In this document: positions 1 to 64,000 of the stretch, piece after piece
How positions within the stretch are numbered: the stretch's first letter is position 1
How the letters are laid out: each line of letters begins with the position of its first letter
From: Streptomyces sp. NBC_01465
GTDB taxonomy: Bacteria > Actinomycetota > Actinomycetes > Streptomycetales > Streptomycetaceae
NCBI RefSeq assembly: GCF_036227325.1
Contig: NZ_CP109467.1
Coordinates: forward strand, 7,316,001-7,380,000
Length of the DNA stretch: 64,000 nt
Direction of reading: 5' to 3'
The notes under the pieces: model-generated
Told to the model about the DNA's origin: nothing
The model's database searches: none
What the model saw: the letters and a program-made list of their open reading frames with translations, nothing else
Program-made: the position numbers and the translations under genes

Positions 1-456
1 ACCGGGCGCGGGCAGCGCGATCTGACGGACCTGGAGGGCTTGCGTCCGTACGTGTGCGACGAGGACGTCCGGGTCTTCGGGATCCGCGACTACGACGAAG
101 AGCGGGCGGAACTGGCCGAACTGAAGATCTCGACGATGACCGTCGGCGAACTCCGTCAGTGGGGTGTGGCCGATCTCGCCGAAGGAGCCGTGCAGAGCCT
201 GGAAGCACCGGTGACCGAAGGGTTCTGGATCCATCTGGACGCCGACGTCCTCGACCCGACCGTCATGCCCGCCGTCGACAGCCCCGATCCGGACGGTCTT
301 CTCCCTGACGAACTGCGGGTGTTGCTGGCGAGGCTGCTGCGGTCCGAGCGCTGCGTGGGCCTGAATCTGACCATCTACGACCCCGATCTTGACCCCGAAG
401 GGGTTGCGGGTGCGCTCCTCGCCGACCTCGTGGTGGACGCTTTTGCGCAAACCTGA
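1..456 (+). CDS. Arginase/agmatinase-family hydrolase, 3' part only
   Basis: The frame is open from the first base of the window, so the N-terminus lies outside; about 151 residues remain. The motif HLDADVLDPTVMPAVDSP matches the ureohydrolase signature in which the D-x-D-x-x-D aspartates bind the dinuclear manganese centre, followed by the usual PDPDGL turn. The family cleaves guanidino or amidino C-N bonds (arginine, agmatine, formiminoglutamate); the piece present cannot say which. The downstream gene starts 74 bases later with its own ribosome site. I am confident of the family and not of the substrate. Confidence 0.85.
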   Translation, partial: TGRGQRDLTDLEGLRPYVCDEDVRVFGIRDYDEERAELAELKISTMTVGELRQWGVADLAEGAVQSLEAPVTEGFWIHLDADVLDPTVMPAVDSPDPDGLLPDELRVLLARLLRSERCVGLNLTIYDPDLDPEGVAGALLADLVVDAFAQT

Positions 457-530
457 CCGGGGGAACCCCTGGTCAGCAGGCGTCGGCCGGTGTTCCATGG
501 TCACCAAGGCAATCGAACGAGGAGGCTGCC

Positions 531-2498
531 TTGGCCACGACGGTGCGACGTGCCGTACTGACTCTGCCCGCCGCCCCGTTGGGGCCGGAGAACCCGCTGC
601 CCGCGCTCCGGCCGCTGGACGAGGCGCACGGGATCGACACCGAGGGGCGCACCGACCTCCCCCGGGACATGGCGCGGCAGATCGGTTACGAGCCGCTCCG
701 CACGCTGCTGCCCGTACGTGTCCTCGACGGGTACGGACGTGAGCGCACTCCGACCGGGCTTGAAGCGATCGTGATCGAGAACGACCGCTTGCGGGCCACC
801 GTCCTTCCAGGCCTGGGCGGCCGCATCCAGTCGCTCTTCCACAAGCCGACCGACCGCGAACTGCTCTACCGCAACCCGGTCCTGCAGCCCGCCGACTTCG
901 CGCTCAACGGCGCCTGGTTCTCCGGCGGCATCGAGTGGAACATCGGCGCCACCGGCCACACCACCCTCACCTGCGCCCCGCTGCACGCCGCCCTCGTGCC
1001 CGCCCCCGACGGCGGCGACATGGTCCGCCTCTGGGAGTGGGAGCGGCTGCGCGACCTGCCGTACCAGATCGACCTCTGGCTCCCCGCCGACTCCGACTTC
1101 CTCCACGTCGGCGTGCGCATCCGCAACCCGCACGAGACGGCCGTCCCCACCTACTGGTGGTCCAACATCGCCGTCCCCGAGGACGAGTCGACCCGCGTCG
1201 TCGCCCCCGCCGACGAGGCCTGGCACTTCGGCTACGAGCGCACCCTGCGCCGCGTCCCGGTCCCCGAACTCGACGGCATCGACCGCACCTACCCGCTGCG
1301 CAGCGAGCACGCCGCGGACTACTTCTACGAACTCCCCGACGGCGCCCGCCGCTGGATCTCCTCCCTCGACGCGTCCGGCCAGGGCCTCGTCCAGACCTCC
1401 ACCGACCAACTGCGCGGCCGCAAGCTCTTCCTCTGGGGCTCGGGCGACGGCGGCCGCCGCTGGCAGGAGTGGCTGACCGAACCAGGCACCCCCGGCTACG
1501 CGGAGATCCAGGCCGGACTCGCCCGCACCCAGCTGGAGCACGTCAAGCTCGAGGCGGGCGCGGAGTTCAGCTGGCTGGAGGCGTACGGACCGCTCGCCGC
1601 CGACCCCGCCACGATCCACGGCGCCGACTGGCAGGCCGCCCGTACGGAAGCCGGGGCGCGCCTGGAGTCGGCCCTGCCCCGCGCCGAGGTCGACGCCGCG
1701 TACGAGGCCTGGCTCCCGTACGCCGACCACGACCCCACCGAGACCCTGGCCACCGGATCGGGCTGGGGCGCGCTGGAGGTCCTGCGCGCGGGCCACAAAC
1801 TCCCCGGCACCCCCTTCGAGGAGTCGATGCTCGACGAGGACCAGTCGCCCTGGCTGGAGCTCTACCGCTCGGGCACCTTCCCCGTACCCCGCCGCGTCAC
1901 CCCGCCGGGTCCCACCCTGGTCGCCCCGCACTGGCGCGACATGCTGGAGACCGCCCCCGCCGAACCGCTCACCGAGTACCACCTCGGGGTCGCCCAGTGG
2001 CACTCCGGCGACACCGCGCAGGCGGTGCGCAGCTGGGAGCGCGGCCTCCAACTCGCCCCGTCCCGCTGGCCGTTGCTCCGCTGCCTGGCCGTAGCCGACC
2101 AGTGCGAGGGCAACCCGGCCCGCGCCGCCGACCGCTACGCCGAAGCCTTCGACGACCTCTGCGAGGAGCGCCGCGAGGCACCGGTCTGGGCGGCGGTCAC
2201 CGCCGCCCTCGGCCGCGAGGCGATAGAGGCGCTCCTGACCGCGGACCGCACGGAGGAGGCCCGCTCGGTCTTCGCCCGCCTCAGGCCCCCGGTCCAGGAA
2301 CGCGGCCGCTTCCGCTTCATCGAGGCCCAACTCCTGCTCGCCGAGGGCGACATCGCGGGAGCCCGCACGATCTTTGAAACGGGCTTCGAGGTCGCGGACC
2401 TCAGGGAGGGCGCCGAGATCCTGGGCGAGATGTGGTCCAGAATCTCCGACGAACCACTGCCACAGACGTACGAATTCCGTATGCGCCCGGGGTCCTGA
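531..2498 (+). CDS. DUF5107 domain protein with C-terminal TPR-like repeats
   Basis: A 655-residue cytoplasmic protein. The start is a TTG preceded by a strong GAGGAGG at about 519-526, which decides it over internal ATGs. Residues about 50-400 resemble the DUF5107 family, which has a galactose-mutarotase-like beta-sandwich look (LPGLGGRIQSLFHK, GGIEWNIGATGH, PTYWWSNIAVPEDES). Residues about 470-640 form helical pairs of TPR type (EYHLGVAQWHSGDTAQAVRSW and similar). No signal peptide or membrane segment is seen. The fold suggests carbohydrate binding or epimerisation, but this family has no settled reaction, so the function is unassigned. Confidence 0.8.
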   Translation: MATTVRRAVLTLPAAPLGPENPLPALRPLDEAHGIDTEGRTDLPRDMARQIGYEPLRTLLPVRVLDGYGRERTPTGLEAIVIENDRLRATVLPGLGGRIQSLFHKPTDRELLYRNPVLQPADFALNGAWFSGGIEWNIGATGHTTLTCAPLHAALVPAPDGGDMVRLWEWERLRDLPYQIDLWLPADSDFLHVGVRIRNPHETAVPTYWWSNIAVPEDESTRVVAPADEAWHFGYERTLRRVPVPELDGIDRTYPLRSEHAADYFYELPDGARRWISSLDASGQGLVQTSTDQLRGRKLFLWGSGDGGRRWQEWLTEPGTPGYAEIQAGLARTQLEHVKLEAGAEFSWLEAYGPLAADPATIHGADWQAARTEAGARLESALPRAEVDAAYEAWLPYADHDPTETLATGSGWGALEVLRAGHKLPGTPFEESMLDEDQSPWLELYRSGTFPVPRRVTPPGPTLVAPHWRDMLETAPAEPLTEYHLGVAQWHSGDTAQAVRSWERGLQLAPSRWPLLRCLAVADQCEGNPARAADRYAEAFDDLCEERREAPVWAAVTAALGREAIEALLTADRTEEARSVFARLRPPVQERGRFRFIEAQLLLAEGDIAGARTIFETGFEVADLREGAEILGEMWSRISDEPLPQTYEFRMRPGS

Positions 2499-2587
2499 CC
2501 AGGTAACCTCCGCTTGCCCGGCGCAAGATCGCTGCCGGGCGGACGGAGGGCGGCCCTGGGGAGGGATCGCCGGGGACAGGGGTCGAA

Positions 2588-3832
2588 GTGGTGTGTCCTG
2601 AGTGCGGTGCCGCCGTACCGAAGCAGGAGCGGTTCGTCAGCTGGTGCGCGGAGTGCGGGTGGAATGTCGATCCGGGCACTCCGGAGCCCGATCGCGGCCG
2701 CCTCGACCGGTTGTACCTGCGTCTGGCGCACCGCAACGGTGAACGGCTCTATGCCGAGTTGGCGCAGGACGCCGACGCCCGCCCCCGGCGCGACCTGTCG
2801 AGCGTGCTCGCCTACGCGCTGGCCCTCGCCGTGCACGCCGTCACCCTCACCTGCCTCGTGGGCGGGGTCCTGCTCGTGGTGCTCGGCTGGAGCACGGTGG
2901 TCCTGCCGATCTTCGGCATCCTGCTGCTCACCACGGGAGTGGTGCTGTGCCCGCGCCCCCGCAAGCTGCCCCCGCACGACCCGGTGCTGCGCCGTGCCGA
3001 AGCCCCCGCGCTCTTCGCACTGGTCGACGAGGTGGCCACGGTGGTCGCCACGCGCGGGGTCGACGCGGTGGTGGTCGACGCCTCGTTCAACGCCTCCGTC
3101 AGTACGTACGGACTGCGCGGCCGTCGTGTCCTCACCATCGGTCTCGGCCTGTGGGAGGTGCTGAGCCCGCAGGAGCGCATCGCCTTGCTCGGCCATGAAC
3201 TCGGCCACTACGCCCACGGCGACCTCCGGCACGGCGGCGTGGTCGCCCCCGCGCACCGTTCTCTGCACCTCTGGTACGGGGCGCTGGCGCCCGAGCCCAG
3301 GCCGGATCTCATGGGGACCTTCGTCAATCTGGTCAGCCTGGTGCCGAGATGGTTCGTCTACGGCGTGCTGGTGCTGCTGACGCACCTGACGTTCCGCGCC
3401 TCCCAGCGCAGTGAGTACCTCGCCGACCGTGCAGGTGCCAGGGCCGGTTCCAGCGAAGCGGCCGTGGCTATGCAGGACCGGTTCCTGATCGGCGGATCCG
3501 TCGAGGCGGAACTGCGCCGGGAATCGGTCGCCGCGCAGACCCGGGGCCGTCGCGGCGACGCGCGCGCGGCCGAGCAGGGGCTGTGGGAGCGGATCGCCGA
3601 GCATGCGGCGACGGTCCCGGAGCGCGAATACGAGCGACTGCGGCGGGCCGGGGCTCTGCGCGGACACAGCGAGGACACCACGCACCCGGCGACCCATCTG
3701 CGCCGGCGGTTGCTCACCGAGGCCGAGCCCTGCGCTGCGAGCGTGGTGGCCGACGAGGTGGCCGTCGCGGCGGAGCTCGCCGATGCCCGCAGGCGCGTTG
3801 CGCGGACCGTCATCCGCGACTTCGCGGGCTGA
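2588..3832 (+). CDS. M48-family zinc metalloprotease with N-terminal zinc ribbon
   Basis: A 414-residue membrane protein. It opens with a Cys4 zinc ribbon (CPECGAAV...CAECGW, residues 3-26). Two or more hydrophobic segments follow at about 75-125. The catalytic HELGH is at residues 203-207, with the third zinc ligand probably the Glu of SEYLADRAG about 70 residues later. Another hydrophobic span (WFVYGVLVLLTHLTF) lies between them. This is the M48/HtpX-like layout: membrane-anchored peptidases that act in envelope quality control. GTG at 2588 and GTG at 2591 are both possible starts. It stands alone, with the next gene convergent. Confidence 0.88.
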   Translation: MVCPECGAAVPKQERFVSWCAECGWNVDPGTPEPDRGRLDRLYLRLAHRNGERLYAELAQDADARPRRDLSSVLAYALALAVHAVTLTCLVGGVLLVVLGWSTVVLPIFGILLLTTGVVLCPRPRKLPPHDPVLRRAEAPALFALVDEVATVVATRGVDAVVVDASFNASVSTYGLRGRRVLTIGLGLWEVLSPQERIALLGHELGHYAHGDLRHGGVVAPAHRSLHLWYGALAPEPRPDLMGTFVNLVSLVPRWFVYGVLVLLTHLTFRASQRSEYLADRAGARAGSSEAAVAMQDRFLIGGSVEAELRRESVAAQTRGRRGDARAAEQGLWERIAEHAATVPEREYERLRRAGALRGHSEDTTHPATHLRRRLLTEAEPCAASVVADEVAVAAELADARRRVARTVIRDFAG

Positions 3833-3844
3833 ACGGATCGCCCG

Positions 3845-4435
3845 TCAGCGCCAGTCGGGGTCCCGGCCCAGCGCGCGCAGGATGCGGTCGAAGGTGTCCG
3901 TGTCCGGTGTGCTGTCCAGGCCGGGGGCGAACGCCGCCCCCGTCTCCTTGCGGGACGCGTCGTCCGGGACCGCCTCCGCGATCGGGACGCCCGCTGCCAG
4001 GACCTCCGCGTCGAACGTGATCGGGACGCCGATCGCCGCAGCGACGTCCCAGCCGTGGACGACGTAGTCGATGAAGTGGAAGCCGACCGCGATCCGGCCG
4101 GGGAGCGTGATGCCGTTCCGGACCTCGGGCAGCCAGAAGTCCCGCTCCAGGACGCCGGGTTCGGCGAAGGCGCTGAGGACGTCGGCGGCCGAGGCGGCGA
4201 ATCCTGCCGCCGGGTCGTCGTCCACCGGGCGGTCGGCGAAGACCGAGGCGTCGGAGCGCTCGCCCCTGGCCACGGCCGCGAAGCCGTGGTTCTGGCCGGT
4301 CATGTGGGCGAGCAGCTGTGAGAGGTTCCACTCGCCGCACGGTGTGGGGAGGGGCAGTTGGCCGGGGTGGACCGCCGCCACGATCCCTGTGGTGGTCTCC
4401 AGGACGCGGCGGTGGAGGGCGATGAGGTCGCTCAT
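3845..4435 (-). CDS. TIGR03086-type metal-binding protein (DinB/mycothiol-dependent isomerase superfamily)
   Basis: A 196-residue protein with the four-helix DinB-like fold. Landmarks are PTPCGEWNLSQLLAHMTGQ near residue 30-48 and HFIDYVVHGWDVAAAIG near 118-134, which supply the histidines expected to hold the metal. Family members related to mycothiol-dependent maleylpyruvate isomerase occur in actinobacteria that make mycothiol; most have no proven reaction. Its ATG overlaps the stop of the upstream VOC gene (ATGA), so the two are probably co-translated. Confidence 0.85.
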   Translation of the reverse strand: MSDLIALHRRVLETTTGIVAAVHPGQLPLPTPCGEWNLSQLLAHMTGQNHGFAAVARGERSDASVFADRPVDDDPAAGFAASAADVLSAFAEPGVLERDFWLPEVRNGITLPGRIAVGFHFIDYVVHGWDVAAAIGVPITFDAEVLAAGVPIAEAVPDDASRKETGAAFAPGLDSTPDTDTFDRILRALGRDPDWR

Positions 4436-4788
4436 GCGGCGGACGCCTTTCTGTCGACGTACTCGAAGACCGAACCGTCGGGGTGCACCGCGATCAGATT
4501 GCGGCCCACCGGCGTCGGCACCGGGCCGGCCAGGATGTGGGCGCCGACGTCGGTGAGGGTGGTCAGTGCCTCGTCGACGTCCTTGACCGCGATCGTCGCC
4601 GTCACCTTGCGGAGGATCTCCAGCTCCGCTTCCGGGCCGCTCATCAGGAGGAAGCAGCCGACGGCGGCGACCGAGACGCCGCCGCGCTCGAAGCGCTGGG
4701 CGCGGGTGCCGGTGAGGCGTTCGTAGAAGAACACCGAAGTCTCGAGGTCGTCGACGCAGATGCGCAGCGTGGTTCCCAGGATCTCCAT
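4432..4788 (-). CDS. VOC-family (glyoxalase/bleomycin-resistance fold) protein
   Basis: A 118-residue single-domain protein beginning MEILGTTLRICVDDLETS and ending near SVFEYVDRK, with the paired beta-alpha-beta-beta-beta modules of the vicinal oxygen chelate fold. The members of this large superfamily differ in reaction (isomerase, dioxygenase, drug sequestration), and nothing here fixes the substrate. It is the first gene of a two-gene leftward unit; its TGA shares bases with the next ATG. Confidence 0.85.
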   Translation of the reverse strand: MEILGTTLRICVDDLETSVFFYERLTGTRAQRFERGGVSVAAVGCFLLMSGPEAELEILRKVTATIAVKDVDEALTTLTDVGAHILAGPVPTPVGRNLIAVHPDGSVFEYVDRKASAA

Positions 4789-4876
4789 ACCGGCGAGGGT
4801 AGTTGGCGGGGCCCGGCGATGTGATCGAAATGAATTTCGCTGTCCGGATGCCAGGGCACGGTGATAGACCGTCGGC

Positions 4877-5369
4877 GTGTCAGAGAATCTTGGATTCCCC
4901 GTTCTGCTGCGTCTCGTCGACGAGCGGTCGGCCGCGTTCCGGGCCGCGCTCGCCGCCGCGCCCGATCTAGATGCGCAGGTGCCGACCTGCCCCGAGTGGA
5001 CGCTGTTGGAGCTGGCTCATCACCCCGCGAGCGCGCGGCGCGGCCGGCCTGGTCGGCCGAGTCCACCGCGCAACTGCTCGGTGCGCTGCGGGAGTACGGC
5101 CCCGACCGCGACTGCTGGACGTGGTGGGGCGGCTCGCAGTCGCCGCGGACCTCCGGTGCCGTCGCCCGGCACCAGGTCCAGGAGGCCACGGTGCACACCT
5201 ACGACGCGCAGACCACCGTCGGCGCCCCGCCGCTGCCGACATCTCCCTCACCGGTACGGCGGGCGAACTCGTGCTGGCCCTGTACGGCCGCATTCCGCCG
5301 GGCTCCCTGAAGGGCGAGGGCGACCGGACCGTCCTCGACCGGCTCGTGGAGTGGGACCCGTCCGTGTAG
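4877..5369 (+). pseudogene. Decayed mycothiol-dependent maleylpyruvate-isomerase-like gene
   Basis: The coding signal hops through all three forward frames. From GTG 4877 the N-terminus reads MSENLGFPVLLRLVDERS to about LLELAHH near 5026. The similarity then continues in a second frame (REYGPDRDCWTWWGGSQSP, ARHQVQEATVHTYDAQ, about 5085-5230). It ends in the third frame (GTAGELVLALYGRIPPGSL to the TAG at 5367). Compared with intact family members of roughly 250 residues, one block is missing after LELAHH and a larger one after VGAPP. I read this as two internal deletions with frameshifts, leaving the N-terminal DinB-like domain and the C-terminal tail fused out of frame. A functional product is very unlikely. 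Confidence 0.82.
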
Positions 5370-5374
5370 GTCCG

Positions 5375-6184
5375 TCAGACGCGGCAGAGGATCTCGCCGT
5401 GCGGGACCATGAACCAGGCGTCGTCGTCGGCGGCCCAGGCGCGCCAGGCCCCGGCGATCGCCTCCAGTTGTTCCGCCGTCGCGTGGCCGCCGTCCACCGC
5501 GATCTGTGCGTAGACCGACGCGGTCGTACGGTCCGCCCACAGCCCGCCCCACCAGGCGCGCTCGTCAGGAGTGGCGAAGACCCAGGTCGACGCGGTCGAC
5601 CTGATGTCCTCCAGGCCCGCGGCCCGCGCCCATGAGCGCAGCCGGCGTCCCGCGTCGGGCTCGCCGCCGTTGGCGCGGGCGACCTTGCGGTACAGCGCCA
5701 GCCATTCGTCCAGCACCGGGGACTCGGGGTACCAGGTGAAGGCGTCGTAGTCGGAGTCGCGCACCGCGATGATGCCGCCCGGCTTGGTCACGCGGCGCAT
5801 CTCGCGCAGCGCCTGCACCGGATCGCCCACGTGCTGCAGCACCTGATGCGCGTGGACCACACAGAACGTGTCGTCCGGGTAGTCCAGTGCGTGGATGTCC
5901 GCCACGGCGAAGTCCGTGTTGTCCAGGTCGCGTTCGGTGGCCAGCGCCTGCGCCTGCTCGACGATTCCGGTCGCGATGTCCACCCCGGTGACATGCCCCT
6001 GGGGGACCAGTTCGGCCAGGTCGGCGGTGATGGTGCCGGGGCCGCAGCCGATGTCCAGGATCTGCATGTGCGGCTTCAGTTCGCCGAGCAGGTACGCGGC
6101 CGAGTTGGCTGCGGTGCGCCAGGTGTGCGAGCGCAGCACGGACTCGTGATGGCCGTGCGTGTATACGGCTGTCTCCTTCGACAT
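5375..6184 (-). CDS. Class I SAM-dependent methyltransferase, UbiE-like
   Basis: A 269-residue protein with the Rossmann-type methyltransferase core. Motif I is ILDIGCGPGTIT (residues about 42-53), the acidic end of strand 2 is VTGVDIA, then FAVADIHALDYPDD, and HAHQVLQHVGDPVQALREMRRVTKPGG is the usual post-motif region. It resembles the menaquinone/ubiquinone C-methyltransferase group, but in actinobacteria many such genes act on unknown small molecules, so the substrate is open. It is transcribed away from a metallo-hydrolase gene across an AT-richer spacer. Confidence 0.88.
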   Translation of the reverse strand: MSKETAVYTHGHHESVLRSHTWRTAANSAAYLLGELKPHMQILDIGCGPGTITADLAELVPQGHVTGVDIATGIVEQAQALATERDLDNTDFAVADIHALDYPDDTFCVVHAHQVLQHVGDPVQALREMRRVTKPGGIIAVRDSDYDAFTWYPESPVLDEWLALYRKVARANGGEPDAGRRLRSWARAAGLEDIRSTASTWVFATPDERAWWGGLWADRTTASVYAQIAVDGGHATAEQLEAIAGAWRAWAADDDAWFMVPHGEILCRV

Positions 6185-6313
6185 GACCGGACTCCCTTTC
6201 GGTGAACTCCCGTTGTGGTGCCCTCACTTTATGACCTTCAGCCAGAATATGAGATCTATGTATCAGTATGTGGACAGGGGAACAAGATCGACGGACGCCC
6301 GCGTTGACCGGTC
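6185..6313. promoter_or_regulatory. Divergent promoter region between methyltransferase and metallo-hydrolase genes
   Basis: This 129-base spacer is clearly richer in A and T than its surroundings, especially 6225-6275 (ATATGAGATCTATGTATCAGTATG and neighbours). The two flanking genes face away from each other, so it must carry both promoters. I could not fix exact -10 or -35 boxes and saw no convincing operator. Confidence 0.4.
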
Positions 6314-7069
6314 ATGAGCCAACTGAGCGTGCAGTACGTCGGCGGCCCGACCGCCCTTCTGGAGATCGGTGGCACCCGCCTGCTCACCGACCCGACCTTC
6401 GACGCCCCGGGCGACTACCCGGTCGGCGACCGCAAGCTCGTCAAGACGGCCGGACCCGCGCTCACCGCGGACGAGACCGGAGCGGTCGACGCCGTGCTGC
6501 TGTCGCACGACCACCACCCCGACAACCTCGACCGCTCGGGCCGCGACTACCTCGCCCGGGTCCCCCTCGTGCTGACCACGGCCGCCGCGCGCGAGCGGCT
6601 CGGGCCGTCCGTGACCGCGCTGCCCAACGGTGAGACGTACGAGATCGGCCCGGTGCGGATCACGGGCGTCCGTGCCCAGCACGGGCCCGACGGCACCGAC
6701 CACCTCACCGGCGAGGTCACCGGCTTCGTCCTGCACGGCGAGGGGCTGCCCACGGTGTACGTCAGCGGAGACAACGCCTCCCTCGACGTGGTCCGTGATG
6801 TCGCCGAGCGCTACGGCCCCGTCGACGTGGCCGTCCTGTTCGCCGGAGGGGCGCGCACCCCGCTGCTCGGCGACGCGTATCTCACCCTGCCCAGCGCCGG
6901 GGCCGCCGAGGCCGCGCGCATCCTGGGCGCGCGCCATGTCGTACCGCTGCACTTCGAGCAGTGGGGGCACTTCAGCCAGGGCCCCGACACGCTCGTGGAC
7001 GCGTTCGCCGAGGCCGGTCTGAGCGAGCGGCTGCACCTGCTGAAGCCGGGGGAGCGGGTCGTTCTCTAG
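6314..7069 (+). CDS. Metallo-beta-lactamase-fold hydrolase (UlaG/RNase-Z-like superfamily)
   Basis: A 251-residue protein starting MSQLSVQYVGGPTALLEIG. It keeps the superfamily core: TDPTF near residue 27, a H-x-H-x-x-D variant metal motif (LLSHDHHPDNLD, about 64-75), a phosphodiester-like middle region, and the late GDNAS and VPLHFEQWGH elements that supply further ligands. The first motif reads H-D-H-H-P-D, common in UlaG-like members. The substrate is unknown. It is the first of three such genes in the window. Its stop abuts an octamer repeat shared with the convergent neighbour. Confidence 0.85.
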   Translation: MSQLSVQYVGGPTALLEIGGTRLLTDPTFDAPGDYPVGDRKLVKTAGPALTADETGAVDAVLLSHDHHPDNLDRSGRDYLARVPLVLTTAAARERLGPSVTALPNGETYEIGPVRITGVRAQHGPDGTDHLTGEVTGFVLHGEGLPTVYVSGDNASLDVVRDVAERYGPVDVAVLFAGGARTPLLGDAYLTLPSAGAAEAARILGARHVVPLHFEQWGHFSQGPDTLVDAFAEAGLSERLHLLKPGERVVL

Positions 7070-7101
7070 GCGATCAGGCGATCCGGCGATCAGGCGATCC
7101 G
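7070..7101. repeat. Octamer tandem repeat, four units
   Basis: GCGATCAG and GCGATCCG alternate twice (7070-7077, 7078-7085, 7086-7093, 7094-7101). The array fills the gap between two convergent genes and runs over the last codons and stop of the enolase-superfamily gene. It probably arose by local duplication. No T-run follows, so I do not call it a terminator. Confidence 0.85.
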
Positions 7102-8193
7102 GTACGGCTCGACCGCCTCGTGCCGCAGTGACAGCCCGTTGCCGGGCGAGCCGCCCGGTGTCACCGTTCCGCCCTTCGGATCCAGCACCCCGTCGAAGAA
7201 CATCGCCTCGACCCTCGCATGGTCGTGGAACCACTCCAGATGGCGGAGGTTGGGGACGGCCGCCGCCCCGTGCGCATGCGCGTGCGGGGCGCCGTGGGTG
7301 GAGACCTCGAGTCCGTGCGCCTGGGCGACAGCGGCCGCGCGCAGGAACTCCGTGAGTCCGCCGCAGCGCGTCGCGTCGATCTGCAGACAGTCGACCGCGC
7401 CGCTGCCCGCCAGCCGTGCGAAGGCCGGCAGGTCCCAGGCGTCCGCGCCCGCCGCCACGTCGCAGGCCACCGCGTCGCGCACCAGCCGAAGGCCCCGCAG
7501 ATCCTCGGTGTCGACCGGCGCCTCGAACCAGCCGACACCTTGCTCCGCGACGGCCAGTCCCACCCGTACGGCCTGCTTGCGCTGATAGGCGCCGCCCGCG
7601 TCCACGTACAACTCGGCCTGCCTGCCGATGACATCGCGCGCCAGACGCACCCGCTGCAGATCGTTCGGGACCGCCCGGCCCCAGGACTCACCGATCTTGA
7701 TCTTGACGCGCGGGATGGACAGTCCGTGCACCCAGCCGTTGAGCTGGGAGGCCAGATGCGTGTCGTGGTACGTGGTGAACCCGCCGCTGCCGTAGACGGG
7801 AACGGAGTTCCCGGTCGCGCCCAGGAGCCGCACCAGCGGCAGCCCGAGCAGCCTGGCCTTGAGGTCCCACAGCGCCAGGTCCACGGCGGAGATCGCGCAC
7901 GAGGCGATCCCGGGCCGTCCCGCGGTGCGGACCGTGCAGCACATCACCTGGTGCAGGGCGGCGATGTCGAACACGTCCGAGCCCATCAGCACGGGGGCCA
8001 GCTGCTCCTGGGCGAGCGCTCCCGCCGACAGGGGCGCATACGTCCAGCCCGTGCCGTACGTCGTGCCCGTACGCGCCTCCACGACCACCACCTTCGTGGT
8101 GTCCCAGGCGGAGGTGCCGTCCGCTTCGGGGGCGTCGGTGGGGACGGTGTAGGCGGACACCATCAGCTGTTCCAGGGGGAGTTGAGGCTTCAT
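7090..8193 (-). CDS. Enolase-superfamily enzyme, mandelate-racemase/dehydratase-like, altered metal site
   Basis: A 367-residue protein; ATG at 8193 gives the natural N-terminus MKPQLPLEQLMVSAYTVPTD. The family hallmarks are in order: the K-x-K base (RVKIKIGESW), the first metal ligand Asp (LYVDAGGAY), the second ligand Glu (WFEAPV), the RCGG element (QIDATRCGGLTEF) and a late catalytic His region (STHGAPHAHAH). The third metal ligand, normally Glu in an AAGE motif, reads AAGADAWDL, with Ala at residue 250. Members usually dehydrate sugar acids or racemise hydroxy acids through a magnesium enolate. The changed ligand may alter metal use or abolish activity. Confidence 0.82.
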   Translation of the reverse strand: MKPQLPLEQLMVSAYTVPTDAPEADGTSAWDTTKVVVVEARTGTTYGTGWTYAPLSAGALAQEQLAPVLMGSDVFDIAALHQVMCCTVRTAGRPGIASCAISAVDLALWDLKARLLGLPLVRLLGATGNSVPVYGSGGFTTYHDTHLASQLNGWVHGLSIPRVKIKIGESWGRAVPNDLQRVRLARDVIGRQAELYVDAGGAYQRKQAVRVGLAVAEQGVGWFEAPVDTEDLRGLRLVRDAVACDVAAGADAWDLPAFARLAGSGAVDCLQIDATRCGGLTEFLRAAAVAQAHGLEVSTHGAPHAHAHGAAAVPNLRHLEWFHDHARVEAMFFDGVLDPKGGTVTPGGSPGNGLSLRHEAVEPYRIA

Positions 8194-8342
8194 GGCACTG
8201 CGCCAGACGGTAGAAGATGCTGCAGGTCGGGTTACCGGGGCGGGCACGCGGAAACCTGAACCTGCGCGGTGTTTGGAGGGCGCCGCTCCGGGCACGCGGC
8301 AAGTCCGTCCGTACGACCCCAAACCGTCACCCGGAGTCGAAC

Positions 8343-9677
8343 GTGAACCGACCGCGCGTTGTCGTCGTAGGAGCCGGATTCGCCGGCTTCGAAACCGCCC
8401 GCACCCTCTCCAGGATCGTCCGGGACAGGGCCGAGATCGTCCTGCTCAACCCGACCGACTACTTCCTCTACCTGCCGTTGCTGCCCCAGGTCGCCGCCGG
8501 AATCCTCGAGCCGCGCCGGGTCACCGTCTCGCTCCCCGGCACCCTGCCCGAGGTGCGCCTGGTCCTGGGCGAGGCCTCGGGCGTCGACCTGGACGCCCGG
8601 CAGGTGCGGTACACCGGGCCCGAGGGAGACACCGGCACGCTGGAGTACGACCGGCTCGTCCTGGCCGTCGGCAGCGTCAACAAACTGCTGCCCGTCCCCG
8701 GGATCGCCGAGTACGCCCACGGCTTCCGCGGCCTCCCCGAAGCGCTCTACCTCCGCGACCACGTCACCCGCCAGATCGAGCTGGCCGCAGCCGCCGACGA
8801 CCCCGACGAGTGCGCCTCGCGCCGCACCTTCGTGGTGGTCGGCGCGGGGTACACCGGCACCGAAGTCGCCGCCCAGGGAAAGCTGTTCACCGACGCCCTG
8901 GTGCGCAAGCAGCCCCACTGGAAGGAGGAGCGGCAGCCGCGCTGGCTGCTCCTCGACATCGCCGACCGCGTCCTGCCCGAACTGGACCGGCGCCTTTCGG
9001 CCACCGCCGACCGGGTGCTGCGCCGTCGCGACGTGGACGTGCGGACCGGAACCTCCGTCAAGGAGGCCACGCCCGGCGGAGTCCTCCTGGACGACGGCGA
9101 GTTCATCGACACCCGGACGCTGGTGTGGTGCGTGGGCGTACGGCCCGATCCGCTCGTCTCGGACGTCGGACTGCCCGTCGAGCGCGGCCGCCTGCTCGTC
9201 GACCCGCAGTTGAACGTCCCCGGCCACCCCGAGGTCTTCGCCTGCGGGGACGCGGCCGCCGTACCCGATCTGACCAGGCCCGGCGAGTTCACGCCGATGA
9301 CCGCACAGCACGCGGGCCGCCAGGGCAAGGTGGCCGGCCGCAATGTCGCCGCCTCCCTGGGATTCGGCGAGCGCCATACGTACAAACACAACGACCTGGG
9401 CTTCGTGGTGGACCTCGGCGGGGTGCAGGCCGCGGCCAACCCGCTCGGCGTGCCGCTCTCGGGACCGCTCGCCGGCGCGGTGACGCGCGGCTACCACCTC
9501 GCCGCCATGCCGGGGAACCGGGTGCGGGTCGCGGCCGACTGGATGCTGGACGCCGTACTGCCGCGCCAGGCCGTCCAGTTGGGCCTCGTGCGCTCCTGGT
9601 CGGTGCCGCTGGACAGCGCGGCCCCCGAGCTCGCCCGCGTTCCCGAAGACCAGACCACCGGAAAGGACTCGACATGA
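8343..9677 (+). CDS. NAD(P)/FAD-dependent oxidoreductase, type II NADH dehydrogenase-like
   Basis: A 444-residue flavoprotein. GTG at 8343 gives RPRVVVVGAGFAGFETA, the dinucleotide fold for FAD. A second Rossmann fold for NAD(P)H lies near residue 160 (FVVVGAGYTGTEVAAQ), and the FAD-closing motif is VFACGDAAAV near 300. This is the architecture of NDH-2 type quinone reductases that pass electrons from NADH to menaquinone at the inner face of the membrane; ferredoxin-type reductases remain possible. Its TGA overlaps the ATG of the transketolase gene, implying coupled translation. Confidence 0.85.
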   Translation: MNRPRVVVVGAGFAGFETARTLSRIVRDRAEIVLLNPTDYFLYLPLLPQVAAGILEPRRVTVSLPGTLPEVRLVLGEASGVDLDARQVRYTGPEGDTGTLEYDRLVLAVGSVNKLLPVPGIAEYAHGFRGLPEALYLRDHVTRQIELAAAADDPDECASRRTFVVVGAGYTGTEVAAQGKLFTDALVRKQPHWKEERQPRWLLLDIADRVLPELDRRLSATADRVLRRRDVDVRTGTSVKEATPGGVLLDDGEFIDTRTLVWCVGVRPDPLVSDVGLPVERGRLLVDPQLNVPGHPEVFACGDAAAVPDLTRPGEFTPMTAQHAGRQGKVAGRNVAASLGFGERHTYKHNDLGFVVDLGGVQAAANPLGVPLSGPLAGAVTRGYHLAAMPGNRVRVAADWMLDAVLPRQAVQLGLVRSWSVPLDSAAPELARVPEDQTTGKDST

Positions 9678-11521
9678 GCATCGCCGACCCCGCGGACATC
9701 ATCGAACTCACCGAACTGGCCCAGCAGTTGCGCGTCGACGCCGTCCGGGCGGCGGACGCGGCCGGATCCGGCCACCCCACCTCGTCGATGTCCGCCGCGG
9801 ACCTCGCCGCCGTACTGCTCTCGCGCCACCTCCACTACGACTTCGAGCACCCGGCCCACCCCGGCAACGACCACTTCGTCCTCTCCAAGGGGCACGCGTC
9901 GCCGCTTCTGTACGCCATGTACCGGGCGGCCGGCGCCGTCGACGACGAGGAACTCCTCACCTTCCGCCGCAAGGGCAGCCGCCTCGAGGGGCATCCGACA
10001 CCGCGCATCCCCTGGGTGGACGTGGCGACGGGATCGCTCGGGCAGGGCCTGCCCGTCGGCGTCGGCATGGCCCTGTCGGGCAAGCGCCTCGACCGCGTCC
10101 CCTTCCGGGTCTGGGTGCTGTGCGGCGACAGCGAGATGGCCGAGGGCTCCGTCTGGGAGGCCGCCGAGCACGCGGCGTACGAGCACCTCGACAACCTCAC
10201 CCTGATCGTCGACGTCAACCGGCTCGGCCAGCGCGGTCCCACCCGCCACCAGCACGACCTGGAGGCGTACGGGCGCAGGCTGCGCGCCTTCGGCTGGCAC
10301 ACCGTCGAGATCGACGGCCATGACATCGAGGCGATCGACGCCGCCTGCGCCGAGGCCCGCTCCACGACCCGGCAGCCGACCGCGATCATCGCGCGCACCC
10401 TCAAGGGGCGCGGAGTGGCCGCCGTCGAGGACCGCGAGGGCATGCACGGCAAACCGCTGCCCGACGCGGCCGCGGCGATCGAGGAGCTGGGCGGCCTCCG
10501 GTTCGTACGGGTCGACGTGGCGAAGCCGGCCGCGGCGCCCGTGCGGCCCCCGGGCCCGGCGGGGCAACTCGTCCTGCCGCGCTACGAGTTGGGGGACGAG
10601 ATCGCCACCCGCGACGCCTTCGGCCAGGCCCTGGCCGCGCTCGGGGACGTGGACGGGGGCGTCGTCGCGCTCGACGGCGAGGTGGGCGACTCCACGCGCC
10701 TGGAGTACTTCGCGAAGGAGTACCCCGAGCGCTATGTCGAGTGCTACATCGCCGAACAGCAGCTGATCGCGGCGGCGGTAGGCATGCAGGTACTCGGCCA
10801 CACCCCGTTCGCCTGCACCTTCGCGGCCTTCCTCACCCGGGCCCACGACTTCGTCCGTATGGCGGCCATCAGCGGCGCCGACCTCAACGTCGTGGGATCG
10901 CACGCGGGCGTCGCCATCGGCCAGGACGGCCCGTCCCAGATGGGCCTGGAGGACCTCGCGATGTTCCGCTCGGTCCACGGCTCCACGGTCCTCCACCCCT
11001 GCGACGCACCGCAGACGGCACGGCTGGTCGCCGAGATGGCCGGGGCGCAGGGCATCCGCTATCTCCGGACGAACCGCGGCGAAACCCCGGTCATCTACGG
11101 CCCGGACGAGGAGTTCCGCATCGGCGGCAGCAAGGTGCTGCGGTCGGGGAACGACGACGCCCTCACCCTGATCGGCGCCGGGCACACCGTCCATACCTGC
11201 CTGCACGCCGCCGAACTCCTCGCGGCCGAGGGCATCGCCGTACGGGTGATCGACCTCTACTCCGTGAAGCCGGTGGACGCCGTGGCTCTGTGGCGGGCGG
11301 CCGAGGAGACCGGCGCCCTGGTCACCGTCGAGGACCACCATCCCGAGGGCGGCCTCGGCGACGCGGTGGCCGAGGCCTTCGGGGACGGCCGTCCCTCGCC
11401 GCGGCTGATGCGCATGGCCGTGACGAACATGCCGGGATCGGCCGCGCCGGACGAACAGTTCGCCGCAGCCGGAATCGACGCCGAGTCCGTCGCGGCGGTG
11501 GCGCGGGAAATGTGCGGGTGA
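9674..11521 (+). CDS. Transketolase, single-chain
   Basis: A 615-residue thiamine-diphosphate enzyme. The frame is open far upstream, but ATG 9674, overlapping the preceding stop, begins the real similarity. It has the N-terminal ThDP domain (GSGHPTSSMS, SKGHASPLLYA, GSLGQGLPVGVGMA, GDSEMAEGSVWEA with the GDG-like motif), a short linker near residues 290-305, the pyrimidine-binding domain (EQQLIAAAVGM, GEVGDS, TFAAFLTRA) and the C-terminal transketolase domain. It moves two-carbon units between sugar phosphates in the pentose phosphate pathway. Because it sits with an NDH-2-like gene and away from other pentose-phosphate genes, it is likely a secondary copy. Confidence 0.92.
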   Translation: MSIADPADIIELTELAQQLRVDAVRAADAAGSGHPTSSMSAADLAAVLLSRHLHYDFEHPAHPGNDHFVLSKGHASPLLYAMYRAAGAVDDEELLTFRRKGSRLEGHPTPRIPWVDVATGSLGQGLPVGVGMALSGKRLDRVPFRVWVLCGDSEMAEGSVWEAAEHAAYEHLDNLTLIVDVNRLGQRGPTRHQHDLEAYGRRLRAFGWHTVEIDGHDIEAIDAACAEARSTTRQPTAIIARTLKGRGVAAVEDREGMHGKPLPDAAAAIEELGGLRFVRVDVAKPAAAPVRPPGPAGQLVLPRYELGDEIATRDAFGQALAALGDVDGGVVALDGEVGDSTRLEYFAKEYPERYVECYIAEQQLIAAAVGMQVLGHTPFACTFAAFLTRAHDFVRMAAISGADLNVVGSHAGVAIGQDGPSQMGLEDLAMFRSVHGSTVLHPCDAPQTARLVAEMAGAQGIRYLRTNRGETPVIYGPDEEFRIGGSKVLRSGNDDALTLIGAGHTVHTCLHAAELLAAEGIAVRVIDLYSVKPVDAVALWRAAEETGALVTVEDHHPEGGLGDAVAEAFGDGRPSPRLMRMAVTNMPGSAAPDEQFAAAGIDAESVAAVAREMCG

Positions 11522-11546
11522 ATGTGCGCGTGAATGCGCGGGCACG

Positions 11547-11580
11547 AAAAGAACGGCGGCCCGGAGGCCGCCGTCCTTTT
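11547..11580. terminator. Bidirectional intrinsic terminator
   Basis: A hairpin with a 15-base arm on each side (11547-11561 and 11566-11580), one mismatch and a CGGA loop. It is flanked by an A-run on the left and a T-run on the right, so it can stop transcription from the transketolase gene and from the leftward small membrane protein gene. Confidence 0.85.
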
Positions 11581-11591
11581 CCCCTCATTCA

Positions 11592-11762
11592 CTACCACCT
11601 GTACCAGCGCGACCGCGCCCCTGAATGCGAAGTGCTCCGCATCAGGAACCCCAGCAGCCAGATGACCAGCACGGCTATCGCAACCCACCAGAGAATTTTC
11701 ACGGCGAATCCGGCACCGAAAAGCAGCAGTGCAAGAAGCAGAACAAGCAGTACGGGAACCAT
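11592..11762 (-). CDS. Small hydrophobic membrane protein
   Basis: A 56-residue protein, MVPVLLVLLLALLLFGAG at the N-terminus, then a second hydrophobic stretch (WWVAIAVLVIWLLGFLM) and a basic tail. ATG 11762 is chosen because an AGGAGG lies eight bases upstream; the longer frame from 11783 lacks one. It resembles the two-segment hydrophobic proteins widespread in actinobacteria and often linked with stress or stationary phase. No catalytic residues are present and no function is assigned. Confidence 0.75.
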   Translation of the reverse strand: MVPVLLVLLLALLLFGAGFAVKILWWVAIAVLVIWLLGFLMRSTSHSGARSRWYRW

Positions 11763-11823
11763 AGTCTGTACCTCCTTGGTCAAACGGGTGCCCTCAATTC
11801 GTCCTCATACACTGTGAGTTGAT

Positions 11824-12762
11824 GTGAGCGAAAACTCTTCCGACCGGAAAACCCGGATCACCGTACTGGTCGCACTCGCCGCGAATCTCGTCATCGCGGC
11901 CGCGAAAGCGGTCGGCGGGATCGTCGCAGGATCCCCCGCGCTGCTCTCCGAGGCGGCCCACTCGGTCGCCGACAGCGTCAACGAGATCTTCCTGCTGGCC
12001 GCCCTGCGCCGCAGCCGCAAGCCGGCGGACGGCAAACACCCCTTCGGCTACGGCAAGGAGCGCTTCTTCTGGGCGCTGCTCGCCGCCGTCGGCATCTTCG
12101 TCATGGGGGGATGCTTCTCGGTCCTGCAGGGCGTCGAGGCGCTGCGCGGCGGCAACCACCAGGAGTCCACCAGCGGTTACGTCGCAGGCCTGATCGTCCT
12201 CTTTGTCGCCCTGCTCGCCGAAGGCGGCTCACTGGCCCGCGCCCTCGTCCAGGTGCGCGGCCAGGAGGGCGGGCTGGGCAAGGACCCGGCGCTGCGCACC
12301 GTCGTCGCCGAGGACGGCACCGCGGTCCTCGGGGTGCTGCTCGCCATGGCCGGCATGGTCCTGCACATGGTGACGAAGCAGATCGTCTGGGAGGCGTCGG
12401 CCTCCATCGCCATCGGGGTGCTGCTCGTGTACGTCGCCTACCGGCTCGGCAAGGACGCCCGCGACCAGCTCATCGGGGAGGCGGCCGACCCCGAACTGAG
12501 CGGCCGCATCGGGGAGTTGCTCAAGGCGCAGCCGGAGATCGACGAGGTGGCGGCGCTGCTCACCATGCGGCTCGGGATGGATTCGACGCTGGTGGCCGCC
12601 CGCATCGACCTGGTGCCGGGCCTCGACAGCGAGCACATCGAGCTGGTTTCCATGCGGATCAGGGAGTCCATCAGGAACACCTGGCCCGAGGCGGACCAGG
12701 TGTTCCTCGATGTCACAGATGCACCGACCGCGGCTGAAGCGGAAGCGGCCGGTACACCGTGA
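11824..12762 (+). CDS. Cation diffusion facilitator (CDF) efflux protein
   Basis: A 312-residue inner-membrane transporter starting at GTG 11824. Segment 2 carries the CDF signature (SEAAHSVADSVNEIFLL), with the H-x-x-x-D metal site, and KHPFGYGKERFFWALL matches the next conserved stretch. A cytoplasmic dimerisation tail runs from about residue 215 (GEAADPELSGRIGELLKAQPEIDEVA). These proteins exchange Zn2+, Fe2+ or related ions for protons. The last 50 bases overlap the end of the convergent PAP2/kinase gene. Confidence 0.88.
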   Translation: MSENSSDRKTRITVLVALAANLVIAAAKAVGGIVAGSPALLSEAAHSVADSVNEIFLLAALRRSRKPADGKHPFGYGKERFFWALLAAVGIFVMGGCFSVLQGVEALRGGNHQESTSGYVAGLIVLFVALLAEGGSLARALVQVRGQEGGLGKDPALRTVVAEDGTAVLGVLLAMAGMVLHMVTKQIVWEASASIAIGVLLVYVAYRLGKDARDQLIGEAADPELSGRIGELLKAQPEIDEVAALLTMRLGMDSTLVAARIDLVPGLDSEHIELVSMRIRESIRNTWPEADQVFLDVTDAPTAAEAEAAGTP

Positions 12763-14206
12763 GCGCCTCGATGTCCTTGTCGAGCACCAACTCGCGCGGT
12801 GCGTCGGCCACTTCACCGTCGTACGCCAGTGAGGTGCCCGGTGCGAGACCCGCGATCCGCATCCTGCGCATCCGCCCGGCCGCGTGGACGGGGGAGCGGG
12901 AGAGCGGCCCGGCCAGTGCGGCGGCGACCAGGCGCAGCCCCGGCAGCCGGCCGCCGCGCACCACCCGTACGTCGAGCAGTCCGTCGGCCAGGTCGAATCG
13001 GCGCCCGGGGGTCGGGCCCATGCGCTGGTACATGCAGTTGCCCGCGAAGAGCATCCACAGCGCGACACGCTTGCCGCGCATCTCGGCCTCCAGCGGCCTC
13101 TCGTCGACGAGCGTCTTCCACGCGGCCAGCACACCGGCGGGCCAGCCGCCGATCCGCGGCGACCAGTGCTCGCGGACCCGCACCATCTCGGGGTAGACGC
13201 CCAGGCTGAAGGTGTTGAGGAAGTAGCCGTGCGCACGGCCGTCGGGGCCGGGCGAGAAGCGGCCCAGGTCCACCTTGACGGCGTCGCCCGACGCCAGCGC
13301 ACGGCAGGTGTCGTGGACTTCCTCGATCCCGATGTCGTACGCGAAGTGGTTGAGCGTGCCGCCGGGGAAGACCGCGAGCGGCTTGCCCTCCCGGGCGGCG
13401 ACGACCGCGGCCCGGTTGACGGTGCCGTCGCCGCCGCAGATCCCCAGGGCCCGGCCGCGCCGGGCGGCCTTCTCCAGGGCCGCGTCCATGTCCTCCGGCG
13501 CGCACTCCACGATCTCGGCGGCGGGCAGCGCGTCCCGTACGAGAGCCGACTTCGCGGCCGCCGAACCCGATGCCGTGTTGACCACGACCACCAGGTCCTT
13601 GCCGCCGGGAAGTTCGGGGGCGTCGGCGTGCGGGCGGCCCGGCGCGGGAATCTGGTCACGGGTCGGCACGAGTCCTCGTACGGCGAAGGCGGCACCCACG
13701 CCCAGCGCCGCGCCGATCAGCACGTCGCTCGGATAGTGCACCCCGGTGTACACACGCGAGGCGGCCACCGAGAACGCGACCGGCGCCACCACGGCGCCCC
13801 AGCCCTTCGACTCCAGCGCGACACCGGTCGCGAAGGCGGCGGCCGAAGCGGCATGCCCGGAAGGGAAGGAGGTGGTGACGGGCTGGCGCTTGAGCTGCCG
13901 TATCACCGGGACGGAGTCGAGTATCGGCCGCGATCTGCCGACCGCGCCCTTGGCGACCGTGTTGACGACCGCGGAAGCCACAGCCAGCGAGGCGACGCCG
14001 CGCACCGCGGCGCGGCGGGCGCGCGTGGAGCCGCCGAACGCGGCGATGCCGGCAGCGGCCCCGATCCACAGCAACCCGTGGTTGGCGCCTCTGCTGAGCC
14101 GGGGCAGCACACGCTCGGCGCCCGGCCAGTGCCGGTTCGCCGCGTAGGTGAAGAGCGAACGGTCCTGGGTAGTAAGCCAGACTGCGGGGGACACCTGGGG
14201 AAACAT
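12713..14206 (-). CDS. PAP2 phosphatase / diacylglycerol kinase fusion
   Basis: A 497-residue two-domain protein. Residues about 20-180 form a membrane PAP2 phosphatase with all three acid phosphatase motifs: K-x6-RP (KGAVGRSRP), PSGH (FPSGHAASAAAF) and SR-x5-H-x3-D (SRVYTGVHYPSD). Residues about 205-490 are a DagK/LCB5-type lipid kinase domain with the nucleotide motif GGDGTVNRA and FPGGTLNHFA. The pair could interconvert lipid phosphates and lipids at the membrane. ATG 14206 has GGAGAGG upstream. The 3' end overlaps the convergent CDF gene by 50 bases. Confidence 0.9.
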   Translation of the reverse strand: MFPQVSPAVWLTTQDRSLFTYAANRHWPGAERVLPRLSRGANHGLLWIGAAAGIAAFGGSTRARRAAVRGVASLAVASAVVNTVAKGAVGRSRPILDSVPVIRQLKRQPVTTSFPSGHAASAAAFATGVALESKGWGAVVAPVAFSVAASRVYTGVHYPSDVLIGAALGVGAAFAVRGLVPTRDQIPAPGRPHADAPELPGGKDLVVVVNTASGSAAAKSALVRDALPAAEIVECAPEDMDAALEKAARRGRALGICGGDGTVNRAAVVAAREGKPLAVFPGGTLNHFAYDIGIEEVHDTCRALASGDAVKVDLGRFSPGPDGRAHGYFLNTFSLGVYPEMVRVREHWSPRIGGWPAGVLAAWKTLVDERPLEAEMRGKRVALWMLFAGNCMYQRMGPTPGRRFDLADGLLDVRVVRGGRLPGLRLVAAALAGPLSRSPVHAAGRMRRMRIAGLAPGTSLAYDGEVADAPRELVLDKDIEALTVYRPLPLQPRSVHL

Positions 14207-14275
14207 GGTGTCCAGCCTCTCCTGCGGCGGGCGATGTATGCCGGTGGCGGGGCCGACGGAGGCCCCGGCGCCGCG

Positions 14276-14698
14276 TCACACCCGGTCGGGAGCGGCCCTG
14301 CTGATCTCGCCCAGCACGGAACCCGGCTCCAGGTCCCGGGCAAGATCGCCGAGGCTGACGACGCCCAGCGGCCGCCCGTCCCCCACCACGGGGAGCCGCC
14401 GCACCGCATGCTTGCGCATGAGCGAGATCGCGGTCTCCACCGTGTCGTCAGGACCGACGCACACCGGCGAAAGCGTGCACACGGCCTGGGCGCTCACGGT
14501 CAGCGGGTCGGCCCCGTCGGCGACCGCGCGCAGTGTGATGTCCCGGTCGGTGAGGACTCCGATCAGCCGGTCGTCCTGGGCGACCAGCACACCGCCGATG
14601 TCCTGTGCGCGCATCAGCTGCGCCGCTTCGACGAGCGAGGCATCGGGCCGTACGGCTGCGACACCCGCCGTCATGACTTCCCGCACCAACGTTGCCAT
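14276..14698 (-). CDS. Tandem CBS-domain protein
   Basis: A 140-residue cytoplasmic protein made of two CBS motifs (VREVMTAGVAAVRPDASLVE...GVLTDRDITLR and VGPDDTVETAISLMRKHAVR...PLGVVSLGDLA). ATG 14698 is chosen because similarity starts there; a longer frame upstream codes for low-quality sequence. Such stand-alone CBS pairs usually bind adenine nucleotides and act as energy or stress sensors. It lies 69 bases before the PAP2/kinase gene on the same strand and faces away from the SigB-like sigma factor gene. Confidence 0.85.
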   Translation of the reverse strand: MATLVREVMTAGVAAVRPDASLVEAAQLMRAQDIGGVLVAQDDRLIGVLTDRDITLRAVADGADPLTVSAQAVCTLSPVCVGPDDTVETAISLMRKHAVRRLPVVGDGRPLGVVSLGDLARDLEPGSVLGEISRAAPDRV

Positions 14699-14748
14699 CG
14701 CTTCCGCCTCGCCTCCGTACCGCACCGCTGTGGTGAGCGCAGGTTCGG

Positions 14749-14773
14749 GTACCTGGCTGCACTCGGGCAAAAC
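14749..14773 (-). promoter_or_regulatory. Candidate SigB/SigF-type promoter for the CBS gene
   Basis: On the minus strand GTTT is followed after 15 bases by AGGTAC, close to the GTTT-N14-16-GGGTAC pattern used by streptomycete SigB-like sigma factors. It ends about 50 bases before the CBS start codon. This is a visual match only. Confidence 0.4.
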
Positions 14774-14795
14774 CCGCCGGTTGGGGGCCGGTTGC

Positions 14796-14820
14796 GTTTG
14801 GTCCGTACGAAGCCGGGCAC
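14796..14820 (+). promoter_or_regulatory. Candidate SigB/SigF-type promoter for the sigma factor gene
   Basis: GTTT, a 15-base spacer and GGGCAC resemble the SigB-like consensus with one -10 change. It lies about 135 bases before the sigma factor start, which would fit autoregulation. Weak on its own. Confidence 0.35.
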
Positions 14821-14954
14821 GCGCTCCTCGTGCTTCGGACCGGAGGCACGTCCGTGGGAGCGGTGTTCCGACGCTCTGGGCGTGCTCTGGCCGACGCCGG
14901 ATTCCCCTCCCTCGGTAACCCATCCGTCCGTACCGTTCAGGGAGCTGGAATCCG

Positions 14955-15779
14955 ATGCGTCACCCCGTCACCGCGAGGAAACACTCACACCACGACGCAC
15001 CCGACACCGCAGCCCGTTTCCGCAGGCTGGCCGGGCTGTCCGAGGGCCCCGAGCGCGATGCGCTCCGGCAGGAACTGGTCAACGCCTGGCTGCCGATGGC
15101 CGACCGGCTCGCCGGCAGGTTCCGCAACCGCGGCGAGGCGCTGGAAGACCTGCGCCAGGTCGCCGCGCTCGGTCTCGTGAAGGCGGTCGACCGCTACGAC
15201 CCCGCGCACGGCACCGCGTTCGAGAGTTTTGCCGTCCCCACCGTGACCGGCGAGATCAAGCGCCACTTCCGCGACCACATGTGGACCCTCCATGTGCCGC
15301 GCCGCGTACAGGACTTGCGCAACCGCGTCCGGGTGGCGCGCCAGGAACTCGCCCAGGCACCGATGAGCGGTCCGCCGACCGTCGCCGAGATCGCCGAGCG
15401 GGCGGGCATGACCGAGGAGGAGGCCAAGGCAGGACTCGAGGCGCTCGACAGCTTCAGCGCGCTCTCCCTGGACGCCGAACTCCCGGGCGGGGAGGACGGA
15501 TACACGCTGCAGGACTCGCTCGGCGGCCCCGACGCCGCCCTCGACATCGTGATCGACCGCGAGGCCGTGGCTCCGGCGCTGCGCCGCCTCCCCGAGCGGG
15601 AGAAGAAGATCCTCTACATGCGGTTCTTCCGCGACATGACACAGAGCAGCATCGCCGAGGACCTCGGCATCTCGCAGATGCACGTCTCCCGGCTGATCAC
15701 CCGGTGCTGCACCCGCCTGAGGGATCAGGCGATGCGGGATCAGCAGCCTCGTCCGGGGCGGCTGCGGGACGCCGCATAG
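14955..15779 (+). CDS. RNA polymerase sigma factor, SigB/SigF/SigG family
   Basis: A 274-residue sigma-70 group 3 factor. Region 2 is clear (EALEDLRQVAALGLVKAVDR, FESFAVPTVTGEIKRHFRD), region 3 covers about residues 110-180 (PTVAEIAERAGMTEEEA), and region 4 holds the helix-turn-helix (LPEREKKILYMRFF, SSIAEDLGISQMHVSRLI). Streptomycetes carry many paralogues of this family for osmotic, envelope and developmental stress. No anti-sigma gene is adjacent. The tail overlaps the convergent PAS-GAF gene by 83 bases. Confidence 0.93.
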   Translation: MRHPVTARKHSHHDAPDTAARFRRLAGLSEGPERDALRQELVNAWLPMADRLAGRFRNRGEALEDLRQVAALGLVKAVDRYDPAHGTAFESFAVPTVTGEIKRHFRDHMWTLHVPRRVQDLRNRVRVARQELAQAPMSGPPTVAEIAERAGMTEEEAKAGLEALDSFSALSLDAELPGGEDGYTLQDSLGGPDAALDIVIDREAVAPALRRLPEREKKILYMRFFRDMTQSSIAEDLGISQMHVSRLITRCCTRLRDQAMRDQQPRPGRLRDAA

Positions 15780-16908
15780 CCAGGGCCGCATGACGGGACA
15801 TCACGTCCATGGCCTGCCCCTCCGCCATGGAGAAGGCCCGCCTCGCACCCGTACGGAACAGAGTGAGCACCCCCAGTACGGAGCCGCCGGGCAGCGTCAG
15901 CGGCACGCACAACAGAGAGGTGACCTCGGCCCGTACGAGCACGGCCGCCCCCGACGCGTCGCGGCCGAAGGCCTCGGTGTCCTCGGGGCGCACCTGGAGG
16001 CTGGCGGAGCCGCCGCGGCCGGCCTCGCGGACCAGCGGGCAGTCGTCGGGGTCCTGGGCGAGCAACGACTCGCGCAGGGCCCCGGCGGCGTCCCCCGGCG
16101 GACCGCAGACCACCGTGCGCCGCAGCGGGCCCGTGCCGTCGGCGACCACCCAGTCCGCGAACCGCCCGTGCAAGAGGTGCGACACCGCCTCCAGTACGTC
16201 CCTGCGGTCGCCCGGTGTCGCGCCCAGCAGCGCCGTGGTCATGGCGTCGCGCAGATCCATCAGTTCCGTGTGCCGGGTCGTCTCGGCGAGGTCGGGCAGC
16301 GAAGCCCGGCGCCCTCCGGGGCGACCCGCCTTGGGGCCCGCGTGCGCGGTCCGCGAGAGCCCGGGCTGGAACACCACGAGGACCGCGGGCTGCGGCTCGT
16401 CCGGCGGCCGGAGCGCACTCAGGGTCGCCAGCAGCGGTTCGTCCGGCCGCTGTTGGAGTCGTACGGTCAGACTCCTGTCGCCCTCGCCGCGCGCCACGGC
16501 GGCCGCCTGGGAGCGGAAGGCCGCCCGGTCGCCCGGGGTCAGCAGCGCGGCCAGCGGCCGGCCCGTCGCATATCCGGCGCGCACATCGGTGAGCCCCGTC
16601 GCCGCGAAGTTCATCCGCCGTACGACCGTCTCGCGGTCGACCAGCGCCACCGGCAGCGGCACCCGCTGGAACAGCGCCTTGAGCAGCCGTGTCTCCTGCC
16701 GGTCCGAACTCGCCCCGCCTCCCGGCACGGTGGCGGCGAGCTGCTCGTAGCGCGGCCACAAGTTCTCGGCCACGTGCTGGAGTTCGAAGAGTGCCGCATC
16801 CAGCACCGTCTGCTGTTCCTGCGCGGGCAGAGCCCGCGCGGATCTCAGCTCTCCCACCCGTCTGACGAAGTCCGCCAGATCGCCACCGAACTCTTCCGTC
16901 TGCGTCAT
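15697..16908 (-). CDS. PAS and GAF domain signalling protein
   Basis: A 403-residue soluble protein from ATG 16908 (MTQTEEFGGDLADFVRRVGEL). A helical N-terminus (to about residue 70) leads into a PAS domain (LFQRVPLPVALVDRETVVRRMNFAATGL, about 80-190), then a GAF domain at about 220-385 (LLHGRFADWVVADG, SLLCVPLTLPGGSVLGVLTL). There is no PP2C phosphatase, kinase or DNA-binding output, unlike the RsbU/SpoIIE-like proteins that share this front end. Its position tail-to-tail with a SigB-like sigma factor suggests a sensory role in the same stress response, which is inference. Confidence 0.8.
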   Translation of the reverse strand: MTQTEEFGGDLADFVRRVGELRSARALPAQEQQTVLDAALFELQHVAENLWPRYEQLAATVPGGGASSDRQETRLLKALFQRVPLPVALVDRETVVRRMNFAATGLTDVRAGYATGRPLAALLTPGDRAAFRSQAAAVARGEGDRSLTVRLQQRPDEPLLATLSALRPPDEPQPAVLVVFQPGLSRTAHAGPKAGRPGGRRASLPDLAETTRHTELMDLRDAMTTALLGATPGDRRDVLEAVSHLLHGRFADWVVADGTGPLRRTVVCGPPGDAAGALRESLLAQDPDDCPLVREAGRGGSASLQVRPEDTEAFGRDASGAAVLVRAEVTSLLCVPLTLPGGSVLGVLTLFRTGARRAFSMAEGQAMDVMSRHAALAMRRPAAAPDEAADPASPDPSGGCSTG

Positions 16909-16988
16909 GGGGAGAAAGTTAGCTGGTAAGGCCGTTTTGCGGGGCGGGCAGGGGGAAGCCGGAGAGCAGGGAAGGAGGGCTGCCTCCC

Positions 16989-17687
16989 ATGCTGCCCGAC
17001 ACCGAGTACCAAGGATCCGAAACCGCTTCCACCGCACGCAAGTTGACCGAGCTCGCCGAACAGTCCGTACGATGTGCCACGGCCTGCTGCGGAGCCGTCG
17101 TGACCGTGACCGACGGCCGGACGGAGCCCCGGGCGACCGCCACCCACCCGGACCTCGCGACCCTCGCCGCCGTCCAGCTCGCGTCCGGCGACGGGCCGAT
17201 CCCCGCCGCGCTGGACACCGGAGAACCGGTGGACGCGGAGGACCTGCTGAACGAGGACCGCTGGCCCGATTACCGGGCCGTGGCACTGGAATCGGGCGTA
17301 CGGTCCACCGTGACCCTCCCCTTCAGCCGGGCCGGCATCGACGTCACGCTCAGCCTCTACGGCTTCCGCCCCGGCTCCCTCGACGAAGCCCTGCGCGGCC
17401 CGGCCACCGTCCTCGGCGAACAGGCCACCGCGGGACTGGTGCGCGAGCGCCGCTACCGTGCGGTCCTCGCCGAGGTCGACCAGCTGGAGAACGCCCTGCG
17501 CTCGCGCCCCGTCATCGACCGGGCCAGCGGCATCGTGATGCACGTACGGGGCTGCGACGCGGCCGAGGCGTTCCAGATCCTGCGCCAGGTCTCGCAGCGC
17601 ACCAACCGCAAGCTCGCGGACGTCGCCGAGGCGGTCGCGGACTCCAAGGGCCAGGGCCTTGAGCAGGAGCTGATCCGGCTCGCCTGA
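16989..17687 (+). CDS. GAF-ANTAR antiterminator-type regulator
   Basis: A 232-residue protein. Residues about 15-155 are a GAF-like sensor (cysteine pair CATACCG near 35). Residues about 165-225 are an ANTAR RNA-binding domain (QLENALRSRPVIDRASGIVM, AFQILRQVSQRTNRKLADVA). ANTAR proteins bind paired hairpins in nascent RNA and prevent termination. No obvious dual hairpin was found next to it, so its target may be elsewhere. Confidence 0.9.
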   Translation: MLPDTEYQGSETASTARKLTELAEQSVRCATACCGAVVTVTDGRTEPRATATHPDLATLAAVQLASGDGPIPAALDTGEPVDAEDLLNEDRWPDYRAVALESGVRSTVTLPFSRAGIDVTLSLYGFRPGSLDEALRGPATVLGEQATAGLVRERRYRAVLAEVDQLENALRSRPVIDRASGIVMHVRGCDAAEAFQILRQVSQRTNRKLADVAEAVADSKGQGLEQELIRLA

Positions 17688-17752
17688 TGCCGCGAATGTG
17701 CATATAAAGGGCTCTGGGGTACGCGGCACAGGCGAGCACCGGAGGCACAGGC

Positions 17753-18979
17753 ATGCAGCGGACGGCGAGATCGGCCCAGGAGAGCCGCGGCCCCGTCCGT
17801 TACGGACCCCCCGCCCCCGAGCCGGGCCTGCCCGTACTGCCCGAGCTCGCCGCCGTCCTCTCCGCGGCGGCCGCCCGCACCGACCCCGAGCCGCCCGGCG
17901 GCTCCACCGCGATCCGCGAAGCCGCCACCGGCTACTGGGACCGGCGCGGACTGCGCTGCGACCCGGATTACGTGGTCTCCGCGCCCGGCGCCGGCTCACT
18001 CCTGTTCGCCCTGCTCGCCGCCGACGGCGGGGACATCCTGCTGCCCCGCCCGTGCCCCGCCTGGTGGACGCCGCAGGCCCGGCTCCTGGGCCGCCCCGCC
18101 TACCACGTCCCGACTCCGGCCGAGTGCGGCGGCGTTCCCGACCCGTACGCCCTCCTGGAGACCGTGCGCCGCGTACGAGCAGAGGGCGGCGACCCGCGGC
18201 TGCTGCTGCTCTCCGTCGTCGACGACCCCACCGCCACCGTCGCCCCGCCCGAGCTCGTCCACGAGGCCTGCGAGGCGGCCGTCGCCGAGGGGCTGCACAT
18301 CATCAGCGACGAGACCTGGCGCGACACCCTGCACCGGCCGCACGACACCGTGCTGCTCAGCCCCGCCGAGATGTGCCCCGACCACGTCACCGTCCTCACG
18401 GACCTCTCCGGCGCACACACCCCCACCGCCTGGCCGGTGGCCCTGGCCCGCTTCCCCGACACGGCCGACGGGGCCGCCCGCAGGGCCCGTACCCTCGACG
18501 TCCTCACCGCGATCGGAGCCCGCGTCGCAGGACCGGTCGGCGCAGCCGCCCGTTACGCCCTGGCCGAGCCGGAGCCCGTCCGCGAGCGCGCCCGGAAGGC
18601 CGCCGCCCTGCACGGCGCGGTGGCCGGGGCCGCCCACCGCGCGGTCCTCGCCTCCGGAGCCCTCGCCCGCCCGCCCCAGGCGGGCCGCCACTTCTACGCC
18701 GACCTCTCCCCGCTCGCCGGCGGTCTCGCGGCGCGCGGCGTCACCGACGCCATGGAGCTGGAGGAACACCTCTCCGCCCGGATCGGCGCCCCCGTCCCCG
18801 GCGGCCACCGGTTCGGCGACGATCTGGCCGCACTGCGCGTCCGGTTCGGATCAGGACCGCTCCTCGGGTCAACCCAGGAGCAGCGCCTGGAGTCCCTCAC
18901 CGCAGGGGAACCGCTGGAATTGCCCCATGTGATCGAAGCGTTGAGCATTTTCGGATCGGCCCTCGACGAACTGCGATGA
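17753..18979 (+). CDS. Class I/II aminotransferase-fold pseudoenzyme
   Basis: A 408-residue protein with the fold-type I aminotransferase layout: SAPGAGSLLFALLA for the cofactor-phosphate loop, VVDDPTATVAPPELV in place of the NPTG loop, IISDETWRDTL for the Asp that pairs with the pyridine nitrogen, then DLSGAHTPTAWPVALARFP where catalytic members have S-x-S-K-x-x-x-x-G-x-R. The cofactor Lys is Gly220 here, the NPTG Asn is Asp, and the following Arg is Pro. It probably cannot form the internal aldimine, so a binding or regulatory role is more likely. It is ATGA-coupled to the next metallo-hydrolase gene. Confidence 0.78.
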   Translation: MQRTARSAQESRGPVRYGPPAPEPGLPVLPELAAVLSAAAARTDPEPPGGSTAIREAATGYWDRRGLRCDPDYVVSAPGAGSLLFALLAADGGDILLPRPCPAWWTPQARLLGRPAYHVPTPAECGGVPDPYALLETVRRVRAEGGDPRLLLLSVVDDPTATVAPPELVHEACEAAVAEGLHIISDETWRDTLHRPHDTVLLSPAEMCPDHVTVLTDLSGAHTPTAWPVALARFPDTADGAARRARTLDVLTAIGARVAGPVGAAARYALAEPEPVRERARKAAALHGAVAGAAHRAVLASGALARPPQAGRHFYADLSPLAGGLAARGVTDAMELEEHLSARIGAPVPGGHRFGDDLAALRVRFGSGPLLGSTQEQRLESLTAGEPLELPHVIEALSIFGSALDELR

Positions 18980-20040
18980 CCTCCGCACCGGCACCGAATG
19001 GAGCCCCCTCGATGACGGAACAGACCGAGCGGACCCTCGCCGAGCCCCAGCCGGCGACGCGCCCGCTCACCGGGACGCGTCCCCTCGGCGAGATCCGACG
19101 CTGGCCCAGGTCCTTCACCCACCGCCTCACCGCCCCCCTTCCGGGCGTACGCGCCTTCGCACGCCTCGCCCGCGAGGGCGCCATGCGGCCCCGCCCCGAG
19201 GGACTGCGCGACATCCAGAACCTGCCGTACGCCCCCGAGCCGCTGCCCGCCGTGGACACCACCGCGATCTCCGTGACCTGGGCGGGCCACGCCAGCTGGG
19301 TGGTGCGCATCGGCGGGCTCACCGTCCTGACCGACCCCGTCTGGTCCCGGAAGATCCTCGGCACCCCGGCCAGGGTCACCCCCGTCGGCGTCCGCTGGGA
19401 GGACCTGCCGCCGATCGACGCGGTGGTCATCAGCCACAACCACTACGACCACCTCGACGCCCCCACTCTCAAACGCCTCCCGCGCGACACCCCGCTCTTC
19501 GTCCCCGCGGGCCTCGGCCGCTGGTGCAGGCGCCGCGGCTTCACGCTGGTCACCGAGCTGGACTGGTGGGAGGCGGCCGAGATCCAGGCCCCCGACGGCC
19601 ACACCGTCCGCTTCGACTTCGTCCCCGCCCACCACTGGTCCAAGCGCACCCTCACCGACACCTGCCGCTCGCTGTGGGGCGGCTGGGTCCTCACCGACCA
19701 GCAGGGCCGGCGCGTCCACTTCGCGGGCGACACCGGGTACGGCCGCTGGTTCAAGGAGATCGGCAGCCGCTACCCCGGCATCGACCTGGCGCTGCTCCCG
19801 ATCGGTGCGTACGACCCGCGCTGGTGGCTCGGCCCCGTGCACATGGACCCGGAGGAGGCGGTCGAGGCCTGTCAGGACCTGGGTGCGCGCCGGATGGCGC
19901 CCATGCACTGGGGCGCCTTCCTGCTCTCCGCCGAACCGGTCCTGGAGCCGCTGACCCGGGTCCGCAGGGCGTGGGAGAAGGCGGAGCGCCCGCGCGAGGA
20001 CCTCTGGGACCTCCCCGTGGGCGCCTCCCGGCTGGTCTAG
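18976..20040 (+). CDS. Metallo-beta-lactamase-fold hydrolase, NAPE-PLD/UlaG-like
   Basis: A 354-residue protein. ATG 18976 overlaps the preceding stop; ATG 19012 is an alternative. The metal centre is fully kept: SHNHYDHLD (H-x-H-x-D-H), VPAHHWSKRT, HFAGDTGYG and PMHWGAF. This set is typical of the group related to N-acylphosphatidylethanolamine phospholipase D and UlaG lactonase. A substrate among membrane lipids is possible, though unproven. The stop forms a CTAG shared with the stop of the convergent DedA gene. Confidence 0.87.
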   Translation: MTSAPAPNGAPSMTEQTERTLAEPQPATRPLTGTRPLGEIRRWPRSFTHRLTAPLPGVRAFARLAREGAMRPRPEGLRDIQNLPYAPEPLPAVDTTAISVTWAGHASWVVRIGGLTVLTDPVWSRKILGTPARVTPVGVRWEDLPPIDAVVISHNHYDHLDAPTLKRLPRDTPLFVPAGLGRWCRRRGFTLVTELDWWEAAEIQAPDGHTVRFDFVPAHHWSKRTLTDTCRSLWGGWVLTDQQGRRVHFAGDTGYGRWFKEIGSRYPGIDLALLPIGAYDPRWWLGPVHMDPEEAVEACQDLGARRMAPMHWGAFLLSAEPVLEPLTRVRRAWEKAERPREDLWDLPVGASRLV

Positions 20041-20690
20041 CGCTGCTCCACAGGGTCCGCCGGATCCGCCGGGTCCGCCGTCCCGCGGACCTTCCGCCAC
20101 AGCGCGGGCGCGCCGCTCACCACGAGCGTCAGCGCGACCGCCACCACGACGCCCTTCCACGGCTCGTCGAAGAGCGAGCCGCCGAGGATCCCGATCAGCT
20201 GGTACGCGGCGGCCCACGCAAGACAGGCCGGAATGTCGCCGCGCGCGAAGGTGCGCAGCGGCATCCTGCCCAGCAGACACGCCAGCATCACCGGGATCCG
20301 GCCCGCAGGAACCAGCCGGGAGAGCACCAGGACCGACTTGCTGTGCTCGTCCAGCTTGGTCTGCGCCTTCTCGAGACGCTCCTGCGGCACCCGGCTGCGC
20401 AGCGCCTCCAGCCACCGCGAACCGTTCTTGGAATGGACCCCGCGCCGGCCCAGCCAGTACAGGCCCATGTCCCCGAGGAACGCCGCGAACGCCGAGACCA
20501 CGAAGACGCCGAGGAGGGCGAAGGGGTCGGTCTGGTGGAAGGCCACCACCGCCGCCGTACTCACCAGCGCCCCCGTGGGCACCACCGGCACCAGCGATCC
20601 CAGGGCCACCAGGAAGAAGAGCGTGGGGTAGCCGACGGCCTGTTGCGCGTCCTCCGACGGCACCGTCCGTGCGATCTCCGCGAGGATCAT
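20037..20690 (-). CDS. DedA-family membrane protein
   Basis: A 217-residue polytopic protein from ATG 20690. Hydrophobic spans are at about 20-50, 55-80 and 145-190. Family landmarks include FLGDMGLYWLGRRG and LSRLVPAGRIPVMLACLLG, the conserved Arg-containing re-entrant region. DedA proteins help move lipid carriers such as undecaprenyl phosphate or phospholipids across the membrane. The start overlaps the upstream metallo-hydrolase stop (ATGA). Confidence 0.88.
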   Translation of the reverse strand: MILAEIARTVPSEDAQQAVGYPTLFFLVALGSLVPVVPTGALVSTAAVVAFHQTDPFALLGVFVVSAFAAFLGDMGLYWLGRRGVHSKNGSRWLEALRSRVPQERLEKAQTKLDEHSKSVLVLSRLVPAGRIPVMLACLLGRMPLRTFARGDIPACLAWAAAYQLIGILGGSLFDEPWKGVVVAVALTLVVSGAPALWRKVRGTADPADPADPVEQR

Positions 20691-21460
20691 GCGGCGAACA
20701 CCTCCGGCCTGACCCGCTCGCCGTGGTCCGGCCGGTGCACCGCCACCGCGGGGGCGAGCCGCTTGGCCTGGCGTACGAACTCCTCGCCCGGCGCGTGGAA
20801 CTCGTGCGGCCGCACCCCGTCCATCCCGATCGGCCAGTACGTGCCGTAGTGCACCGGCACCGCCGATCGCGGCGCCAGCCGCTGCAGCGCCTCGGCGGCC
20901 CGCTGCGCGTCCAGATGGCTGTGCCCGAGGAACGGGCCCCAGCCGCCGACCGGCAGCAGCGCCACGTCCACCGGGCCGACCTCGTCCGCCATCGTGTCGA
21001 AGAGCCCGGTGTCCCCGGCGAAGTACGTCCGGGCCTCGCCCTCGATCACATAACCCAGCGCGGGGGAGCGGTGCGGACCGACCGGCAGCCTGCGCCCGTC
21101 GTGCTGCGCGGGCACCGCCCGCACCCGCAGCTCCTCGACCCGCACCTCGTCGCCCGGCGACACCTCGGTGATGTCGAGCCCCAGACGTCGCAGACCCGGC
21201 ACCGCCCGCACCGCGCCGTACGGCACGAGCAGCCGGGTGCCGGGCGCGAGCCGGGCCAGCGACGGCACATGGAGATGGTCGGAGTGCAGATGCGAGACCA
21301 GGACCGCCTCGGCGACGGCGGCCTCGGGGGGCGGCACCGCACCCCGGCGCCGGCGCAGATGGGCCAGTCTGCGGACGAAGAGCGGATCGGTCAGCACCCT
21401 GACCCCGGAGTCCTCGACGGTGCAGCTGGCATGGCCCCACCAGGTCACCTCGACCGCCAC
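20687..21460 (-). CDS. Metallo-beta-lactamase-fold hydrolase, UlaG-like
   Basis: A 257-residue protein starting at GTG 21460 behind GAGGAGG. Motifs are VTWWGHASCTVE, LTDPLF, the metal-binding SHLHSDHLH, YFAGDTGLFDT and VPVHYGTYW. It is the third gene of this superfamily in the window and lies in a two-gene unit with DedA. Pairing with a lipid-transport protein hints at an envelope substrate, which is inference. Confidence 0.86.
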   Translation of the reverse strand: MAVEVTWWGHASCTVEDSGVRVLTDPLFVRRLAHLRRRRGAVPPPEAAVAEAVLVSHLHSDHLHVPSLARLAPGTRLLVPYGAVRAVPGLRRLGLDITEVSPGDEVRVEELRVRAVPAQHDGRRLPVGPHRSPALGYVIEGEARTYFAGDTGLFDTMADEVGPVDVALLPVGGWGPFLGHSHLDAQRAAEALQRLAPRSAVPVHYGTYWPIGMDGVRPHEFHAPGEEFVRQAKRLAPAVAVHRPDHGERVRPEVFAA

Positions 21461-21514
21461 GTGCCGCCTCCTCGCTGTTGACTGTCGTCCCGACCCTATG
21501 CGCCGCGGAGCGCC

Positions 21515-21534
21515 GACAACTTGTCCTGGTTGTC
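21515..21534. promoter_or_regulatory. Short inverted repeat upstream of the metallo-hydrolase gene
   Basis: GACAAC (21515-21520) and GTTGTC (21529-21534) flank eight bases, in the spacer between the leftward metallo-hydrolase gene and the rightward zinc-ribbon gene. It could be an operator, but six-base arms can arise by chance. Confidence 0.25.
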
Positions 21535-21592
21535 ATGCCTGACCCGGGATTTGCTGGGTAGCGGTCCGGCAAAGGGTTGGGAGGCGGGGCCG

Positions 21593-21697
21593 ATGGCCAT
21601 GCACTCGGCGCAGTGTCCGCGCTGCGGAGGAGTTCTGGCGGTCACGCAGGACGGCTGGAAGATCTGCCATTCGTGCGGGTACTCGGCTCCTCCGTAG
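21593..21697 (+). CDS. 34-residue zinc-ribbon protein
   Basis: ATG 21593 with a GGGAGG-like site just upstream opens a 34-codon frame ending at TAG 21697. The peptide reads MAMHSAQCPRCGGVLAV, then TQDGWKICHSCGYSAPP: two C-x-x-C knuckles 14 residues apart, with the stop right after the second. That spacing is a complete minimal zinc ribbon. Partner and role are unknown; such ribbons bind nucleic acid or proteins. It precedes the resolvase-like gene by 52 bases and may be co-transcribed. Confidence 0.72.
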   Translation: MAMHSAQCPRCGGVLAVTQDGWKICHSCGYSAPP

Positions 21698-21749
21698 AAC
21701 GCGGGGAGAGTAGGGTCTGGCGCACAGCGCGAGCTCCGGGGGGCGAACC

Positions 21750-22154
21750 ATGGGTGACGTACGAGTGGCCGTGATCGCCAGTCTGACCCCTCTGGAGGAG
21801 CTCGACCTCGATCCCTTCCTGGTGGACACCCGCAGCCAGCAGGCCATGTGCGCGCGCTGGGCCGCCGCCAACGGCTATGTCGTCACCCGGCAGCTGCTCT
21901 TCTACGGACTGCGCCCCGACCACTGCGCCCTGTGGGCCGATGTCGAAGCGGGTGACGTCGATCTGTTCGTCGCTCCCAACGACCGGGTGCTGCAACGGGC
22001 GCTGACCTCTCCGAGCGCCTTCGCCGAGGAGTGCGAGCGACGCGGCGTACGGCTGGAGACGGCCGGACTCGACGAGCCCGAGTACAACGCCCGGATGAAG
22101 GCCAGCATCCACCGCCGCCTCTCCATGCCGACAGCGGGTTACGACGGCTGCTGA
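21750..22154 (+). CDS. Resolvase-fold-like small protein, probably not catalytic
   Basis: A 134-residue protein. Its order of elements resembles the N-terminal domain of serine recombinases: VAVIASLTPLEE, then SQQAMCARWAAANGYVVTRQ, DVEAGDVDLFVAPNDRVLQRA and FAEECERRGVRLETAG. The usual Y-x-R-x-S catalytic start is missing (there is a Ser without the preceding Arg), and there is no DNA-binding domain. I infer a fold relative used for something other than recombination. No attachment sites or mobile genes are near. Confidence 0.6.
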   Translation: MGDVRVAVIASLTPLEELDLDPFLVDTRSQQAMCARWAAANGYVVTRQLLFYGLRPDHCALWADVEAGDVDLFVAPNDRVLQRALTSPSAFAEECERRGVRLETAGLDEPEYNARMKASIHRRLSMPTAGYDGC

Positions 22155-22178
22155 TGTTCCTATGACACGCTGAGCAGC

Positions 22179-24260
22179 GTGGATCAGAGGCGATGGCGTA
22201 CGGCGGGCAGAGCATTTCTCCGGGTGATCGTGGTGTGGGCGGTCTCCACCCTGACCATGCTCGCCCTCGCCGGAATCCTCCCCGACTTCCAGCTGGAGGC
22301 CGCCGACGGCGACAGCCTCACGCGGGTCGCGATGACCGCCGCCTGGGGCGCCGGCGCCTTCGGACTCCTCACCGCGCTCGTGTGGCCCCTGGTCGTACGG
22401 GCCCTGCTCCTCGTCCCCGCGCTCGTCCTCGGACTGCTCGTCTTCTTCCTCAACGGTTCGCTGCTGGTGCTCGCACTCAGCCTCATCCCCGACGGGCGCG
22501 GCGAGGCCGCCCCGGAGACCGCCGTCCTGGTCGCCGCCGTGATGTCCGCCGTGGCCTCGGCCACCGGCGCGGCCCTCGCCGTACGCGACGACACCGCCTA
22601 CCGGCGCCGGCTCTCGCGCCTCGCCGACCGGCGGCGCAGAAGGAGCGGCGAGGACGGCGGCCGCAGTGGCCCGCCCGGCACCGTCTTCCTCCAGCTCGAC
22701 GGCGTCGGCCACGCGGTGCTGCGGCGGGCCGCGGCCGAGGGCGTCATGCCCACCGTCGCGTCCATGATCGGCACCACCCACCGCCTCGACGCCTGGCGCA
22801 CCGACTGGTCCAGCCAGACCGGCGCCAGCCAGCTCGGCATTCTGCACGGCTCCAACCACGACGTCCCCGCCTTCCGCTGGTACGAGAAGGACACCGGCGA
22901 GCTCATGGTCTCCAACCGGCCCGCCAGCGCGGTCGAGCTCCAGCGCCGTGCCATCGAGCGCACCGGCGACGGCGGGCTGCTGACCGTGGACGGCGCCAGC
23001 CGCGGCAACCTCTTCAGCGGAGGCGCCGACCAGCTCGCCCTGGTCCTCTCCAAGGCGGGCCGCCGCGACCGGTACAACCGCTCACGGGCGGGCTACTTCG
23101 CGTACTTCTCCGACCCGGCGAACGCCGTCCGCACCGCCATGTCCTTCGTCGCCGAGGTCGGCCGCGAGATCGGCCAGTCGACCCGCTCGCGGTTGCGCCG
23201 CGAGCGCCCCCGCATCGGACGCGGCGGCCTCTACCCCTTCATCCGGGCCTTCGCGACCGTCGTCGAACGGGACGTCGTCGTCGCCGCGGTGATAGGGGAC
23301 ATGCTCGCCGGACGCACCGCCGTCTACGCCGACCTGGTGGCCTACGACGAGGTCGCCCACCACAGCGGCCCCTCCGGCGGCGACGCCGAGAAGGTCCTCC
23401 GGCGCCTCGACCGCTCCCTCGCCCTGCTCGCCACGGTCGCCGAACACGCCCCGCGCCGCTACCGCATCGTGCTGCTCTCCGACCACGGACAGAGCCCCGG
23501 CGAGACCTTCGACGGCGCGTACGGGCTCACGCTGAAGGACCTCGTCAGGGCGGGCTGCGGACTGCCGGTGCCGCGCCGCGCCCAGCGCACCAGGAGCGGG
23601 GCCGAGGCGCGGGACGCGGTGCGCGTCGCCCTGCACCGGCCGGTCCTGGAGGGCGAGGAGTCCCGGCCGGGCCCCGAGTCCGACCCGATCGTCCTCGCCT
23701 CCGGCAACCTCGGCCTCATCTCCTTCCCCGACGTCCCGGACCGGATGACCCGCGAGCAGCTCGACCGCCGCCACCCGGCCCTGCTCCCCACCCTCGCCAA
23801 CCACCCGGGCATCGGCTTCCTCCTCGTACGCAGCGAACAGCACGGCTCCGTCGTCCTGGCCGCGGACGGAGTGGAGGTCCCGGTGGCCGAACTGGCCGAC
23901 CACACAGGGCCGTTGGCCCCCTTCGGCGAGGGTGCGGCCGACGCGGTGCGCCGTACGGACTCCTTCCCCCACGTCGCCGACGTCATGGTCAACTCGCACT
24001 ACGACCCGCACACCGGCGAGGTGCACGCCTTCGAGGAGCAGATCGGCTCCCACGGCGGTCTCGGCGGCGAACAGTCGCACCCCTTCCTGCTCTCCCCGCT
24101 CGATCTGTCCGCGCCGGGCGAACTGGTCGGCGCAGAGCAGATCCACCGCATCCTGCGCCGCTGGCTGCGCGAGTGCGAGGGCCCGCAGGTGCCGCTGGCT
24201 CCGCCTCTCGACCCACCACATCAGGTGACGGAACGCGCCGTACCCGGTAAAACCGCCTGA
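22179..24260 (+). CDS. Holin-4-type membrane domain fused to alkaline-phosphatase-superfamily phosphodiesterase
   Basis: A 693-residue protein from GTG 22179. Residues about 1-125 form four hydrophobic segments resembling the phage holin family 4 (PF04020-like). Residues about 160-665 are a nucleotide-pyrophosphatase/phosphodiesterase-like domain: VFLQLDGVGHAVLRRA for the first metal ligand, a Thr/Ser-rich nucleophile region (SSQTGASQLGILHG), LVAYDEVAHHSGP, LLSDHGQSPGETF and IGSHGGLGGEQSHPF. The domain probably hydrolyses a phosphodiester or phosphoryl bond near the membrane; its substrate is unknown. Confidence 0.8.
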   Translation: MDQRRWRTAGRAFLRVIVVWAVSTLTMLALAGILPDFQLEAADGDSLTRVAMTAAWGAGAFGLLTALVWPLVVRALLLVPALVLGLLVFFLNGSLLVLALSLIPDGRGEAAPETAVLVAAVMSAVASATGAALAVRDDTAYRRRLSRLADRRRRRSGEDGGRSGPPGTVFLQLDGVGHAVLRRAAAEGVMPTVASMIGTTHRLDAWRTDWSSQTGASQLGILHGSNHDVPAFRWYEKDTGELMVSNRPASAVELQRRAIERTGDGGLLTVDGASRGNLFSGGADQLALVLSKAGRRDRYNRSRAGYFAYFSDPANAVRTAMSFVAEVGREIGQSTRSRLRRERPRIGRGGLYPFIRAFATVVERDVVVAAVIGDMLAGRTAVYADLVAYDEVAHHSGPSGGDAEKVLRRLDRSLALLATVAEHAPRRYRIVLLSDHGQSPGETFDGAYGLTLKDLVRAGCGLPVPRRAQRTRSGAEARDAVRVALHRPVLEGEESRPGPESDPIVLASGNLGLISFPDVPDRMTREQLDRRHPALLPTLANHPGIGFLLVRSEQHGSVVLAADGVEVPVAELADHTGPLAPFGEGAADAVRRTDSFPHVADVMVNSHYDPHTGEVHAFEEQIGSHGGLGGEQSHPFLLSPLDLSAPGELVGAEQIHRILRRWLRECEGPQVPLAPPLDPPHQVTERAVPGKTA

Positions 24261-24280
24261 AGTGGTGCAGCGTTTGCCGC

Positions 24281-25678
24281 ATGACTGCACCAGAGGCGCC
24301 CGAGGCTCAGAGCCGGCACGCCAGGACCTTCGGCCTGCCGGTGGCCAGTGCCCTCGTCCTCGGCAACATCATCGGCGGCGGCATCTTCCTGCTGCCCGCC
24401 TCGGTCGCTCCGTACGGCACGATCGCGCTCATCGCCTTCGTGGTCCTGACGCTGGGTGCGATCGCGCTCGCCCTGGTCTTCGGGCGCCTCGCGGAGAAGC
24501 ACCCCGAGACCGGCGGCCCCTACGTCTACGCCCGTGAGGCCTTCGGGGACTTCGCCGGTTTCCTGGCGGCCTGGTCGTACTGGATCACGACCTGGGTGTC
24601 CAACGCGGCTCTCGCCGTGGCAGCCGTCGGCTATCTGGACGTCCTGATCCCGGTCAACGACCACAAGTGGACCGCCTGTCTGGCCGCCCTGGTGATCCAG
24701 TGGCTGCCTGCGCTCGCCAACTTCGCGGGCACGCGCTATGTCGGCGGGGTCCAACTCGTCTCCACCGTCCTGAAGTTCGCCCCGCTCCTGCTGGTCGCGG
24801 TCGGCGGCCTCTTCTTCTTCGACACCGCGAACCTCGGCCCCTTCCAGGCCGGCGACGACTCCGCGCTCGGTGCGATCTCCGCCTCCGCGGCGATCCTGCT
24901 CTTCAGCTATCTGGGCGTCGAGTCGGCGGCCGTCAGCGCGGGCGAGGTCCGCGACCCGCGCCGCAACGTCGGACGGGCGACGATCCTGGGCACGGTCGGC
25001 GCGGCCGTGATCTACCTGCTCGGCACGCTCTCCGTCTTCGGCACCGTCCCCCACTCCACCCTGGTGAACTCCACGGCGCCCTTCTCCGACTCCGTCAACG
25101 CCATGTTCGACGGCTCCTGGGGCGGCACGGCGGTGGCGTACGCCGCACTGATCTCGATGGTCGGCGCCCTCAACGGCTGGACCCTGCTGAGCGCCCAGAC
25201 CCCGTACGCGGCCGCCAAGGACGGGCTCTTCCCGAAGGTCTTCGCACACAAACGGCGCGGCGTCCCCACGGTCGGCGTCCTCGTGACGGTCGTCCTCGCC
25301 TCGTCGCTGACCGTCTACAACTACGCGGCGGGCTCCTCGGGGGTCTTCGAGGTCCTCGTCCTGGTCACCACCTTCATGGCCACCGTCCCCTACCTCCTCG
25401 CGACGGCGGCCCAGATCTTCTTCCTCGCCTCCGGCCAGAGCGACCGCGTCCACCGCTCCCGGCTGACGCGCGACGCGGTCCTCGCCGTACTCGCCTTCGT
25501 CTTCTCGATGTGGCTGGTCGCGGGCTCCGGTTACGAAGCCGTCTACCAGGGCGTGCTGTTCCTCTTCGCGGGCGTGCTCGTGTACGCGTGGATGGCGGCG
25601 CGAAAGCTGCGCGCCTGCTGTGCCTTCCCGGGGGACGACCCCCGGACCCCCAGCCGGACAAGCGGGCCGTCGCGCTGA
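24281..25678 (+). CDS. APC-superfamily amino-acid permease/antiporter
   Basis: A 465-residue inner-membrane protein with about twelve hydrophobic segments. The first carries GNIIGGGIFLLPASV, the unwound-helix substrate motif of the APC fold, and AEKHPETGGPYVYAREAFG follows in the first loop. It looks like the basic amino acid/polyamine antiporter branch, for which arginine/agmatine or ornithine are typical, but the substrate is not certain. The tail after residue 440 is short and basic. Confidence 0.88.
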   Translation: MTAPEAPEAQSRHARTFGLPVASALVLGNIIGGGIFLLPASVAPYGTIALIAFVVLTLGAIALALVFGRLAEKHPETGGPYVYAREAFGDFAGFLAAWSYWITTWVSNAALAVAAVGYLDVLIPVNDHKWTACLAALVIQWLPALANFAGTRYVGGVQLVSTVLKFAPLLLVAVGGLFFFDTANLGPFQAGDDSALGAISASAAILLFSYLGVESAAVSAGEVRDPRRNVGRATILGTVGAAVIYLLGTLSVFGTVPHSTLVNSTAPFSDSVNAMFDGSWGGTAVAYAALISMVGALNGWTLLSAQTPYAAAKDGLFPKVFAHKRRGVPTVGVLVTVVLASSLTVYNYAAGSSGVFEVLVLVTTFMATVPYLLATAAQIFFLASGQSDRVHRSRLTRDAVLAVLAFVFSMWLVAGSGYEAVYQGVLFLFAGVLVYAWMAARKLRACCAFPGDDPRTPSRTSGPSR

Positions 25679-25792
25679 GCAGGACCGCCTTCGCAAGGCT
25701 GGTCCCAGTGAATATTCGGCTGCGTCGCGGGGCTGGTGCGATCACACTGGGCGCACCGGACATCCGTCACGTATCGACAGGAGCACCACGTC

Positions 25793-26854
25793 TTGCAGGC
25801 CGCCGTCACCGTCACGCCCGCCCAGATACCCGAGCTGCTGCTCGGGCTCGCGACCGTGCGGCCGGTGTTCCTCTGGGGCGCACCCGGCATCGGGAAATCG
25901 TCCCTGGTACGGAAGTTCGCCGACTCGCTCGGCCTGGAGTGCGTCAGCCTGCTCGGTACGCAGCTCGCCCCCGAGGACCTCATCGGCGTGCCCCAGATCC
26001 GCGACGGACGCTCCGTCTTCTGCCCGCCCGAGGCCATCGCGCGAGACGAGCCGTACTGCCTCTTCCTCGACGAGCTCAACGCCGCGACGCCCGACGTCCA
26101 GAAGGCCTTCTACTCGCTGATCCTCGACCGGCGCATCGGCTCCTACGAGCTCCCCGAAGGCTCGATCGTCATCGGCGCGGGCAACCGCGCCACCGACAAC
26201 GCCCTCGCCCGCCCCATCGCCTCCGCCCTCGTCAACCGCCTCACCCACGTCCATCTCCGCGCCTCCGCCGGGGACTGGCTGGTCTGGGCGGGCGAGAACG
26301 GCATCCACCCCTGGATCGTGGAGTACCTCGACGACCGGCCCGACCACCTCTGGTCGCAGCCGCCCAAGACCGAGGAGCCCTTCTCCACGCCCCGCTCCTG
26401 GCACATGCTCTCCGACGCGCTGCACTCCTTCGGGCCGACCCTCGACGAGGACACCCTCAAGGTGATCGCGCACGGCACGCTGACGCCCGCGCACGCCGTC
26501 TCCTTCTGCGGCTACATCAAGATCGTCCGCCATGCGTACGGCATCGAGGCGATCCTCAAGGGCGACGCCAGCTGGCCCAAGCGCATCGAGGACCGCGACC
26601 TGCTCTACTACCTCGCCGAGGCCTTCCGCGGACGCCTCGTCAAGGAGCTCCCGGCGCGCAAGGAGCACGTCTCTCCGTCCGTACGGCAGACCGCCTACCG
26701 CGCCAAGTCCCTGCTGGTGCAGCTCGCCGAGATCTCCGTCGAGGTCGCCCAGACCGTCATTGCCGACGGGGCGGACGGACAGCCCGTGCTGCCCGCCTGG
26801 TTCCTCGTCGAGGCCGCGCGCGACATGCCGCGGCTCGTCGAGGCCCGGCGGTGA
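25793..26854 (+). CDS. MoxR-type AAA+ ATPase
   Basis: A 353-residue ATPase. TTG 25793 is preferred because AGGAG sits nine bases upstream; a GTG at 25736 is possible. Walker A is FLWGAPGIGKSS, Walker B CLFLDELN, then GAGNRATDNALARPI for sensor 1 and the Arg finger region. MoxR ATPases act as chaperones that mature metal-dependent or multi-subunit targets together with VWA proteins. The stop overlaps the start of the VWA/metallopeptidase gene (GTGA), the expected genetic pairing. Confidence 0.88.
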   Translation: MQAAVTVTPAQIPELLLGLATVRPVFLWGAPGIGKSSLVRKFADSLGLECVSLLGTQLAPEDLIGVPQIRDGRSVFCPPEAIARDEPYCLFLDELNAATPDVQKAFYSLILDRRIGSYELPEGSIVIGAGNRATDNALARPIASALVNRLTHVHLRASAGDWLVWAGENGIHPWIVEYLDDRPDHLWSQPPKTEEPFSTPRSWHMLSDALHSFGPTLDEDTLKVIAHGTLTPAHAVSFCGYIKIVRHAYGIEAILKGDASWPKRIEDRDLLYYLAEAFRGRLVKELPARKEHVSPSVRQTAYRAKSLLVQLAEISVEVAQTVIADGADGQPVLPAWFLVEAARDMPRLVEARR

Positions 26855-28662
26855 GCAGCCGTACGCGCAAGGCCGCCGCGCAGGACAAGCCCGATCCGGC
26901 CACCGAGGCCTTCGCCGCAGGGCTCGCGCAGGTCAAGCGCAACCCGGCGCTCGGCGCGCTGAACGCGGACATCTGCCGCAGCAAGACCTGCAAGGCGGCG
27001 CCGCAGCACGGCCTCACGGCCGTCGACTCCGACGGCACGATCCACGCCCACCCCACCCGCCGGGCCGAACCCGCCGACTGGGCTTGGGCGTTGGCGCACA
27101 GCCTGCTCCACCTCGGCTTCGGGCACGTCCCGGCCGTGGCGGGCGACCGCGTCCAGCCCGACCGGTTCGACCGGGCCGCGCGCTGCGTCGTGGTCAACCG
27201 CTTCCTGCTGACCTTCCCGGTCGGGCAGGTGCCCGACGAGCTGCCGGCGGGCTACCCCGGCGGCGACGAGGAGCAGCTCGCTGCGCGCTGGCGGCGCGAC
27301 GGGATTCCCGCTGAGTACGACAACTGCGGTACGGCGGGCGGCAGTCCCGACCAGTACCTCGTGCCCTGGCGGTCCTGGCAGGGCAGCCGGCCCACCGACT
27401 GGCAGCTCGCCTTCGCGCACGCCCTCACCTCCACCATGTCCGCCGCGATGGACGTCGCGGGCGGCCGCCGCTCCACGCTCACCGGTGAGCGCGTACGGCT
27501 GCGGCCCTGGGACCGGGCGCTGAGCTGGTTCGTCTCCTCGTACCCGCTGCTCGGCGGGATCGCGGCCGGGATGACGCTGGTCGCCGACGCCGAACTCGCC
27601 CGCGCGCAGGGCATTTCCGTCGCCGCCGTCAACGCCGCCGCCGGGGAGATCTACCTCAACCCGCTCTGCCCGTACACCGACGAGGAGTGGCGCTTCGTCC
27701 TCGGCCACGAGATGCTGCACGCCGCCCTGCGGCACGGCGAGCGCTGCGGCGGCCGCGACCCGTACCTCTTCAATGTGGCCGCGGACTATGTCGTCAACAG
27801 CTGGCTGCGGGAGATGGGCGTCGGCGAGATGCCCGAAGGGCTGCTGTACGACGCCGAGTTGAAGGACCTGTCCGCAGAGGAGGTCTACGACCGGATCGTC
27901 ACCGACCTGCGCCGCCACCGCCGGCTCGCCACCCTGCGCGGCAAGGGGGTGGGCGACATCCTCGGCGAACCCCTCGCCCACGGGACGGGCCGCTCCGTCG
28001 ACCTGGACGAGTTCTACCGCCGCGGCCTGGTCCAGGGCTTCGACCTGCACACCACCGGCGACCGCGGACTGCTGCCCGCCGGGCTCATCGAGGAGATCAG
28101 GGCGCTCGCCCACCCGCCGGTGCCGTGGGACGCCCGACTGGCGCGCTGGTTCGACGAGTTCGTGCCGCGACCGGAGCCCGTACGCAGCTTCGCGCGCCCC
28201 TCGCGCCGGCAGGCGGCCACCCCCGACATCCCCAGGGCGGGCCACTACTTCCCGCCGGAGGAGATCGCCCGCTGCACCTTCGGCGTGGTCCTGGACACCT
28301 CGGGCTCGATGAGCCGCGTCCTGCTCGGCAAGGCGCTGGGGGCGATCGCCTCGTACGCGGAGGCCCGGGACGTCCCCGCCGCCCGCGTCGTCTTCTGCGA
28401 CGCGGAGGCGCACGACGCGGGGTTCCTGCCGCCCACCGAGATCGCCGGGCGGGTACGGGTGCGGGGCCGGGGCGGCACCGTACTGCAGCCGGGGATCGAC
28501 CTGCTGCAGCGCGCCGACGACTTTCCGCCCGGGGCACCGGTGCTCGTGATCACCGACGGCTGGTGCGACGTGCTGCGGATCCGCCGTGAACACGCGTATC
28601 TGGTGCCGGAGGGTGCCTCGCTGCCGTTCACCGCGCGGGGGCCGGTCTTCCGGATGCGGTAG
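26851..28662 (+). CDS. DUF2201-type metallopeptidase-like and VWA-like protein
   Basis: A 603-residue protein from GTG 26851. The middle holds an HExxH zinc site (FVLGHEMLHAALRHGERCGG) in the putative metallopeptidase domain. The C-terminal third has a VWA-like domain whose MIDAS reads VVLDTSGSM, with later TDGW. An N-terminal C-x4-C element (ICRSKTCK) is present. With the overlapping MoxR ATPase it forms the common bacterial MoxR/VWA module. The target is unknown; toxin-like or metal-insertion roles have been proposed for relatives. Confidence 0.85.
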   Translation: MSSRTRKAAAQDKPDPATEAFAAGLAQVKRNPALGALNADICRSKTCKAAPQHGLTAVDSDGTIHAHPTRRAEPADWAWALAHSLLHLGFGHVPAVAGDRVQPDRFDRAARCVVVNRFLLTFPVGQVPDELPAGYPGGDEEQLAARWRRDGIPAEYDNCGTAGGSPDQYLVPWRSWQGSRPTDWQLAFAHALTSTMSAAMDVAGGRRSTLTGERVRLRPWDRALSWFVSSYPLLGGIAAGMTLVADAELARAQGISVAAVNAAAGEIYLNPLCPYTDEEWRFVLGHEMLHAALRHGERCGGRDPYLFNVAADYVVNSWLREMGVGEMPEGLLYDAELKDLSAEEVYDRIVTDLRRHRRLATLRGKGVGDILGEPLAHGTGRSVDLDEFYRRGLVQGFDLHTTGDRGLLPAGLIEEIRALAHPPVPWDARLARWFDEFVPRPEPVRSFARPSRRQAATPDIPRAGHYFPPEEIARCTFGVVLDTSGSMSRVLLGKALGAIASYAEARDVPAARVVFCDAEAHDAGFLPPTEIAGRVRVRGRGGTVLQPGIDLLQRADDFPPGAPVLVITDGWCDVLRIRREHAYLVPEGASLPFTARGPVFRMR

Positions 28663-28770
28663 CGCGTGGCGAAGAAGTTGCGTGCCGGTGTCGATCCGGC
28701 AGTGTTTCGTTCGACGCCCTGGTGAGCGGCGCCCTGCCGCACAGCGCTACAGAATCCGGTGAGGGAACAC

Positions 28771-29415
28771 ATGGAGCAACTGCTGAGAGTCATGAACTTC
28801 GGCGTCTCGAGTGACGGAGTCGCTGCCGGCGAGCACCAGACTCTTGAGAGGCCGTTCGGCGACCTCAGTCCCGAGAAGCTGATGGCCTGGGCCGGAGCCA
28901 CCGCGAGCTGGCCCATGCGCACGGACGGCGGAGGGACCCGGGGGCTCGACGACTACTTCACGCGGGACTTCGCGCGCAACATCGGCGCCGAGATCATGGG
29001 CCGCAACAAGTTCGGACCCCAGCGCGGGCCCTGGCAGGACCACGAGTGGCGCGGCTGGTGGGGCGAGGAGCCGCCGTTCCGTACGCCGGTGTTCGTCATG
29101 ACCCACCATGAGCGTCCGTCGTTCACGCTCGCCGACACCACGTTCCACTTCGTCGCCGGCGACCCGGCCACGGTCCTTCAACGGGCGCGGGAAGCGGCGC
29201 AGGGCCAGGACGTCCGGCTCGGCGGCGGCGTCACCACGATCCGGCAGTTCCTCGACGCCGACCTCGTGGACACCCTGCACGTGGCGGTCTCACCGGTGAC
29301 GATGGGGCCCGGACTACGGCTCTGGGAGTCCCCCGACGAACTGCTCGACCGGTTCCAGCTCGAGGTCGTGCCCAGCCCGAGCGGGGTGAAGCACCACCTG
29401 TTCTGGCGAAAGTGA
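28771..29415 (+). CDS. Dihydrofolate-reductase-family (RibD C-terminal type) protein
   Basis: A 214-residue protein. ATG 28771 has GAGGGA just upstream and is preferred to GTG 28759. It follows the RibD-C plan: VMNFGVSSDGVAAGE at the start, GAEIMGRNKFGPQRGPW, VFVMTHHERPS, a cofactor loop DVRLGGGVTTIRQFL, and LHVAVSPVTMGPGLRLW. Members reduce a folate- or pterin-like substrate with NADPH; most actinobacterial single-domain ones are unassigned. Confidence 0.87.
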   Translation: MEQLLRVMNFGVSSDGVAAGEHQTLERPFGDLSPEKLMAWAGATASWPMRTDGGGTRGLDDYFTRDFARNIGAEIMGRNKFGPQRGPWQDHEWRGWWGEEPPFRTPVFVMTHHERPSFTLADTTFHFVAGDPATVLQRAREAAQGQDVRLGGGVTTIRQFLDADLVDTLHVAVSPVTMGPGLRLWESPDELLDRFQLEVVPSPSGVKHHLFWRK

Positions 29416-29424
29416 CGCGAGGTC

Positions 29425-30381
29425 CTAGTGTTCGTGCGGTGCGTCCCGGTGGACGGGGCCGTGCGGGTCGCCGCAGTGGGCCAGGGCCGGTTCTGCCGTG
29501 TGGTCGACCTGGAGGGTGGTGTGGTCGATCCCGTAGTCGTGGCTGAGGACCTTCTCCAGGTCGCGGCGCACCGCGTGGCAGTCGCCGTCCGGGTCGACCA
29601 GGACGTGTGCCGAGAGCGCGGGCTGGCCCGAGGTGATCGCCCAGACATGGAGGTCGTGGACCTCGGTGACCGAGGGGTTGCTGACGATCCGGTCGCCGAT
29701 GGCGTCGGGGTCCAGGTCGGCGGGGGCCGCCTCCAGGAAGATGCGGCCGGAGTCGCGGACCAGGCCGTAGCCCGCCCTGACCATCAGCACGACGACGGCG
29801 AGAGTGGCGATGGCGTCCGCGCGGACGAAGCCGGTGAGCACCACGACGAGCCCGGCGACGGCGGTGCCGATGAAGGCGAACAGGTCGTTGAGGATGTGCT
29901 GGTAGGCCCCCTCGACATTGAGCGAGGTGCGGTTGGCCTTCGACAGACACCAGGCGGCCGCCACATTGACGACGATCCCGGCGAGCGCGGTGACCAGCAC
30001 GAGTCCGCCCGCCACCTGCGGCGGGTCGATGATCCGGCGGACCGCCTCGTAGCCGAGCCAGGCCGCGAGGAGCAGCAGGGTCAGACCGTTGGCCTGCGCG
30101 GAGAGGATCTCGGCGCGCTTGAGACCGTACGTGAATCCGCCGCGCGCCGGCCGGGCGGCCAGCCGCATCGCGATCAGCGCCAGCACGATCGAGGCGGCGT
30201 CGGTGAGCATGTGCGCCGCGTCGGAGATCAGCGCGAGGGAGCTCGCCAGGATGCCGACGACCACCTCGACGGCCATGAACCCGGTGATGAGCGCGAGCGC
30301 GATCGCCAGCCAGCGGCGGTCCGCGTCGGCGGCCACTCCATGGGAGTGGCCGCCGTGGTCGTGGCCGTGCTCTTCGGTCAT
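29425..30381 (-). CDS. CDF-family zinc/cation efflux protein with His-rich ends
   Basis: A 318-residue membrane protein from ATG 30381, which has a GGGGG-type ribosome site; a GTG at 30414 would add 11 residues. The N-terminus is His-rich (EEHGHDHGGHSHG) and the tail ends with AHCGDPHGPVHRDAPHEH, both likely metal sensors. Segment 2 holds the D-x-x-H-M-x-x-D site (SDAAHMLTDAASIV) and segment 5 HILNDLFAFIG. This CzcD/ZitB-like pattern points to Zn2+ export. A perfect seven-base-arm inverted repeat lies upstream. Confidence 0.9.
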   Translation of the reverse strand: MTEEHGHDHGGHSHGVAADADRRWLAIALALITGFMAVEVVVGILASSLALISDAAHMLTDAASIVLALIAMRLAARPARGGFTYGLKRAEILSAQANGLTLLLLAAWLGYEAVRRIIDPPQVAGGLVLVTALAGIVVNVAAAWCLSKANRTSLNVEGAYQHILNDLFAFIGTAVAGLVVVLTGFVRADAIATLAVVVLMVRAGYGLVRDSGRIFLEAAPADLDPDAIGDRIVSNPSVTEVHDLHVWAITSGQPALSAHVLVDPDGDCHAVRRDLEKVLSHDYGIDHTTLQVDHTAEPALAHCGDPHGPVHRDAPHEH

Positions 30382-30464
30382 CGCTCTGCCCCCGTCGGTC
30401 GTCTGCTCCGGCACACCCCGGCAACCGAAGTGAAGCGCACCGGACGACGATCGGCAAAGGCTGC

Positions 30465-30489
30465 ACTGGTGACCGTTGTCAACACCAGT
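30465..30489 (-). promoter_or_regulatory. Inverted repeat with embedded TTGACA, upstream of the efflux gene
   Basis: ACTGGTG (30465-30471) and CACCAGT (30483-30489) are exact complements, separated by 11 bases. On the minus strand a TTGACA (30482-30477) sits inside the repeat, so a bound repressor would block the -35 of the cation efflux gene. The -10 is not clear. Confidence 0.45.
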
Positions 30490-30522
30490 AACAGGGCTTT
30501 GACCTGCGGTTCTTTCGAGAGG

Positions 30523-32580
30523 TCAGCTGGTGATGATCGCCGGGTCGCTGACGCCGGGCTGTCCGTTCTCCACGTGGCCGGCGAGGCGGCGCAGGAAGCC
30601 GGTGTCCTTGTCGGAGACGACGGTCAGGTCGTACCAGCGCTTGGTGGTGCCCAGGTTCACCGTACGGACGACCTTGGCGCCCGGGGCCACCGCGACGGTC
30701 TGCGACGCACCCCCGTAGGCGTTGGTGATCTTGAGGTTGACGGTGGCGGTGCCCGCGTTCGTCAGGGTCAGGTCGATGTTGCCGGTCGCGGCGACATGGC
30801 GGGCGGTGACCTCGGGGCCCGCGGTGGATCCGGGGCCCTTGAAGGTGCGCAGGAAGCCGTTGGGGCCGTGCGCGGTGAGGTCGTAGCTGCCCTTGGAGTA
30901 GGCAGCGTTCCAGGTGTCCGAGATCGTCTTGCCGGCCTCGGCGGTGTACGTCCACGGGCCGTCCGTGCGGTTGGCCGAGGTGACGTAGAAGTGCGCGCCT
31001 GCCGTGGTTCCGCCGCTGAAGGTGAGCGTGTAGCGGCCGGTCGACGGGGTCGCCGCGCCGTCCACCAGGGGTGCGTAGCGCAGGGGGCGCGAGGGGCGGG
31101 AGCCGGGCTCCTGCTTGGGCAGGGCCGGGTTGGCCGGCGGCTTCGGTACGTAGCTGGGGTGGCGCACCTTGTCCGGCGGCTCGTAGCCGTCGGTGTCGGG
31201 CAGGGTCGCGGGTGTGGTGTTCTGCCGGCTGAAGTCGAAGGCCGAGGTCAGGTCGCCGCAGATCGCGCGGCGCCAGGGCGAGATGTTGGGCTCGCCGACG
31301 CCGAAGCGCTTCTCCATGAAGCGGATGATCGAGGTGTGGTCGAAGGTCTCCGAGCAGACGTAACCGCCGGTGGACCAGGGGGAGACGACGAGCATCGGCA
31401 CGCGCTGGCCGAGGCCGTAGGGTCCTGCGGCGTAGCTCAGGTTGCCCGGGAAGTAGTCGAGCGTCGTGTCGACGGTGGAGAGGCCCTGGGCGGCGGAGGC
31501 GGGCGCGTACGGCGGGACGGCGTGGTCGAAGTAGCCGTCGTTCTCGTCGTAGGTGATGAACAGCGCCGTCTTGCTCCACACGTCCGGGTTGGAGGTGAGC
31601 GCGTCGAGGACCTGGGAGACGTACCAGGCACCGTAGTTGGCGGGCCAGTTGGGGTGCTCGGAGAAGGCCTCGGGGGCGGCGATCCAGGAGATCTGCGGGA
31701 GCTTCCCGGCCTTCACATCGGCCTTGAGGAGGTCGAAGTAGCCGTCGCCCGCCTTGGCGTTGGTGCCGGTGCGGGCCTTGTCGTAGAGCGGGTCGCCGGG
31801 CTTGGCGTTGCGGTACTTGTTGAAGTAGAGCAGCGAGTTGTCGCCGTAGTTCCCGCGGTACGCGTCGTCGATCCAGCCCCAGGACCCGGCCGCGTCCAGA
31901 CCGTCGCCGATGTCCTGGTAGATCTTCCAGGAGATCCCGGCCTGCTGCAGGCGCTCGGGGTACGTCGTCCAGTCGTAGCCCGCCTCCTGGTTGCCGAGGA
32001 CGGGGCCGCCGTTCTTGCCGTCGTTGCCGACCCACCCGGTCCACATGTAGTAGCGGTTGGGGTCGGTGGCGCCGATGAACGAGCAGTGGTAGTCGTCGCA
32101 GACGGTGAATTTGTCGGCGAGCGCGTAGTGGAAGGGAATGTCCTCACGCGTCAGATGGGCCATCGTGCCCGTGCCCTTGGCGGGTATCCAGTTGTTGTAC
32201 GCGCCCTTGTTGAAGGCGCTGTGACCGCCGGCCCAGTCGTGGTCGAGCCCCGCGATGAACTGCATGCCGAGGTCGTCGGCGTCGGGGTGGTACGGCAGGA
32301 CGTCCTTGGTCCCGTTCGGCTGGTTCCAGACCGGCTTGCCGCTGGGCAGCGTGACGGGCCGCGGGTCTCCGAAGCCGCGTACCCCCTTCATCGCACCGAA
32401 GTAGTGGTCGAAGGAACGGTTCTCCTGCATCAGCACGACGATGTGCTCGACGTCCTTGATGGAGCCGGTCGTCCGCGTGGCGGGGATGGCGGCGGCACGG
32501 TCGATGGAACCGGAGAGTGCGGTGAAGCCCGCGGTCGCGCCCGCGATCTGGAGGAAGCGGCGCCGATTCAGCTCTGACAT
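30523..32580 (-). CDS. Tat-exported phosphocholine-specific phospholipase C
   Basis: A 685-residue secreted enzyme. The N-terminus MSELNRRRFLQIAGATAG is a twin-arginine signal. The catalytic phosphoesterase domain covers about residues 40-430: HIVVLMQENRSFDHYFG, CDDYHCSFIGATDPNR, FITYDENDGYFDHA and RVPMLVVSPWSTGGYV. Two beta-sandwich repeats of DUF756 type follow at about 500-680. The family releases phosphocholine or phosphoethanolamine from phospholipids and in streptomycetes is often phosphate-regulated; I did not see a clear PHO box. Confidence 0.93.
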   Translation of the reverse strand: MSELNRRRFLQIAGATAGFTALSGSIDRAAAIPATRTTGSIKDVEHIVVLMQENRSFDHYFGAMKGVRGFGDPRPVTLPSGKPVWNQPNGTKDVLPYHPDADDLGMQFIAGLDHDWAGGHSAFNKGAYNNWIPAKGTGTMAHLTREDIPFHYALADKFTVCDDYHCSFIGATDPNRYYMWTGWVGNDGKNGGPVLGNQEAGYDWTTYPERLQQAGISWKIYQDIGDGLDAAGSWGWIDDAYRGNYGDNSLLYFNKYRNAKPGDPLYDKARTGTNAKAGDGYFDLLKADVKAGKLPQISWIAAPEAFSEHPNWPANYGAWYVSQVLDALTSNPDVWSKTALFITYDENDGYFDHAVPPYAPASAAQGLSTVDTTLDYFPGNLSYAAGPYGLGQRVPMLVVSPWSTGGYVCSETFDHTSIIRFMEKRFGVGEPNISPWRRAICGDLTSAFDFSRQNTTPATLPDTDGYEPPDKVRHPSYVPKPPANPALPKQEPGSRPSRPLRYAPLVDGAATPSTGRYTLTFSGGTTAGAHFYVTSANRTDGPWTYTAEAGKTISDTWNAAYSKGSYDLTAHGPNGFLRTFKGPGSTAGPEVTARHVAATGNIDLTLTNAGTATVNLKITNAYGGASQTVAVAPGAKVVRTVNLGTTKRWYDLTVVSDKDTGFLRRLAGHVENGQPGVSDPAIITS

Positions 32581-32690
32581 GTGTGGGGGCCTCTTGGGGT
32601 GTGTGGGGAACAGGGCCTAGCGGAGTGTTCCAAGAGCACCGAGTGGAAAGGAAGAGGGCGTGTCAGCTGTATTACGGGGCGGGGTATGCA

Positions 32691-33257
32691 TCACGAACAG
32701 CCGTACCCTCGGCGCGAGTCGGTTCGCAGCATCGAGTGGACGACCATGTCCCGCCGCTCGCCGCCGATCTCCTGCCAGCTCCGCAGCAGCCCCTCGCGCC
32801 GGAAGCCGGCCCGCTCGGCGGTACGCAGCGACCCCGTGTTCCACGGCTCCACGTGCAGTTCGAGGCGGGGGATCCGCAGCTCGTCCAGCGCCCAGGCGGC
32901 GACCGCCCCGAGCGCGGCGGATGCGGCTCCGCGGCCGCGCGCGGACGGCACGGTCCAGTACCCGAGGGACGCCCTGCCCTGTTCGAGATCGCGCAGCCAC
33001 AGCCCCACCGTTCCCACCGCGCGCCCGTCGTCCCCGGCGACGACGAACGGGTACCCGCTGCGGGTGGCCGCCCGCGCCCACTGCCGGTGCACGAAGGCCA
33101 CGCCCTCCTCGTCGGAGTACGGCGTGGGGACCGTGGTGACCAGCGGGATGTACGGGTCCGCCGATGCCTCCCGTACGAGATCGAGATCGGAGAGAGCCCA
33201 GGGCCGGAGCACATGTCCGGAGGCGGCGAGCACGGGCACTTCGAGCGGCTGATCCAT
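32691..33257 (-). CDS. GNAT-family N-acetyltransferase (RimJ/RimL-like)
   Basis: A 188-residue protein from ATG 33257. It has HVLRPWALSDLDLV at the N-terminus, the acetyl-CoA loop VPSARGRGAASAALGAV (Q/R-x-x-G-x-G/A variant), LELHVEPWNTGSLRTAERAGFRREG and a C-terminal RRDMVVHSML. This is the RimJ/RimL type that acetylates N-termini of ribosomal or other proteins, or small amines. The substrate is open. Confidence 0.88.
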   Translation of the reverse strand: MDQPLEVPVLAASGHVLRPWALSDLDLVREASADPYIPLVTTVPTPYSDEEGVAFVHRQWARAATRSGYPFVVAGDDGRAVGTVGLWLRDLEQGRASLGYWTVPSARGRGAASAALGAVAAWALDELRIPRLELHVEPWNTGSLRTAERAGFRREGLLRSWQEIGGERRDMVVHSMLRTDSRRGYGCS

Positions 33258-33331
33258 GGGGGCATCCTGCCCGAACGGGCGCCCGCCGCCGACAGTTGAC
33301 GCTGAGACGTCGGATGTCACACTTGCGTCAA

Positions 33332-33352
33332 CTTGGCAGCTACGTTGCTAAG
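33332..33352 (+). promoter_or_regulatory. Operator site C, candidate GntR site before GH116
   Basis: A 21-base near-palindrome with halves CTTGGCAGC and GTTGCTAAG, one of four related sites in the window (ideal CTTAGCAGC-N3-GCTGCTAAG). A TTGCGT lies at 33323-33328, and the right half provides a TGCTAA-like -10, so binding should occlude the GH116 promoter. Confidence 0.65.
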
Positions 33353-33433
33353 GCTCTGTACAGGCAGACCAGACGTCGCTATACCCGTCTCTCGGAACCT
33401 AGTCACCCGATGAATCCGAGAGAGGTGGAGACC

Positions 33434-36400
33434 GTGACACGACGTACGCGGCCGCGCCGTGCGGCAGCGGCAGCCGCGCTGACCGGGCTGATCGTCACCG
33501 GAGCCCTCACCGGCGCCGGTGCCGCGCCCGCAGGCGCGGCGGAAGACACGGCGGAGGACACGGCGTTCACGCAGGGCTTCGAATCGGGCGCACTGCCCGA
33601 CGGCTGGCGCATCACCGAAGGGTCGTTCGGGCAACTCGTCACCGACAGGGCCCAGTTCCACAACAGCGCGACGCCCTACCTCCGCGAAGGCAACTGGCAC
33701 CTCTCCACCCTGGAGACCCCCACCCAGACCCCCAGCGACGGCTACCGGGGCACCGTCGTCTCGCCCGCCTTCACCCTCACCCGGCCCACCGTGACCATGC
33801 TGGTCGGCGGCGGCTCGTCGGCCACGACCTATGTGGCGCTGTGCGCGTACGACGCAGCCGCGGCGGACGGCTGCGGACACGAGATCGCCCAGGCGCACGG
33901 CGCCAACTCCGAGGTCATGCAGTACCGCACGCTCGACGGCACCTCCGCCGTCGGCCGACAGGTCGTACTGAAGGTCGTCGACCACTCCACCGGCAGCTGG
34001 GGCCACGTCACCCTCGACGACATCCGCGCCAATGTTCCCCCTGCGGCCACCGCGCCCCGGGTGGACCGTACGAAGACGGCCGTGCACCTGACCTGGACCG
34101 CCGCCCCCGACCCGACGGTCACCGGTTACGCCGTCTACCGCTCCACGCAGCAGAGTTCGGGCTATACCCGGCTGGGCACGGCCACCTCGGCCACGTACAG
34201 CGACAGCACCGCGGGCGCCACCGGTACGTACTTCTACCGGATCGCCGCCGTCGACGCGGGCGGCGCCGAGTCCGAGCCCGTCACCACCCTCGCCCGCCCC
34301 TACACCGATCTGCGGGCGAAGGGCTCACCCGTCACCTACGAGGGCGACACGCTCAGCGACACCCGCTTCGCGGTCGGCCCGCTCGGTTCCGCCGGCATCG
34401 TGCAGGACGGCACCGGCGCCCGCCCCACCTGGTGGATCTTCAACAACATCGGGCAGCTCGCCTCCGGTGGCTGGCAGAACACCCCCGACACCTACACCAA
34501 GGGCAAGGTGCCCAACAGTTTCTTCGCCGTACGGGCCCAGCAGGACGGCGGGCAGCCCGTCGTCCGTGCGCTGCAGACCACCGGCGTCGGCGCGTTCCCG
34601 GCGATGAAGTCGCTGAAGTTCCAGGGCGAGTACCCGCTCGCCGACTACGCCTTCCAGGACGACCAGCTCCCCGTCCAGGTCTCCGAGAACGTCCTCAACC
34701 CGATGATCCCCGGAGACACCAAGGACTCCGCGATCCCCACCGCGATGTACCGCTTCACCCTGAAGAACCCGTCGGACAAGCCGGTCACCGTCTCCCTGCT
34801 CGCCTCGCAGCAGAACGCGGTCGGCTTCAGCGGCTACGACACCATCGGCGGCGCCGACGACCGGGTGGTCGCCGGGTACGGCGGCAACCACACCGAAGTC
34901 GCCTCCACCACCGGGGCGAAGCCCGCCACGAGCCTGCGGATGTCGGGTGCCACCGGCGCCGGCACCATGAACCTCACGGCGTACGGCGACGACATCTCGG
35001 CCAGCTCCTCCTGGGACACCCTGAGCACGCTCAAGGACGACCTCGCCGCCGACGGCGAACTGTCCGGCCCCGCCACCGCGGACAGCCCGGCCGCGCAGAC
35101 CACCGTCGACGGGGCGCTGTCCGTCAAGGTCACCCTCGCACCGGGCGCGTCCAGGACCGTCCCGGTCAACCTCAACTGGCACTTCCCCGGCGCCAAGAAC
35201 CCCAACGGGGGCGACGGCCGCCAGTACGAGAACTGGTGGACCGGCGCGGACGACGTCGCGGACTACGTCACCGCCCACTACGACCAACTGCTGGGCGACA
35301 CCACCGCCTACCACGACTCCCTCTACAACACGAACATGCCCCGGTATCTGATCGACCGGGTCTCCGCCGCCACCGCCGTCCTCCACTCACCCTCCGTCTG
35401 GTGGGCCAGGAACGGCTTCTTCGGCGCCCGCGAAGGCTGGGGCTGCTGCCCGGGCATGCCCACCCATGTCTTCCACTACGCCCAGGCACAGGCCTGGCTC
35501 TGGCCGGAGGTCGGCCGGCGCTGGACCCAGCAGTGGCTCGACAACACCGACACCGCGGGCAAGATCCCGATGCGCTTCAGCGGCGACAGCAGCTTCACCA
35601 TGGACGGCCAGACCGGCGTGATCCTCTCCGCGTACCGCACCTACGAGACGACCGACAAGGCCTGGCTGGACGCCAACTGGCCCACGGTCAAACGCGCCAT
35701 GGACTACGTGGTGAACCTCGGCGACCAGGACCACGACGGCATCCTCACCGGCTCCTTCAACACCACCCTGGACGGCGGCGAGACCGGCAACGGCTCCTGG
35801 CTCGGCTCCCTGTACCTCGCCTCGGTCCACGCCTCCCAGAAGATGGCGGAGGCCGAGGGCGACACCGCGACCGCCGCCCTCTACTCCTCGATCTACGAGA
35901 AGGGCCGGGTCACCGGCGAGAAGGACTACTTCAACGGCGAGTACTACACGGAGATCAACAACGGCACCGGCGCCTCCTACGGCAACGGCTCCGAGATCGA
36001 CATGCTGCTCGGCCAGTGGTGGTCGACCCAGCTCGGCCTCGGCGACATCTACGACACCGCGCACATGAACACCGCGGCGAAGAACCTCTTCACCGACAAC
36101 TACCGGGACAACCTCCTGGGCGACACCCCCTACTCCGGGTACAACTACGCCCACCAGTTCCGCCAGTACGCCCTTGAAACCGACGGCGGACTGCAGATGA
36201 CGACCTGGCCGCACCACGACCAGCCCTCCAACACCCCGCTCTACTACGATGAGTTGATGTCGGGCTTCGAGTACTCGGCGGCCTCCCTGATGCTCCAGCG
36301 CGGTCAGGTCGACGAGGGCCTCAAGGTCGTCAAGGCGGTCTCCGACCGCTACAACGGCGTGGCGCGCAAGGGCCCGTACATCAACATGAGCACCTGCTCC

Positions 36401-36844
36401 ACAGGCGACGGCACCGGCAGCCCCTTCGGGGACGACGAGTGCGGCAAGTACTACGGGCGCACCCTCTCCTCGTACTCGCTGCTCACCGCGCTCCAGGGCT
36501 TCAGTTGGAACGCGCCGGAGGGGGCCATGGCCTTCAACCCGACCTGGCAGCCCGAGAACCACAAGTCATTCTTCTCCACCGGCGACGCCTGGGGCACCTT
36601 CACCCAGAAGCGCACCGGCGGCAAGCAGACCGACACCCTCCAGGTCAGGCACGGCAGCCTTGACGTGCGCACCCTCACCCTCAAGGTGCCCGAGGTCAAG
36701 GGCACGCTCACACTCAAGGGTGTCGGCAGCAAGGGCCCCCTCCAGGGCGCGCAGTTGAAGCGTGACGGCGACACGGTCACCGTCACGCTCGCTGCGGCAC
36801 ACACCTTCGCGAAGGGGGAGAAGCTGACCGTCACGCTCGGCTGA
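33434..36844 (+). CDS. Secreted GH116-type beta-glucosidase with N-terminal Fn3 module
   Basis: An exported enzyme of about 1136 residues. GTG 33434 follows AGAGGTGG closely and starts a classic signal peptide (TRRTRPRRAAAAAALTGL to about AGAA); ATG 33410 is an alternative. A beta-sandwich binding domain covers about 40-190, and a fibronectin type III domain about 200-285 (HLTWTAAPDPTVTGYAVYRS). The GBA2-like N-terminal domain is about 290-580, and the GH116 alpha/alpha barrel about 620-1030 (CCPGMPTHVFHYAQAQAWLWPE, DHDGILTGSF, NGSEIDMLLGQWW). GH116 removes beta-linked glucose or related sugars. Operator C precedes it. Confidence 0.82.
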   Translation: MTRRTRPRRAAAAAALTGLIVTGALTGAGAAPAGAAEDTAEDTAFTQGFESGALPDGWRITEGSFGQLVTDRAQFHNSATPYLREGNWHLSTLETPTQTPSDGYRGTVVSPAFTLTRPTVTMLVGGGSSATTYVALCAYDAAAADGCGHEIAQAHGANSEVMQYRTLDGTSAVGRQVVLKVVDHSTGSWGHVTLDDIRANVPPAATAPRVDRTKTAVHLTWTAAPDPTVTGYAVYRSTQQSSGYTRLGTATSATYSDSTAGATGTYFYRIAAVDAGGAESEPVTTLARPYTDLRAKGSPVTYEGDTLSDTRFAVGPLGSAGIVQDGTGARPTWWIFNNIGQLASGGWQNTPDTYTKGKVPNSFFAVRAQQDGGQPVVRALQTTGVGAFPAMKSLKFQGEYPLADYAFQDDQLPVQVSENVLNPMIPGDTKDSAIPTAMYRFTLKNPSDKPVTVSLLASQQNAVGFSGYDTIGGADDRVVAGYGGNHTEVASTTGAKPATSLRMSGATGAGTMNLTAYGDDISASSSWDTLSTLKDDLAADGELSGPATADSPAAQTTVDGALSVKVTLAPGASRTVPVNLNWHFPGAKNPNGGDGRQYENWWTGADDVADYVTAHYDQLLGDTTAYHDSLYNTNMPRYLIDRVSAATAVLHSPSVWWARNGFFGAREGWGCCPGMPTHVFHYAQAQAWLWPEVGRRWTQQWLDNTDTAGKIPMRFSGDSSFTMDGQTGVILSAYRTYETTDKAWLDANWPTVKRAMDYVVNLGDQDHDGILTGSFNTTLDGGETGNGSWLGSLYLASVHASQKMAEAEGDTATAALYSSIYEKGRVTGEKDYFNGEYYTEINNGTGASYGNGSEIDMLLGQWWSTQLGLGDIYDTAHMNTAAKNLFTDNYRDNLLGDTPYSGYNYAHQFRQYALETDGGLQMTTWPHHDQPSNTPLYYDELMSGFEYSAASLMLQRGQVDEGLKVVKAVSDRYNGVARKGPYINMSTCSTGDGTGSPFGDDECGKYYGRTLSSYSLLTALQGFSWNAPEGAMAFNPTWQPENHKSFFSTGDAWGTFTQKRTGGKQTDTLQVRHGSLDVRTLTLKVPEVKGTLTLKGVGSKGPLQGAQLKRDGDTVTVTLAAAHTFAKGEKLTVTLG

Positions 36845-37733
36845 GCGGGGGCAGGCGTCCGCCGAACTCGTCCATGAAGCGGTCCACCATGGCGAGTTCG
36901 GCGGCGTCCAGCGTCCAGCCGGGCGCCCTGCAGTGCGCCGAGGCGAACCAGCCGCGGCGCACCGAGATCGCCTTCTCCGCGGCCACGATCAGCTCCACGT
37001 GCTGCATCCAGTACGAGAGGTACGGCAGCAGCGCGGAGTGCAGGGCGAGGGCGGCCGGCCGGTCGTCCTCGTGCCATGCCCGCCAGATCTCCTGGTACAG
37101 CTCGGTGAACGAGCATCCCGGCTGGACTCCGGCCGCACCGCGCCGGAGCGCGTCGGGCAACTGCAGCCCTGCGTAGCCGACCAGCGCGGGGAGCTCCAGC
37201 GCGCTGATGAGCCGGCCCGGCGGCGCCGACTCCACCTTCACGTAGCCGAGGTTGGGGTGGCGCCCGGCCAGTGCGTGGATCGCGGCCGCGTCCAGGCTCG
37301 TCCCCGTCTGCGCGGGCGCGTACTGCAGGACGACCGGCAGCGGAGCCACCGCGTCCAGTACGGCACCGAGATGGGCCAGCACCGCATCGCGGGAGGGGCC
37401 GAGGAGGTACGGCGGCAGCAGATTGAGGGCGCCCGCGCCTCGTTCCGCGGCCCGCCGGGCCACCTCCACCGCCACCACGGTGGCATGGTCGGGCACCGAG
37501 ACGACGGCGGTGAACCCCGCCACCCCCGCGGTCGCGCCGAGCAGCCGGTCGGTCAGCAACTCCCGCTCCGCGCCGGTGAGTTTGTGGAACTCCGAGGCGT
37601 ACCCGGGAAACATCACCGAACCGACACCCGTGGCGAGCACCGCCTCCACCACCCGGTCGAAGCCGGGCAGATCGAGCGATCCGTCGTCCAGGAAGGGCAC
37701 TTCGAGTACGGGGCTCACTCCGCCGATCGTCAT
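36831..37733 (-). CDS. Dihydrodipicolinate-synthase-family lyase/aldolase
   Basis: A 300-residue TIM-barrel enzyme from ATG 37733, two bases after the dehydratase stop. It retains the Schiff-base lysine (NLGYVKVESAP) and the catalytic Tyr region (PVVLQYAPAQTG). The binding loop reads GYASEFHKLTGAER where lysine-pathway enzymes have GTTGE, so a substrate other than pyruvate plus aspartate semialdehyde is likely. Next to an IlvD/EDD dehydratase, family members split or dehydrate 2-keto-3-deoxy sugar acids. The end overlaps the convergent GH116 gene by 14 bases. Confidence 0.88.
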   Translation of the reverse strand: MTIGGVSPVLEVPFLDDGSLDLPGFDRVVEAVLATGVGSVMFPGYASEFHKLTGAERELLTDRLLGATAGVAGFTAVVSVPDHATVVAVEVARRAAERGAGALNLLPPYLLGPSRDAVLAHLGAVLDAVAPLPVVLQYAPAQTGTSLDAAAIHALAGRHPNLGYVKVESAPPGRLISALELPALVGYAGLQLPDALRRGAAGVQPGCSFTELYQEIWRAWHEDDRPAALALHSALLPYLSYWMQHVELIVAAEKAISVRRGWFASAHCRAPGWTLDAAELAMVDRFMDEFGGRLPPLSRA

Positions 37734-37735
37734 GG

Positions 37736-39466
37736 TCAGAACGCCTTTCGCGGTACGTCGCTGCCGCTGGACCCGACCAGGAAGTCCAGGTCGCACCCCC
37801 GGTCCGCCTGGAGCACATGCTCGACATGGAGCCGGGTGAATCCGCGCCCCGCGCCCTTCGGCGGCGGCGGAGCGGTCCATTGCGCCCGCCGGGCCTCCAG
37901 CACCTCCGGCCCGACCAGCAGATCGAGCCGGCGCGCGGGGACGTCGAGGAGGATCCGGTCGCCGGTCCGCACCAGCGCGAGCGGCCCGCCGACGGCCGAC
38001 TCCGGGGCCACGTGCAGGATGCAGGTCCCGTACGCCGTCCCGCTCATCCGCGCATCGCTGATCCGCACCATGTCGGTGACCCCGGCCTCCAGAAGCCTGC
38101 GGGGGAGCGGGAGATTGCCCGCCTCCGGCATCCCCGGATAGCCGCGCGGGCCCATGCCCCGTACGACCAGGACGGTGTCGGCGGTGACCTCGAGCTCCGG
38201 GTCGTCCGCCGCGGCCGTGTACTCCTCCAGCGAGTCGAAGACCAGCGCGGGCCCCTCGTGGACCAGCAACTCCTCTGCCGCGGCGGACTGTTTGACGACC
38301 GCCCCGCCGGGCGCGAGGGTGCCGCGCAGCACGGCGATTCCGCTGCCCGCGGCCTGCACGGGGTCGTCCACCGTACGGATCACGGCCGCGTCGTACACCT
38401 CGGCGTCCTTGCACTCCACGGTCAGCGGGCGCCCGGTGACGGTGAGCGGCGTCGGATGCAGCAGTTCGCGGATCCGGGTGACCAGTGCGGGCACCCCGCC
38501 CGCGTACGCGAACTCCTCCATCAGGAAGCGGCCGCTGGGCATCAGGTCGACCAGCAGCGGAACGCGGCGTGCGATGCGGTCGAAGTCGTCCAGTTCCAGG
38601 GGTACTTCGGCCCGGCCCGCGATGGCCAGCAGATGCAGCACGGCATTGGTGGAGCCGCCGATCGCCGCATTGACGACGATGGCGTTCTCGAAGGCCTCCC
38701 GGGTCAGGATCCGCCCCGGCGTGAGCCCCTCGCGGGCCAGCTCGACGGCCCGCGCACCGGTCTCCTCGGCCAGTACGGTGCGTCGCGCGTCGACGGCGGG
38801 CAGGGCCGCGCCGCCCGGCAGCATCATGCCGAGCGCCTCCGCGAGACAGGCCATGGTGGAGGCGGTGCCCATGGTCATGCAGTGCCCGGCCGAGCGGTTG
38901 AGGCAGGACTCGAAGTCGGTGAACTCCCGCTCGCCGATCCGCCCGGCCCGCAACTCCTCGCTCATCCGCCAGATGTCGGTCCCCGAGCCGACCGCCGTGC
39001 CCTTGAAGCGGCCGTTGAGCATCGGCCCGCCCGTCAGCACGATCGAGGGAAGATCGGCGCTCGCCGCGCCCATGATCGCCGCCGGGGTGGTCTTGTCACA
39101 GCCCGTCAGGAGCACGGCGGCGTCCAGGGGGTTGGCGCGCAGCGCCTCCTCGACGTCGATCGCCATCAGATTGCGGTACATCATCGAGGACGGCCGCAGA
39201 AAGGGCTCGCCCGGCGAGAACACCGGGAATTCCAGGGGCAGTCCGCCCGCCCGCAGGATGCCGCGCCTGACCGCGTCCGCCAGACCCGTCAAGTGCCGGT
39301 TGCAGGGCGTGAGATCGGACGCGGACTGGCAGATGCCGACGACCGGCTGCCCGTCGAACGCCCAGGAACCGAGGCCGGTGGCCCGCAGATGGTGCCGGGC
39401 TATGAACCCGTTCTTGATGTCCCCGCCGAACCACTCGCGGCTGCGCAGATTCTTGTCGATGTCCAC
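37736..39466 (-). CDS. IlvD/EDD-family sugar-acid dehydratase
   Basis: A 576-residue iron-sulfur dehydratase. Cluster cysteines are visible in TPCNRHLTGL, LLTGCDKTTPAAIMG and RSAGHCMTMGTASTM; the substrate and magnesium region includes GSGTDIWRM. The length and SREWFGG start match the arabonate/xylonate/fuconate dehydratase group more than the branched-chain amino-acid enzyme. It starts at GTG 39466 with no clear ribosome site, only TAAGTT 7-12 bases upstream, so the mRNA may be leaderless. It is the first gene of a two-gene unit with the aldolase-like gene, behind operator A. Confidence 0.9.
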   Translation of the reverse strand: MDIDKNLRSREWFGGDIKNGFIARHHLRATGLGSWAFDGQPVVGICQSASDLTPCNRHLTGLADAVRRGILRAGGLPLEFPVFSPGEPFLRPSSMMYRNLMAIDVEEALRANPLDAAVLLTGCDKTTPAAIMGAASADLPSIVLTGGPMLNGRFKGTAVGSGTDIWRMSEELRAGRIGEREFTDFESCLNRSAGHCMTMGTASTMACLAEALGMMLPGGAALPAVDARRTVLAEETGARAVELAREGLTPGRILTREAFENAIVVNAAIGGSTNAVLHLLAIAGRAEVPLELDDFDRIARRVPLLVDLMPSGRFLMEEFAYAGGVPALVTRIRELLHPTPLTVTGRPLTVECKDAEVYDAAVIRTVDDPVQAAGSGIAVLRGTLAPGGAVVKQSAAAEELLVHEGPALVFDSLEEYTAAADDPELEVTADTVLVVRGMGPRGYPGMPEAGNLPLPRRLLEAGVTDMVRISDARMSGTAYGTCILHVAPESAVGGPLALVRTGDRILLDVPARRLDLLVGPEVLEARRAQWTAPPPPKGAGRGFTRLHVEHVLQADRGCDLDFLVGSSGSDVPRKAF

Positions 39467-39474
39467 CTCGGCAA

Positions 39475-39495
39475 CTTAGCAGCTAGGCTGCATAG
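39475..39495 (-). promoter_or_regulatory. Operator site A, before the dehydratase operon
   Basis: Halves CTTAGCAGC and GCTGCATAG around a TAG centre on the plus strand. Read leftward, the CTTAGC end gives GCTAAGTT, a -10-like element ending seven bases from the GTG start of the dehydratase. This is the best-matching of four sites and fits direct repression. Confidence 0.72.
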
Positions 39496-39525
39496 CGGTC
39501 ACAACTTTGGAGAGATCTCTCGTCG

Positions 39526-39546
39526 GGTAGCTGCTTATCTGTTAAG
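39526..39546 (+). promoter_or_regulatory. Operator site B, before GH101
   Basis: A more diverged copy (GGTAGCTGC and TCTGTTAAG halves). Its final TTAAG plus T is the -10-like element, seven bases from the GH101 ATG. The spacing from TAAGT to the start codon equals that of site A on the other strand, although the two genes are unrelated. Confidence 0.6.
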
Positions 39547-39554
39547 TACGTGGC

Positions 39555-42500
39555 ATGCATAGATTCCCTCGCGCAGGCATGCTCCTGGCGGCAACTCTGG
39601 CGCTGTCGCCGGTCGTTGTGCCCCAGGCCGCCACGGCGGCCGAGACCCCGACGGGTCCCCTCGTCATCGGCTCCGGTGCACTTCAGGTGCGTACCGGAGT
39701 CGACTTCCCGTACGTCGTCGACTACCAGGACCGCGCCACCGGCGCCGTCGTCGACGGCCGGAGCACCCCGCTCCACACCGTCGTCCTCAACGGAAAGCCC
39801 TACCAGGCGGACGGGAAGGCGACAGTCCACGGATCCACCGTCACCTACCGGCTGACCTTCCCCGGCCTCGACGGCGTACGGATCGACGCACAGCTCGGCG
39901 TCAGCGGCACCCAAGTCACCTTCCGCATCACGAAGATCACCGACACCGACGCCTTCCGCATCGGCACCATCGACATCCCCGGACAGAACCTGCTGTCCGT
40001 ACGCGGCGACCAGCCCGGCGCCCATGTCACCGCAGCCCGCGTCGACCCCGACAAGAACGGCCACGGCGACACGTTCACCGCCGTCACCGACGACACCCCC
40101 GCCGACGCGGCGCCGCAGGGATCGGCGTACGCCATCGTCAACACCGACCAGCTGGCGGCCGCGATCGAGACCAACTCCGTACAGGACACGGCCAGCAGCG
40201 AGAACACCCGCGTCCAGCGCCAGGCCGTGAAGACCGGCTCCACCACCGAGGTCGGCGTCTCCAGCGGCCAGTGGACCTACCGCGCCAAGGGCTCACCCTT
40301 CACCGAGGAACTCCCCTGGGCGAAGGTCGTGATCACCGGCGACCGCAACACCGACCACAAGGTCGACTGGCAGGACGGCGCCATCGCCTTCCGCTCCATC
40401 GGCGTCAAGGCCAAGGGCGCCGACGAGACCCCGGACCGCGTGATCGCCCACATCCCCTTCAACTTCGCCAGCTACGCGAGCAACCCCTTTCTGAAGACCC
40501 TCGACAACGTCAAACGCATCTCGCTGTCCACCGACGGCCTCGGCCAGCTCGCCATCCTCAAGGGGTACGCACAGGAGGGCCACGATTCCGCCCACCCCGA
40601 CTACGGCGGCAACTACAACACCCGCGCCGGCGGCCTCGCCGACCTCAACGCCCTGGCGAAGGAGGGCAAGAAGTGGGGCGCCTCCTTCGGCGTCCACGTC
40701 AATACGACCGAGGCGTACCCCGAGGCGAAGAACTTCAGCGACACCCTCGTCGACCCCAAGGCGAAGGGCTGGGACTGGCTCGGCCAGTCGTACTACATCG
40801 ACCAGCGCCGCGACCTGACCAGCGGCGATGTCGCCAAGCGCTTCCAACAGCTGCGCGACGAGACCGACCCCAACCTCAAGTTCCTCTACATCGACGTCTA
40901 CTACTCCCACGGCTGGGTGTCGGACCGGCTGCAGAGCGAACTCCGCAAGCAGGGCTGGGAGATCGGCACCGAGTGGGGCGACAAGATGGAGCGCTCCTCC
41001 CTCTGGTCGCACTGGGCGAACGAGCCGAGCTACGGCGGCGACGCCAACCGCGGCATCAACTCCCAGGTCATCCGTTTCATCCGCAACGGCGAGAAGGACG
41101 TCTGGATCGACAACCCGCTGCTGGGCTCCGCCAACATCAAGGAGTGGGAGGGCTGGGGCGGTCAGAGTGACTGGACGAAGTTCTACGCGAACATCTGGAA
41201 CCGCAACCTGCCCGCCAAGTTCCTCCAGAAGCAGCGGATCACCGAGTGGACCGACCACGAGGTGAAGCTCACCGGAGGCGTCCGCGTCAGCGATGCGACC
41301 GGCACCCGCCAGGTCTACGTCGGCGACGACAAGGTCCAGGACGGCGGCGCCTACCTCCTGCCCTGGGACGGCGACAAGGCCTACCACTGGAACCCGGCGG
41401 GCGGCACGACCACGTGGCCCGTACCCGCGCAGTGGAAGCACGAGCAGTCGGTCACCCTCTACCGGCTCACCGACCAGGGCAAGGTGAAGGTCGCCACGCT
41501 CCCGGTGCAGGACGGCAAGGTCGCGCTCACCGCCGACAAGGGCGTCGCGTACGTCCTCTACCGCGACCGGGCGAAGAAGACCCCGGCCCCCGCCTTCGGC
41601 CAGGGCTCCCACGTCACGGACCCCGGCTTCGACTCCGGCACCCTGAACGCCTGGAAGACCGACGGCACGGCATCGGTCCAGCGCAATGCCGCAGGCCAGT
41701 ACGAGGCCGTGATCCCCGCCTCCACCACTGCGACCACTCTCGCCACCTCCCTCAACGGCCTGACCCCCGGCACGCGTTACGCCGCATCCGTCTGGGCGCA
41801 GGTGCAGCCGGGGAAGACCCGCAAGGTCACCCTCACGGCGGGCGGCGCCGACAACTGGATCGACCGCTCGACCGCCAAGGACGCCTTCGCCTACGACGAC
41901 AAGGCCGGTACGTACTTCCAGCGGATCACCGTCCGCTTCACCGCCACCGCCAGGACCGCACGGCTCGTGGTCGCGGCGGATCCGGGTGACGCCCAGGTGA
42001 AACTGGACGACGTCCGGGTCGTCGCCACCACCAAGACGGAGCAGCAGGGCACCGTCGCCCACTGGGACTTCGAGGACAACGAACAGGGCTGGGGCCCCTT
42101 CGTCGAGACGGAGCCCGGCGGCCCGAGGACCGTACGCTCCGAGAAGCACGCCCCGTACACCCAGTCCGGCTGGAACGGGAATCTCACCGACCAGGTCCTG
42201 GACGGCAGTTGGTCGCTGAAGTCCCACGAGGAGGACCCGGCACTGCTCTACCGGACCGTGCCGCAGACCGTGCGGTTCCAGCCCGGCCACCGCTACAAGG
42301 TGTCCTTCGACTACCAGAACGCCTTCGCCGGCCAGTACGCCCTCTCCACCGGATACGACCGGGTCACCGCAAGCGGCTCGACGACTACGGAGACCGACCG
42401 GCAGCTCTTCGGGCAGCAGCGCACCACCGCCCGCTTCGACCACGAGTTCACCGCCGGGGACTGCGGCGACTCCTACGTGGGCCTGCGCAAGGTCGGATCG

Positions 42501-43340
42501 GGCGCCGACCAGTCCGACTTCGTCATGGACGACTTCACCGTGACCGACCTCGGCGCCACCGACGAGGCCACCCCCTGCGCGACGCTCGCCGTCGCACCCA
42601 GGGCGGGCAAGCTCGTCCCCGGCGGCGCCAACGACATCAACGTCACCTTCACCAACAGCGAGCGCACCGCGGCCACCGGCGTACGGACCGCACTGACCGT
42701 CCCCGTCGGCTGGACCGCCGCGCCGGCGACCACCGACACGCTCACCACCGTCGCCCCGGGTGCCTCGGGCACGGTGGTCTGGAAGGTCACCCCGCCCGCA
42801 GGCATCCCGGCGGGCACCTTCACCCTGAACGCGAGGGCCGACTACACGGCCGGCACCAAGCAGGTCTCGCTCACGGCCGCCGTCCAGGTCGCCACCGTGC
42901 CGCCGGACTATCTCCCGCAGGACCGGATCAGCATCGTCGACTTCGACAGCCAGGAGACGGAGGGGGAGAACACCCCGGCGGCCAACGCCCTCGACGGAGA
43001 CCCGGCCACCTGGTGGGGCAGCGCCTGGTCGTCGACGACCGCGCCCTTCCCGCACCACATCACGCTGGACCTCGGGGCCTCGTACCACCTCAAGGAGTTC
43101 AAGTACCTGCCCCGGCAGAACCAGGCCAACGACCGGATCAAGGACTACGAGGTCTACCTCTCGTCCGACGGCGTCACCTGGGGGCAGCCGGCTGCCAAGG
43201 GCAGCTGGCCCAACAGCACGGACGAGCAGACCGTCGCGCTGGGCGGGCAGAGCGCCAGGTACATCAAGCTGGTCGGCCTCAACTCGGTGAACGGGCAGCC
43301 GTACGGTGGTGCGGCGGAGCTCAATGTCCTGACGCAGTAG
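39555..43340 (+). CDS. Secreted GH101 endo-alpha-N-acetylgalactosaminidase-like enzyme
   Basis: A 1261-residue exported protein. The signal peptide is MHRFPRAGMLLAATLALS to about TAAE. A galactose-mutarotase-like N-domain covers about 35-280 and the GH101 barrel about 290-590. Candidate catalytic residues are Asp447 in KFLYIDVYYSHGW and Glu473 in IGTEWGDKME, placed as in known GH101 enzymes. Later modules are two jelly-roll regions (about 690-1010), a NEW3-type domain (about 1020-1110) and a C-terminal discoidin/CBM32 domain (about 1130-1260). GH101 frees Gal-beta-1,3-GalNAc from Ser/Thr O-glycans. No ribosome site precedes ATG 39555. Confidence 0.85.
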   Translation: MHRFPRAGMLLAATLALSPVVVPQAATAAETPTGPLVIGSGALQVRTGVDFPYVVDYQDRATGAVVDGRSTPLHTVVLNGKPYQADGKATVHGSTVTYRLTFPGLDGVRIDAQLGVSGTQVTFRITKITDTDAFRIGTIDIPGQNLLSVRGDQPGAHVTAARVDPDKNGHGDTFTAVTDDTPADAAPQGSAYAIVNTDQLAAAIETNSVQDTASSENTRVQRQAVKTGSTTEVGVSSGQWTYRAKGSPFTEELPWAKVVITGDRNTDHKVDWQDGAIAFRSIGVKAKGADETPDRVIAHIPFNFASYASNPFLKTLDNVKRISLSTDGLGQLAILKGYAQEGHDSAHPDYGGNYNTRAGGLADLNALAKEGKKWGASFGVHVNTTEAYPEAKNFSDTLVDPKAKGWDWLGQSYYIDQRRDLTSGDVAKRFQQLRDETDPNLKFLYIDVYYSHGWVSDRLQSELRKQGWEIGTEWGDKMERSSLWSHWANEPSYGGDANRGINSQVIRFIRNGEKDVWIDNPLLGSANIKEWEGWGGQSDWTKFYANIWNRNLPAKFLQKQRITEWTDHEVKLTGGVRVSDATGTRQVYVGDDKVQDGGAYLLPWDGDKAYHWNPAGGTTTWPVPAQWKHEQSVTLYRLTDQGKVKVATLPVQDGKVALTADKGVAYVLYRDRAKKTPAPAFGQGSHVTDPGFDSGTLNAWKTDGTASVQRNAAGQYEAVIPASTTATTLATSLNGLTPGTRYAASVWAQVQPGKTRKVTLTAGGADNWIDRSTAKDAFAYDDKAGTYFQRITVRFTATARTARLVVAADPGDAQVKLDDVRVVATTKTEQQGTVAHWDFEDNEQGWGPFVETEPGGPRTVRSEKHAPYTQSGWNGNLTDQVLDGSWSLKSHEEDPALLYRTVPQTVRFQPGHRYKVSFDYQNAFAGQYALSTGYDRVTASGSTTTETDRQLFGQQRTTARFDHEFTAGDCGDSYVGLRKVGSGADQSDFVMDDFTVTDLGATDEATPCATLAVAPRAGKLVPGGANDINVTFTNSERTAATGVRTALTVPVGWTAAPATTDTLTTVAPGASGTVVWKVTPPAGIPAGTFTLNARADYTAGTKQVSLTAAVQVATVPPDYLPQDRISIVDFDSQETEGENTPAANALDGDPATWWGSAWSSTTAPFPHHITLDLGASYHLKEFKYLPRQNQANDRIKDYEVYLSSDGVTWGQPAAKGSWPNSTDEQTVALGGQSARYIKLVGLNSVNGQPYGGAAELNVLTQ

Positions 43341-43353
43341 GGGAGTTGCAGTA

Positions 43354-43380
43354 CGGCCCTGCCCCCGCCGGGCAGGGCCG
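43354..43380. terminator. Hairpin terminator between GH101 and GntR genes
   Basis: An exact 11-base stem (CGGCCCTGCCC with GGGCAGGGCCG) around a five-base loop, in the gap between two convergent genes. There is no T-run, which is usual for streptomycete terminators, and it can serve both directions. Confidence 0.8.
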
Positions 43381-43385
43381 CGCCG

Positions 43386-44090
43386 TCAGTGGCCCGGCGC
43401 GTGCAGATCCTTCTCCGTCTCCGCAAGGTGTGCGTCCATCGCCGCCGTCGCGCCGTCCGCGTCGCCCGCCCGGACGGCGTCGAGGATCGCGCGGTGGGCG
43501 GCGACGGTCGTCTCGTGGCTGTCGCCGCGCCGGCTGTGGCCCGTGTAGCTGGCGATGCGCTGGTCGCGCAGGACGTCGGAGAGCGAGTCGAGGAGCAGGG
43601 AGAGCATGCCGTTGTCCGCCTGGGCGGCGATCTCGGCGTGGAAGGCGATGTCCAGATCGACGAACCGCTCCCGGTCGTCGGCCGACTCCGCCATCTCCGC
43701 GAGCAGCGCGTCGGCGCCGTCCAGCGAGACCTCGCCCGCGGTGTGCCGGTCGGCGGCGCGGTGGGCCAGGGCGCCCTCGATGGCCCGGCGGGCATCCATC
43801 ACGTCGTCGTAACTCAGCGACTCCTGCCGCAGCCTGAAGCGGAGGATCTGCCCGAACACCTTCGCCGTGGGGACATTGACCCGCGCCGGGCGGCCCTGGC
43901 TGGAGACCAGGATCTCGCGGGCGGACAGGGTACGGATGGCCTCGCGGACCGCCAGCCGGTTGACCTCGAAGCGGGCGGCGAGCTCTCCCTCGGGCGGAAT
44001 CACGTCCCCGGGCTTGAGTCCGGTCTCCTCGATCAGCGCGATGATCTCGTCGGCGACCTGGTCGGCCAGGGTGGTTCGGCGTACGGCCAC
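43386..44090 (-). CDS. GntR regulator, FadR/FCD subfamily
   Basis: A 234-residue repressor-type regulator starting at GTG 44090 behind GAGGAGG. The winged helix covers about residues 5-75 (ARFEVNRLAVREAIRTLSAREIL), and the all-helical FCD ligand domain about 95-225, with metal-binding residues D-x-x-FH (VDLDIAFHAEIA) and later AHRAIL. FCD regulators in this setting usually sense a sugar acid. A matching 21-base palindrome lies in its own divergent promoter region and before three nearby transcription units, so I propose it as the local regulator. Confidence 0.9.
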   Translation of the reverse strand: MAVRRTTLADQVADEIIALIEETGLKPGDVIPPEGELAARFEVNRLAVREAIRTLSAREILVSSQGRPARVNVPTAKVFGQILRFRLRQESLSYDDVMDARRAIEGALAHRAADRHTAGEVSLDGADALLAEMAESADDRERFVDLDIAFHAEIAAQADNGMLSLLLDSLSDVLRDQRIASYTGHSRRGDSHETTVAAHRAILDAVRAGDADGATAAMDAHLAETEKDLHAPGH

Positions 44091-44108
44091 GGTCGGCCTC
44101 CTCGACTA

Positions 44109-44129
44109 CTGGGCAGCTAGGCTGACAAG
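44109..44129. promoter_or_regulatory. Operator site D between GntR and SDR genes
   Basis: Halves CTGGGCAGC and GCTGACAAG around TAG. It lies 18 bases before the GntR start and 52 bases before the SDR start, so one site could control both, including autoregulation. Confidence 0.68.
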
Positions 44130-44181
44130 TGTAAGGGTGGGGGCGGCAGTTCACTGCGGCGTTGCGGAAGAGGTGCACAGC

Positions 44182-44949
44182 ATGGGTCGGTTGGCCGACA
44201 AGGTGGTCCTGGTGACCGGGGGAGCACGCGGCATCGGGCGGGCGATCGCGGAGACCGCGGCGCGCGAGGGCGCGACCGTCGTGGTGTTCGACCTGGACGC
44301 GCAGGCGGGCACCGAGGTGCGCGACGCGCTGGCCGCGGCGGGAGCGCCCGGTCTCGTACGGCAGGTGGACGTCACCGACAGCGCGGCCGTCGCTGCGGCG
44401 ACGGACGAGGCGGTCACGGCGTACGGCGGGATCGACGTGCTGGTCAACAACGCGGGCCGCAATGTCTACGCGGACCCCGTCGTGATGACCGAGGCCGAGT
44501 GGGACCAGGTCTTCGACGTGGACCTCAAGGCCGCGTTCCTCTGCTCGAAGCACACCCTGCCGTCGATGATCGCGCGCGGACGCGGCGCCATCGTCAACAT
44601 CGCGTCCCTGCACGCACGGCTCACCTGTACGGGCATGTACCCGTACGCCGCCGCGAAGGCCGGCCTCGTCGGCCTCACCCGGTCGATGGCGCTCGACGTC
44701 GCCCGCCACGGGATCCGCGTGAACGCGGTGAGCCCCGGCTACATCCGTACCGCCCTGGTCGACGAGTACTTCGCGCAGCACCCGGACCGCGAGGTGGAGC
44801 CCAAGGCGCTCGACGCCCAGCCGCTGGGACGGTTCGGGACCCCGGAGGAGGTCGCCGAAGTGGTCTGCTTCCTGGCCTCCGACGCCGCCTCGTACGTGAC
44901 CGGCGCCGACTGGGCCATTGACGGAGGGCTCGGCGTGCGCTTCGCATGA
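44182..44949 (+). CDS. Short-chain dehydrogenase/reductase (SDR)
   Basis: A 255-residue classical SDR; ATG 44182 follows GGAAGAGG. NAD(P) binding is VTGGARGIGRA, with Asp37-like FDLDAQ favouring NAD. NNAG is present (VLVNNAGRN). The catalytic region is IVNIASLHARLTCTGMYPYAAAKAG, giving Ser, Tyr and Lys in Y-x-x-x-K. The C-terminus DWAIDGGLGVRFA is canonical. Beside the sugar-acid dehydratase operon and under the same operator family, a sugar 1-dehydrogenase role is plausible. Confidence 0.9.
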   Translation: MGRLADKVVLVTGGARGIGRAIAETAAREGATVVVFDLDAQAGTEVRDALAAAGAPGLVRQVDVTDSAAVAAATDEAVTAYGGIDVLVNNAGRNVYADPVVMTEAEWDQVFDVDLKAAFLCSKHTLPSMIARGRGAIVNIASLHARLTCTGMYPYAAAKAGLVGLTRSMALDVARHGIRVNAVSPGYIRTALVDEYFAQHPDREVEPKALDAQPLGRFGTPEEVAEVVCFLASDAASYVTGADWAIDGGLGVRFA

Positions 44950-45049
44950 AGTGACGGACAAGGGGCACGCGTCCGGTCCCTGCCCCGCGTTTGCGCGCCC
45001 GTGCCCGGCGCGGCAGGGTCGGAGAAGCGAGAGCGAGGAGGAGTTCCCG

Positions 45050-46447
45050 ATGGCCATCGCTACGGTCAACCCCGCGAACGGCGAGACACTGCTGACCTTC
45101 GACGCGCTGGGGCCCGAGGAGATCGAGCAGCGGCTCGCCTCCGCGGCCGCGGCCTTCCGCACCTATCGCAACACCGCCTTCGAGGAGCGGGCGCGTCTCC
45201 TGGAGCGCGCCGCGGACCTCCTCGACGAGGACCGGGACGAGATCGCCCGCACCATGACCACCGAAATGGGCAAGCCCCTGGCGGCGGCCCGTGCGGAGGC
45301 GGCGAAGTGCGCGAAGGCCATGCGCTGGTACGCGCGCCATGCCGAGGAGCTCCTCGCGGACGAGCTGCCCTCGAAGGCCGACGTGAAGGACTCCGGCGCC
45401 GCCCGCGCCTACACCCGCTACCGGCCGCTCGGTGTGGTGCTGGCCGTGATGCCGTGGAACTTCCCGCTCTGGCAGGTCGTACGGTTCGCGGCCCCCGCCC
45501 TGATGGCCGGCAACGTCGGCCTGCTCAAGCACGCGTCGAACGTCCCCCAGACCGCCCTCTACCTGGAAGGACTCTTCCGCCGGGCCGGATTCCCCGACGG
45601 CTGCTTCCAGACGCTGCTGATCGGCTCCGGCGCCGTCGAGGCGGTCCTGCGCGACCCCCGGGTGGCCGCCGCGACCCTCACCGGCAGCGAGCGCGCCGGG
45701 CGGGCGGTCGCCGCGATCGCCGGGGACGAGGTGAAGCGGACCGTCCTGGAGCTGGGCGGCAGCGACCCCTATGTCGTGATGGCCTCCGCCGACGTCGAGA
45801 AGGCCGCGGACATCGCGGTCACCGCACGGATCCAGAACAACGGTCAGTCGTGCATCGCCGCCAAGCGCTTCATCGTCCACACGGACGTCTACGAAGCGTT
45901 CGTGGAGCGGTTCACCGGCAAGATGGCCGCGCTGACCGTCGGGGACCCGATGGAGGAGGGAACCGACGTCGGCCCGCTCTCCACCGAGCAGGGCCGCGCC
46001 GACCTGGAGGAGCTCGTCGACGACGCCGTACGCCGCGGAGCGACCGTGCTCTGCGGGGCCGAACGGCCCAAGGGGCTCGCCCTGGGCTGGTATTACGCGC
46101 CGACGGTCCTCGCCGGGATCACCCTGGACATGCGCATCCACCACGAGGAGACCTTCGGGCCCGTGGCGACGGTCTACCGCGTCGGCAGCATCGACGAGGC
46201 GGTCGTGGTCGCCAACGACACGCCTTTCGGGCTGAGTTCGAACGTCTGGACCCGCGACGAGGCGGAGACGGAGCGCTTCGTACGGGACCTCGACGCAGGG
46301 GGCGTATTCTTCAATGGCATGACCGCCTCCCACCCCGCGCTCCCCTTCGGCGGCACGAAGCGTTCCGGATACGGCCGCGAGCTCGCCGCCCACGGAATCC
46401 GCGAGTTCTGCAACATCACCACCGTCTGGCACGGCGCCGGCAACTGA
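45050..46447 (+). CDS. Aldehyde dehydrogenase, succinate-semialdehyde-dehydrogenase-like
   Basis: A 465-residue enzyme from ATG 45050, preceded by GCGAGGAGGAG. Key elements are MPWNFPLWQV, the NAD(P) loop LTGSERAGRA, catalytic Glu in VLELGGSDPYVV, catalytic Cys in NNGQSCIAAKRF and HHEETFGPVATVYR. It belongs near NADP-dependent succinate or 2-ketoglutarate semialdehyde dehydrogenases. It lies 100 bases after the SDR and may be co-transcribed. In a Weimberg-type route it would make 2-ketoglutarate; that is inference. Confidence 0.9.
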   Translation: MAIATVNPANGETLLTFDALGPEEIEQRLASAAAAFRTYRNTAFEERARLLERAADLLDEDRDEIARTMTTEMGKPLAAARAEAAKCAKAMRWYARHAEELLADELPSKADVKDSGAARAYTRYRPLGVVLAVMPWNFPLWQVVRFAAPALMAGNVGLLKHASNVPQTALYLEGLFRRAGFPDGCFQTLLIGSGAVEAVLRDPRVAAATLTGSERAGRAVAAIAGDEVKRTVLELGGSDPYVVMASADVEKAADIAVTARIQNNGQSCIAAKRFIVHTDVYEAFVERFTGKMAALTVGDPMEEGTDVGPLSTEQGRADLEELVDDAVRRGATVLCGAERPKGLALGWYYAPTVLAGITLDMRIHHEETFGPVATVYRVGSIDEAVVVANDTPFGLSSNVWTRDEAETERFVRDLDAGGVFFNGMTASHPALPFGGTKRSGYGRELAAHGIREFCNITTVWHGAGN

Positions 46448-46529
46448 ACCGGCGGCCGCGGAGGGGATGAACCGCGCCGTCCGGGGCACCCGAGGAGACG
46501 CGGAACGCCCCCGACGGAAGGAACCTGCC

Positions 46530-46778
46530 GTGTTACTGGCCCACCCTGCTGTGCTGCGTGACCTGGTCGAGAGGTACGAGGCGCTCAGGGCGCTGCCCGC
46601 CGACGGCAGGACGCCGGAGGTACGAAGGAGGCTGGAGGACGTCACGTACACCCTCTGCGTCTCCACCGGTACGCGCACCCCCGAGGCCGCCCTGGTGGCG
46701 GCCGGCCGCCGGATGGCCGCCTCGGCCGTACGGCCCGCGCCCGTCGCCGGGCGACAGGACGTGATCGAGGCCGCCTGA
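46530..46778 (+). CDS. DUF5133-type small protein
   Basis: An 82-residue, mostly helical protein. GTG 46530, eight bases after AAGGA, gives MLLAHPAVLRDLVERYEALRAL-like start, and VTYTLCVSTGTRTPEAAL is the conserved core. It matches the streptomycete DUF5133 family, often next to stress or regulatory genes, of unknown function. A hairpin follows. Confidence 0.82.
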   Translation: MLLAHPAVLRDLVERYEALRALPADGRTPEVRRRLEDVTYTLCVSTGTRTPEAALVAAGRRMAASAVRPAPVAGRQDVIEAA

Positions 46779-46796
46779 GTCGGACCGGACGGACGC

Positions 46797-46831
46797 GCCC
46801 CCGCTCATCCCGCCGCAGGGATGCCGGGGGC
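46797..46831 (+). terminator. Hairpin terminator after the DUF5133 gene
   Basis: GCCCCCG-CT-CATCCC pairs with GGGATG-C-CGGGGGC, leaving a small internal loop and a six-base terminal loop. It lies 18 bases after the stop; there is no strong T-run. Confidence 0.6.
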
Positions 46832-46937
46832 TTCGTCATGCCCTCACGGGCTTCGGTAATTGCGTGGTAACTGCGCTCTCCTACGGTGCCGTCCGGCTCG
46901 TATCCGAGCCGGAGCCCATCGCCGCAAGGAGCGCGCC

Positions 46938-47210
46938 ATGTCCACCGATCCGCATGCCGACCGGGCCGTCCACGCCCTGATCGACGCGGGCGGTGAGCCG
47001 TGGTCGCGCGTCAGGCAGCTGCTGGAGCGCCGCTGCGGGGAACTGCCGGACGCCTCCCTCATGGAACTGCACAGCTCCGATCCGCAGGTGTGCGCGGCCG
47101 TGCCCGGCTGGTGCGCCGGGCGCGGCGGAGTGGTGACGGCCCATGAGGAGCGCGACGGTGCCGCTCTGTTCTGGATACGGACTCCGTCGTCCCGTTCTGA
47201 GGAGAGATGA
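46938..47210 (+). CDS. TusA/SirA-like protein lacking the CPxP cysteine
   Basis: A 90-residue protein from ATG 46938 behind AAGGAG. The second half (LMELHSSDPQVCAAVPGWCAG, then FWIRT) matches the TusA two-layer fold, including the S/T-DP and W-C elements. The first helix, where sulfur carriers have C-P-x-P, reads DAGGEPWSRVRQLL, with Glu in place of the Cys. It is therefore unlikely to be a persulfide carrier. Its TGA overlaps the ATG of the subtilase gene. Confidence 0.6.
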   Translation: MSTDPHADRAVHALIDAGGEPWSRVRQLLERRCGELPDASLMELHSSDPQVCAAVPGWCAGRGGVVTAHEERDGAALFWIRTPSSRSEER

Positions 47211-50200
47211 TGAGATATCCCGTCCGAGTGTGTCTGGCGGCGGCCGTTGCCGTGGCCGGGCTCTGGGCGCCGGCCGCCAGTGCCGCCGTCCCGGCGGCCG
47301 CACCCCCGACGGCCAAGGCGGCCGACCCGTCGGCCGTGGTCAAGACAGCGACCGTCACGCTGGTGACGGGTGACAAGGTCACCGCCATCACCACCGCGGA
47401 CGGGAAGACGGCCTACAGCGCCGTCCCCGCGGCCGGTTCGGCGCCCGGCACCTTCCTCACCCGCACCGACGTGGGCGGCGACAGCTACTTCTACCCGACC
47501 GATGTGATCGGGAAGGTCGGCACGGTCCTGGACCGGCAGCTGTTCAATGTCAGCGCCCTCATCCGCGACGGGTACGACGACGCGCACCGCGCCTCGCTGC
47601 CGCTCATCGTGCAGGACAGCACGGCGACCACCCCGAAGGTACTGACCGGTTCGGGCCCGCTCACCCGCAAGCGCACCTTCACGTCGCTGCACGCGCACGC
47701 CGCCGTACTCGACAAGAAGCAGGCCGGTGACTTCGGCGACGACATCGACCACGGCCTCGGCGGCGTGAAGAAGCTCTGGCTCGACGGGAAGACGAAGGCG
47801 GACGTCCTCGACCGCAACCTCACCCAGATCAACGCCCCGCAGGCCTGGGCCGCCGGAGCCAGCGGCGCGGGCGTCAAACTCGCCGTCCTGGACACCGGCG
47901 CCGACCCCACCCACCCCGACCTCGCGGGCCGGATATCGGAGTCCGAGGACTTCACCGGTACGGGATCGACCGTCGACGGCCAGGGGCACGGCACCCATGT
48001 CGCCGCGACCGTCGCGGGCAGCGGCGCGGGTGCACCCGGCGAGCGCTCCGGCGTCGCACCCAAGGCCGACCTGCTCATCGGCAAGGTCCTGGACAACACC
48101 GGCTCGGGCTCCGACTCGAGCGTCATCGCCGGGATGGAGTGGGCGGTCGCGCACGGCGCCCGCGTCATCAGCATGTCGCTGGGCAGCGGTCCCACCGACG
48201 GCACCGACCCGGTGACCACCTCGTTGGAGAAGCTCAGCGAGGACTCCGGCGCGCTCTTCGTCGTCGCAGCGGGCAACAACGGCCCGGGCGTCGGCACGGT
48301 CGCGGCCCCCTCCATCGCGCCTGCCGCCCTGTCCGTCGCCGCCGTCGACTTCGCAGGCGCCACGGCTTCGTTCTCCAGCCGCGGACCGGCCATGGCCGCC
48401 GGTGTGGTGAAGCCCGAGATCGCCGCCCCCGGCGTGAACATCGTCGCCGCCCGCGCCGCGGGCACCAACCTGGGCACCGTCCAGGCGAACCCCGACTACA
48501 CCGCGCTGTCCGGCACTTCCATGGCGACACCCCAGGTGGCGGGCGCCGCCGTGCTGGTCGCCGAGGCACACCCGGACTGGAAGGCGGGCCAGATCAAGTC
48601 GGCGCTCATGGGCAGTGCCGCCAAGCTCACCAGCTCGGTGTACGACACGGGCGCGGGCCTCACGGACGCCGCCGCCGCGCTCAAGCAGAGCGTCGTCTCC
48701 GACGTCACCGCGGCCGACTTCGGCCGCATGGACGAGGCCGGGACGTCGACCCGTACGGTCACCTTCACCAACACCGCCTCGTCGGCGGCCACCCTCGACC
48801 TGGCGGCCTCGCTGTCCCGCGCCGACGGCACCCCGCCCGCCGGAATGACCACGGTCTCGCCGGCCACGCTCGACCTGGCCGCGGGCGCCAGTGGCACCGC
48901 GACGGTCACCGTGGACACCACGGGCACGCCCACCGGCACCTACAGCGGCGCGCTCACCGCGACGCCCGCCGGCGGTCAGGCCCTGCGCATCCCGCTGATC
49001 CTGGACCGCGCGACGACGGTCACCGTCAAGGCGATCGGCCGGGACGGCAAGCCCGCCATGGCCGACGTGGCCATGATGGACAAGGACAACGGCACCGTCG
49101 TGCAGGGCGGCATCGGCTCCACCGGGACGAGGGACCTCCGCGTCCCCGACGGCCGCTACATGGTGGTCGCCATGCTCCACTTCCAGATCGACGGGGTGCC
49201 TGCCCTGGCCCTGATGACCCTGGACCGCGCGGCCGACCAGAACGAAATCGTCCTCGACGCCCGTACGACCCGCCCCTGGACGGCGTCGGTACAGGGCTTC
49301 GACACCCGCGACGAACTCCTCGTCGGAAATCTCGGCCGGTTCTCCGACATCACCCACACCTACATCAACAACAGCGTCATCGCGGGCGGCGGCTACGGCC
49401 CGTTCCCCTCGAATGCCATCTGGATCAGCCCCACCGAGGGCCTGGAGGCGGGCACGGTGCACGTCGCCGAACACCGCCGGCTCGCCAACGCGGACAGCGA
49501 TCCCATCAAGGGCGACGCCTCCACCATGTTCGACCTGACCTTCGCCGACGAGTCGGTGCCGGCCACCGGCCCGTGGCACCACCTGTCCCGCCAGGACGTG
49601 TCCAAGCTCGCCAAGGTGAAGGCCACCTACAAGGCGTTCAACGGTGACTTCCGCCAGCAGGAGGGCTCCACGGTCTACGGCGACGACATCTTCGCACTCA
49701 ACACGACCTCCCCGTCGTTCATCACCACACCGCGGGTCCGTACCGAGTACATCTCCGCGGAGGGCCGCACCTGGACCAAGCTCAACTACCGGCGCACGAT
49801 CCACCAGGTGATGGACTACGACCTCGTCTACCGGACCTTCGAGCCCGGAAAGACGACCCGCGACACCTGGTACACCGCCCCCTACACGGTCCGCGCCGCC
49901 GGCACCGCGACCGGTGGCCACCTCCAGCTGAAGGTCGACGACGCGGTCGACAACCAGGGACGGCTCGCCCAGTACGGCGACTTCGACTACCCGTCGAAGT
50001 GGCAGTCCGCGACCCGCCTCTACCGCAACAACGAACTGGTCGTCCAGGGTCAGTCCACCGCGATCGACCAGACCTTCACCGACAGCGGCGCCGCCGACTA
50101 CCGCCTCGAGCGGACCTTCACCTCCGGCGGGATCTTCCCCATCGGCGGCGAGGCGAAGGGCACCTGGACCTTCCGTACGGACGGCTCGGCCACGGCCGCC

Positions 50201-50527
50201 CCGGCCAACCTGCTGAACGTCAACTTCGACGCGAACCTCGACAATTACAACCGCGCCCGCGCCGACCGCCCCCTGCTGCTCAGCGCCAAGGTGTCCGGCG
50301 CCCACGGCAAGCTCTCGAAGGTCAGGGCCTATGTGACCTCCGACGGCGGCACCACCTGGCACCAGGTCCTGGTCTGCTGCGGGATCAACGGCACGTACGG
50401 CTTCATCGCACCGCACAACACCCTGGTCAAGGGCGGCTTCCTCGGCCTGCGCCTGACGGCCACCGACGCCTCGGGCTCCACGGTCGACCTCGGCCTGCCG
50501 CGGGCGATCCCGGTCACCGCGAGCTAA
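47207..50527 (+). CDS. Secreted S8 subtilisin-family protease, large
   Basis: A 1106-residue exported protease. The signal peptide runs to about residue 27 (LAAAVAVAGLWAPAASA), and the propeptide to about 200 (VTLVTGDKVTAI). The catalytic triad is Asp229 (VLDTGAD), His261 (GHGTHVA) and Ser438 (GTSMATP), with the oxyanion Asn in AAGNNGPG. After the catalytic domain comes a long beta-rich region of about 600 residues (ENTASS-type repeats, about 490-600, then unassigned) resembling other streptomycete subtilases. It probably digests extracellular protein. Confidence 0.9.
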   Translation: MMRYPVRVCLAAAVAVAGLWAPAASAAVPAAAPPTAKAADPSAVVKTATVTLVTGDKVTAITTADGKTAYSAVPAAGSAPGTFLTRTDVGGDSYFYPTDVIGKVGTVLDRQLFNVSALIRDGYDDAHRASLPLIVQDSTATTPKVLTGSGPLTRKRTFTSLHAHAAVLDKKQAGDFGDDIDHGLGGVKKLWLDGKTKADVLDRNLTQINAPQAWAAGASGAGVKLAVLDTGADPTHPDLAGRISESEDFTGTGSTVDGQGHGTHVAATVAGSGAGAPGERSGVAPKADLLIGKVLDNTGSGSDSSVIAGMEWAVAHGARVISMSLGSGPTDGTDPVTTSLEKLSEDSGALFVVAAGNNGPGVGTVAAPSIAPAALSVAAVDFAGATASFSSRGPAMAAGVVKPEIAAPGVNIVAARAAGTNLGTVQANPDYTALSGTSMATPQVAGAAVLVAEAHPDWKAGQIKSALMGSAAKLTSSVYDTGAGLTDAAAALKQSVVSDVTAADFGRMDEAGTSTRTVTFTNTASSAATLDLAASLSRADGTPPAGMTTVSPATLDLAAGASGTATVTVDTTGTPTGTYSGALTATPAGGQALRIPLILDRATTVTVKAIGRDGKPAMADVAMMDKDNGTVVQGGIGSTGTRDLRVPDGRYMVVAMLHFQIDGVPALALMTLDRAADQNEIVLDARTTRPWTASVQGFDTRDELLVGNLGRFSDITHTYINNSVIAGGGYGPFPSNAIWISPTEGLEAGTVHVAEHRRLANADSDPIKGDASTMFDLTFADESVPATGPWHHLSRQDVSKLAKVKATYKAFNGDFRQQEGSTVYGDDIFALNTTSPSFITTPRVRTEYISAEGRTWTKLNYRRTIHQVMDYDLVYRTFEPGKTTRDTWYTAPYTVRAAGTATGGHLQLKVDDAVDNQGRLAQYGDFDYPSKWQSATRLYRNNELVVQGQSTAIDQTFTDSGAADYRLERTFTSGGIFPIGGEAKGTWTFRTDGSATAAPANLLNVNFDANLDNYNRARADRPLLLSAKVSGAHGKLSKVRAYVTSDGGTTWHQVLVCCGINGTYGFIAPHNTLVKGGFLGLRLTATDASGSTVDLGLPRAIPVTAS

Positions 50528-51330
50528 GGAGCATGTGACTGGAGGTACTTGACCGTCGTCGGGTCGGCCGGGAGGAACGTCTCGATGGCCAGCTCGGCGA
50601 CGGTCACGTCCATCGGAGTGTTGAACGTCGAGATGGACGAGATGAACGACAGCACATGCCCCTCGTGCTCGATCCGCAGCGGGAGCGCGAAGTACGGGTA
50701 GGGGTGCGGGTCCTCGCGGTCGTCCGGATCGCCGGAATCCGGCACCGGATACCCGGCCACCTCCTCGTACAGCTCCCGCAGCGGCCCGGAGCGGGCCAGT
50801 GCGATCTGGCGCTCCATCTGGTGCAGCAGATGCCCTCGCCATTCCCGCAGATTGCGGATCTTCGGGGCCAGCCCTTGCGGATGGAGGGTGAGGCGCATCG
50901 CGTTCAGCGGCGGCGCCAGCAGATGCTCCGGTACGCCGTCCAGCAGCATCGCGATCCCGCGATTGGCCGCGACCACCGTGTACGTGCCGTCCACCACCAG
51001 CGCCGGATACGGCTCGTAGCCGGTCAGCAGCCGCTCGATCCCCTCGCGCAGGGCCGCCATCGACGGATCGTCCAGCGCGGTCTGCGCGTACTGCGGCGCG
51101 TAACCCGCCGCCAACAGAAGGGAGTTGCGCTCCCGGACGGGGATGTCGAGATGCTCGGCGAGCCGAAGAATCATCTCCTCGCTCGGGCGTGAGCGGCCCG
51201 TCTCGATGAAGCTGATGTGGCGCGCGGACGAATCGGCGCGCAGCGCCAGATCCAGCTGGCTCACCTTGCGCTGCTCGCGCCAGCCGCGCAGCAGCGGCCC
51301 CACTCCCGTGCCGGTCGCAACAGTCGTCAT
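50524..51330 (-). CDS. XRE-type regulator with MmyB-like ligand domain
   Basis: A 268-residue regulator from ATG 51330. The helix-turn-helix is at about 10-70 (VSQLDLALRADSSARHISFIETGRSRPSEEMI), followed by the MmyB-like sensor domain (about 100-265: ALVVDGTYTVVAANRGIAML, PHPYPYFALPLRIEHEGH, SFISSISTFNTPMDVTV). Related proteins bind fatty-acid-like ligands and often control a divergent oxidoreductase. Here the divergent gene is the pterin dehydratase. The 3' end overlaps the subtilase gene by four bases. Confidence 0.88.
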   Translation of the reverse strand: MTTVATGTGVGPLLRGWREQRKVSQLDLALRADSSARHISFIETGRSRPSEEMILRLAEHLDIPVRERNSLLLAAGYAPQYAQTALDDPSMAALREGIERLLTGYEPYPALVVDGTYTVVAANRGIAMLLDGVPEHLLAPPLNAMRLTLHPQGLAPKIRNLREWRGHLLHQMERQIALARSGPLRELYEEVAGYPVPDSGDPDDREDPHPYPYFALPLRIEHEGHVLSFISSISTFNTPMDVTVAELAIETFLPADPTTVKYLQSHAP

Positions 51331-51381
51331 ACCGACTACCGTAAAGGCACGTGCCCGCAGGCTCAGGAGGGAGGACCGGCC

Positions 51382-51687
51382 GTGCCCACACAGCCGTTGT
51401 CGCAGAAGGAGATCGAGGACCGGCTGAGGGAGCTGCCCGGCTGGTCCCTGGAGGGCGACCGCATCGCCCGCACCTACCGGCTCTCCACGCACTTCGCCGC
51501 GACCGCGATGGTCGTCCATGTGGCGCAGATCCAGGAGGAGTTGGACCACCACTCCGATCTCACCCTCGGCTACAACACGCTCGCGCTCAGCGTGCACACG
51601 CACGACGCGGGCGGCGCCGTCACCGAGAAGGACTTCGCGCTGGCGCAGAGGGTCGAAGCCATCTCTTCCGTGCACGGTGCTGCCTGA
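51382..51687 (+). CDS. Pterin-4a-carbinolamine dehydratase
   Basis: A 101-residue protein from GTG 51382 behind GGAGGGAGGA. The active-site motif is complete: LDHHSDLTLGYNTLALSVHTHDAGG, giving the HH...Y...TH pattern. It dehydrates 4a-hydroxytetrahydrobiopterin formed by aromatic amino-acid hydroxylases. No hydroxylase gene is close. Confidence 0.93.
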   Translation: MPTQPLSQKEIEDRLRELPGWSLEGDRIARTYRLSTHFAATAMVVHVAQIQEELDHHSDLTLGYNTLALSVHTHDAGGAVTEKDFALAQRVEAISSVHGAA

Positions 51688-51701
51688 GAGATCATCGGCG
51701 C

Positions 51702-52433
51702 ATGCTCGACTACGACACCCAGGCCGCCCATTACGACGCGTCGCGCGGCGGCGTCCCCCGCGCCGAGGCCGCCGCGCAGGCGGTACAGCTGCTGGTCCCC
51801 GGCCACGCCCGCACCCTGCTCGACATCGCCTGCGGAACGGGGATCGTCACCGAGCGGCTGCGCAGGCCGGGGCTGCGCGTGTTCGGTGCGGACGCCTCGT
51901 ACGGCATGGCCCGCAAGGCCGCCGACCGGGTGCCGGGCGCGGTCGTGCTCGGTGACGTACGGCAACTGCCGTTCCCCGACGCCTCGTTGGACGCGGTGAG
52001 CGCGGTGTGGCTGCTGCATCTGGTGCCGGAGGCCGAGGCGGTGGTGGCCGAGGCGGCGCGGGTGCTGCGGCCCGGCGGGGTGTTCGTCACCACTGTCGAC
52101 AAGGACGCGGCGCACGACGTCGGCAGCGACATCGACGCCGTGCTCGCCCCGCATCTGACGACGCTCGCCTTCGACCGGTCCGACCGCATCGAGGCGTACG
52201 GAGCCGCGGCCGGCCTCTTCCCCGTGGGCGAGACGCGATTCGCCGGGCACGGCCAGGGCCGCTCCCCTCGGCGTACGGCCGCAGCCCTGCTCGAGGGTCA
52301 GTACGCCTCACGGATCGCCGCCCGGGGCGCCGAGGCCGAGGCGCTCGCGGAGAAACTCACCGCGCTCCCCGACCCCGACGCCCCGCGCCCCGACCCCGCC
52401 TACCGGCTTCTGGCGCTCAGTCGCGCCGAGTGA
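51702..52433 (+). CDS. Class I SAM-dependent methyltransferase
   Basis: A 243-residue enzyme from ATG 51702. Motif I is LLDIACGTGIVTERL, then VFGADASYGMARKAADR, LGDVRQLPFPDASLD and VWLLHLVPEAEAVVAEAARVLRPGG. The layout is of the UbiE/BioC-like type; substrate unknown. It is probably co-transcribed with the pterin dehydratase 14 bases upstream. Its end overlaps the convergent gene by 17 bases. Confidence 0.88.
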   Translation: MLDYDTQAAHYDASRGGVPRAEAAAQAVQLLVPGHARTLLDIACGTGIVTERLRRPGLRVFGADASYGMARKAADRVPGAVVLGDVRQLPFPDASLDAVSAVWLLHLVPEAEAVVAEAARVLRPGGVFVTTVDKDAAHDVGSDIDAVLAPHLTTLAFDRSDRIEAYGAAAGLFPVGETRFAGHGQGRSPRRTAAALLEGQYASRIAARGAEAEALAEKLTALPDPDAPRPDPAYRLLALSRAE

Positions 52434-52872
52434 GGTCCATGACCCAGTTGGTGAGCCAGGTCTTCCCGCCGTCCACGGAGAAGGCCTGCTCCCAGCGCGG
52501 AGTGCCCTCGTTCATCCCCGACCAGGTGAAACGGACCTTGACGTCCTTGCCGCCATGGGTGTCGTCGCCGTAGAACTCGCCCCGCCCGGCGTCGGTGAAG
52601 CGCCCCGTCACGGGCGGGAAGAGCGTGCCCGTGCGCTTGCTCGCCCAGTACAGCGACCACTCCTTGCGCTCCGTGTCGAACAAGCGCAGCGTGAGCCCGG
52701 CGAAGCCCTTCGTCGGGAAGTCGATCTCGTCGAAGTTGGCCCCGCCGTCGAAGTGGCGGCTCCCGCGCGACGTGGCGGCGAACTCCTCCCAGGCGCTGGT
52801 CTCGTCGAGGAAGTCCGTACGCCATCGGTTGGCGACGTCCCAGCTGCCGATGAGGAAGTCGAACTCGTTCAT
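52417..52872 (-). CDS. DUF1579-like hypothetical protein
   Basis: A 151-residue protein beginning MNEFDFLIGSWDVANRWR, with the G-S-W-D/x-x-R opening and a lipocalin-like run of beta strands (HFDGGANFDEIDFP, RKEWSLYWASKR, GRGEFYGDD, VKVRFTWSGM). It resembles DUF1579/heme-binding-like small domains of unknown function. The start overlaps the upstream hypothetical (ATGA). Confidence 0.7.
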   Translation of the reverse strand: MNEFDFLIGSWDVANRWRTDFLDETSAWEEFAATSRGSRHFDGGANFDEIDFPTKGFAGLTLRLFDTERKEWSLYWASKRTGTLFPPVTGRFTDAGRGEFYGDDTHGGKDVKVRFTWSGMNEGTPRWEQAFSVDGGKTWLTNWVMDLTRRD

Positions 52873-53354
52873 GAGCGGTCTCCAGTGGTGCCGTCGGGGA
52901 GGGAATCGGCGAGATAGGCATCGAGATCCGGGCGCTCGGGCACCATCATGTGCCGCACCCAGGCGTCGCGTTCATGGACGATCGGCGGCAGCTCCCACAC
53001 ACAGCCGATCCACGACCGCTCGCGGTCGAGCTTGATGAAGTGGGCCGGGTCGAGGTCGGGGCAGTCGAGCTCCGGCTGCCCGGCCGCGGCCCCGCCGAAG
53101 TGCAGGACGTTGTCCCACACCCAGCTGTACGCGTTGAGATACGCGCCCGTGTCGCCGCCCCGGTGCACCACCACGAAGGTGGCCGGGGGAGTGGTGTCGG
53201 GCGGCGGGAGCAGCTGGGGGAGAACGGCGTACGCGGCCTTCTCCACCTCGGGCTCGATGCCCGCCGGGTCCGCGGTGACGTGATAGCGCTTGATGCGCCG
53301 GCCGGCCACCTCGATCGGTGGCAGGGAGGTCAGGAACTTCTCTGCGAAAGTCAT
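52869..53354 (-). CDS. Conserved hypothetical, target candidate of the adjacent YafY regulator
   Basis: A 161-residue protein from ATG 53354 (MTFAEKFLTSLPPIEVAGRR). Neither this start nor ATG 53384 (MSVKRFYLP) has a good ribosome site; GTG 53378 has AGGA close by. It contains a Trp/His-rich core (YSWVWDNVLHFGG, RSWIGCVWELPP). I do not recognise a family with a known activity. It is divergent from the WYL regulator across a strong palindrome and forms an operon with the DUF1579-like gene. Confidence 0.68.
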   Translation of the reverse strand: MTFAEKFLTSLPPIEVAGRRIKRYHVTADPAGIEPEVEKAAYAVLPQLLPPPDTTPPATFVVVHRGGDTGAYLNAYSWVWDNVLHFGGAAAGQPELDCPDLDPAHFIKLDRERSWIGCVWELPPIVHERDAWVRHMMVPERPDLDAYLADSLPDGTTGDRS

Positions 53355-53372
53355 GAGTGGAAGGTAGAACCG

Positions 53373-53399
53373 CTTCACTGACATCCTATGTCAGTGAAG
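53373..53399. promoter_or_regulatory. 12-base-arm palindrome over the YafY start codon
   Basis: CTTCACTGACAT (53373-53384) and ATGTCAGTGAAG (53388-53399) are perfect complements around CCT. The right arm begins with the ATG of the YafY/WYL gene. The left arm gives a mirror ATG on the other strand. TGACA-N-TGTCA operators are common for this regulator type, so I read it as its own operator and that of the divergent operon. Confidence 0.78.
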
Positions 53400-54323
53400 T
53401 CCAGCCGTCTTGTCTCGATCCTTCTGCTGCTCCAGACCCGGGGGCGGATGACCGCCGCCCAGCTCGCCGAGGAGCTGGAGGTGTCGGTCCGTACCGTCTA
53501 CCGCGACGTCGAGGCGCTGCACGCCGCGGGCGTCCCGCTCTACGGGGACGCGGGGCACGCCGGCGGCTACCAGGTCCTGGCGGGCTACCGCACGAAGTTG
53601 ACCGGCCTCAACACCGGCGAGGCCGAGGCCCTCTTCCTCTCCGGGATCCCGGGCCCCGCCGCCGAACTCGGGCTCGGCTCGGTCCTCGCCGCCGCCCAGC
53701 TGAAGCTGCGGGCCGCGCTCCCGGAGGAGCTGCGCGGGCATGTCGACCGGATGCAGTCCCGCTTCCATCTGGACGCGCCTGGCTGGTACGCGAAGGACGA
53801 ACCGGTGCCGTTCCTGCAGGACGTCGCCGATGCCGTCTGGAACGGGCGGGTCATCGAGGTCCGCTACCGGCGCTGGAAGGAGCCGACCGAGGTGGACCGG
53901 CGGCTCGAACCGTACGGCCTGGTCCTCAAGGCGGGGCGCTGGTACGTGATCGCGGGTCCGTGGCCGCGCACCTTCCGCGTCGACCAGATCCTCCAACTCT
54001 CGCAGTCGGACGAAGAGTTCACGGTCCCGGACGGCTTCGACCTGGCCGCCTACTGGCAGCAGTACCAGGCCGACTTCCGGGCGCGGCTGCAGCGCGGGGA
54101 GGCCGTCGTACGGCTGACACAGCGGGGAGCGGAGGCGCTCGCCGTCGCCTGGGATCCGGACGCGGACGGCCGGACCACCGCCACCGTGCCCATCGAGTCC
54201 GTGGACCACGCCCACGGCGAGTTCCTGAAACTGGGCGCGGACGTCGAGGTCGTCGAACCGGCAGAGCTGCGCGACCACCTCCGCGAGACGGCCGCGCAGC
54301 TCACCGCGCTCTACGCCCCCTGA
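53388..54323 (+). CDS. YafY/WYL-domain transcriptional regulator
   Basis: A 311-residue regulator. N-terminal winged helix (MTAAQLAEELEVSVRTVYRDVEALHAAGVPLYGD, split over residues about 15-55), WYL ligand domain about 130-215 (IEVRYRRWKEPTEVDRRLEPYG, LKAGRWYVIAGPWPRTFRVDQI) and a WCX-type tail (about 230-300). Such proteins commonly sense small molecules or nucleotides. No ribosome site precedes ATG 53388, which sits inside the operator palindrome, so the mRNA may be leaderless. Confidence 0.88.
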   Translation: MSVKSSRLVSILLLLQTRGRMTAAQLAEELEVSVRTVYRDVEALHAAGVPLYGDAGHAGGYQVLAGYRTKLTGLNTGEAEALFLSGIPGPAAELGLGSVLAAAQLKLRAALPEELRGHVDRMQSRFHLDAPGWYAKDEPVPFLQDVADAVWNGRVIEVRYRRWKEPTEVDRRLEPYGLVLKAGRWYVIAGPWPRTFRVDQILQLSQSDEEFTVPDGFDLAAYWQQYQADFRARLQRGEAVVRLTQRGAEALAVAWDPDADGRTTATVPIESVDHAHGEFLKLGADVEVVEPAELRDHLRETAAQLTALYAP

Positions 54324-55162
54324 AGGTCCCAGGCCCCTGACGCCGCCGCATCGCGCGCGAACTCCGCGAAGTCCCGGGGCTCGCGGCCCAGCACCCGCTT
54401 GACCCCGTCGGTCGTGGCCGCGTTGTGCCCGTCGAGGAGCGTCGTGAACAGCCCCGCCAGCCACTCCGCCTCGGGCCCCGGCATTCCGTACTCCTGGAGC
54501 GCGTGCGCGTACTCCTCCTCGGAGACCGGTACGTAGCCGATCTCGCGCCCCGTCGCCCGCCCGATCTCCGCCACCACCTCGGCGAAGGTCAGCAGTCGGG
54601 GCCCGGTCACCTCGTGCACCAGCCCCTCGTGCCCCTCCTCGGTGAGGGCGGCCACGATCACGTCCGCCAGATCGTCCGCGTCGATCCACGGCTCGGCGGT
54701 GTCGCCGCCCGGGAAGGCGACCTCACCGGCGAGCACGCCCTCGATCATGGGGCCCTCGCTGAAGTTCTGGGCGAAGAACGAGGCCCGTACGACGGTGAGT
54801 CGGGGGAACGACTCGCGCAGCGCACTCTCCGCCCCGGCCGCCTCCGGCTCCCCGCGCCCCGACAGCAGCACCAGCCGCCCGACCCCCGCCCGGGCCGCGA
54901 TCCGCCCGAAGCTGCGCATCGCCGTGTCCGCGCCGGGCGCCGCGAGGTCGGGGTAGTACGCCACGAAGGCCGTGTCCGCACCTTCCAGTGCCGGGCCCCA
55001 GCTCCCCTCGTCCTCCCAGTCGAAGCGGACCGCACCCTGCCGCGAGCCGGCCAGCACCCGCACCCCGCGGGCGGCGAGCCGCTCACTCACGCGGCGACCG
55101 GTCTTCCCGGTCGCGCTCGTCACCAACACTGTTTCCTGCTGCGTGTTCTCCGTGTTCGTCAT
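54311..55162 (-). CDS. NmrA-like NAD(P)H-binding oxidoreductase
   Basis: A 283-residue protein from ATG 55162. The atypical SDR Rossmann loop is VLVTSATGKTGRRVSERLA, followed by VRVLAGSRQGAVRFDWED, VGRLVLLSGRGEPEA and PWIDADDLADVIVAAL. Such NmrA-like proteins act as redox sensors or quinone reductases. The divergent AraC regulator is its likely controller. The end overlaps the YafY gene by 13 bases. Confidence 0.88.
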   Translation of the reverse strand: MTNTENTQQETVLVTSATGKTGRRVSERLAARGVRVLAGSRQGAVRFDWEDEGSWGPALEGADTAFVAYYPDLAAPGADTAMRSFGRIAARAGVGRLVLLSGRGEPEAAGAESALRESFPRLTVVRASFFAQNFSEGPMIEGVLAGEVAFPGGDTAEPWIDADDLADVIVAALTEEGHEGLVHEVTGPRLLTFAEVVAEIGRATGREIGYVPVSEEEYAHALQEYGMPGPEAEWLAGLFTTLLDGHNAATTDGVKRVLGREPRDFAEFARDAAASGAWDLQGA

Positions 55163-55244
55163 GTGTCCAGCGTCGTGCGTGAGCGGCACCTTCTCCATGC
55201 TCCAGAGACGCACCCGCATACGTCTGCGTCTACGCTCCTCCTCC

Positions 55245-56186
55245 ATGGACGCACTCGCCGGACTTCTGGACGGACCGAGGGCCCGGGGGGCCTTTCTGCT
55301 GCGCATGGTGATGGAGCCGCCCTGGTCGGTACGGATCGAGGACGAAGCCCCGCTCTGTCTGATGACCATGGCCAAGGGCGAGGCCTGGGTGATCCCCGAG
55401 GCCGGGAACGCGATCCGGATGCGCCCCGGCGACGTGGTCGTCGCGCGCGGCCCCGAGCCGTACACCGTCGCCTGCGCGGCCGACGCCGAGCCCAGCTGGC
55501 TGATCGGCCCCGGCGGGAGCTGCTCCACCCTGCGCGGGGAGCCGCTCTCGGTCTCGATGGACCTGGGGGTGCGGACCTGGGGCAATACCGCAGACGGCTC
55601 GGCCGCCATGCTGGTGGGGACCTATCTGATGGGCGGCGAGCTCACCCGCCGGCTCCTGGACGCGCTCCCCGGGCTGCTGATCCTGCCCGCCGACGAGTGG
55701 AACTCCTCCCTGATGCCGCTGCTCGACGAGGAGATCTCCCGCGACGAACCGGGCCAGAGCGTGGTCCTCGACAGGCTGCTCGACCTGCTCCTGATCGCGG
55801 TGCTGCGCGACTGGTTCTCGCGGCCGCAGGCGAAGGCCCCCGCCTGGTACCGGGCGATGGGCGACCCGGTCGTCGGCCAGGCGCTCCGCCTGATGCAGAA
55901 CGACCCCGCACATCCCTGGACGGTGGCGCTGCTGGCCACCAGGACGGGAGTGTCGCGGGCTCAACTCGCGCGCAGGTTCAGCGAGTTGGTGGGGGAGCCG
56001 CCGATGTCGTACCTCACCGGCTGGCGGCTCGCACAGGCGGCGGATCTGCTGCGTACGACGGACGTGACCGTCGAGGCGGTCGCCAGAAAGGTGGGCTACA
56101 GCGGCTCGTTCGCGCTGAGCGCGGCCTTCAAACGGGTGCGCGGCATCAGCCCGCAGGAGCACCGGACACAGGCGGACATCCGCTAG
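55245..56186 (+). CDS. AraC-family regulator with cupin sensor
   Basis: A 313-residue regulator from ATG 55245 (MDALAGLLDGPRARGAFLLRM). The cupin-6-type sensor covers about 1-180 (IRMRPGDVVVARGPEPYT). Two helix-turn-helix motifs fill about 205-305 (TGVSRAQLARRFSELVGEPPMSYL and TVEAVARKVGYSGSFALSAAF, split). This AraC/NmrA head-to-head pairing is common, with the regulator controlling the oxidoreductase. The TAG forms a shared CTAG with the convergent kinase gene. Confidence 0.9.
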   Translation: MDALAGLLDGPRARGAFLLRMVMEPPWSVRIEDEAPLCLMTMAKGEAWVIPEAGNAIRMRPGDVVVARGPEPYTVACAADAEPSWLIGPGGSCSTLRGEPLSVSMDLGVRTWGNTADGSAAMLVGTYLMGGELTRRLLDALPGLLILPADEWNSSLMPLLDEEISRDEPGQSVVLDRLLDLLLIAVLRDWFSRPQAKAPAWYRAMGDPVVGQALRLMQNDPAHPWTVALLATRTGVSRAQLARRFSELVGEPPMSYLTGWRLAQAADLLRTTDVTVEAVARKVGYSGSFALSAAFKRVRGISPQEHRTQADIR

Positions 56187-56746
56187 AAGGAGAAGCCCTC
56201 GGCGGCCTCGTCGGGGGTGACCCCTTGCCGGCGCCCGGGAACATCGTGGACGGCCGCCGCGCCCTCGGAGCGGAGCTGGTCGGCACTGGCGTCACGCGTC
56301 ATGATCGCGGCGTAGGTACGGACATCTGTGGCGGTGACGTCCGGGCGTCCTCGCTCGACGTGCTGTTGCAGGAGGTCGGTGACGTCATCGGTGAAGCGCA
56401 GCATCGTCACCGGCACGTCGAAGCGCCGGGCGATGGCGAGGAGGCGTGCGCGGGCCTGCGGAGTGACGTTCGTCGATTCGGCGACCGCTGTCCGTCCTGC
56501 CGCGAGCCTCGCGACGATCCTGCGGTCCCGTTCGTCGAAGATGCGGGCGTCCACCGCGTCCGAGCCGGCCTCGGCGAGCGGGTCGCCGGAGAGCTCCGCG
56601 CGGATCTCGTCGCTGGACACCACGGATTCGGCATCGATCCGGCGCTGTGCGACCAGTGCCCGTACGAAACTCGTCTTGCCCGAGGCCGGTGCTCCGACGA
56701 GCACGACGAGTCCTGCCAGGACACGGACGGGCGCGGCGTTGCTCAC
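56183..56746 (-). CDS. Small P-loop kinase, polynucleotide-kinase-like
   Basis: A 187-residue ATPase/kinase. Walker A is LVVLVGAPASGKTSFVRAL (about 13-30), then VVSSDEIRAELSGD, AVAESTNVTPQARARLL and a lid with VERGRPDVTA. It resembles the kinase domain of T4-PNK/PrpA-linked P-loop kinases and zeta-like kinases. The substrate is unknown. Confidence 0.82.
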   Translation of the reverse strand: MSNAAPVRVLAGLVVLVGAPASGKTSFVRALVAQRRIDAESVVSSDEIRAELSGDPLAEAGSDAVDARIFDERDRRIVARLAAGRTAVAESTNVTPQARARLLAIARRFDVPVTMLRFTDDVTDLLQQHVERGRPDVTATDVRTYAAIMTRDASADQLRSEGAAAVHDVPGRRQGVTPDEAAEGFSF

Positions 56747-56776
56747 GGTGCGGGACCTTTCGGGGCGGCGGGCGCA

Positions 56777-56810
56777 GAACGCCGCCCGGCTGGGGAGCCG
56801 GACGGCGTTC
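56777..56810 (-). terminator. Hairpin terminator after the aldo/keto reductase gene
   Basis: GAACGCCG pairs with CGGCGTTC, with a second inner stem CCGGCT/AGCCGG around GGGG. It lies between the end of the aldo/keto reductase gene and the start of the kinase gene on the same strand. Confidence 0.7.
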
Positions 56811-56831
56811 GGGGCGGTGCTGGTGGTGTGA

Positions 56832-57668
56832 TCAGGCGCCGAGGTTGAACTCGGCCGGGTCGGGACCCAGTCGCTTGCCCTCGTCGAGCGCGGTGATCGC
56901 GGCCAGGTCGTCGGCGTCGAGCTCGAAGCCGAAGACGTCGATGTTCTCCTGGATCCGGGACGGGGTCACGGACTTGGGGATCACCACGTTGCCGAGCTGC
57001 AGGTGCCAGCGGAGCACGACCTGGGCCGGGGTGCGGCCGTGCTTCTGGGCGATCGCGACGATCGTCGGGACCTCCAGGAGGCCCTTGCCCTGGCCCAGCG
57101 GCGACCAGGCCTCGGTCGCGATGTTGTGCTTGGCGTGCACCGCGCGAAGGTCGGCCTGCTGGAGCTGGGGGTGCAGCTCCACCTGGTTCAGGACCGGCAC
57201 CACGGAGGTCTCGCCGAGCAGGCGCTCCAGGTGGTCCGCGGGGAAGTTCGAGACGCCGATGGCCTTGGCGCGGCCGTCCGCGTAGATCTTCTCGAAGGCC
57301 TTGTACGTGTCGACGTACGCGTCCTTGGCCGGGACCGGCCAGTGGATCAGGTACAGGTCGACGTGGTCGAGGCCGAGCTTCGAGAGGGAGTCGTCGAAGG
57401 CGCGCAGGGTCGAGTCGTACCCCTGCTCGGTGTTCCACAGCTTGGTGGTGACGAAGAGCTCGTCACGGGCGATCCCGGAGGAGGCGATGGCCTTGCCGGT
57501 GCCCTCCTCGTTGCCGTAGATCGCCGCGGTGTCGATGGAGCGGTAACCCGCCTCGAGCGCCGTGCCGACGGCCTTCGTGGCCTCGTCGTCGGCGACCTGC
57601 CAGACGCCGAAGCCGAGCTGCGGCATCTCGACGCCGTTGTTGAGGGTGATGAAGGGGACCTTGCTCAC
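56832..57668 (-). CDS. Aldo/keto reductase
   Basis: A 278-residue NADPH enzyme from GTG 57668. Catalytic residues are visible: Asp and Tyr in SIDTAAIYGNEEGTG, Lys in FVTTKLWN, His in YLIHWPVP. The cofactor end is VIPKSVTPSRIQENIDVF. It is the 2,5-diketo-gluconate reductase / AKR5-like type, acting on small aldehydes or keto sugars. It is divergent from the GH105 operon. Confidence 0.93.
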   Translation of the reverse strand: MSKVPFITLNNGVEMPQLGFGVWQVADDEATKAVGTALEAGYRSIDTAAIYGNEEGTGKAIASSGIARDELFVTTKLWNTEQGYDSTLRAFDDSLSKLGLDHVDLYLIHWPVPAKDAYVDTYKAFEKIYADGRAKAIGVSNFPADHLERLLGETSVVPVLNQVELHPQLQQADLRAVHAKHNIATEAWSPLGQGKGLLEVPTIVAIAQKHGRTPAQVVLRWHLQLGNVVIPKSVTPSRIQENIDVFGFELDADDLAAITALDEGKRLGPDPAEFNLGA

Positions 57669-57935
57669 GAGCGGTCGGTTCCTAACGTCGTCGTCGGTTG
57701 GTTCTCTCTCATGGTCAACGAAGATGCGGATCCCATCATTCCCGTCCTGAGGATGGCGCGATACAGATCCGACCTTCTTGGTCCGAGCCATTGACCGCGT
57801 ACCAACAAGACGCAACTCTATGACACATAACTGAACGCGGTACACCCTTGTGAACGGCTGCACTCGGTTATGCCCTGTACGTGCACCACATCGCTCACTC
57901 CTGAACTCCCCTCTCAGGAAGGCAGGCATCTGCCC
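57669..57935. promoter_or_regulatory. Intergenic region with divergent promoters
   Basis: 267 bases between the leftward aldo/keto reductase and the rightward polysaccharide operon. It is AT-richer around 57815-57835 and contains a TTGACC at 57791. None of the four-site GntR palindrome is present. I could not define a confident -10 or operator for either gene. Confidence 0.4.
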
Positions 57936-59531
57936 ATGTGGAACGCTTCGAATACATCGGACCTCAGGGCGAGGCGAAGGCGGCCCGGCCCGCGTGCGCT
58001 GCTCCTGGCCACGGTCCTCGCCTGCACCGGCCTCGCCGTGCCGCACCCGGCCGCCGCACAGCCCGCCACCACCGCCGACGCGGTCGGATACGAGGCGGAG
58101 AGTGCCCAGGTCCATCTGGGCACGGTGGCCGCCGACCACCCCGGATTCACCGGGACCGGCTTCGTCGACTACACCAACGTGACCGGCAGCTATGTCGAGT
58201 TCACGGTCGACGCGGCGCAGGCGGGCGACGCCGCCCTCACCCTGCGGTTCGCCAACGGAACCACCACCGACCGGCCCATGGACATCACCGTGAACGGGAC
58301 GAAGGTCGCCACCGGCGTCTCCTTCCCCTCCACGGCCACCTGGACCGGCTGGCAGACCCGCACGCTCACCGCGGCCCTCACTGCCGGTGCGAACACGGTC
58401 CGCGCCACGGCCAGCACCGCGAACGGCGGCCCCAACCTGGACTCGCTGACCGTCGGCACCCCCTCCGCCGTCACCGACTGGTCGACCGCGATGGTCGACT
58501 CCACCACGGCCCGCTACACACCGACGACCATCGGCGGCTGGTCGTACCCCGTGGGCCTCTACCTCTACGGCCAGTACCTCACGTACCAGCGGACCCACAA
58601 CCCGGCGTACCTCGCGTACATCAAGAGCTACGTCGACCGCTTCGTCGACGCGAGCGGCGTCATCAACCAGTCCTTCAACAGCCTCGACTCGATGCAGGCC
58701 GGCCGGCTCCTGGTGATCCTCCACCACGAGACGGGCGACCAGCGGTACGCCACCGCGGCCAAGACCATTCGCGACCGCCTCAACACCTACCCGCGCACCG
58801 CGGACGGCGGCTTCTGGCACGCGGACACCAGCAGTCGGGCCCACCAGCTCTGGGCCGACGGCGTCTACATGGTCAATCCGTTCCTCGTCGAGTACGGCAA
58901 GGAGTTCCACGACTCCGCGTACACGAACGAGGAAGCGGCCAAGCAACTCGCCGTGTACGGCAGCCACTTGCAGGTGGCGGGCGGCCTCCTCAAGCACGCC
59001 TGGGACGAGTCGCGCACCGCCGGCTGGTCCGACCCCACGACCGGCCTCGCCCCCGAACACTGGTGCCGCGCCGTCGGCTGGTACTCGATGGCGATCGTCA
59101 ACGTCCTCGACGCCATCCCCGCCGACGCCCCGCGCAGGCCCCAGCTCCTGACGATCCTGCGCAATCTGGCCACGGGCCTGGAGCGGACCCAGGACCCGGC
59201 CACGGGGCGCTGGTTCCAGGTCATGGACAAGGGCGACCGCAGCGACAACTGGACCGAAACGTCCTGCTCCTCGATGTTCACCTACGCGCTCTCCCGGGGC
59301 GCCCAGCAGGGCTACGTCGACCACCACTTCGCAGCCGTCGCGCAACGCGGCTACCAGGGCGTGCTCGCCAAGGTCTCCCTCGGCGCGGACGGTCTGACGA
59401 ACCTCACGGATATCACCATCGGCACCAACGTCGGCGACTACGCCTACTACGTCGCGAGGCAGAGGGCCACCAACGACTTCCACGGCCTCGGGGCCTTCCT
59501 GATCATGAACGAGCAGATGAGGACACGATGA
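57936..59531 (+). CDS. Secreted GH105-like unsaturated uronyl hydrolase with CBM35
   Basis: A 531-residue exported enzyme from ATG 57936. The signal peptide ends near residue 42 (AAA-type site). A CBM35 module covers about 50-175 (YEAESAQVHLGTVAADHPGFTG, FVDYTNVTGSYVEF). The GH88/GH105 alpha/alpha barrel runs from about 180: MQAGRLLVILHHETG, HQLWADGVYMVNPFL with the catalytic Asp, and CRAVGWYSMAIV. This family removes the unsaturated galacturonate left by rhamnogalacturonan lyases. It is the first gene of the operon; the stop overlaps the next ATG. Confidence 0.85.
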   Translation: MWNASNTSDLRARRRRPGPRALLLATVLACTGLAVPHPAAAQPATTADAVGYEAESAQVHLGTVAADHPGFTGTGFVDYTNVTGSYVEFTVDAAQAGDAALTLRFANGTTTDRPMDITVNGTKVATGVSFPSTATWTGWQTRTLTAALTAGANTVRATASTANGGPNLDSLTVGTPSAVTDWSTAMVDSTTARYTPTTIGGWSYPVGLYLYGQYLTYQRTHNPAYLAYIKSYVDRFVDASGVINQSFNSLDSMQAGRLLVILHHETGDQRYATAAKTIRDRLNTYPRTADGGFWHADTSSRAHQLWADGVYMVNPFLVEYGKEFHDSAYTNEEAAKQLAVYGSHLQVAGGLLKHAWDESRTAGWSDPTTGLAPEHWCRAVGWYSMAIVNVLDAIPADAPRRPQLLTILRNLATGLERTQDPATGRWFQVMDKGDRSDNWTETSCSSMFTYALSRGAQQGYVDHHFAAVAQRGYQGVLAKVSLGADGLTNLTDITIGTNVGDYAYYVARQRATNDFHGLGAFLIMNEQMRTR

Positions 59532-60745
59532 ACGCGGTCAACGGGCACCACCCCTCCCGCAGAACAGTCATCGGCGCCGCGCTCGGCGGCGCGGCGGCCG
59601 CAGGACTTCCTCTCCCGGCCCGCGCGGCCACCTCCCCCACCGAGGCGCTCGCCGTCTCCAGCTGGCAGCAGCGCTGGGCCCCGTCCGCCGCCGTCGAAGG
59701 ACTCGCCGCCTTCGAGACGATCGAGGACGACCGGGCCGATTCGCACCCCGCCGGTCAGCCGCACATCTTCCCCGAGGGCGACACCTACCGCTGGAACATG
59801 CACACGGTCGACCGGGACACGTCGACCGACCGCCAGCGCCAGGAGGTCACCGGGATGCGGACCCCGGCGGGCGGTCCGTACCTCCAGTGGACCGCCGGGC
59901 AGACCTGGCGGACCACGTACTCGATGTACATCCCCGGCTCTCTCAAGGCGACGACGAGCTTCACCCACATCATGCAGATGAAGGAGCCGGGCACCGGCAC
60001 CTCGCCGATCGTCGTCCAGTCACTGCGCCGGGTGAGCGGGGCGCAGACCATCGAGCTCCAACTCCCCATCGCAGGCGTGCTGGTGGGCCGCACGAGCCTG
60101 GACCCGCTGCACGACACCTGGACGGACGTCGACTTCACCATCAGGGTCGGCGACGGCACAGCGGGGATGGTCCGCTGGGTCCTGCGGGACAGCGCCGGAG
60201 TCACCCTGATCGACGTCACCAAGGACGGCGTGGACACCCTCATAGACCAGCGGACCCGCCCCAAGTGGGGCATCTACCGCTCGCTCGGCGACACCTCGGG
60301 ATCGCTCCAGGACTGCTATCTGCTGACCAGGGACATGCGGGGCTATCAGCTGGCCTCCGGCGGATCGGGCGTCTACCAGGCCGAGGAGGCCCGGATCTCG
60401 CAGGGCGCCGTCGAGTCGAACCACCTCGGCTTCAACGGCACCGGTTTCGTCAACTACGACAACATCACCGGCAGTTACGCGGAATGGACCGTCGAGTCCT
60501 CGGCCGCGGCCGGCGCCGTGCTCGCCCTCCGGTACGCCAACGGCACCACCGCCAACCGCCCGATGGACATCTCCGTCAACGGCACCGTCGTCTCCGCGGG
60601 ACGTCCCTTCAACCCCACGGCCGACTGGGACACCTGGGCGACCAGCTCCCTCGCCGTGGCCCTGAAGTCCGGCACGAACACCATCCGGGCGACCGCCGCC
60701 ACCGCCGACGGCGGCCCCAACGTCGACCAGATCACGATCAGTTGA
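59528..60745 (+). CDS. Exported polysaccharide-lyase-like protein with CBM35
   Basis: A 405-residue protein from ATG 59528 with a Tat-type start (HHPSRRTVIGAALGGAA). Residues about 40-265 form a jelly-roll with WNMHTVDRDTSTDRQRQEVTG, SFTHIMQMKEPGTGTSP and RPKWGIYRSLGD, resembling heparin-lyase-I-like or PL-type concanavalin folds. A CBM35 follows at about 275-400 (YQAEEARISQGAVESNHLGF). Substrate unproven; the setting suggests a uronic-acid polymer. It is ATGA-coupled to the GH105 gene. Confidence 0.72.
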   Translation: MNAVNGHHPSRRTVIGAALGGAAAAGLPLPARAATSPTEALAVSSWQQRWAPSAAVEGLAAFETIEDDRADSHPAGQPHIFPEGDTYRWNMHTVDRDTSTDRQRQEVTGMRTPAGGPYLQWTAGQTWRTTYSMYIPGSLKATTSFTHIMQMKEPGTGTSPIVVQSLRRVSGAQTIELQLPIAGVLVGRTSLDPLHDTWTDVDFTIRVGDGTAGMVRWVLRDSAGVTLIDVTKDGVDTLIDQRTRPKWGIYRSLGDTSGSLQDCYLLTRDMRGYQLASGGSGVYQAEEARISQGAVESNHLGFNGTGFVNYDNITGSYAEWTVESSAAAGAVLALRYANGTTANRPMDISVNGTVVSAGRPFNPTADWDTWATSSLAVALKSGTNTIRATAATADGGPNVDQITIS

Positions 60746-60761
60746 GAGAGGTGAGGCAGCG

Positions 60762-60983
60762 ATGAAGAGACTGACGGCCGTCCTCGGACTGGCCCTCGCG
60801 CTGATGCTCGGCATCTGGCAGCCGTCCGTGAGCGCCGCGCCGGCGCCGGACACCGCCGACTGGGACACCTGGGCCACCAGGACCTTCACCGTCCCGCTCG
60901 ACGCCGGGTCCAACACCGTGCGCCTGACGGCGACCACAGCGAACGGCGCCCCGAACCTGGACTGCCTGGACGGTCCGGCATGA
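60762..60983 (+). pseudogene. Remnant: signal peptide joined to the end of a CBM35
   Basis: A 73-codon frame: MKRLTAVLGLALALMLG is a signal peptide, and after APAPD the sequence is TADWDTWATRTFTVPLDAG and GAPNLDCLDGPA, matching only the last 40 residues of the CBM35 in the preceding gene. A catalytic domain and most of the binding module seem to have been deleted in frame. The ribosome site and ATGA overlap with the next gene persist, so it may still serve translation coupling. Confidence 0.75.
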
Positions 60984-63139
60984 GGCGCCACGGGCGACTC
61001 CTCGCCCTGATCGCGCTCCTCCTCGGCACCCTCCTCCTGCCCACCCCCGCCCGTGCCGACCTCCAGAACCCGCGCCAGGACTTCCTCCGGGCCTCCACCG
61101 GCGGACTCTTCCTGCACTGGGGCGAGCGCACCTCGCCCCAGCACACCAGCTGCAGCGGCTGGGAGAGCGATGTGACCAACGGCGGCTGGACCCCGGACTA
61201 CTGGGTCAACGAGGCCCAGAAGCTCCACGTCCAGTACCTGGTCCTGGCCACCTTCCACAGCCGGCTCGGCTACGCCCGCCCCTGGCCGTCCGCCATCCCC
61301 GGCAGCTGCTCCACCCAACGGGACTTCCTCGGCGAGCTGATCACGGCAGCCAAGGCCAAGGGCCTGAAGACGATCCTCTACATGACCGACGACCCGCAGT
61401 GGCACGCGGACGGCGGGCACGAGTGGCTGGACTCGGCCGCGTACTCCTCGTACAAGGGCAAGAGCGTCGACCTGACGACCCGCGACGGATTCGGCGAGTT
61501 CAGCTACGACAACTTCTTCGAGGTCATGGACCGCTACCCCGACCTCGGTGGCTTCTGGATCGACAACGACAACGCGTACTGGGAGTCCCACAACCTCTAC
61601 GCCCAGATCCAGCAGAAGCGCCCCTCGTACACGCTCAGCAACAACAACGAGGACACGCCGATCATGGACATGATCAGCAATGAGCAGAAGGCCGGAATGG
61701 CCCCGGCCTACGACTACCCGCAGGCGGTCTACACCGCTCAACCCCGCCTGACCGAGGCCGACTTCAAGCTGCCCTCGACCGGCGCCTGGTGGTACGACGG
61801 CTCGGACCCGTCCGTCGACAAGATGCTGACGCTCGGCCGACTCGTCACCAACGCCGGCTCCTCCGTGAAGGCGCTGATAGCCGAGACCGCGATGGTCAAC
61901 GGCAGGTTCCCGCCCCAGCAGGAAGCCTTCAACACCTTCGCCAACGGCTATCTGAACCCCATCTGGGAGTCGCTGAACGGCACCGAGGGCGGCGGCTACA
62001 TGTACGGCGGCCTCAAACCCGGGTTCTGGAACGACGGCGCCCACGGCGTCACCACCATCAGCAGGACCGATCCCGACCGCCAGTACGTCCACGTCCTGAC
62101 CCCGCCCACCACCAGCACCCTGCGCATCCGCGACAACGGATACCGGATCTCCGCCGTGAGCAATCTGCGCACCGGCGCCCCGGTCTCCTTCAGCCAGTCC
62201 GGCGGAGTGCTCACGCTCAACGGACTCGGCGGCTGGGACCCGTACGACACCGTGTTCAAGGTGACGACGTCAGGACGCCAGGGAATCCTGCCCGCCTCCT
62301 CGTACACGATGAGCGCGAGCGCGTCGGCGAGCGGACACGGGGCCGCGGCCGCCGCGGACGGCAGCTGGACGACGTACTGGGACAGCAACAAGACGCTGCC
62401 CGTCACGCTCACGTACGACCTCGGGTCGGTGAAGCCGGTCCAGTACATCGGCCTCAACCAGCGCGAGGACTCCGTCTCCTACGCCCGCTCCGACACCGAG
62501 CAGTCCGCCCGCATCAAGGACTACAAAGTCTTCCTCAGCAACAACGGCACCACCTGGGGAAGTGCGGTGAAGTCCGGGCAGATGGCGAGCCGCCGCGGCA
62601 TCCAGGGCATCGACCTGACCGCCGCGAACGCCCGCTACGTCCGTCTGGAAGTGGACACCACCTGGGCCGCGTCGACCGACACCACCCGCTACCAGCGGCT
62701 GCGCATCGACGAGTCCTGGATCGGCACCTCCTACGCGACGCCGGCCACCGGGACACCGCCCGTACGGTACGAGGCGGAGGATGCGGTGATCTCGTCCGGC
62801 ACCGTGGCGACGAACCACCTGGGCTACACCGGCACCGGCTTCGTGGACACCACCAACGCGGTCGGAACCTCCGTGCAGTGGAACGTGCACGCGGCCGCCG
62901 CAGGCACTGCGAACCTCACCTTCCGCTACTCCAACGGCACCACCGCCGACCGCCCGATGGACATCACCGTCGACGGAGCGGTCGTGGCGAGCGCCAAGTC
63001 CTTCCCGCCGACCGGCAGTTGGGACAGCTGGGCCGATGTGGCGGTCGCCGTCCCGCTTGCCGCGGGCGCGCACTCCGTCGTGACGACCGCGACCACCGCC
63101 GGTGGCGCGCCGAACCTCGACCACCTGGATGTGGGGTGA
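60980..63139 (+). CDS. Secreted GH29-like enzyme with discoidin and CBM35 modules
   Basis: A 719-residue exported protein. The signal peptide is RRHGRLLALIALLLGTLLL to about ARA. The GH29-like barrel is at about 30-380: GGLFLHWGERTS, WTPDYWVNEAQKLHVQYLVL, ILYMTDDPQWH and the likely nucleophile Asp in GGFWIDNDNAYWE. A discoidin (F5/8-type) module is at about 430-590 and a CBM35 about 595-719 (YEAEDAVISSGTVATNHLGY). GH29 contains alpha-L-fucosidases; this is a distant member, so the linkage is uncertain. It starts within the stop of the remnant gene. Confidence 0.78.
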   Translation: MRRHGRLLALIALLLGTLLLPTPARADLQNPRQDFLRASTGGLFLHWGERTSPQHTSCSGWESDVTNGGWTPDYWVNEAQKLHVQYLVLATFHSRLGYARPWPSAIPGSCSTQRDFLGELITAAKAKGLKTILYMTDDPQWHADGGHEWLDSAAYSSYKGKSVDLTTRDGFGEFSYDNFFEVMDRYPDLGGFWIDNDNAYWESHNLYAQIQQKRPSYTLSNNNEDTPIMDMISNEQKAGMAPAYDYPQAVYTAQPRLTEADFKLPSTGAWWYDGSDPSVDKMLTLGRLVTNAGSSVKALIAETAMVNGRFPPQQEAFNTFANGYLNPIWESLNGTEGGGYMYGGLKPGFWNDGAHGVTTISRTDPDRQYVHVLTPPTTSTLRIRDNGYRISAVSNLRTGAPVSFSQSGGVLTLNGLGGWDPYDTVFKVTTSGRQGILPASSYTMSASASASGHGAAAAADGSWTTYWDSNKTLPVTLTYDLGSVKPVQYIGLNQREDSVSYARSDTEQSARIKDYKVFLSNNGTTWGSAVKSGQMASRRGIQGIDLTAANARYVRLEVDTTWAASTDTTRYQRLRIDESWIGTSYATPATGTPPVRYEAEDAVISSGTVATNHLGYTGTGFVDTTNAVGTSVQWNVHAAAAGTANLTFRYSNGTTADRPMDITVDGAVVASAKSFPPTGSWDSWADVAVAVPLAAGAHSVVTTATTAGGAPNLDHLDVG

Positions 63140-63142
63140 CCC

Positions 63143-64000
63143 ATGAGACGACTGAGATCGCTCGTGCCGGCCGCGGCCGCAGGCCTGCTCCTCGCCGGCT
63201 CCGCGCTGAGCGCACCGCCCGCCGCCGCATCGGACAACGGGCTCTCGATCCGGCCGGCCATGGGCTGGTCGAGCTGGAGCTTCGTACGGCGCACACCCAC
63301 CGAGGCCAAGATCAAGGCGCAGGCGGACGCCATGGTGAGCAGCGGCCTGAACACCCACGGCTTCCTCTACATCAACCTCGACGACTTCTGGCAGAAGTGC
63401 GACTCCAACGGCTTCACCGTCGACTCCTACGGACGCTGGACGGTCGACACCGCCAAGTTCCCGAACGGCATCAAGCCGCTCGCCGACTACATCCACTCCA
63501 AGGGCCTGAAGTTCGGCTTCTACGTGACGCCCGGGATCGCCAAGAACGCCGTCACCAAGAACACCCCCATCGAGGGGACCTCGTACCACGCGGCGGACAT
63601 CGCCAATACGGCGTTCGCGGAGAAGAACTACAACTGCAAGAACATGTACGGCATCGACTACAGCAAGCCGGGCTCCCAGGAGTTCGTGGACTCCTGGGCC
63701 CGCCAGTTCGCCTCCTGGGGCGTCGACTACCTCAAGATCGACGGGGTGAGCGCCGCGGACATCCCCGACGTCCAGGCCTGGGACAAGGCGCTGCGGGCCA
63801 CCGGCCGCCCCATCAACTACGCGCTCTCCAACAACCTCCCCATCGCCAATGCCACCACCTGGCGCACACTCGCCAACAGCTGGCGCACCCAGGGCGACGT
63901 GGAGTGCTACTGCGGCCCGGGCGCCAACGGCAGCGGCTATCCGCTCACCGACTGGTCGCACGTCTCGTCCCGTTTCGCCACGGCGGCCACCTGGCAGCCG
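63143..64000 (+). CDS. Secreted GH27 alpha-galactosidase-like enzyme, 5' part
   Basis: ATG 63143, three bases after the GH29-like gene, opens a frame that runs off the window (286 codons seen). The signal peptide is MRRLRSLVPAAAAGLLLAG to about AAAS. The GH27 barrel starts MGWSSWSFVRR, then YINLDDFWQK, FPNGIKPLADYIHSKGLKFG and VDYLKIDGVS with the nucleophile Asp. GH27 includes alpha-galactosidases, alpha-N-acetylgalactosaminidases and beta-L-arabinopyranosidases; the rest of the gene would be needed to choose. Confidence 0.86.
   Translation, partial: MRRLRSLVPAAAAGLLLAGSALSAPPAAASDNGLSIRPAMGWSSWSFVRRTPTEAKIKAQADAMVSSGLNTHGFLYINLDDFWQKCDSNGFTVDSYGRWTVDTAKFPNGIKPLADYIHSKGLKFGFYVTPGIAKNAVTKNTPIEGTSYHAADIANTAFAEKNYNCKNMYGIDYSKPGSQEFVDSWARQFASWGVDYLKIDGVSAADIPDVQAWDKALRATGRPINYALSNNLPIANATTWRTLANSWRTQGDVECYCGPGANGSGYPLTDWSHVSSRFATAATWQP

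Follow-up and report, generated by a model that had tools for sequence, protein, structure and literature searches.

A conserved operator common to ancient GntR/FCD paralogues probably couples glycan hydrolysis to oxidative sugar-acid catabolism in Streptomyces

A 21-bp palindromic element, CTTRGCAGCTWAGCTGCYAAG, occurs at two distant loci of a Streptomyces genome and, judged from sequence, is very likely the operator of a GntR/FCD (FadR-type) regulator subfamily whose recognition helix reads VNRL[AV]VREA. Considering all the evidence together, we find it likely that this conserved operator, common to ancient paralogues, couples glycan hydrolysis to oxidative sugar-acid catabolism.

Results

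The window, that is, the whole 64-kb stretch of DNA analysed, had been predicted to carry four copies of one 21-bp palindrome that align without gaps, and both the positions of all four 21-mers and their gapless alignment were confirmed. Counting mismatches against the 18 fixed consensus positions, the copies are unequal. Two are good: one lies 81 bp ahead of the start of the GH116-like gene (33332..33352; 2 mismatches; matrix score 29.2) and one lies 8 bp ahead of the first possible start of the IlvD dehydratase/DHDPS pair (39475..39495; 2 mismatches; 22.8). The other two are degenerate, one 8 bp ahead of the GH101 start (39526..39546; 5 mismatches; 19.1) and one in the divergent promoter of GntR1 and a short-chain dehydrogenase (SDR) gene (44109..44129; 4 mismatches; 19.8). 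Their position ahead of these genes looks regulatory, as had been proposed. The accompanying claim that the 64 kb holds no other copy stands insofar as the next score is only 9.1, but it missed a copy at 39467..39487 (5 mismatches; 20.0) that overlaps the dehydratase operator with a shift of 8 bp, adding a third half-site. The same kind of overlap is present at loci L020, L025, L042, L045 and L046.

These scores come from a matrix built on 11 sites outside the window (the second locus of the same genome and five loci of relatives), which were first recognised with the consensus of the original prediction; the window sites and those of the window's 91% orthologue were left out of the training. 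The four sites and the 39467 copy were nevertheless the five best of the window (19-29), and second-order Markov sequence reached a score of 19 at two positions in 199.6 Mb, about one per 100 Mb. When the window was searched at up to 3 mismatches, just the copies at 33332 and 39475 were recovered, with 0 in 100 shuffles. Individual sites are conserved in relatives: the 39475 operator is kept in L025 at position 16630; the 39526 site is the sole long conserved block when the sequence upstream of GH101 in the window is aligned with its counterpart in the distant relative L020, 8 bp ahead of the GH101 start codon in both; and the 44109 site has counterparts before the SDR gene in L021 (score 32.3) and L042 (35.5). 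We regard the element as almost certainly a functional operator.

Alignment of 27 operators gave the core CAGC-N3-GCTG, and the information dropped to about 0.2 bit immediately outside the 21 bp. Palindromes were also ranked independently of any consensus in 16 promoter regions selected because they bear a site; the top palindrome overlapped the element in 9 of them, and in the other 7, including the GntR/SDR region of the window, a different palindrome ranked first.

The regulator encoded in the window, GntR1 (43386..44090, reverse strand), carries the winged helix PF00392 and the FCD domain PF07729, both above cut-off, as do its paralogues GntR2 and GntR3, which bears out its assignment to the FadR/FCD type. 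Equivalents of its metal residues (D147, H151, H199 and H221) are present in 25 of 25 aligned members; such metal-binding Asp/His residues are frequent in FCD pockets, although not found in all. The further expectation that such a protein binds such palindromes agrees with the odd centre of the element and with the G conserved three bases from it, both reported for FadR-subfamily operators (PMC4494728), but not with the bases themselves: the consensus given in that paper is TKGT-N3-ACMA, where the element has GC-N3-GC for GT-N3-AC and, outside that, C and A for T and K. The element thus departs from the usual, although not defining, operator of the FadR/FCD subfamily; the same source names NanR and BioR as exceptions and groups E. 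coli DgoR among the FadR-type regulators with GT-N3-AC sites. It also ties Arg28 to the G/C pair. An Arg-to-Gly change at helix-turn-helix position 28 was considered as an explanation for the unusual operator, but the idea was dropped, because the aligned residue of DgoR is also not Arg and Ala or Ser occupies the position in G476, G544, G584 and P0016. The Val-for-Ala helix variant was likewise rejected as a mark of a different operator, because L045 and L046 combine a Val helix with the same operator.

The genes next to the sites encode glycosidases and enzymes of sugar-acid metabolism. On the forward strand, the GH116-like glycosidase (33434..36844; PF12215, PF04685) has an N-terminal extension, and the beta-glucoside substrate proposed for it is putative. 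In G276, the opening 12 kb of the contig with the IlvD/DHDPS side had no GH116-like frame. The reverse strand encodes a DHDPS-family aldolase/dehydratase of the 2-keto-3-deoxy sugar acid type (36831..37748; PF00701), nearest in the PDB to L-KDA dehydratase and YagE, and an IlvD/Edd-family sugar-acid dehydratase assigned by Pfam (37736..39466). The latter exceeds the NCBIfam cut-offs of PRK06131 and PRK13017, both labelled as dihydroxy-acid dehydratase subfamilies, and falls below that of the L-arabinonate dehydratase model. An endo-alpha-N-acetylgalactosaminidase of family GH101 follows on the forward strand (39555..43340; PF12905, 409 bits). Beyond GntR1, also on the forward strand, lie the SDR, a Pfam-assigned and possible sugar dehydrogenase (44182..44949) that passes the cut-offs of two NCBIfam subfamily models, glucose 1-dehydrogenase PRK07231 and FabG PRK12826, and a Pfam-assigned aldehyde dehydrogenase (ALDH; 45050..46447) above the cut-off of PRK09406 (NADP-dependent succinic semialdehyde dehydrogenase). 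The SDR-ALDH order is unchanged in L025 and the two genes are probably co-transcribed.

The original prediction described a local regulon under one repressor, and neither part held. The best copy of the element in the genome lies 1.4 Mb from the window, at a second locus at 8.77 Mb, and the genome encodes three related GntR/FCD proteins, two of them flanked by operators. At the second locus GntR2 is accompanied by a separate dehydratase, aldolase and SDR and by a beta-galactosidase-like GH2, whose nearest solved relatives are beta-galactosidases. The locus also encodes a PfkB kinase, with KDG/KDGal kinase as its best, sub-cut-off, NCBIfam match, and a KDPG-type aldolase. The IlvD, DHDPS and SDR duplicates of the two loci are 70, 59 and 57% identical. 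Three sites of the second locus have at most 3 mismatches and a fourth has 5; the three score 32-35, all of them belonging to the training set, and the fourth scores 21.6. GntR3, the third paralogue, is encoded ∼8 kb beyond this locus, with a weak upstream site (12.0).

Genome-wide, matches with up to 3 mismatches did not occur at a random rate: 5 of the 7 places fall within the two loci, and a backwards control pattern matched at 4 places. The two remaining places (in L009 and L010; 3 mismatches) were set aside at scores of 15.5 and 10.8. Five more places from a 16-mer search (in L048-L052) were taken as chance, their best matrix scores being 4.7-15.2; there, the control pattern was matched more often (15 and 10 times) than the real one (9 and 8). 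No site scoring above 9.4 with the matrix was present in the neighbouring stretches L034, L035 and L047.

Across genomes, the sites go together with this GntR subfamily. The operator was found at the locus of the regulator in 10 of 11 examined carriers, two of them from another family; four of the ten (G308, G313, G544 and G584) were first seen after the matrix was fixed, and the exception, G476 (L044), had no site at its locus. In a sample of 199 Streptomyces genomes, a site with up to 2 mismatches was present in 4 of 5 carriers and in 2 of 194 others (Fisher, 1.2e-6). G019, the fifth carrier, has a partial GntR match (residues 1-135); its two sites (33.8 and 31.6) belonged to the training set. 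The matches of the two non-carriers, G125 and G015, scored 15.7 and 14.3; single matches at this threshold mean little, because the backwards pattern occurred in 15 of the 199 genomes. Some loci of relatives (L021, L045 and L046) also contain sulfatases. Relatives further encode a 654-aa glycosidase-like protein that bears no Pfam name and had no PDB sequence match at E <= 1; its fold alone suggests a GH42-like hydrolase, but further glycosidase folds and related ones reach similar scores, and it may belong to a family outside those listed.

Discussion

We infer that a GntR dimer binds the element and represses the genes behind it. A bound dimer would probably block transcription, because the sites stand only 8-12 bp ahead of the GH101, IlvD1 and GH2 start codons. 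A sugar acid released by glycan breakdown would probably enter the metal-centred FCD pocket and release the repressor, thereby inducing the glycosidases (GH101, GH116 and GH2), uptake and an oxidative pathway made up of SDR, IlvD dehydratase, DHDPS aldolase and ALDH, or of a KDG-type kinase and a KDPG-type aldolase. That the effector is a sugar acid is somewhat favoured; that it is of the galactonate type is a guess that we hold tentatively.

Galactose oxidation of the De Ley-Doudoroff type involves a sugar-1-dehydrogenase, a lactonase, an aldonate dehydratase, a KDGal kinase and a KDPGal aldolase. The dehydratase, kinase and aldolase families are present here, the kinase and aldolase below their NCBIfam cut-offs, and the SDR is a candidate for the sugar-1-dehydrogenase; the kinase, the aldolases and the regulator all fell short of the equivalog cut-offs of that collection, and no lactonase was found among the proteins scanned, a part of the open reading frames. 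The ALDH passes a cut-off for succinic semialdehyde dehydrogenase, a step outside the proposed pathway. There is close to an even chance that the pathway serves another sugar than D-galactose, either L-arabinose, whose pathway of this kind is named after Weimberg, or a 6-deoxy or sulfated sugar. The solved relatives of IlvD include L-arabinonate dehydratase (9evv), the closest solved relative of the DHDPS protein is L-2-keto-3-deoxyarabonate dehydratase, and the sulfatases of the three loci fit a sulfated substrate, whereas the galactose-related glycosidases (GH101, GH2 and, in relatives, the GH42-like fold) and the kinase and KDPG-type aldolase of the second locus speak for galactose.

Separate regulons with look-alike operators, GntR1 serving the window only and GntR2 the 8.77 Mb locus only, insulated by effector, local concentration or flanking bases, would account for the presence of an own regulator at each locus, for window scores of 19-29 against 32-35 at three of the four second-locus sites (those used in training) and for winged-helix regions identical at just 46 of 75 positions. 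We consider this unlikely, given that the helix segment VNRLAVREAI is identical in both proteins, that the core bases of the sites of both clades look alike by eye and that G000 and G166 each hold both clades with one operator. It is likely, on the same sequence comparisons, that GntR1 and GntR2 read the same operator, in which case the two loci would form one regulon; GntR3 possibly reads it as well.

A different regulator, encoded elsewhere, could instead bind the element, the GntR genes being mere neighbours. The link between GntR and element is one of sequence, and at locus L033 of G166 the sites lie ∼40 kb from the GntR gene. This reading is nonetheless improbable in view of the co-occurrence described above, of the sites that, in the window, L008, L022, L023, L025 and L043, fall inside the promoter of the GntR gene, and of the site upstream of a transporter-GntR gene row in L045 and L046, from a different family. 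Finally, the idea that the eye merely selected four chance matches in the window is refuted, even with 4-5 mismatches in two of them, by their recovery with a matrix trained without them, by the rarity of such scores in Markov sequence and by the retention of the GH101 and GntR/SDR sites while their flanks diverged.

The preferred reading, paralogous GntR/FCD repressors acting on one operator, recalls GntR1 and GntR2 of C. glutamicum, two GntR paralogues of one actinobacterium with common promoters and a sugar-acid response (PMC2230225). For the Streptomyces pair, the observations are a common operator sequence and an identical helix. According to that report, the C. glutamicum case was demonstrated experimentally, with gluconate as effector; the Streptomyces proteins would act on glycosidase targets with another effector, and their redundancy is predicted. 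DgoR is likewise an FCD-type GntR regulator with a metal-centred pocket that controls an aldonate pathway (PMC7674646; PDB 7c7e). By hand mapping, however, the subfamily keeps its galactonate pocket only in part: equivalents of only R102 and T191 are kept and those of Q173, R179, W181 and D184 are not, S221 and R224, outside the alignment or unmapped, being left aside; a third His (H221) stands where DgoR has Ile. NanR of E. coli is the best NCBIfam match of GntR1 (122.8 bits) and GntR2 (124.3 bits), both short of its 260-bit cut-off. It too uses repeated half-sites, reminiscent of the Streptomyces-type operators that overlap with an 8-bp shift, but is described with a (GGTATA)3 repeat and a 32-residue N-terminal extension (PMC8012715), whereas the Streptomyces half-sites are inverted and the proteins begin near the winged helix.

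No description of this operator or regulon appeared in the titles and abstracts found by full-text search of the open-licence PMC literature. In its broadest form, which we hold to be evenly balanced between right and wrong, our proposal is that an undescribed off-consensus operator code (CAGC-N3-GCTG) belongs to a whole GntR/FCD subfamily (VNRL[AV]VREA) and has survived in paralogues whose split predates the genus, so that up to three co-resident repressors would read one set of sites, coupling oxidative sugar-acid catabolism to attack on mucin-like glycans or galactan, which in relatives would involve the unnamed GH42-like hydrolases. This gives the regulator subfamily, for which the search turned up no paper, a testable operator and a route to its targets, among them a glycosidase-like family that Pfam does not name. 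The system would also provide a natural case in which paralogous repressors at about half identity have retained one operator, bearing on whether duplicated regulators stay redundant or turn combinatorial.

Operators in the window and their strength

The four 21-bp palindromes of the original prediction are present in the window, starting at 33332 (before GH116), 39475 (before IlvD/DHDPS), 39526 (before GH101) and 44109 (between SDR and GntR1, the window GntR/FCD regulator). Compared with the consensus over 18 fixed positions, they carry 2, 2, 5 and 4 mismatches, respectively. As 39526 and 44109 would be doubtful on the consensus alone, a symmetric matrix was made from 11 non-window sites belonging to a second locus of this genome and to five loci of relatives. 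The five best window positions, scoring 29.2, 22.8, 20.0, 19.8 and 19.1, were the four predicted sites plus a copy at 39467-39487 that overlaps one of them and ranked third (20.0); the sixth scored 9.1. The maximum score across 60 Markov-1 copies of the window was 15.05, a score of at least 19 was attained at 2 positions in 199.6 Mb of Markov-2 sequence, and shuffling each site's own bases reached the original score in 0 of 20000 trials for every one of the five. Since the training sites had first been spotted through the predicted consensus, this result is not a fully independent discovery. In a consensus-free palindrome scan of 16 promoter regions, selected as site-bearing, the top palindrome overlapped the element in 9; a different palindrome came first in the remaining 7 (window GntR/SDR; GH2 and aldolase of the second locus; L020 GH101; L021; L023 GH2; L024 GH2).

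The consensus of 27 distinct operators, some of them near-orthologues, so that fewer than 27 independent events are represented, reads CTTRGCAGCTWAGCTGCYAAG, and information drops to ∼0.2 bit immediately beyond the 21 bp. Its core, CAGC-N3-GCTG, differs from the TKGT-N3-ACMA consensus that PMC4494728 gives for the FadR subfamily. A second copy overlaps at an 8-bp shift at window 39467 and in the examined loci L020, L025 (twice), L042, L045 and L046. This arrangement suggests three half-sites, at which cooperative binding would be possible. Operators 39475 and 39526, in the IlvD-GH101 gap (39475-39546), lie 51 bp apart centre to centre, likewise in L025; this spacing is close to five helical turns and could allow cooperative binding or a small loop.

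A second locus in the same genome

The regulon had been described as local, a view that does not hold, as operators also occur at a second locus (L008, 8.7735-8.7763 Mb) of the 9.14-Mb contig in which the window occupies bases 7316001-7380000. A genome search allowing ≤3 mismatches gave seven places, of which two fall within the window and three at 8.7735-8.7763 Mb; the remaining two lie at other positions and score low by the matrix (15.5 and 10.8). The consensus reversed, used to gauge chance matches, was found at 4 places in the same search. Besides GntR2, L008 encodes an IlvD dehydratase, a DHDPS and an SDR, a PfkB kinase and a KDPG-type aldolase, components of a sugar ABC transporter, and a GH2 protein of 1242 aa; the solved structures nearest to this GH2 are beta-galactosidases. 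Its operators lie before GH2, before aldolase/kinase and, twice, between GntR2 and IlvD, one of these two being degenerate. Protein identity between window and L008 is 70% for IlvD, 59% for DHDPS, 57% for SDR and 52% for GntR1-GntR2. A third paralogue, GntR3 (L019:2904-3650), is found ∼8 kb beyond L008, at the distal end of this second locus; its helix reads VNRLVIREAI, a variant, and the only operator-like site upstream of it is weak (score 12.0). The closest precedent for paralogues with common targets is GntR1/GntR2 of C. glutamicum, paralogous GntR proteins able to share targets according to PMC2230225.

Regulator proteins

GntR1 and GntR2 both combine a winged helix with an FCD domain. 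The helix VNRLAVREAI was exact in 42 of 64 homologues (E ≤ 1e-30), with near variants in 14 and 8 missed by the motif search. A tree of 25 hand-picked sequences split the GntR1 clade, including the genomes of another family, from the rest, including GntR2 and GntR3 (support 1.000), and both groups are present in G000 and in G166. The four metal residues and the Arg101 equivalent are kept in 25/25 sequences and the Thr195 equivalent in 23/25; two of the six galactonate residues mapped in DgoR, as given in PMC7674646, are kept. Because of the retained metal residues and this pocket comparison, the effector is likely a metal-dependent carboxylate; galactonate would be a guess.

Operator and regulator across genomes

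GntR1 relatives are rare: they were found in 5/199 Streptomyces genomes (E ≤ 1e-30), 7/392 genomes (E ≤ 1e-35) and 4/394 genomes of the class, this one included. GntR1 is 91% identical to its S. beijiangensis counterpart. Sites with ≤2 mismatches occurred in six of the 199 genomes, that is, in 4/5 carriers of this subfamily versus 2/194 non-carriers (Fisher p = 1.2e-6). The two non-carrier matches score 15.7 and 14.3; the fifth carrier, G019, has a partial GntR match, and its two sites, with scores of 33.8 and 31.6, were part of the training set. The backwards pattern matches 15/199 genomes, and isolated matches are therefore uninformative. An operator was present at the regulator locus in 10 of the 11 carriers examined (G000, G019, G161, G166, G179, G276, G308, G313, G544 and G584), G476 being the sole exception. 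G308, G313, G544 and G584 were met only once the matrix was fixed; the G276 locus is taken to be the one already seen as L025. G544 and G584 come from a family other than that of this genome; their operator separates a sulfatase/glycosidase/IlvD gene row from a transporter-GntR gene row.

Upstream of GH101, the alignment of the window with G166 shows a single long stretch of conservation; this is the degenerate operator, which in both genomes ends 8 bp ahead of the start. In five loci, GH2 operators lie 11-12 bp ahead of start codons that we assigned ourselves. The first 12 kb of the G276 contig carrying IlvD and GH101 contained no GH116-like frame, so GH116, with its well-formed window operator, looks like a newly recruited regulon member. 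Sulfatases adjoin the regulator loci of relatives (L045:13829-15409; L046:4603-6162 and 10326-11807; L021:13542-15029), which suggests that the substrates of some lineages are sulfated glycans.

The same operator accompanies an uncharacterised family of ∼654 aa (L025:10765-12729, L021:10658-12676, L042:7617-9584, L054:6509-8884); the window has no such gene at 43340-43386. Neither the L025 nor the L021 member matched a Pfam family, and a PDB sequence search returned no relative of the L025 member. Among the best 120 of 460 homologues (E ≤ 1e-8), those with a name are annotated as hypothetical or uncharacterised. In its predicted fold (pLDDT 89.8), the protein resembles glycosidases of families GH42 and GH164, and may thus represent an unnamed glycoside hydrolase family.

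Predicted function of the regulon

Full-text searches of open-licence PMC articles found no title or displayed abstract describing this operator or regulon. Repression through the operator is predicted from site position and the usual behaviour of the regulator family. The window ALDH passes a succinic semialdehyde dehydrogenase model. At 60980-63139, the window also encodes a protein resembling fucosidases (PF01120, 37 bits) that carries F5/8-type C and CBM35/CBM6 domains; the matrix scan of the window gave no operator site for it. The glycosidases point to galactose-containing glycans as the target, and L-arabinose would also fit the solved structures closest to IlvD and DHDPS. The glycosidases GH101, GH116 and GH2, together with uptake, would probably be kept off until a sugar acid appears, and an oxidative pathway comprising SDR, sugar-acid dehydratase, 2-keto-3-deoxy aldolase and either ALDH or kinase plus aldolase would be under the same control.
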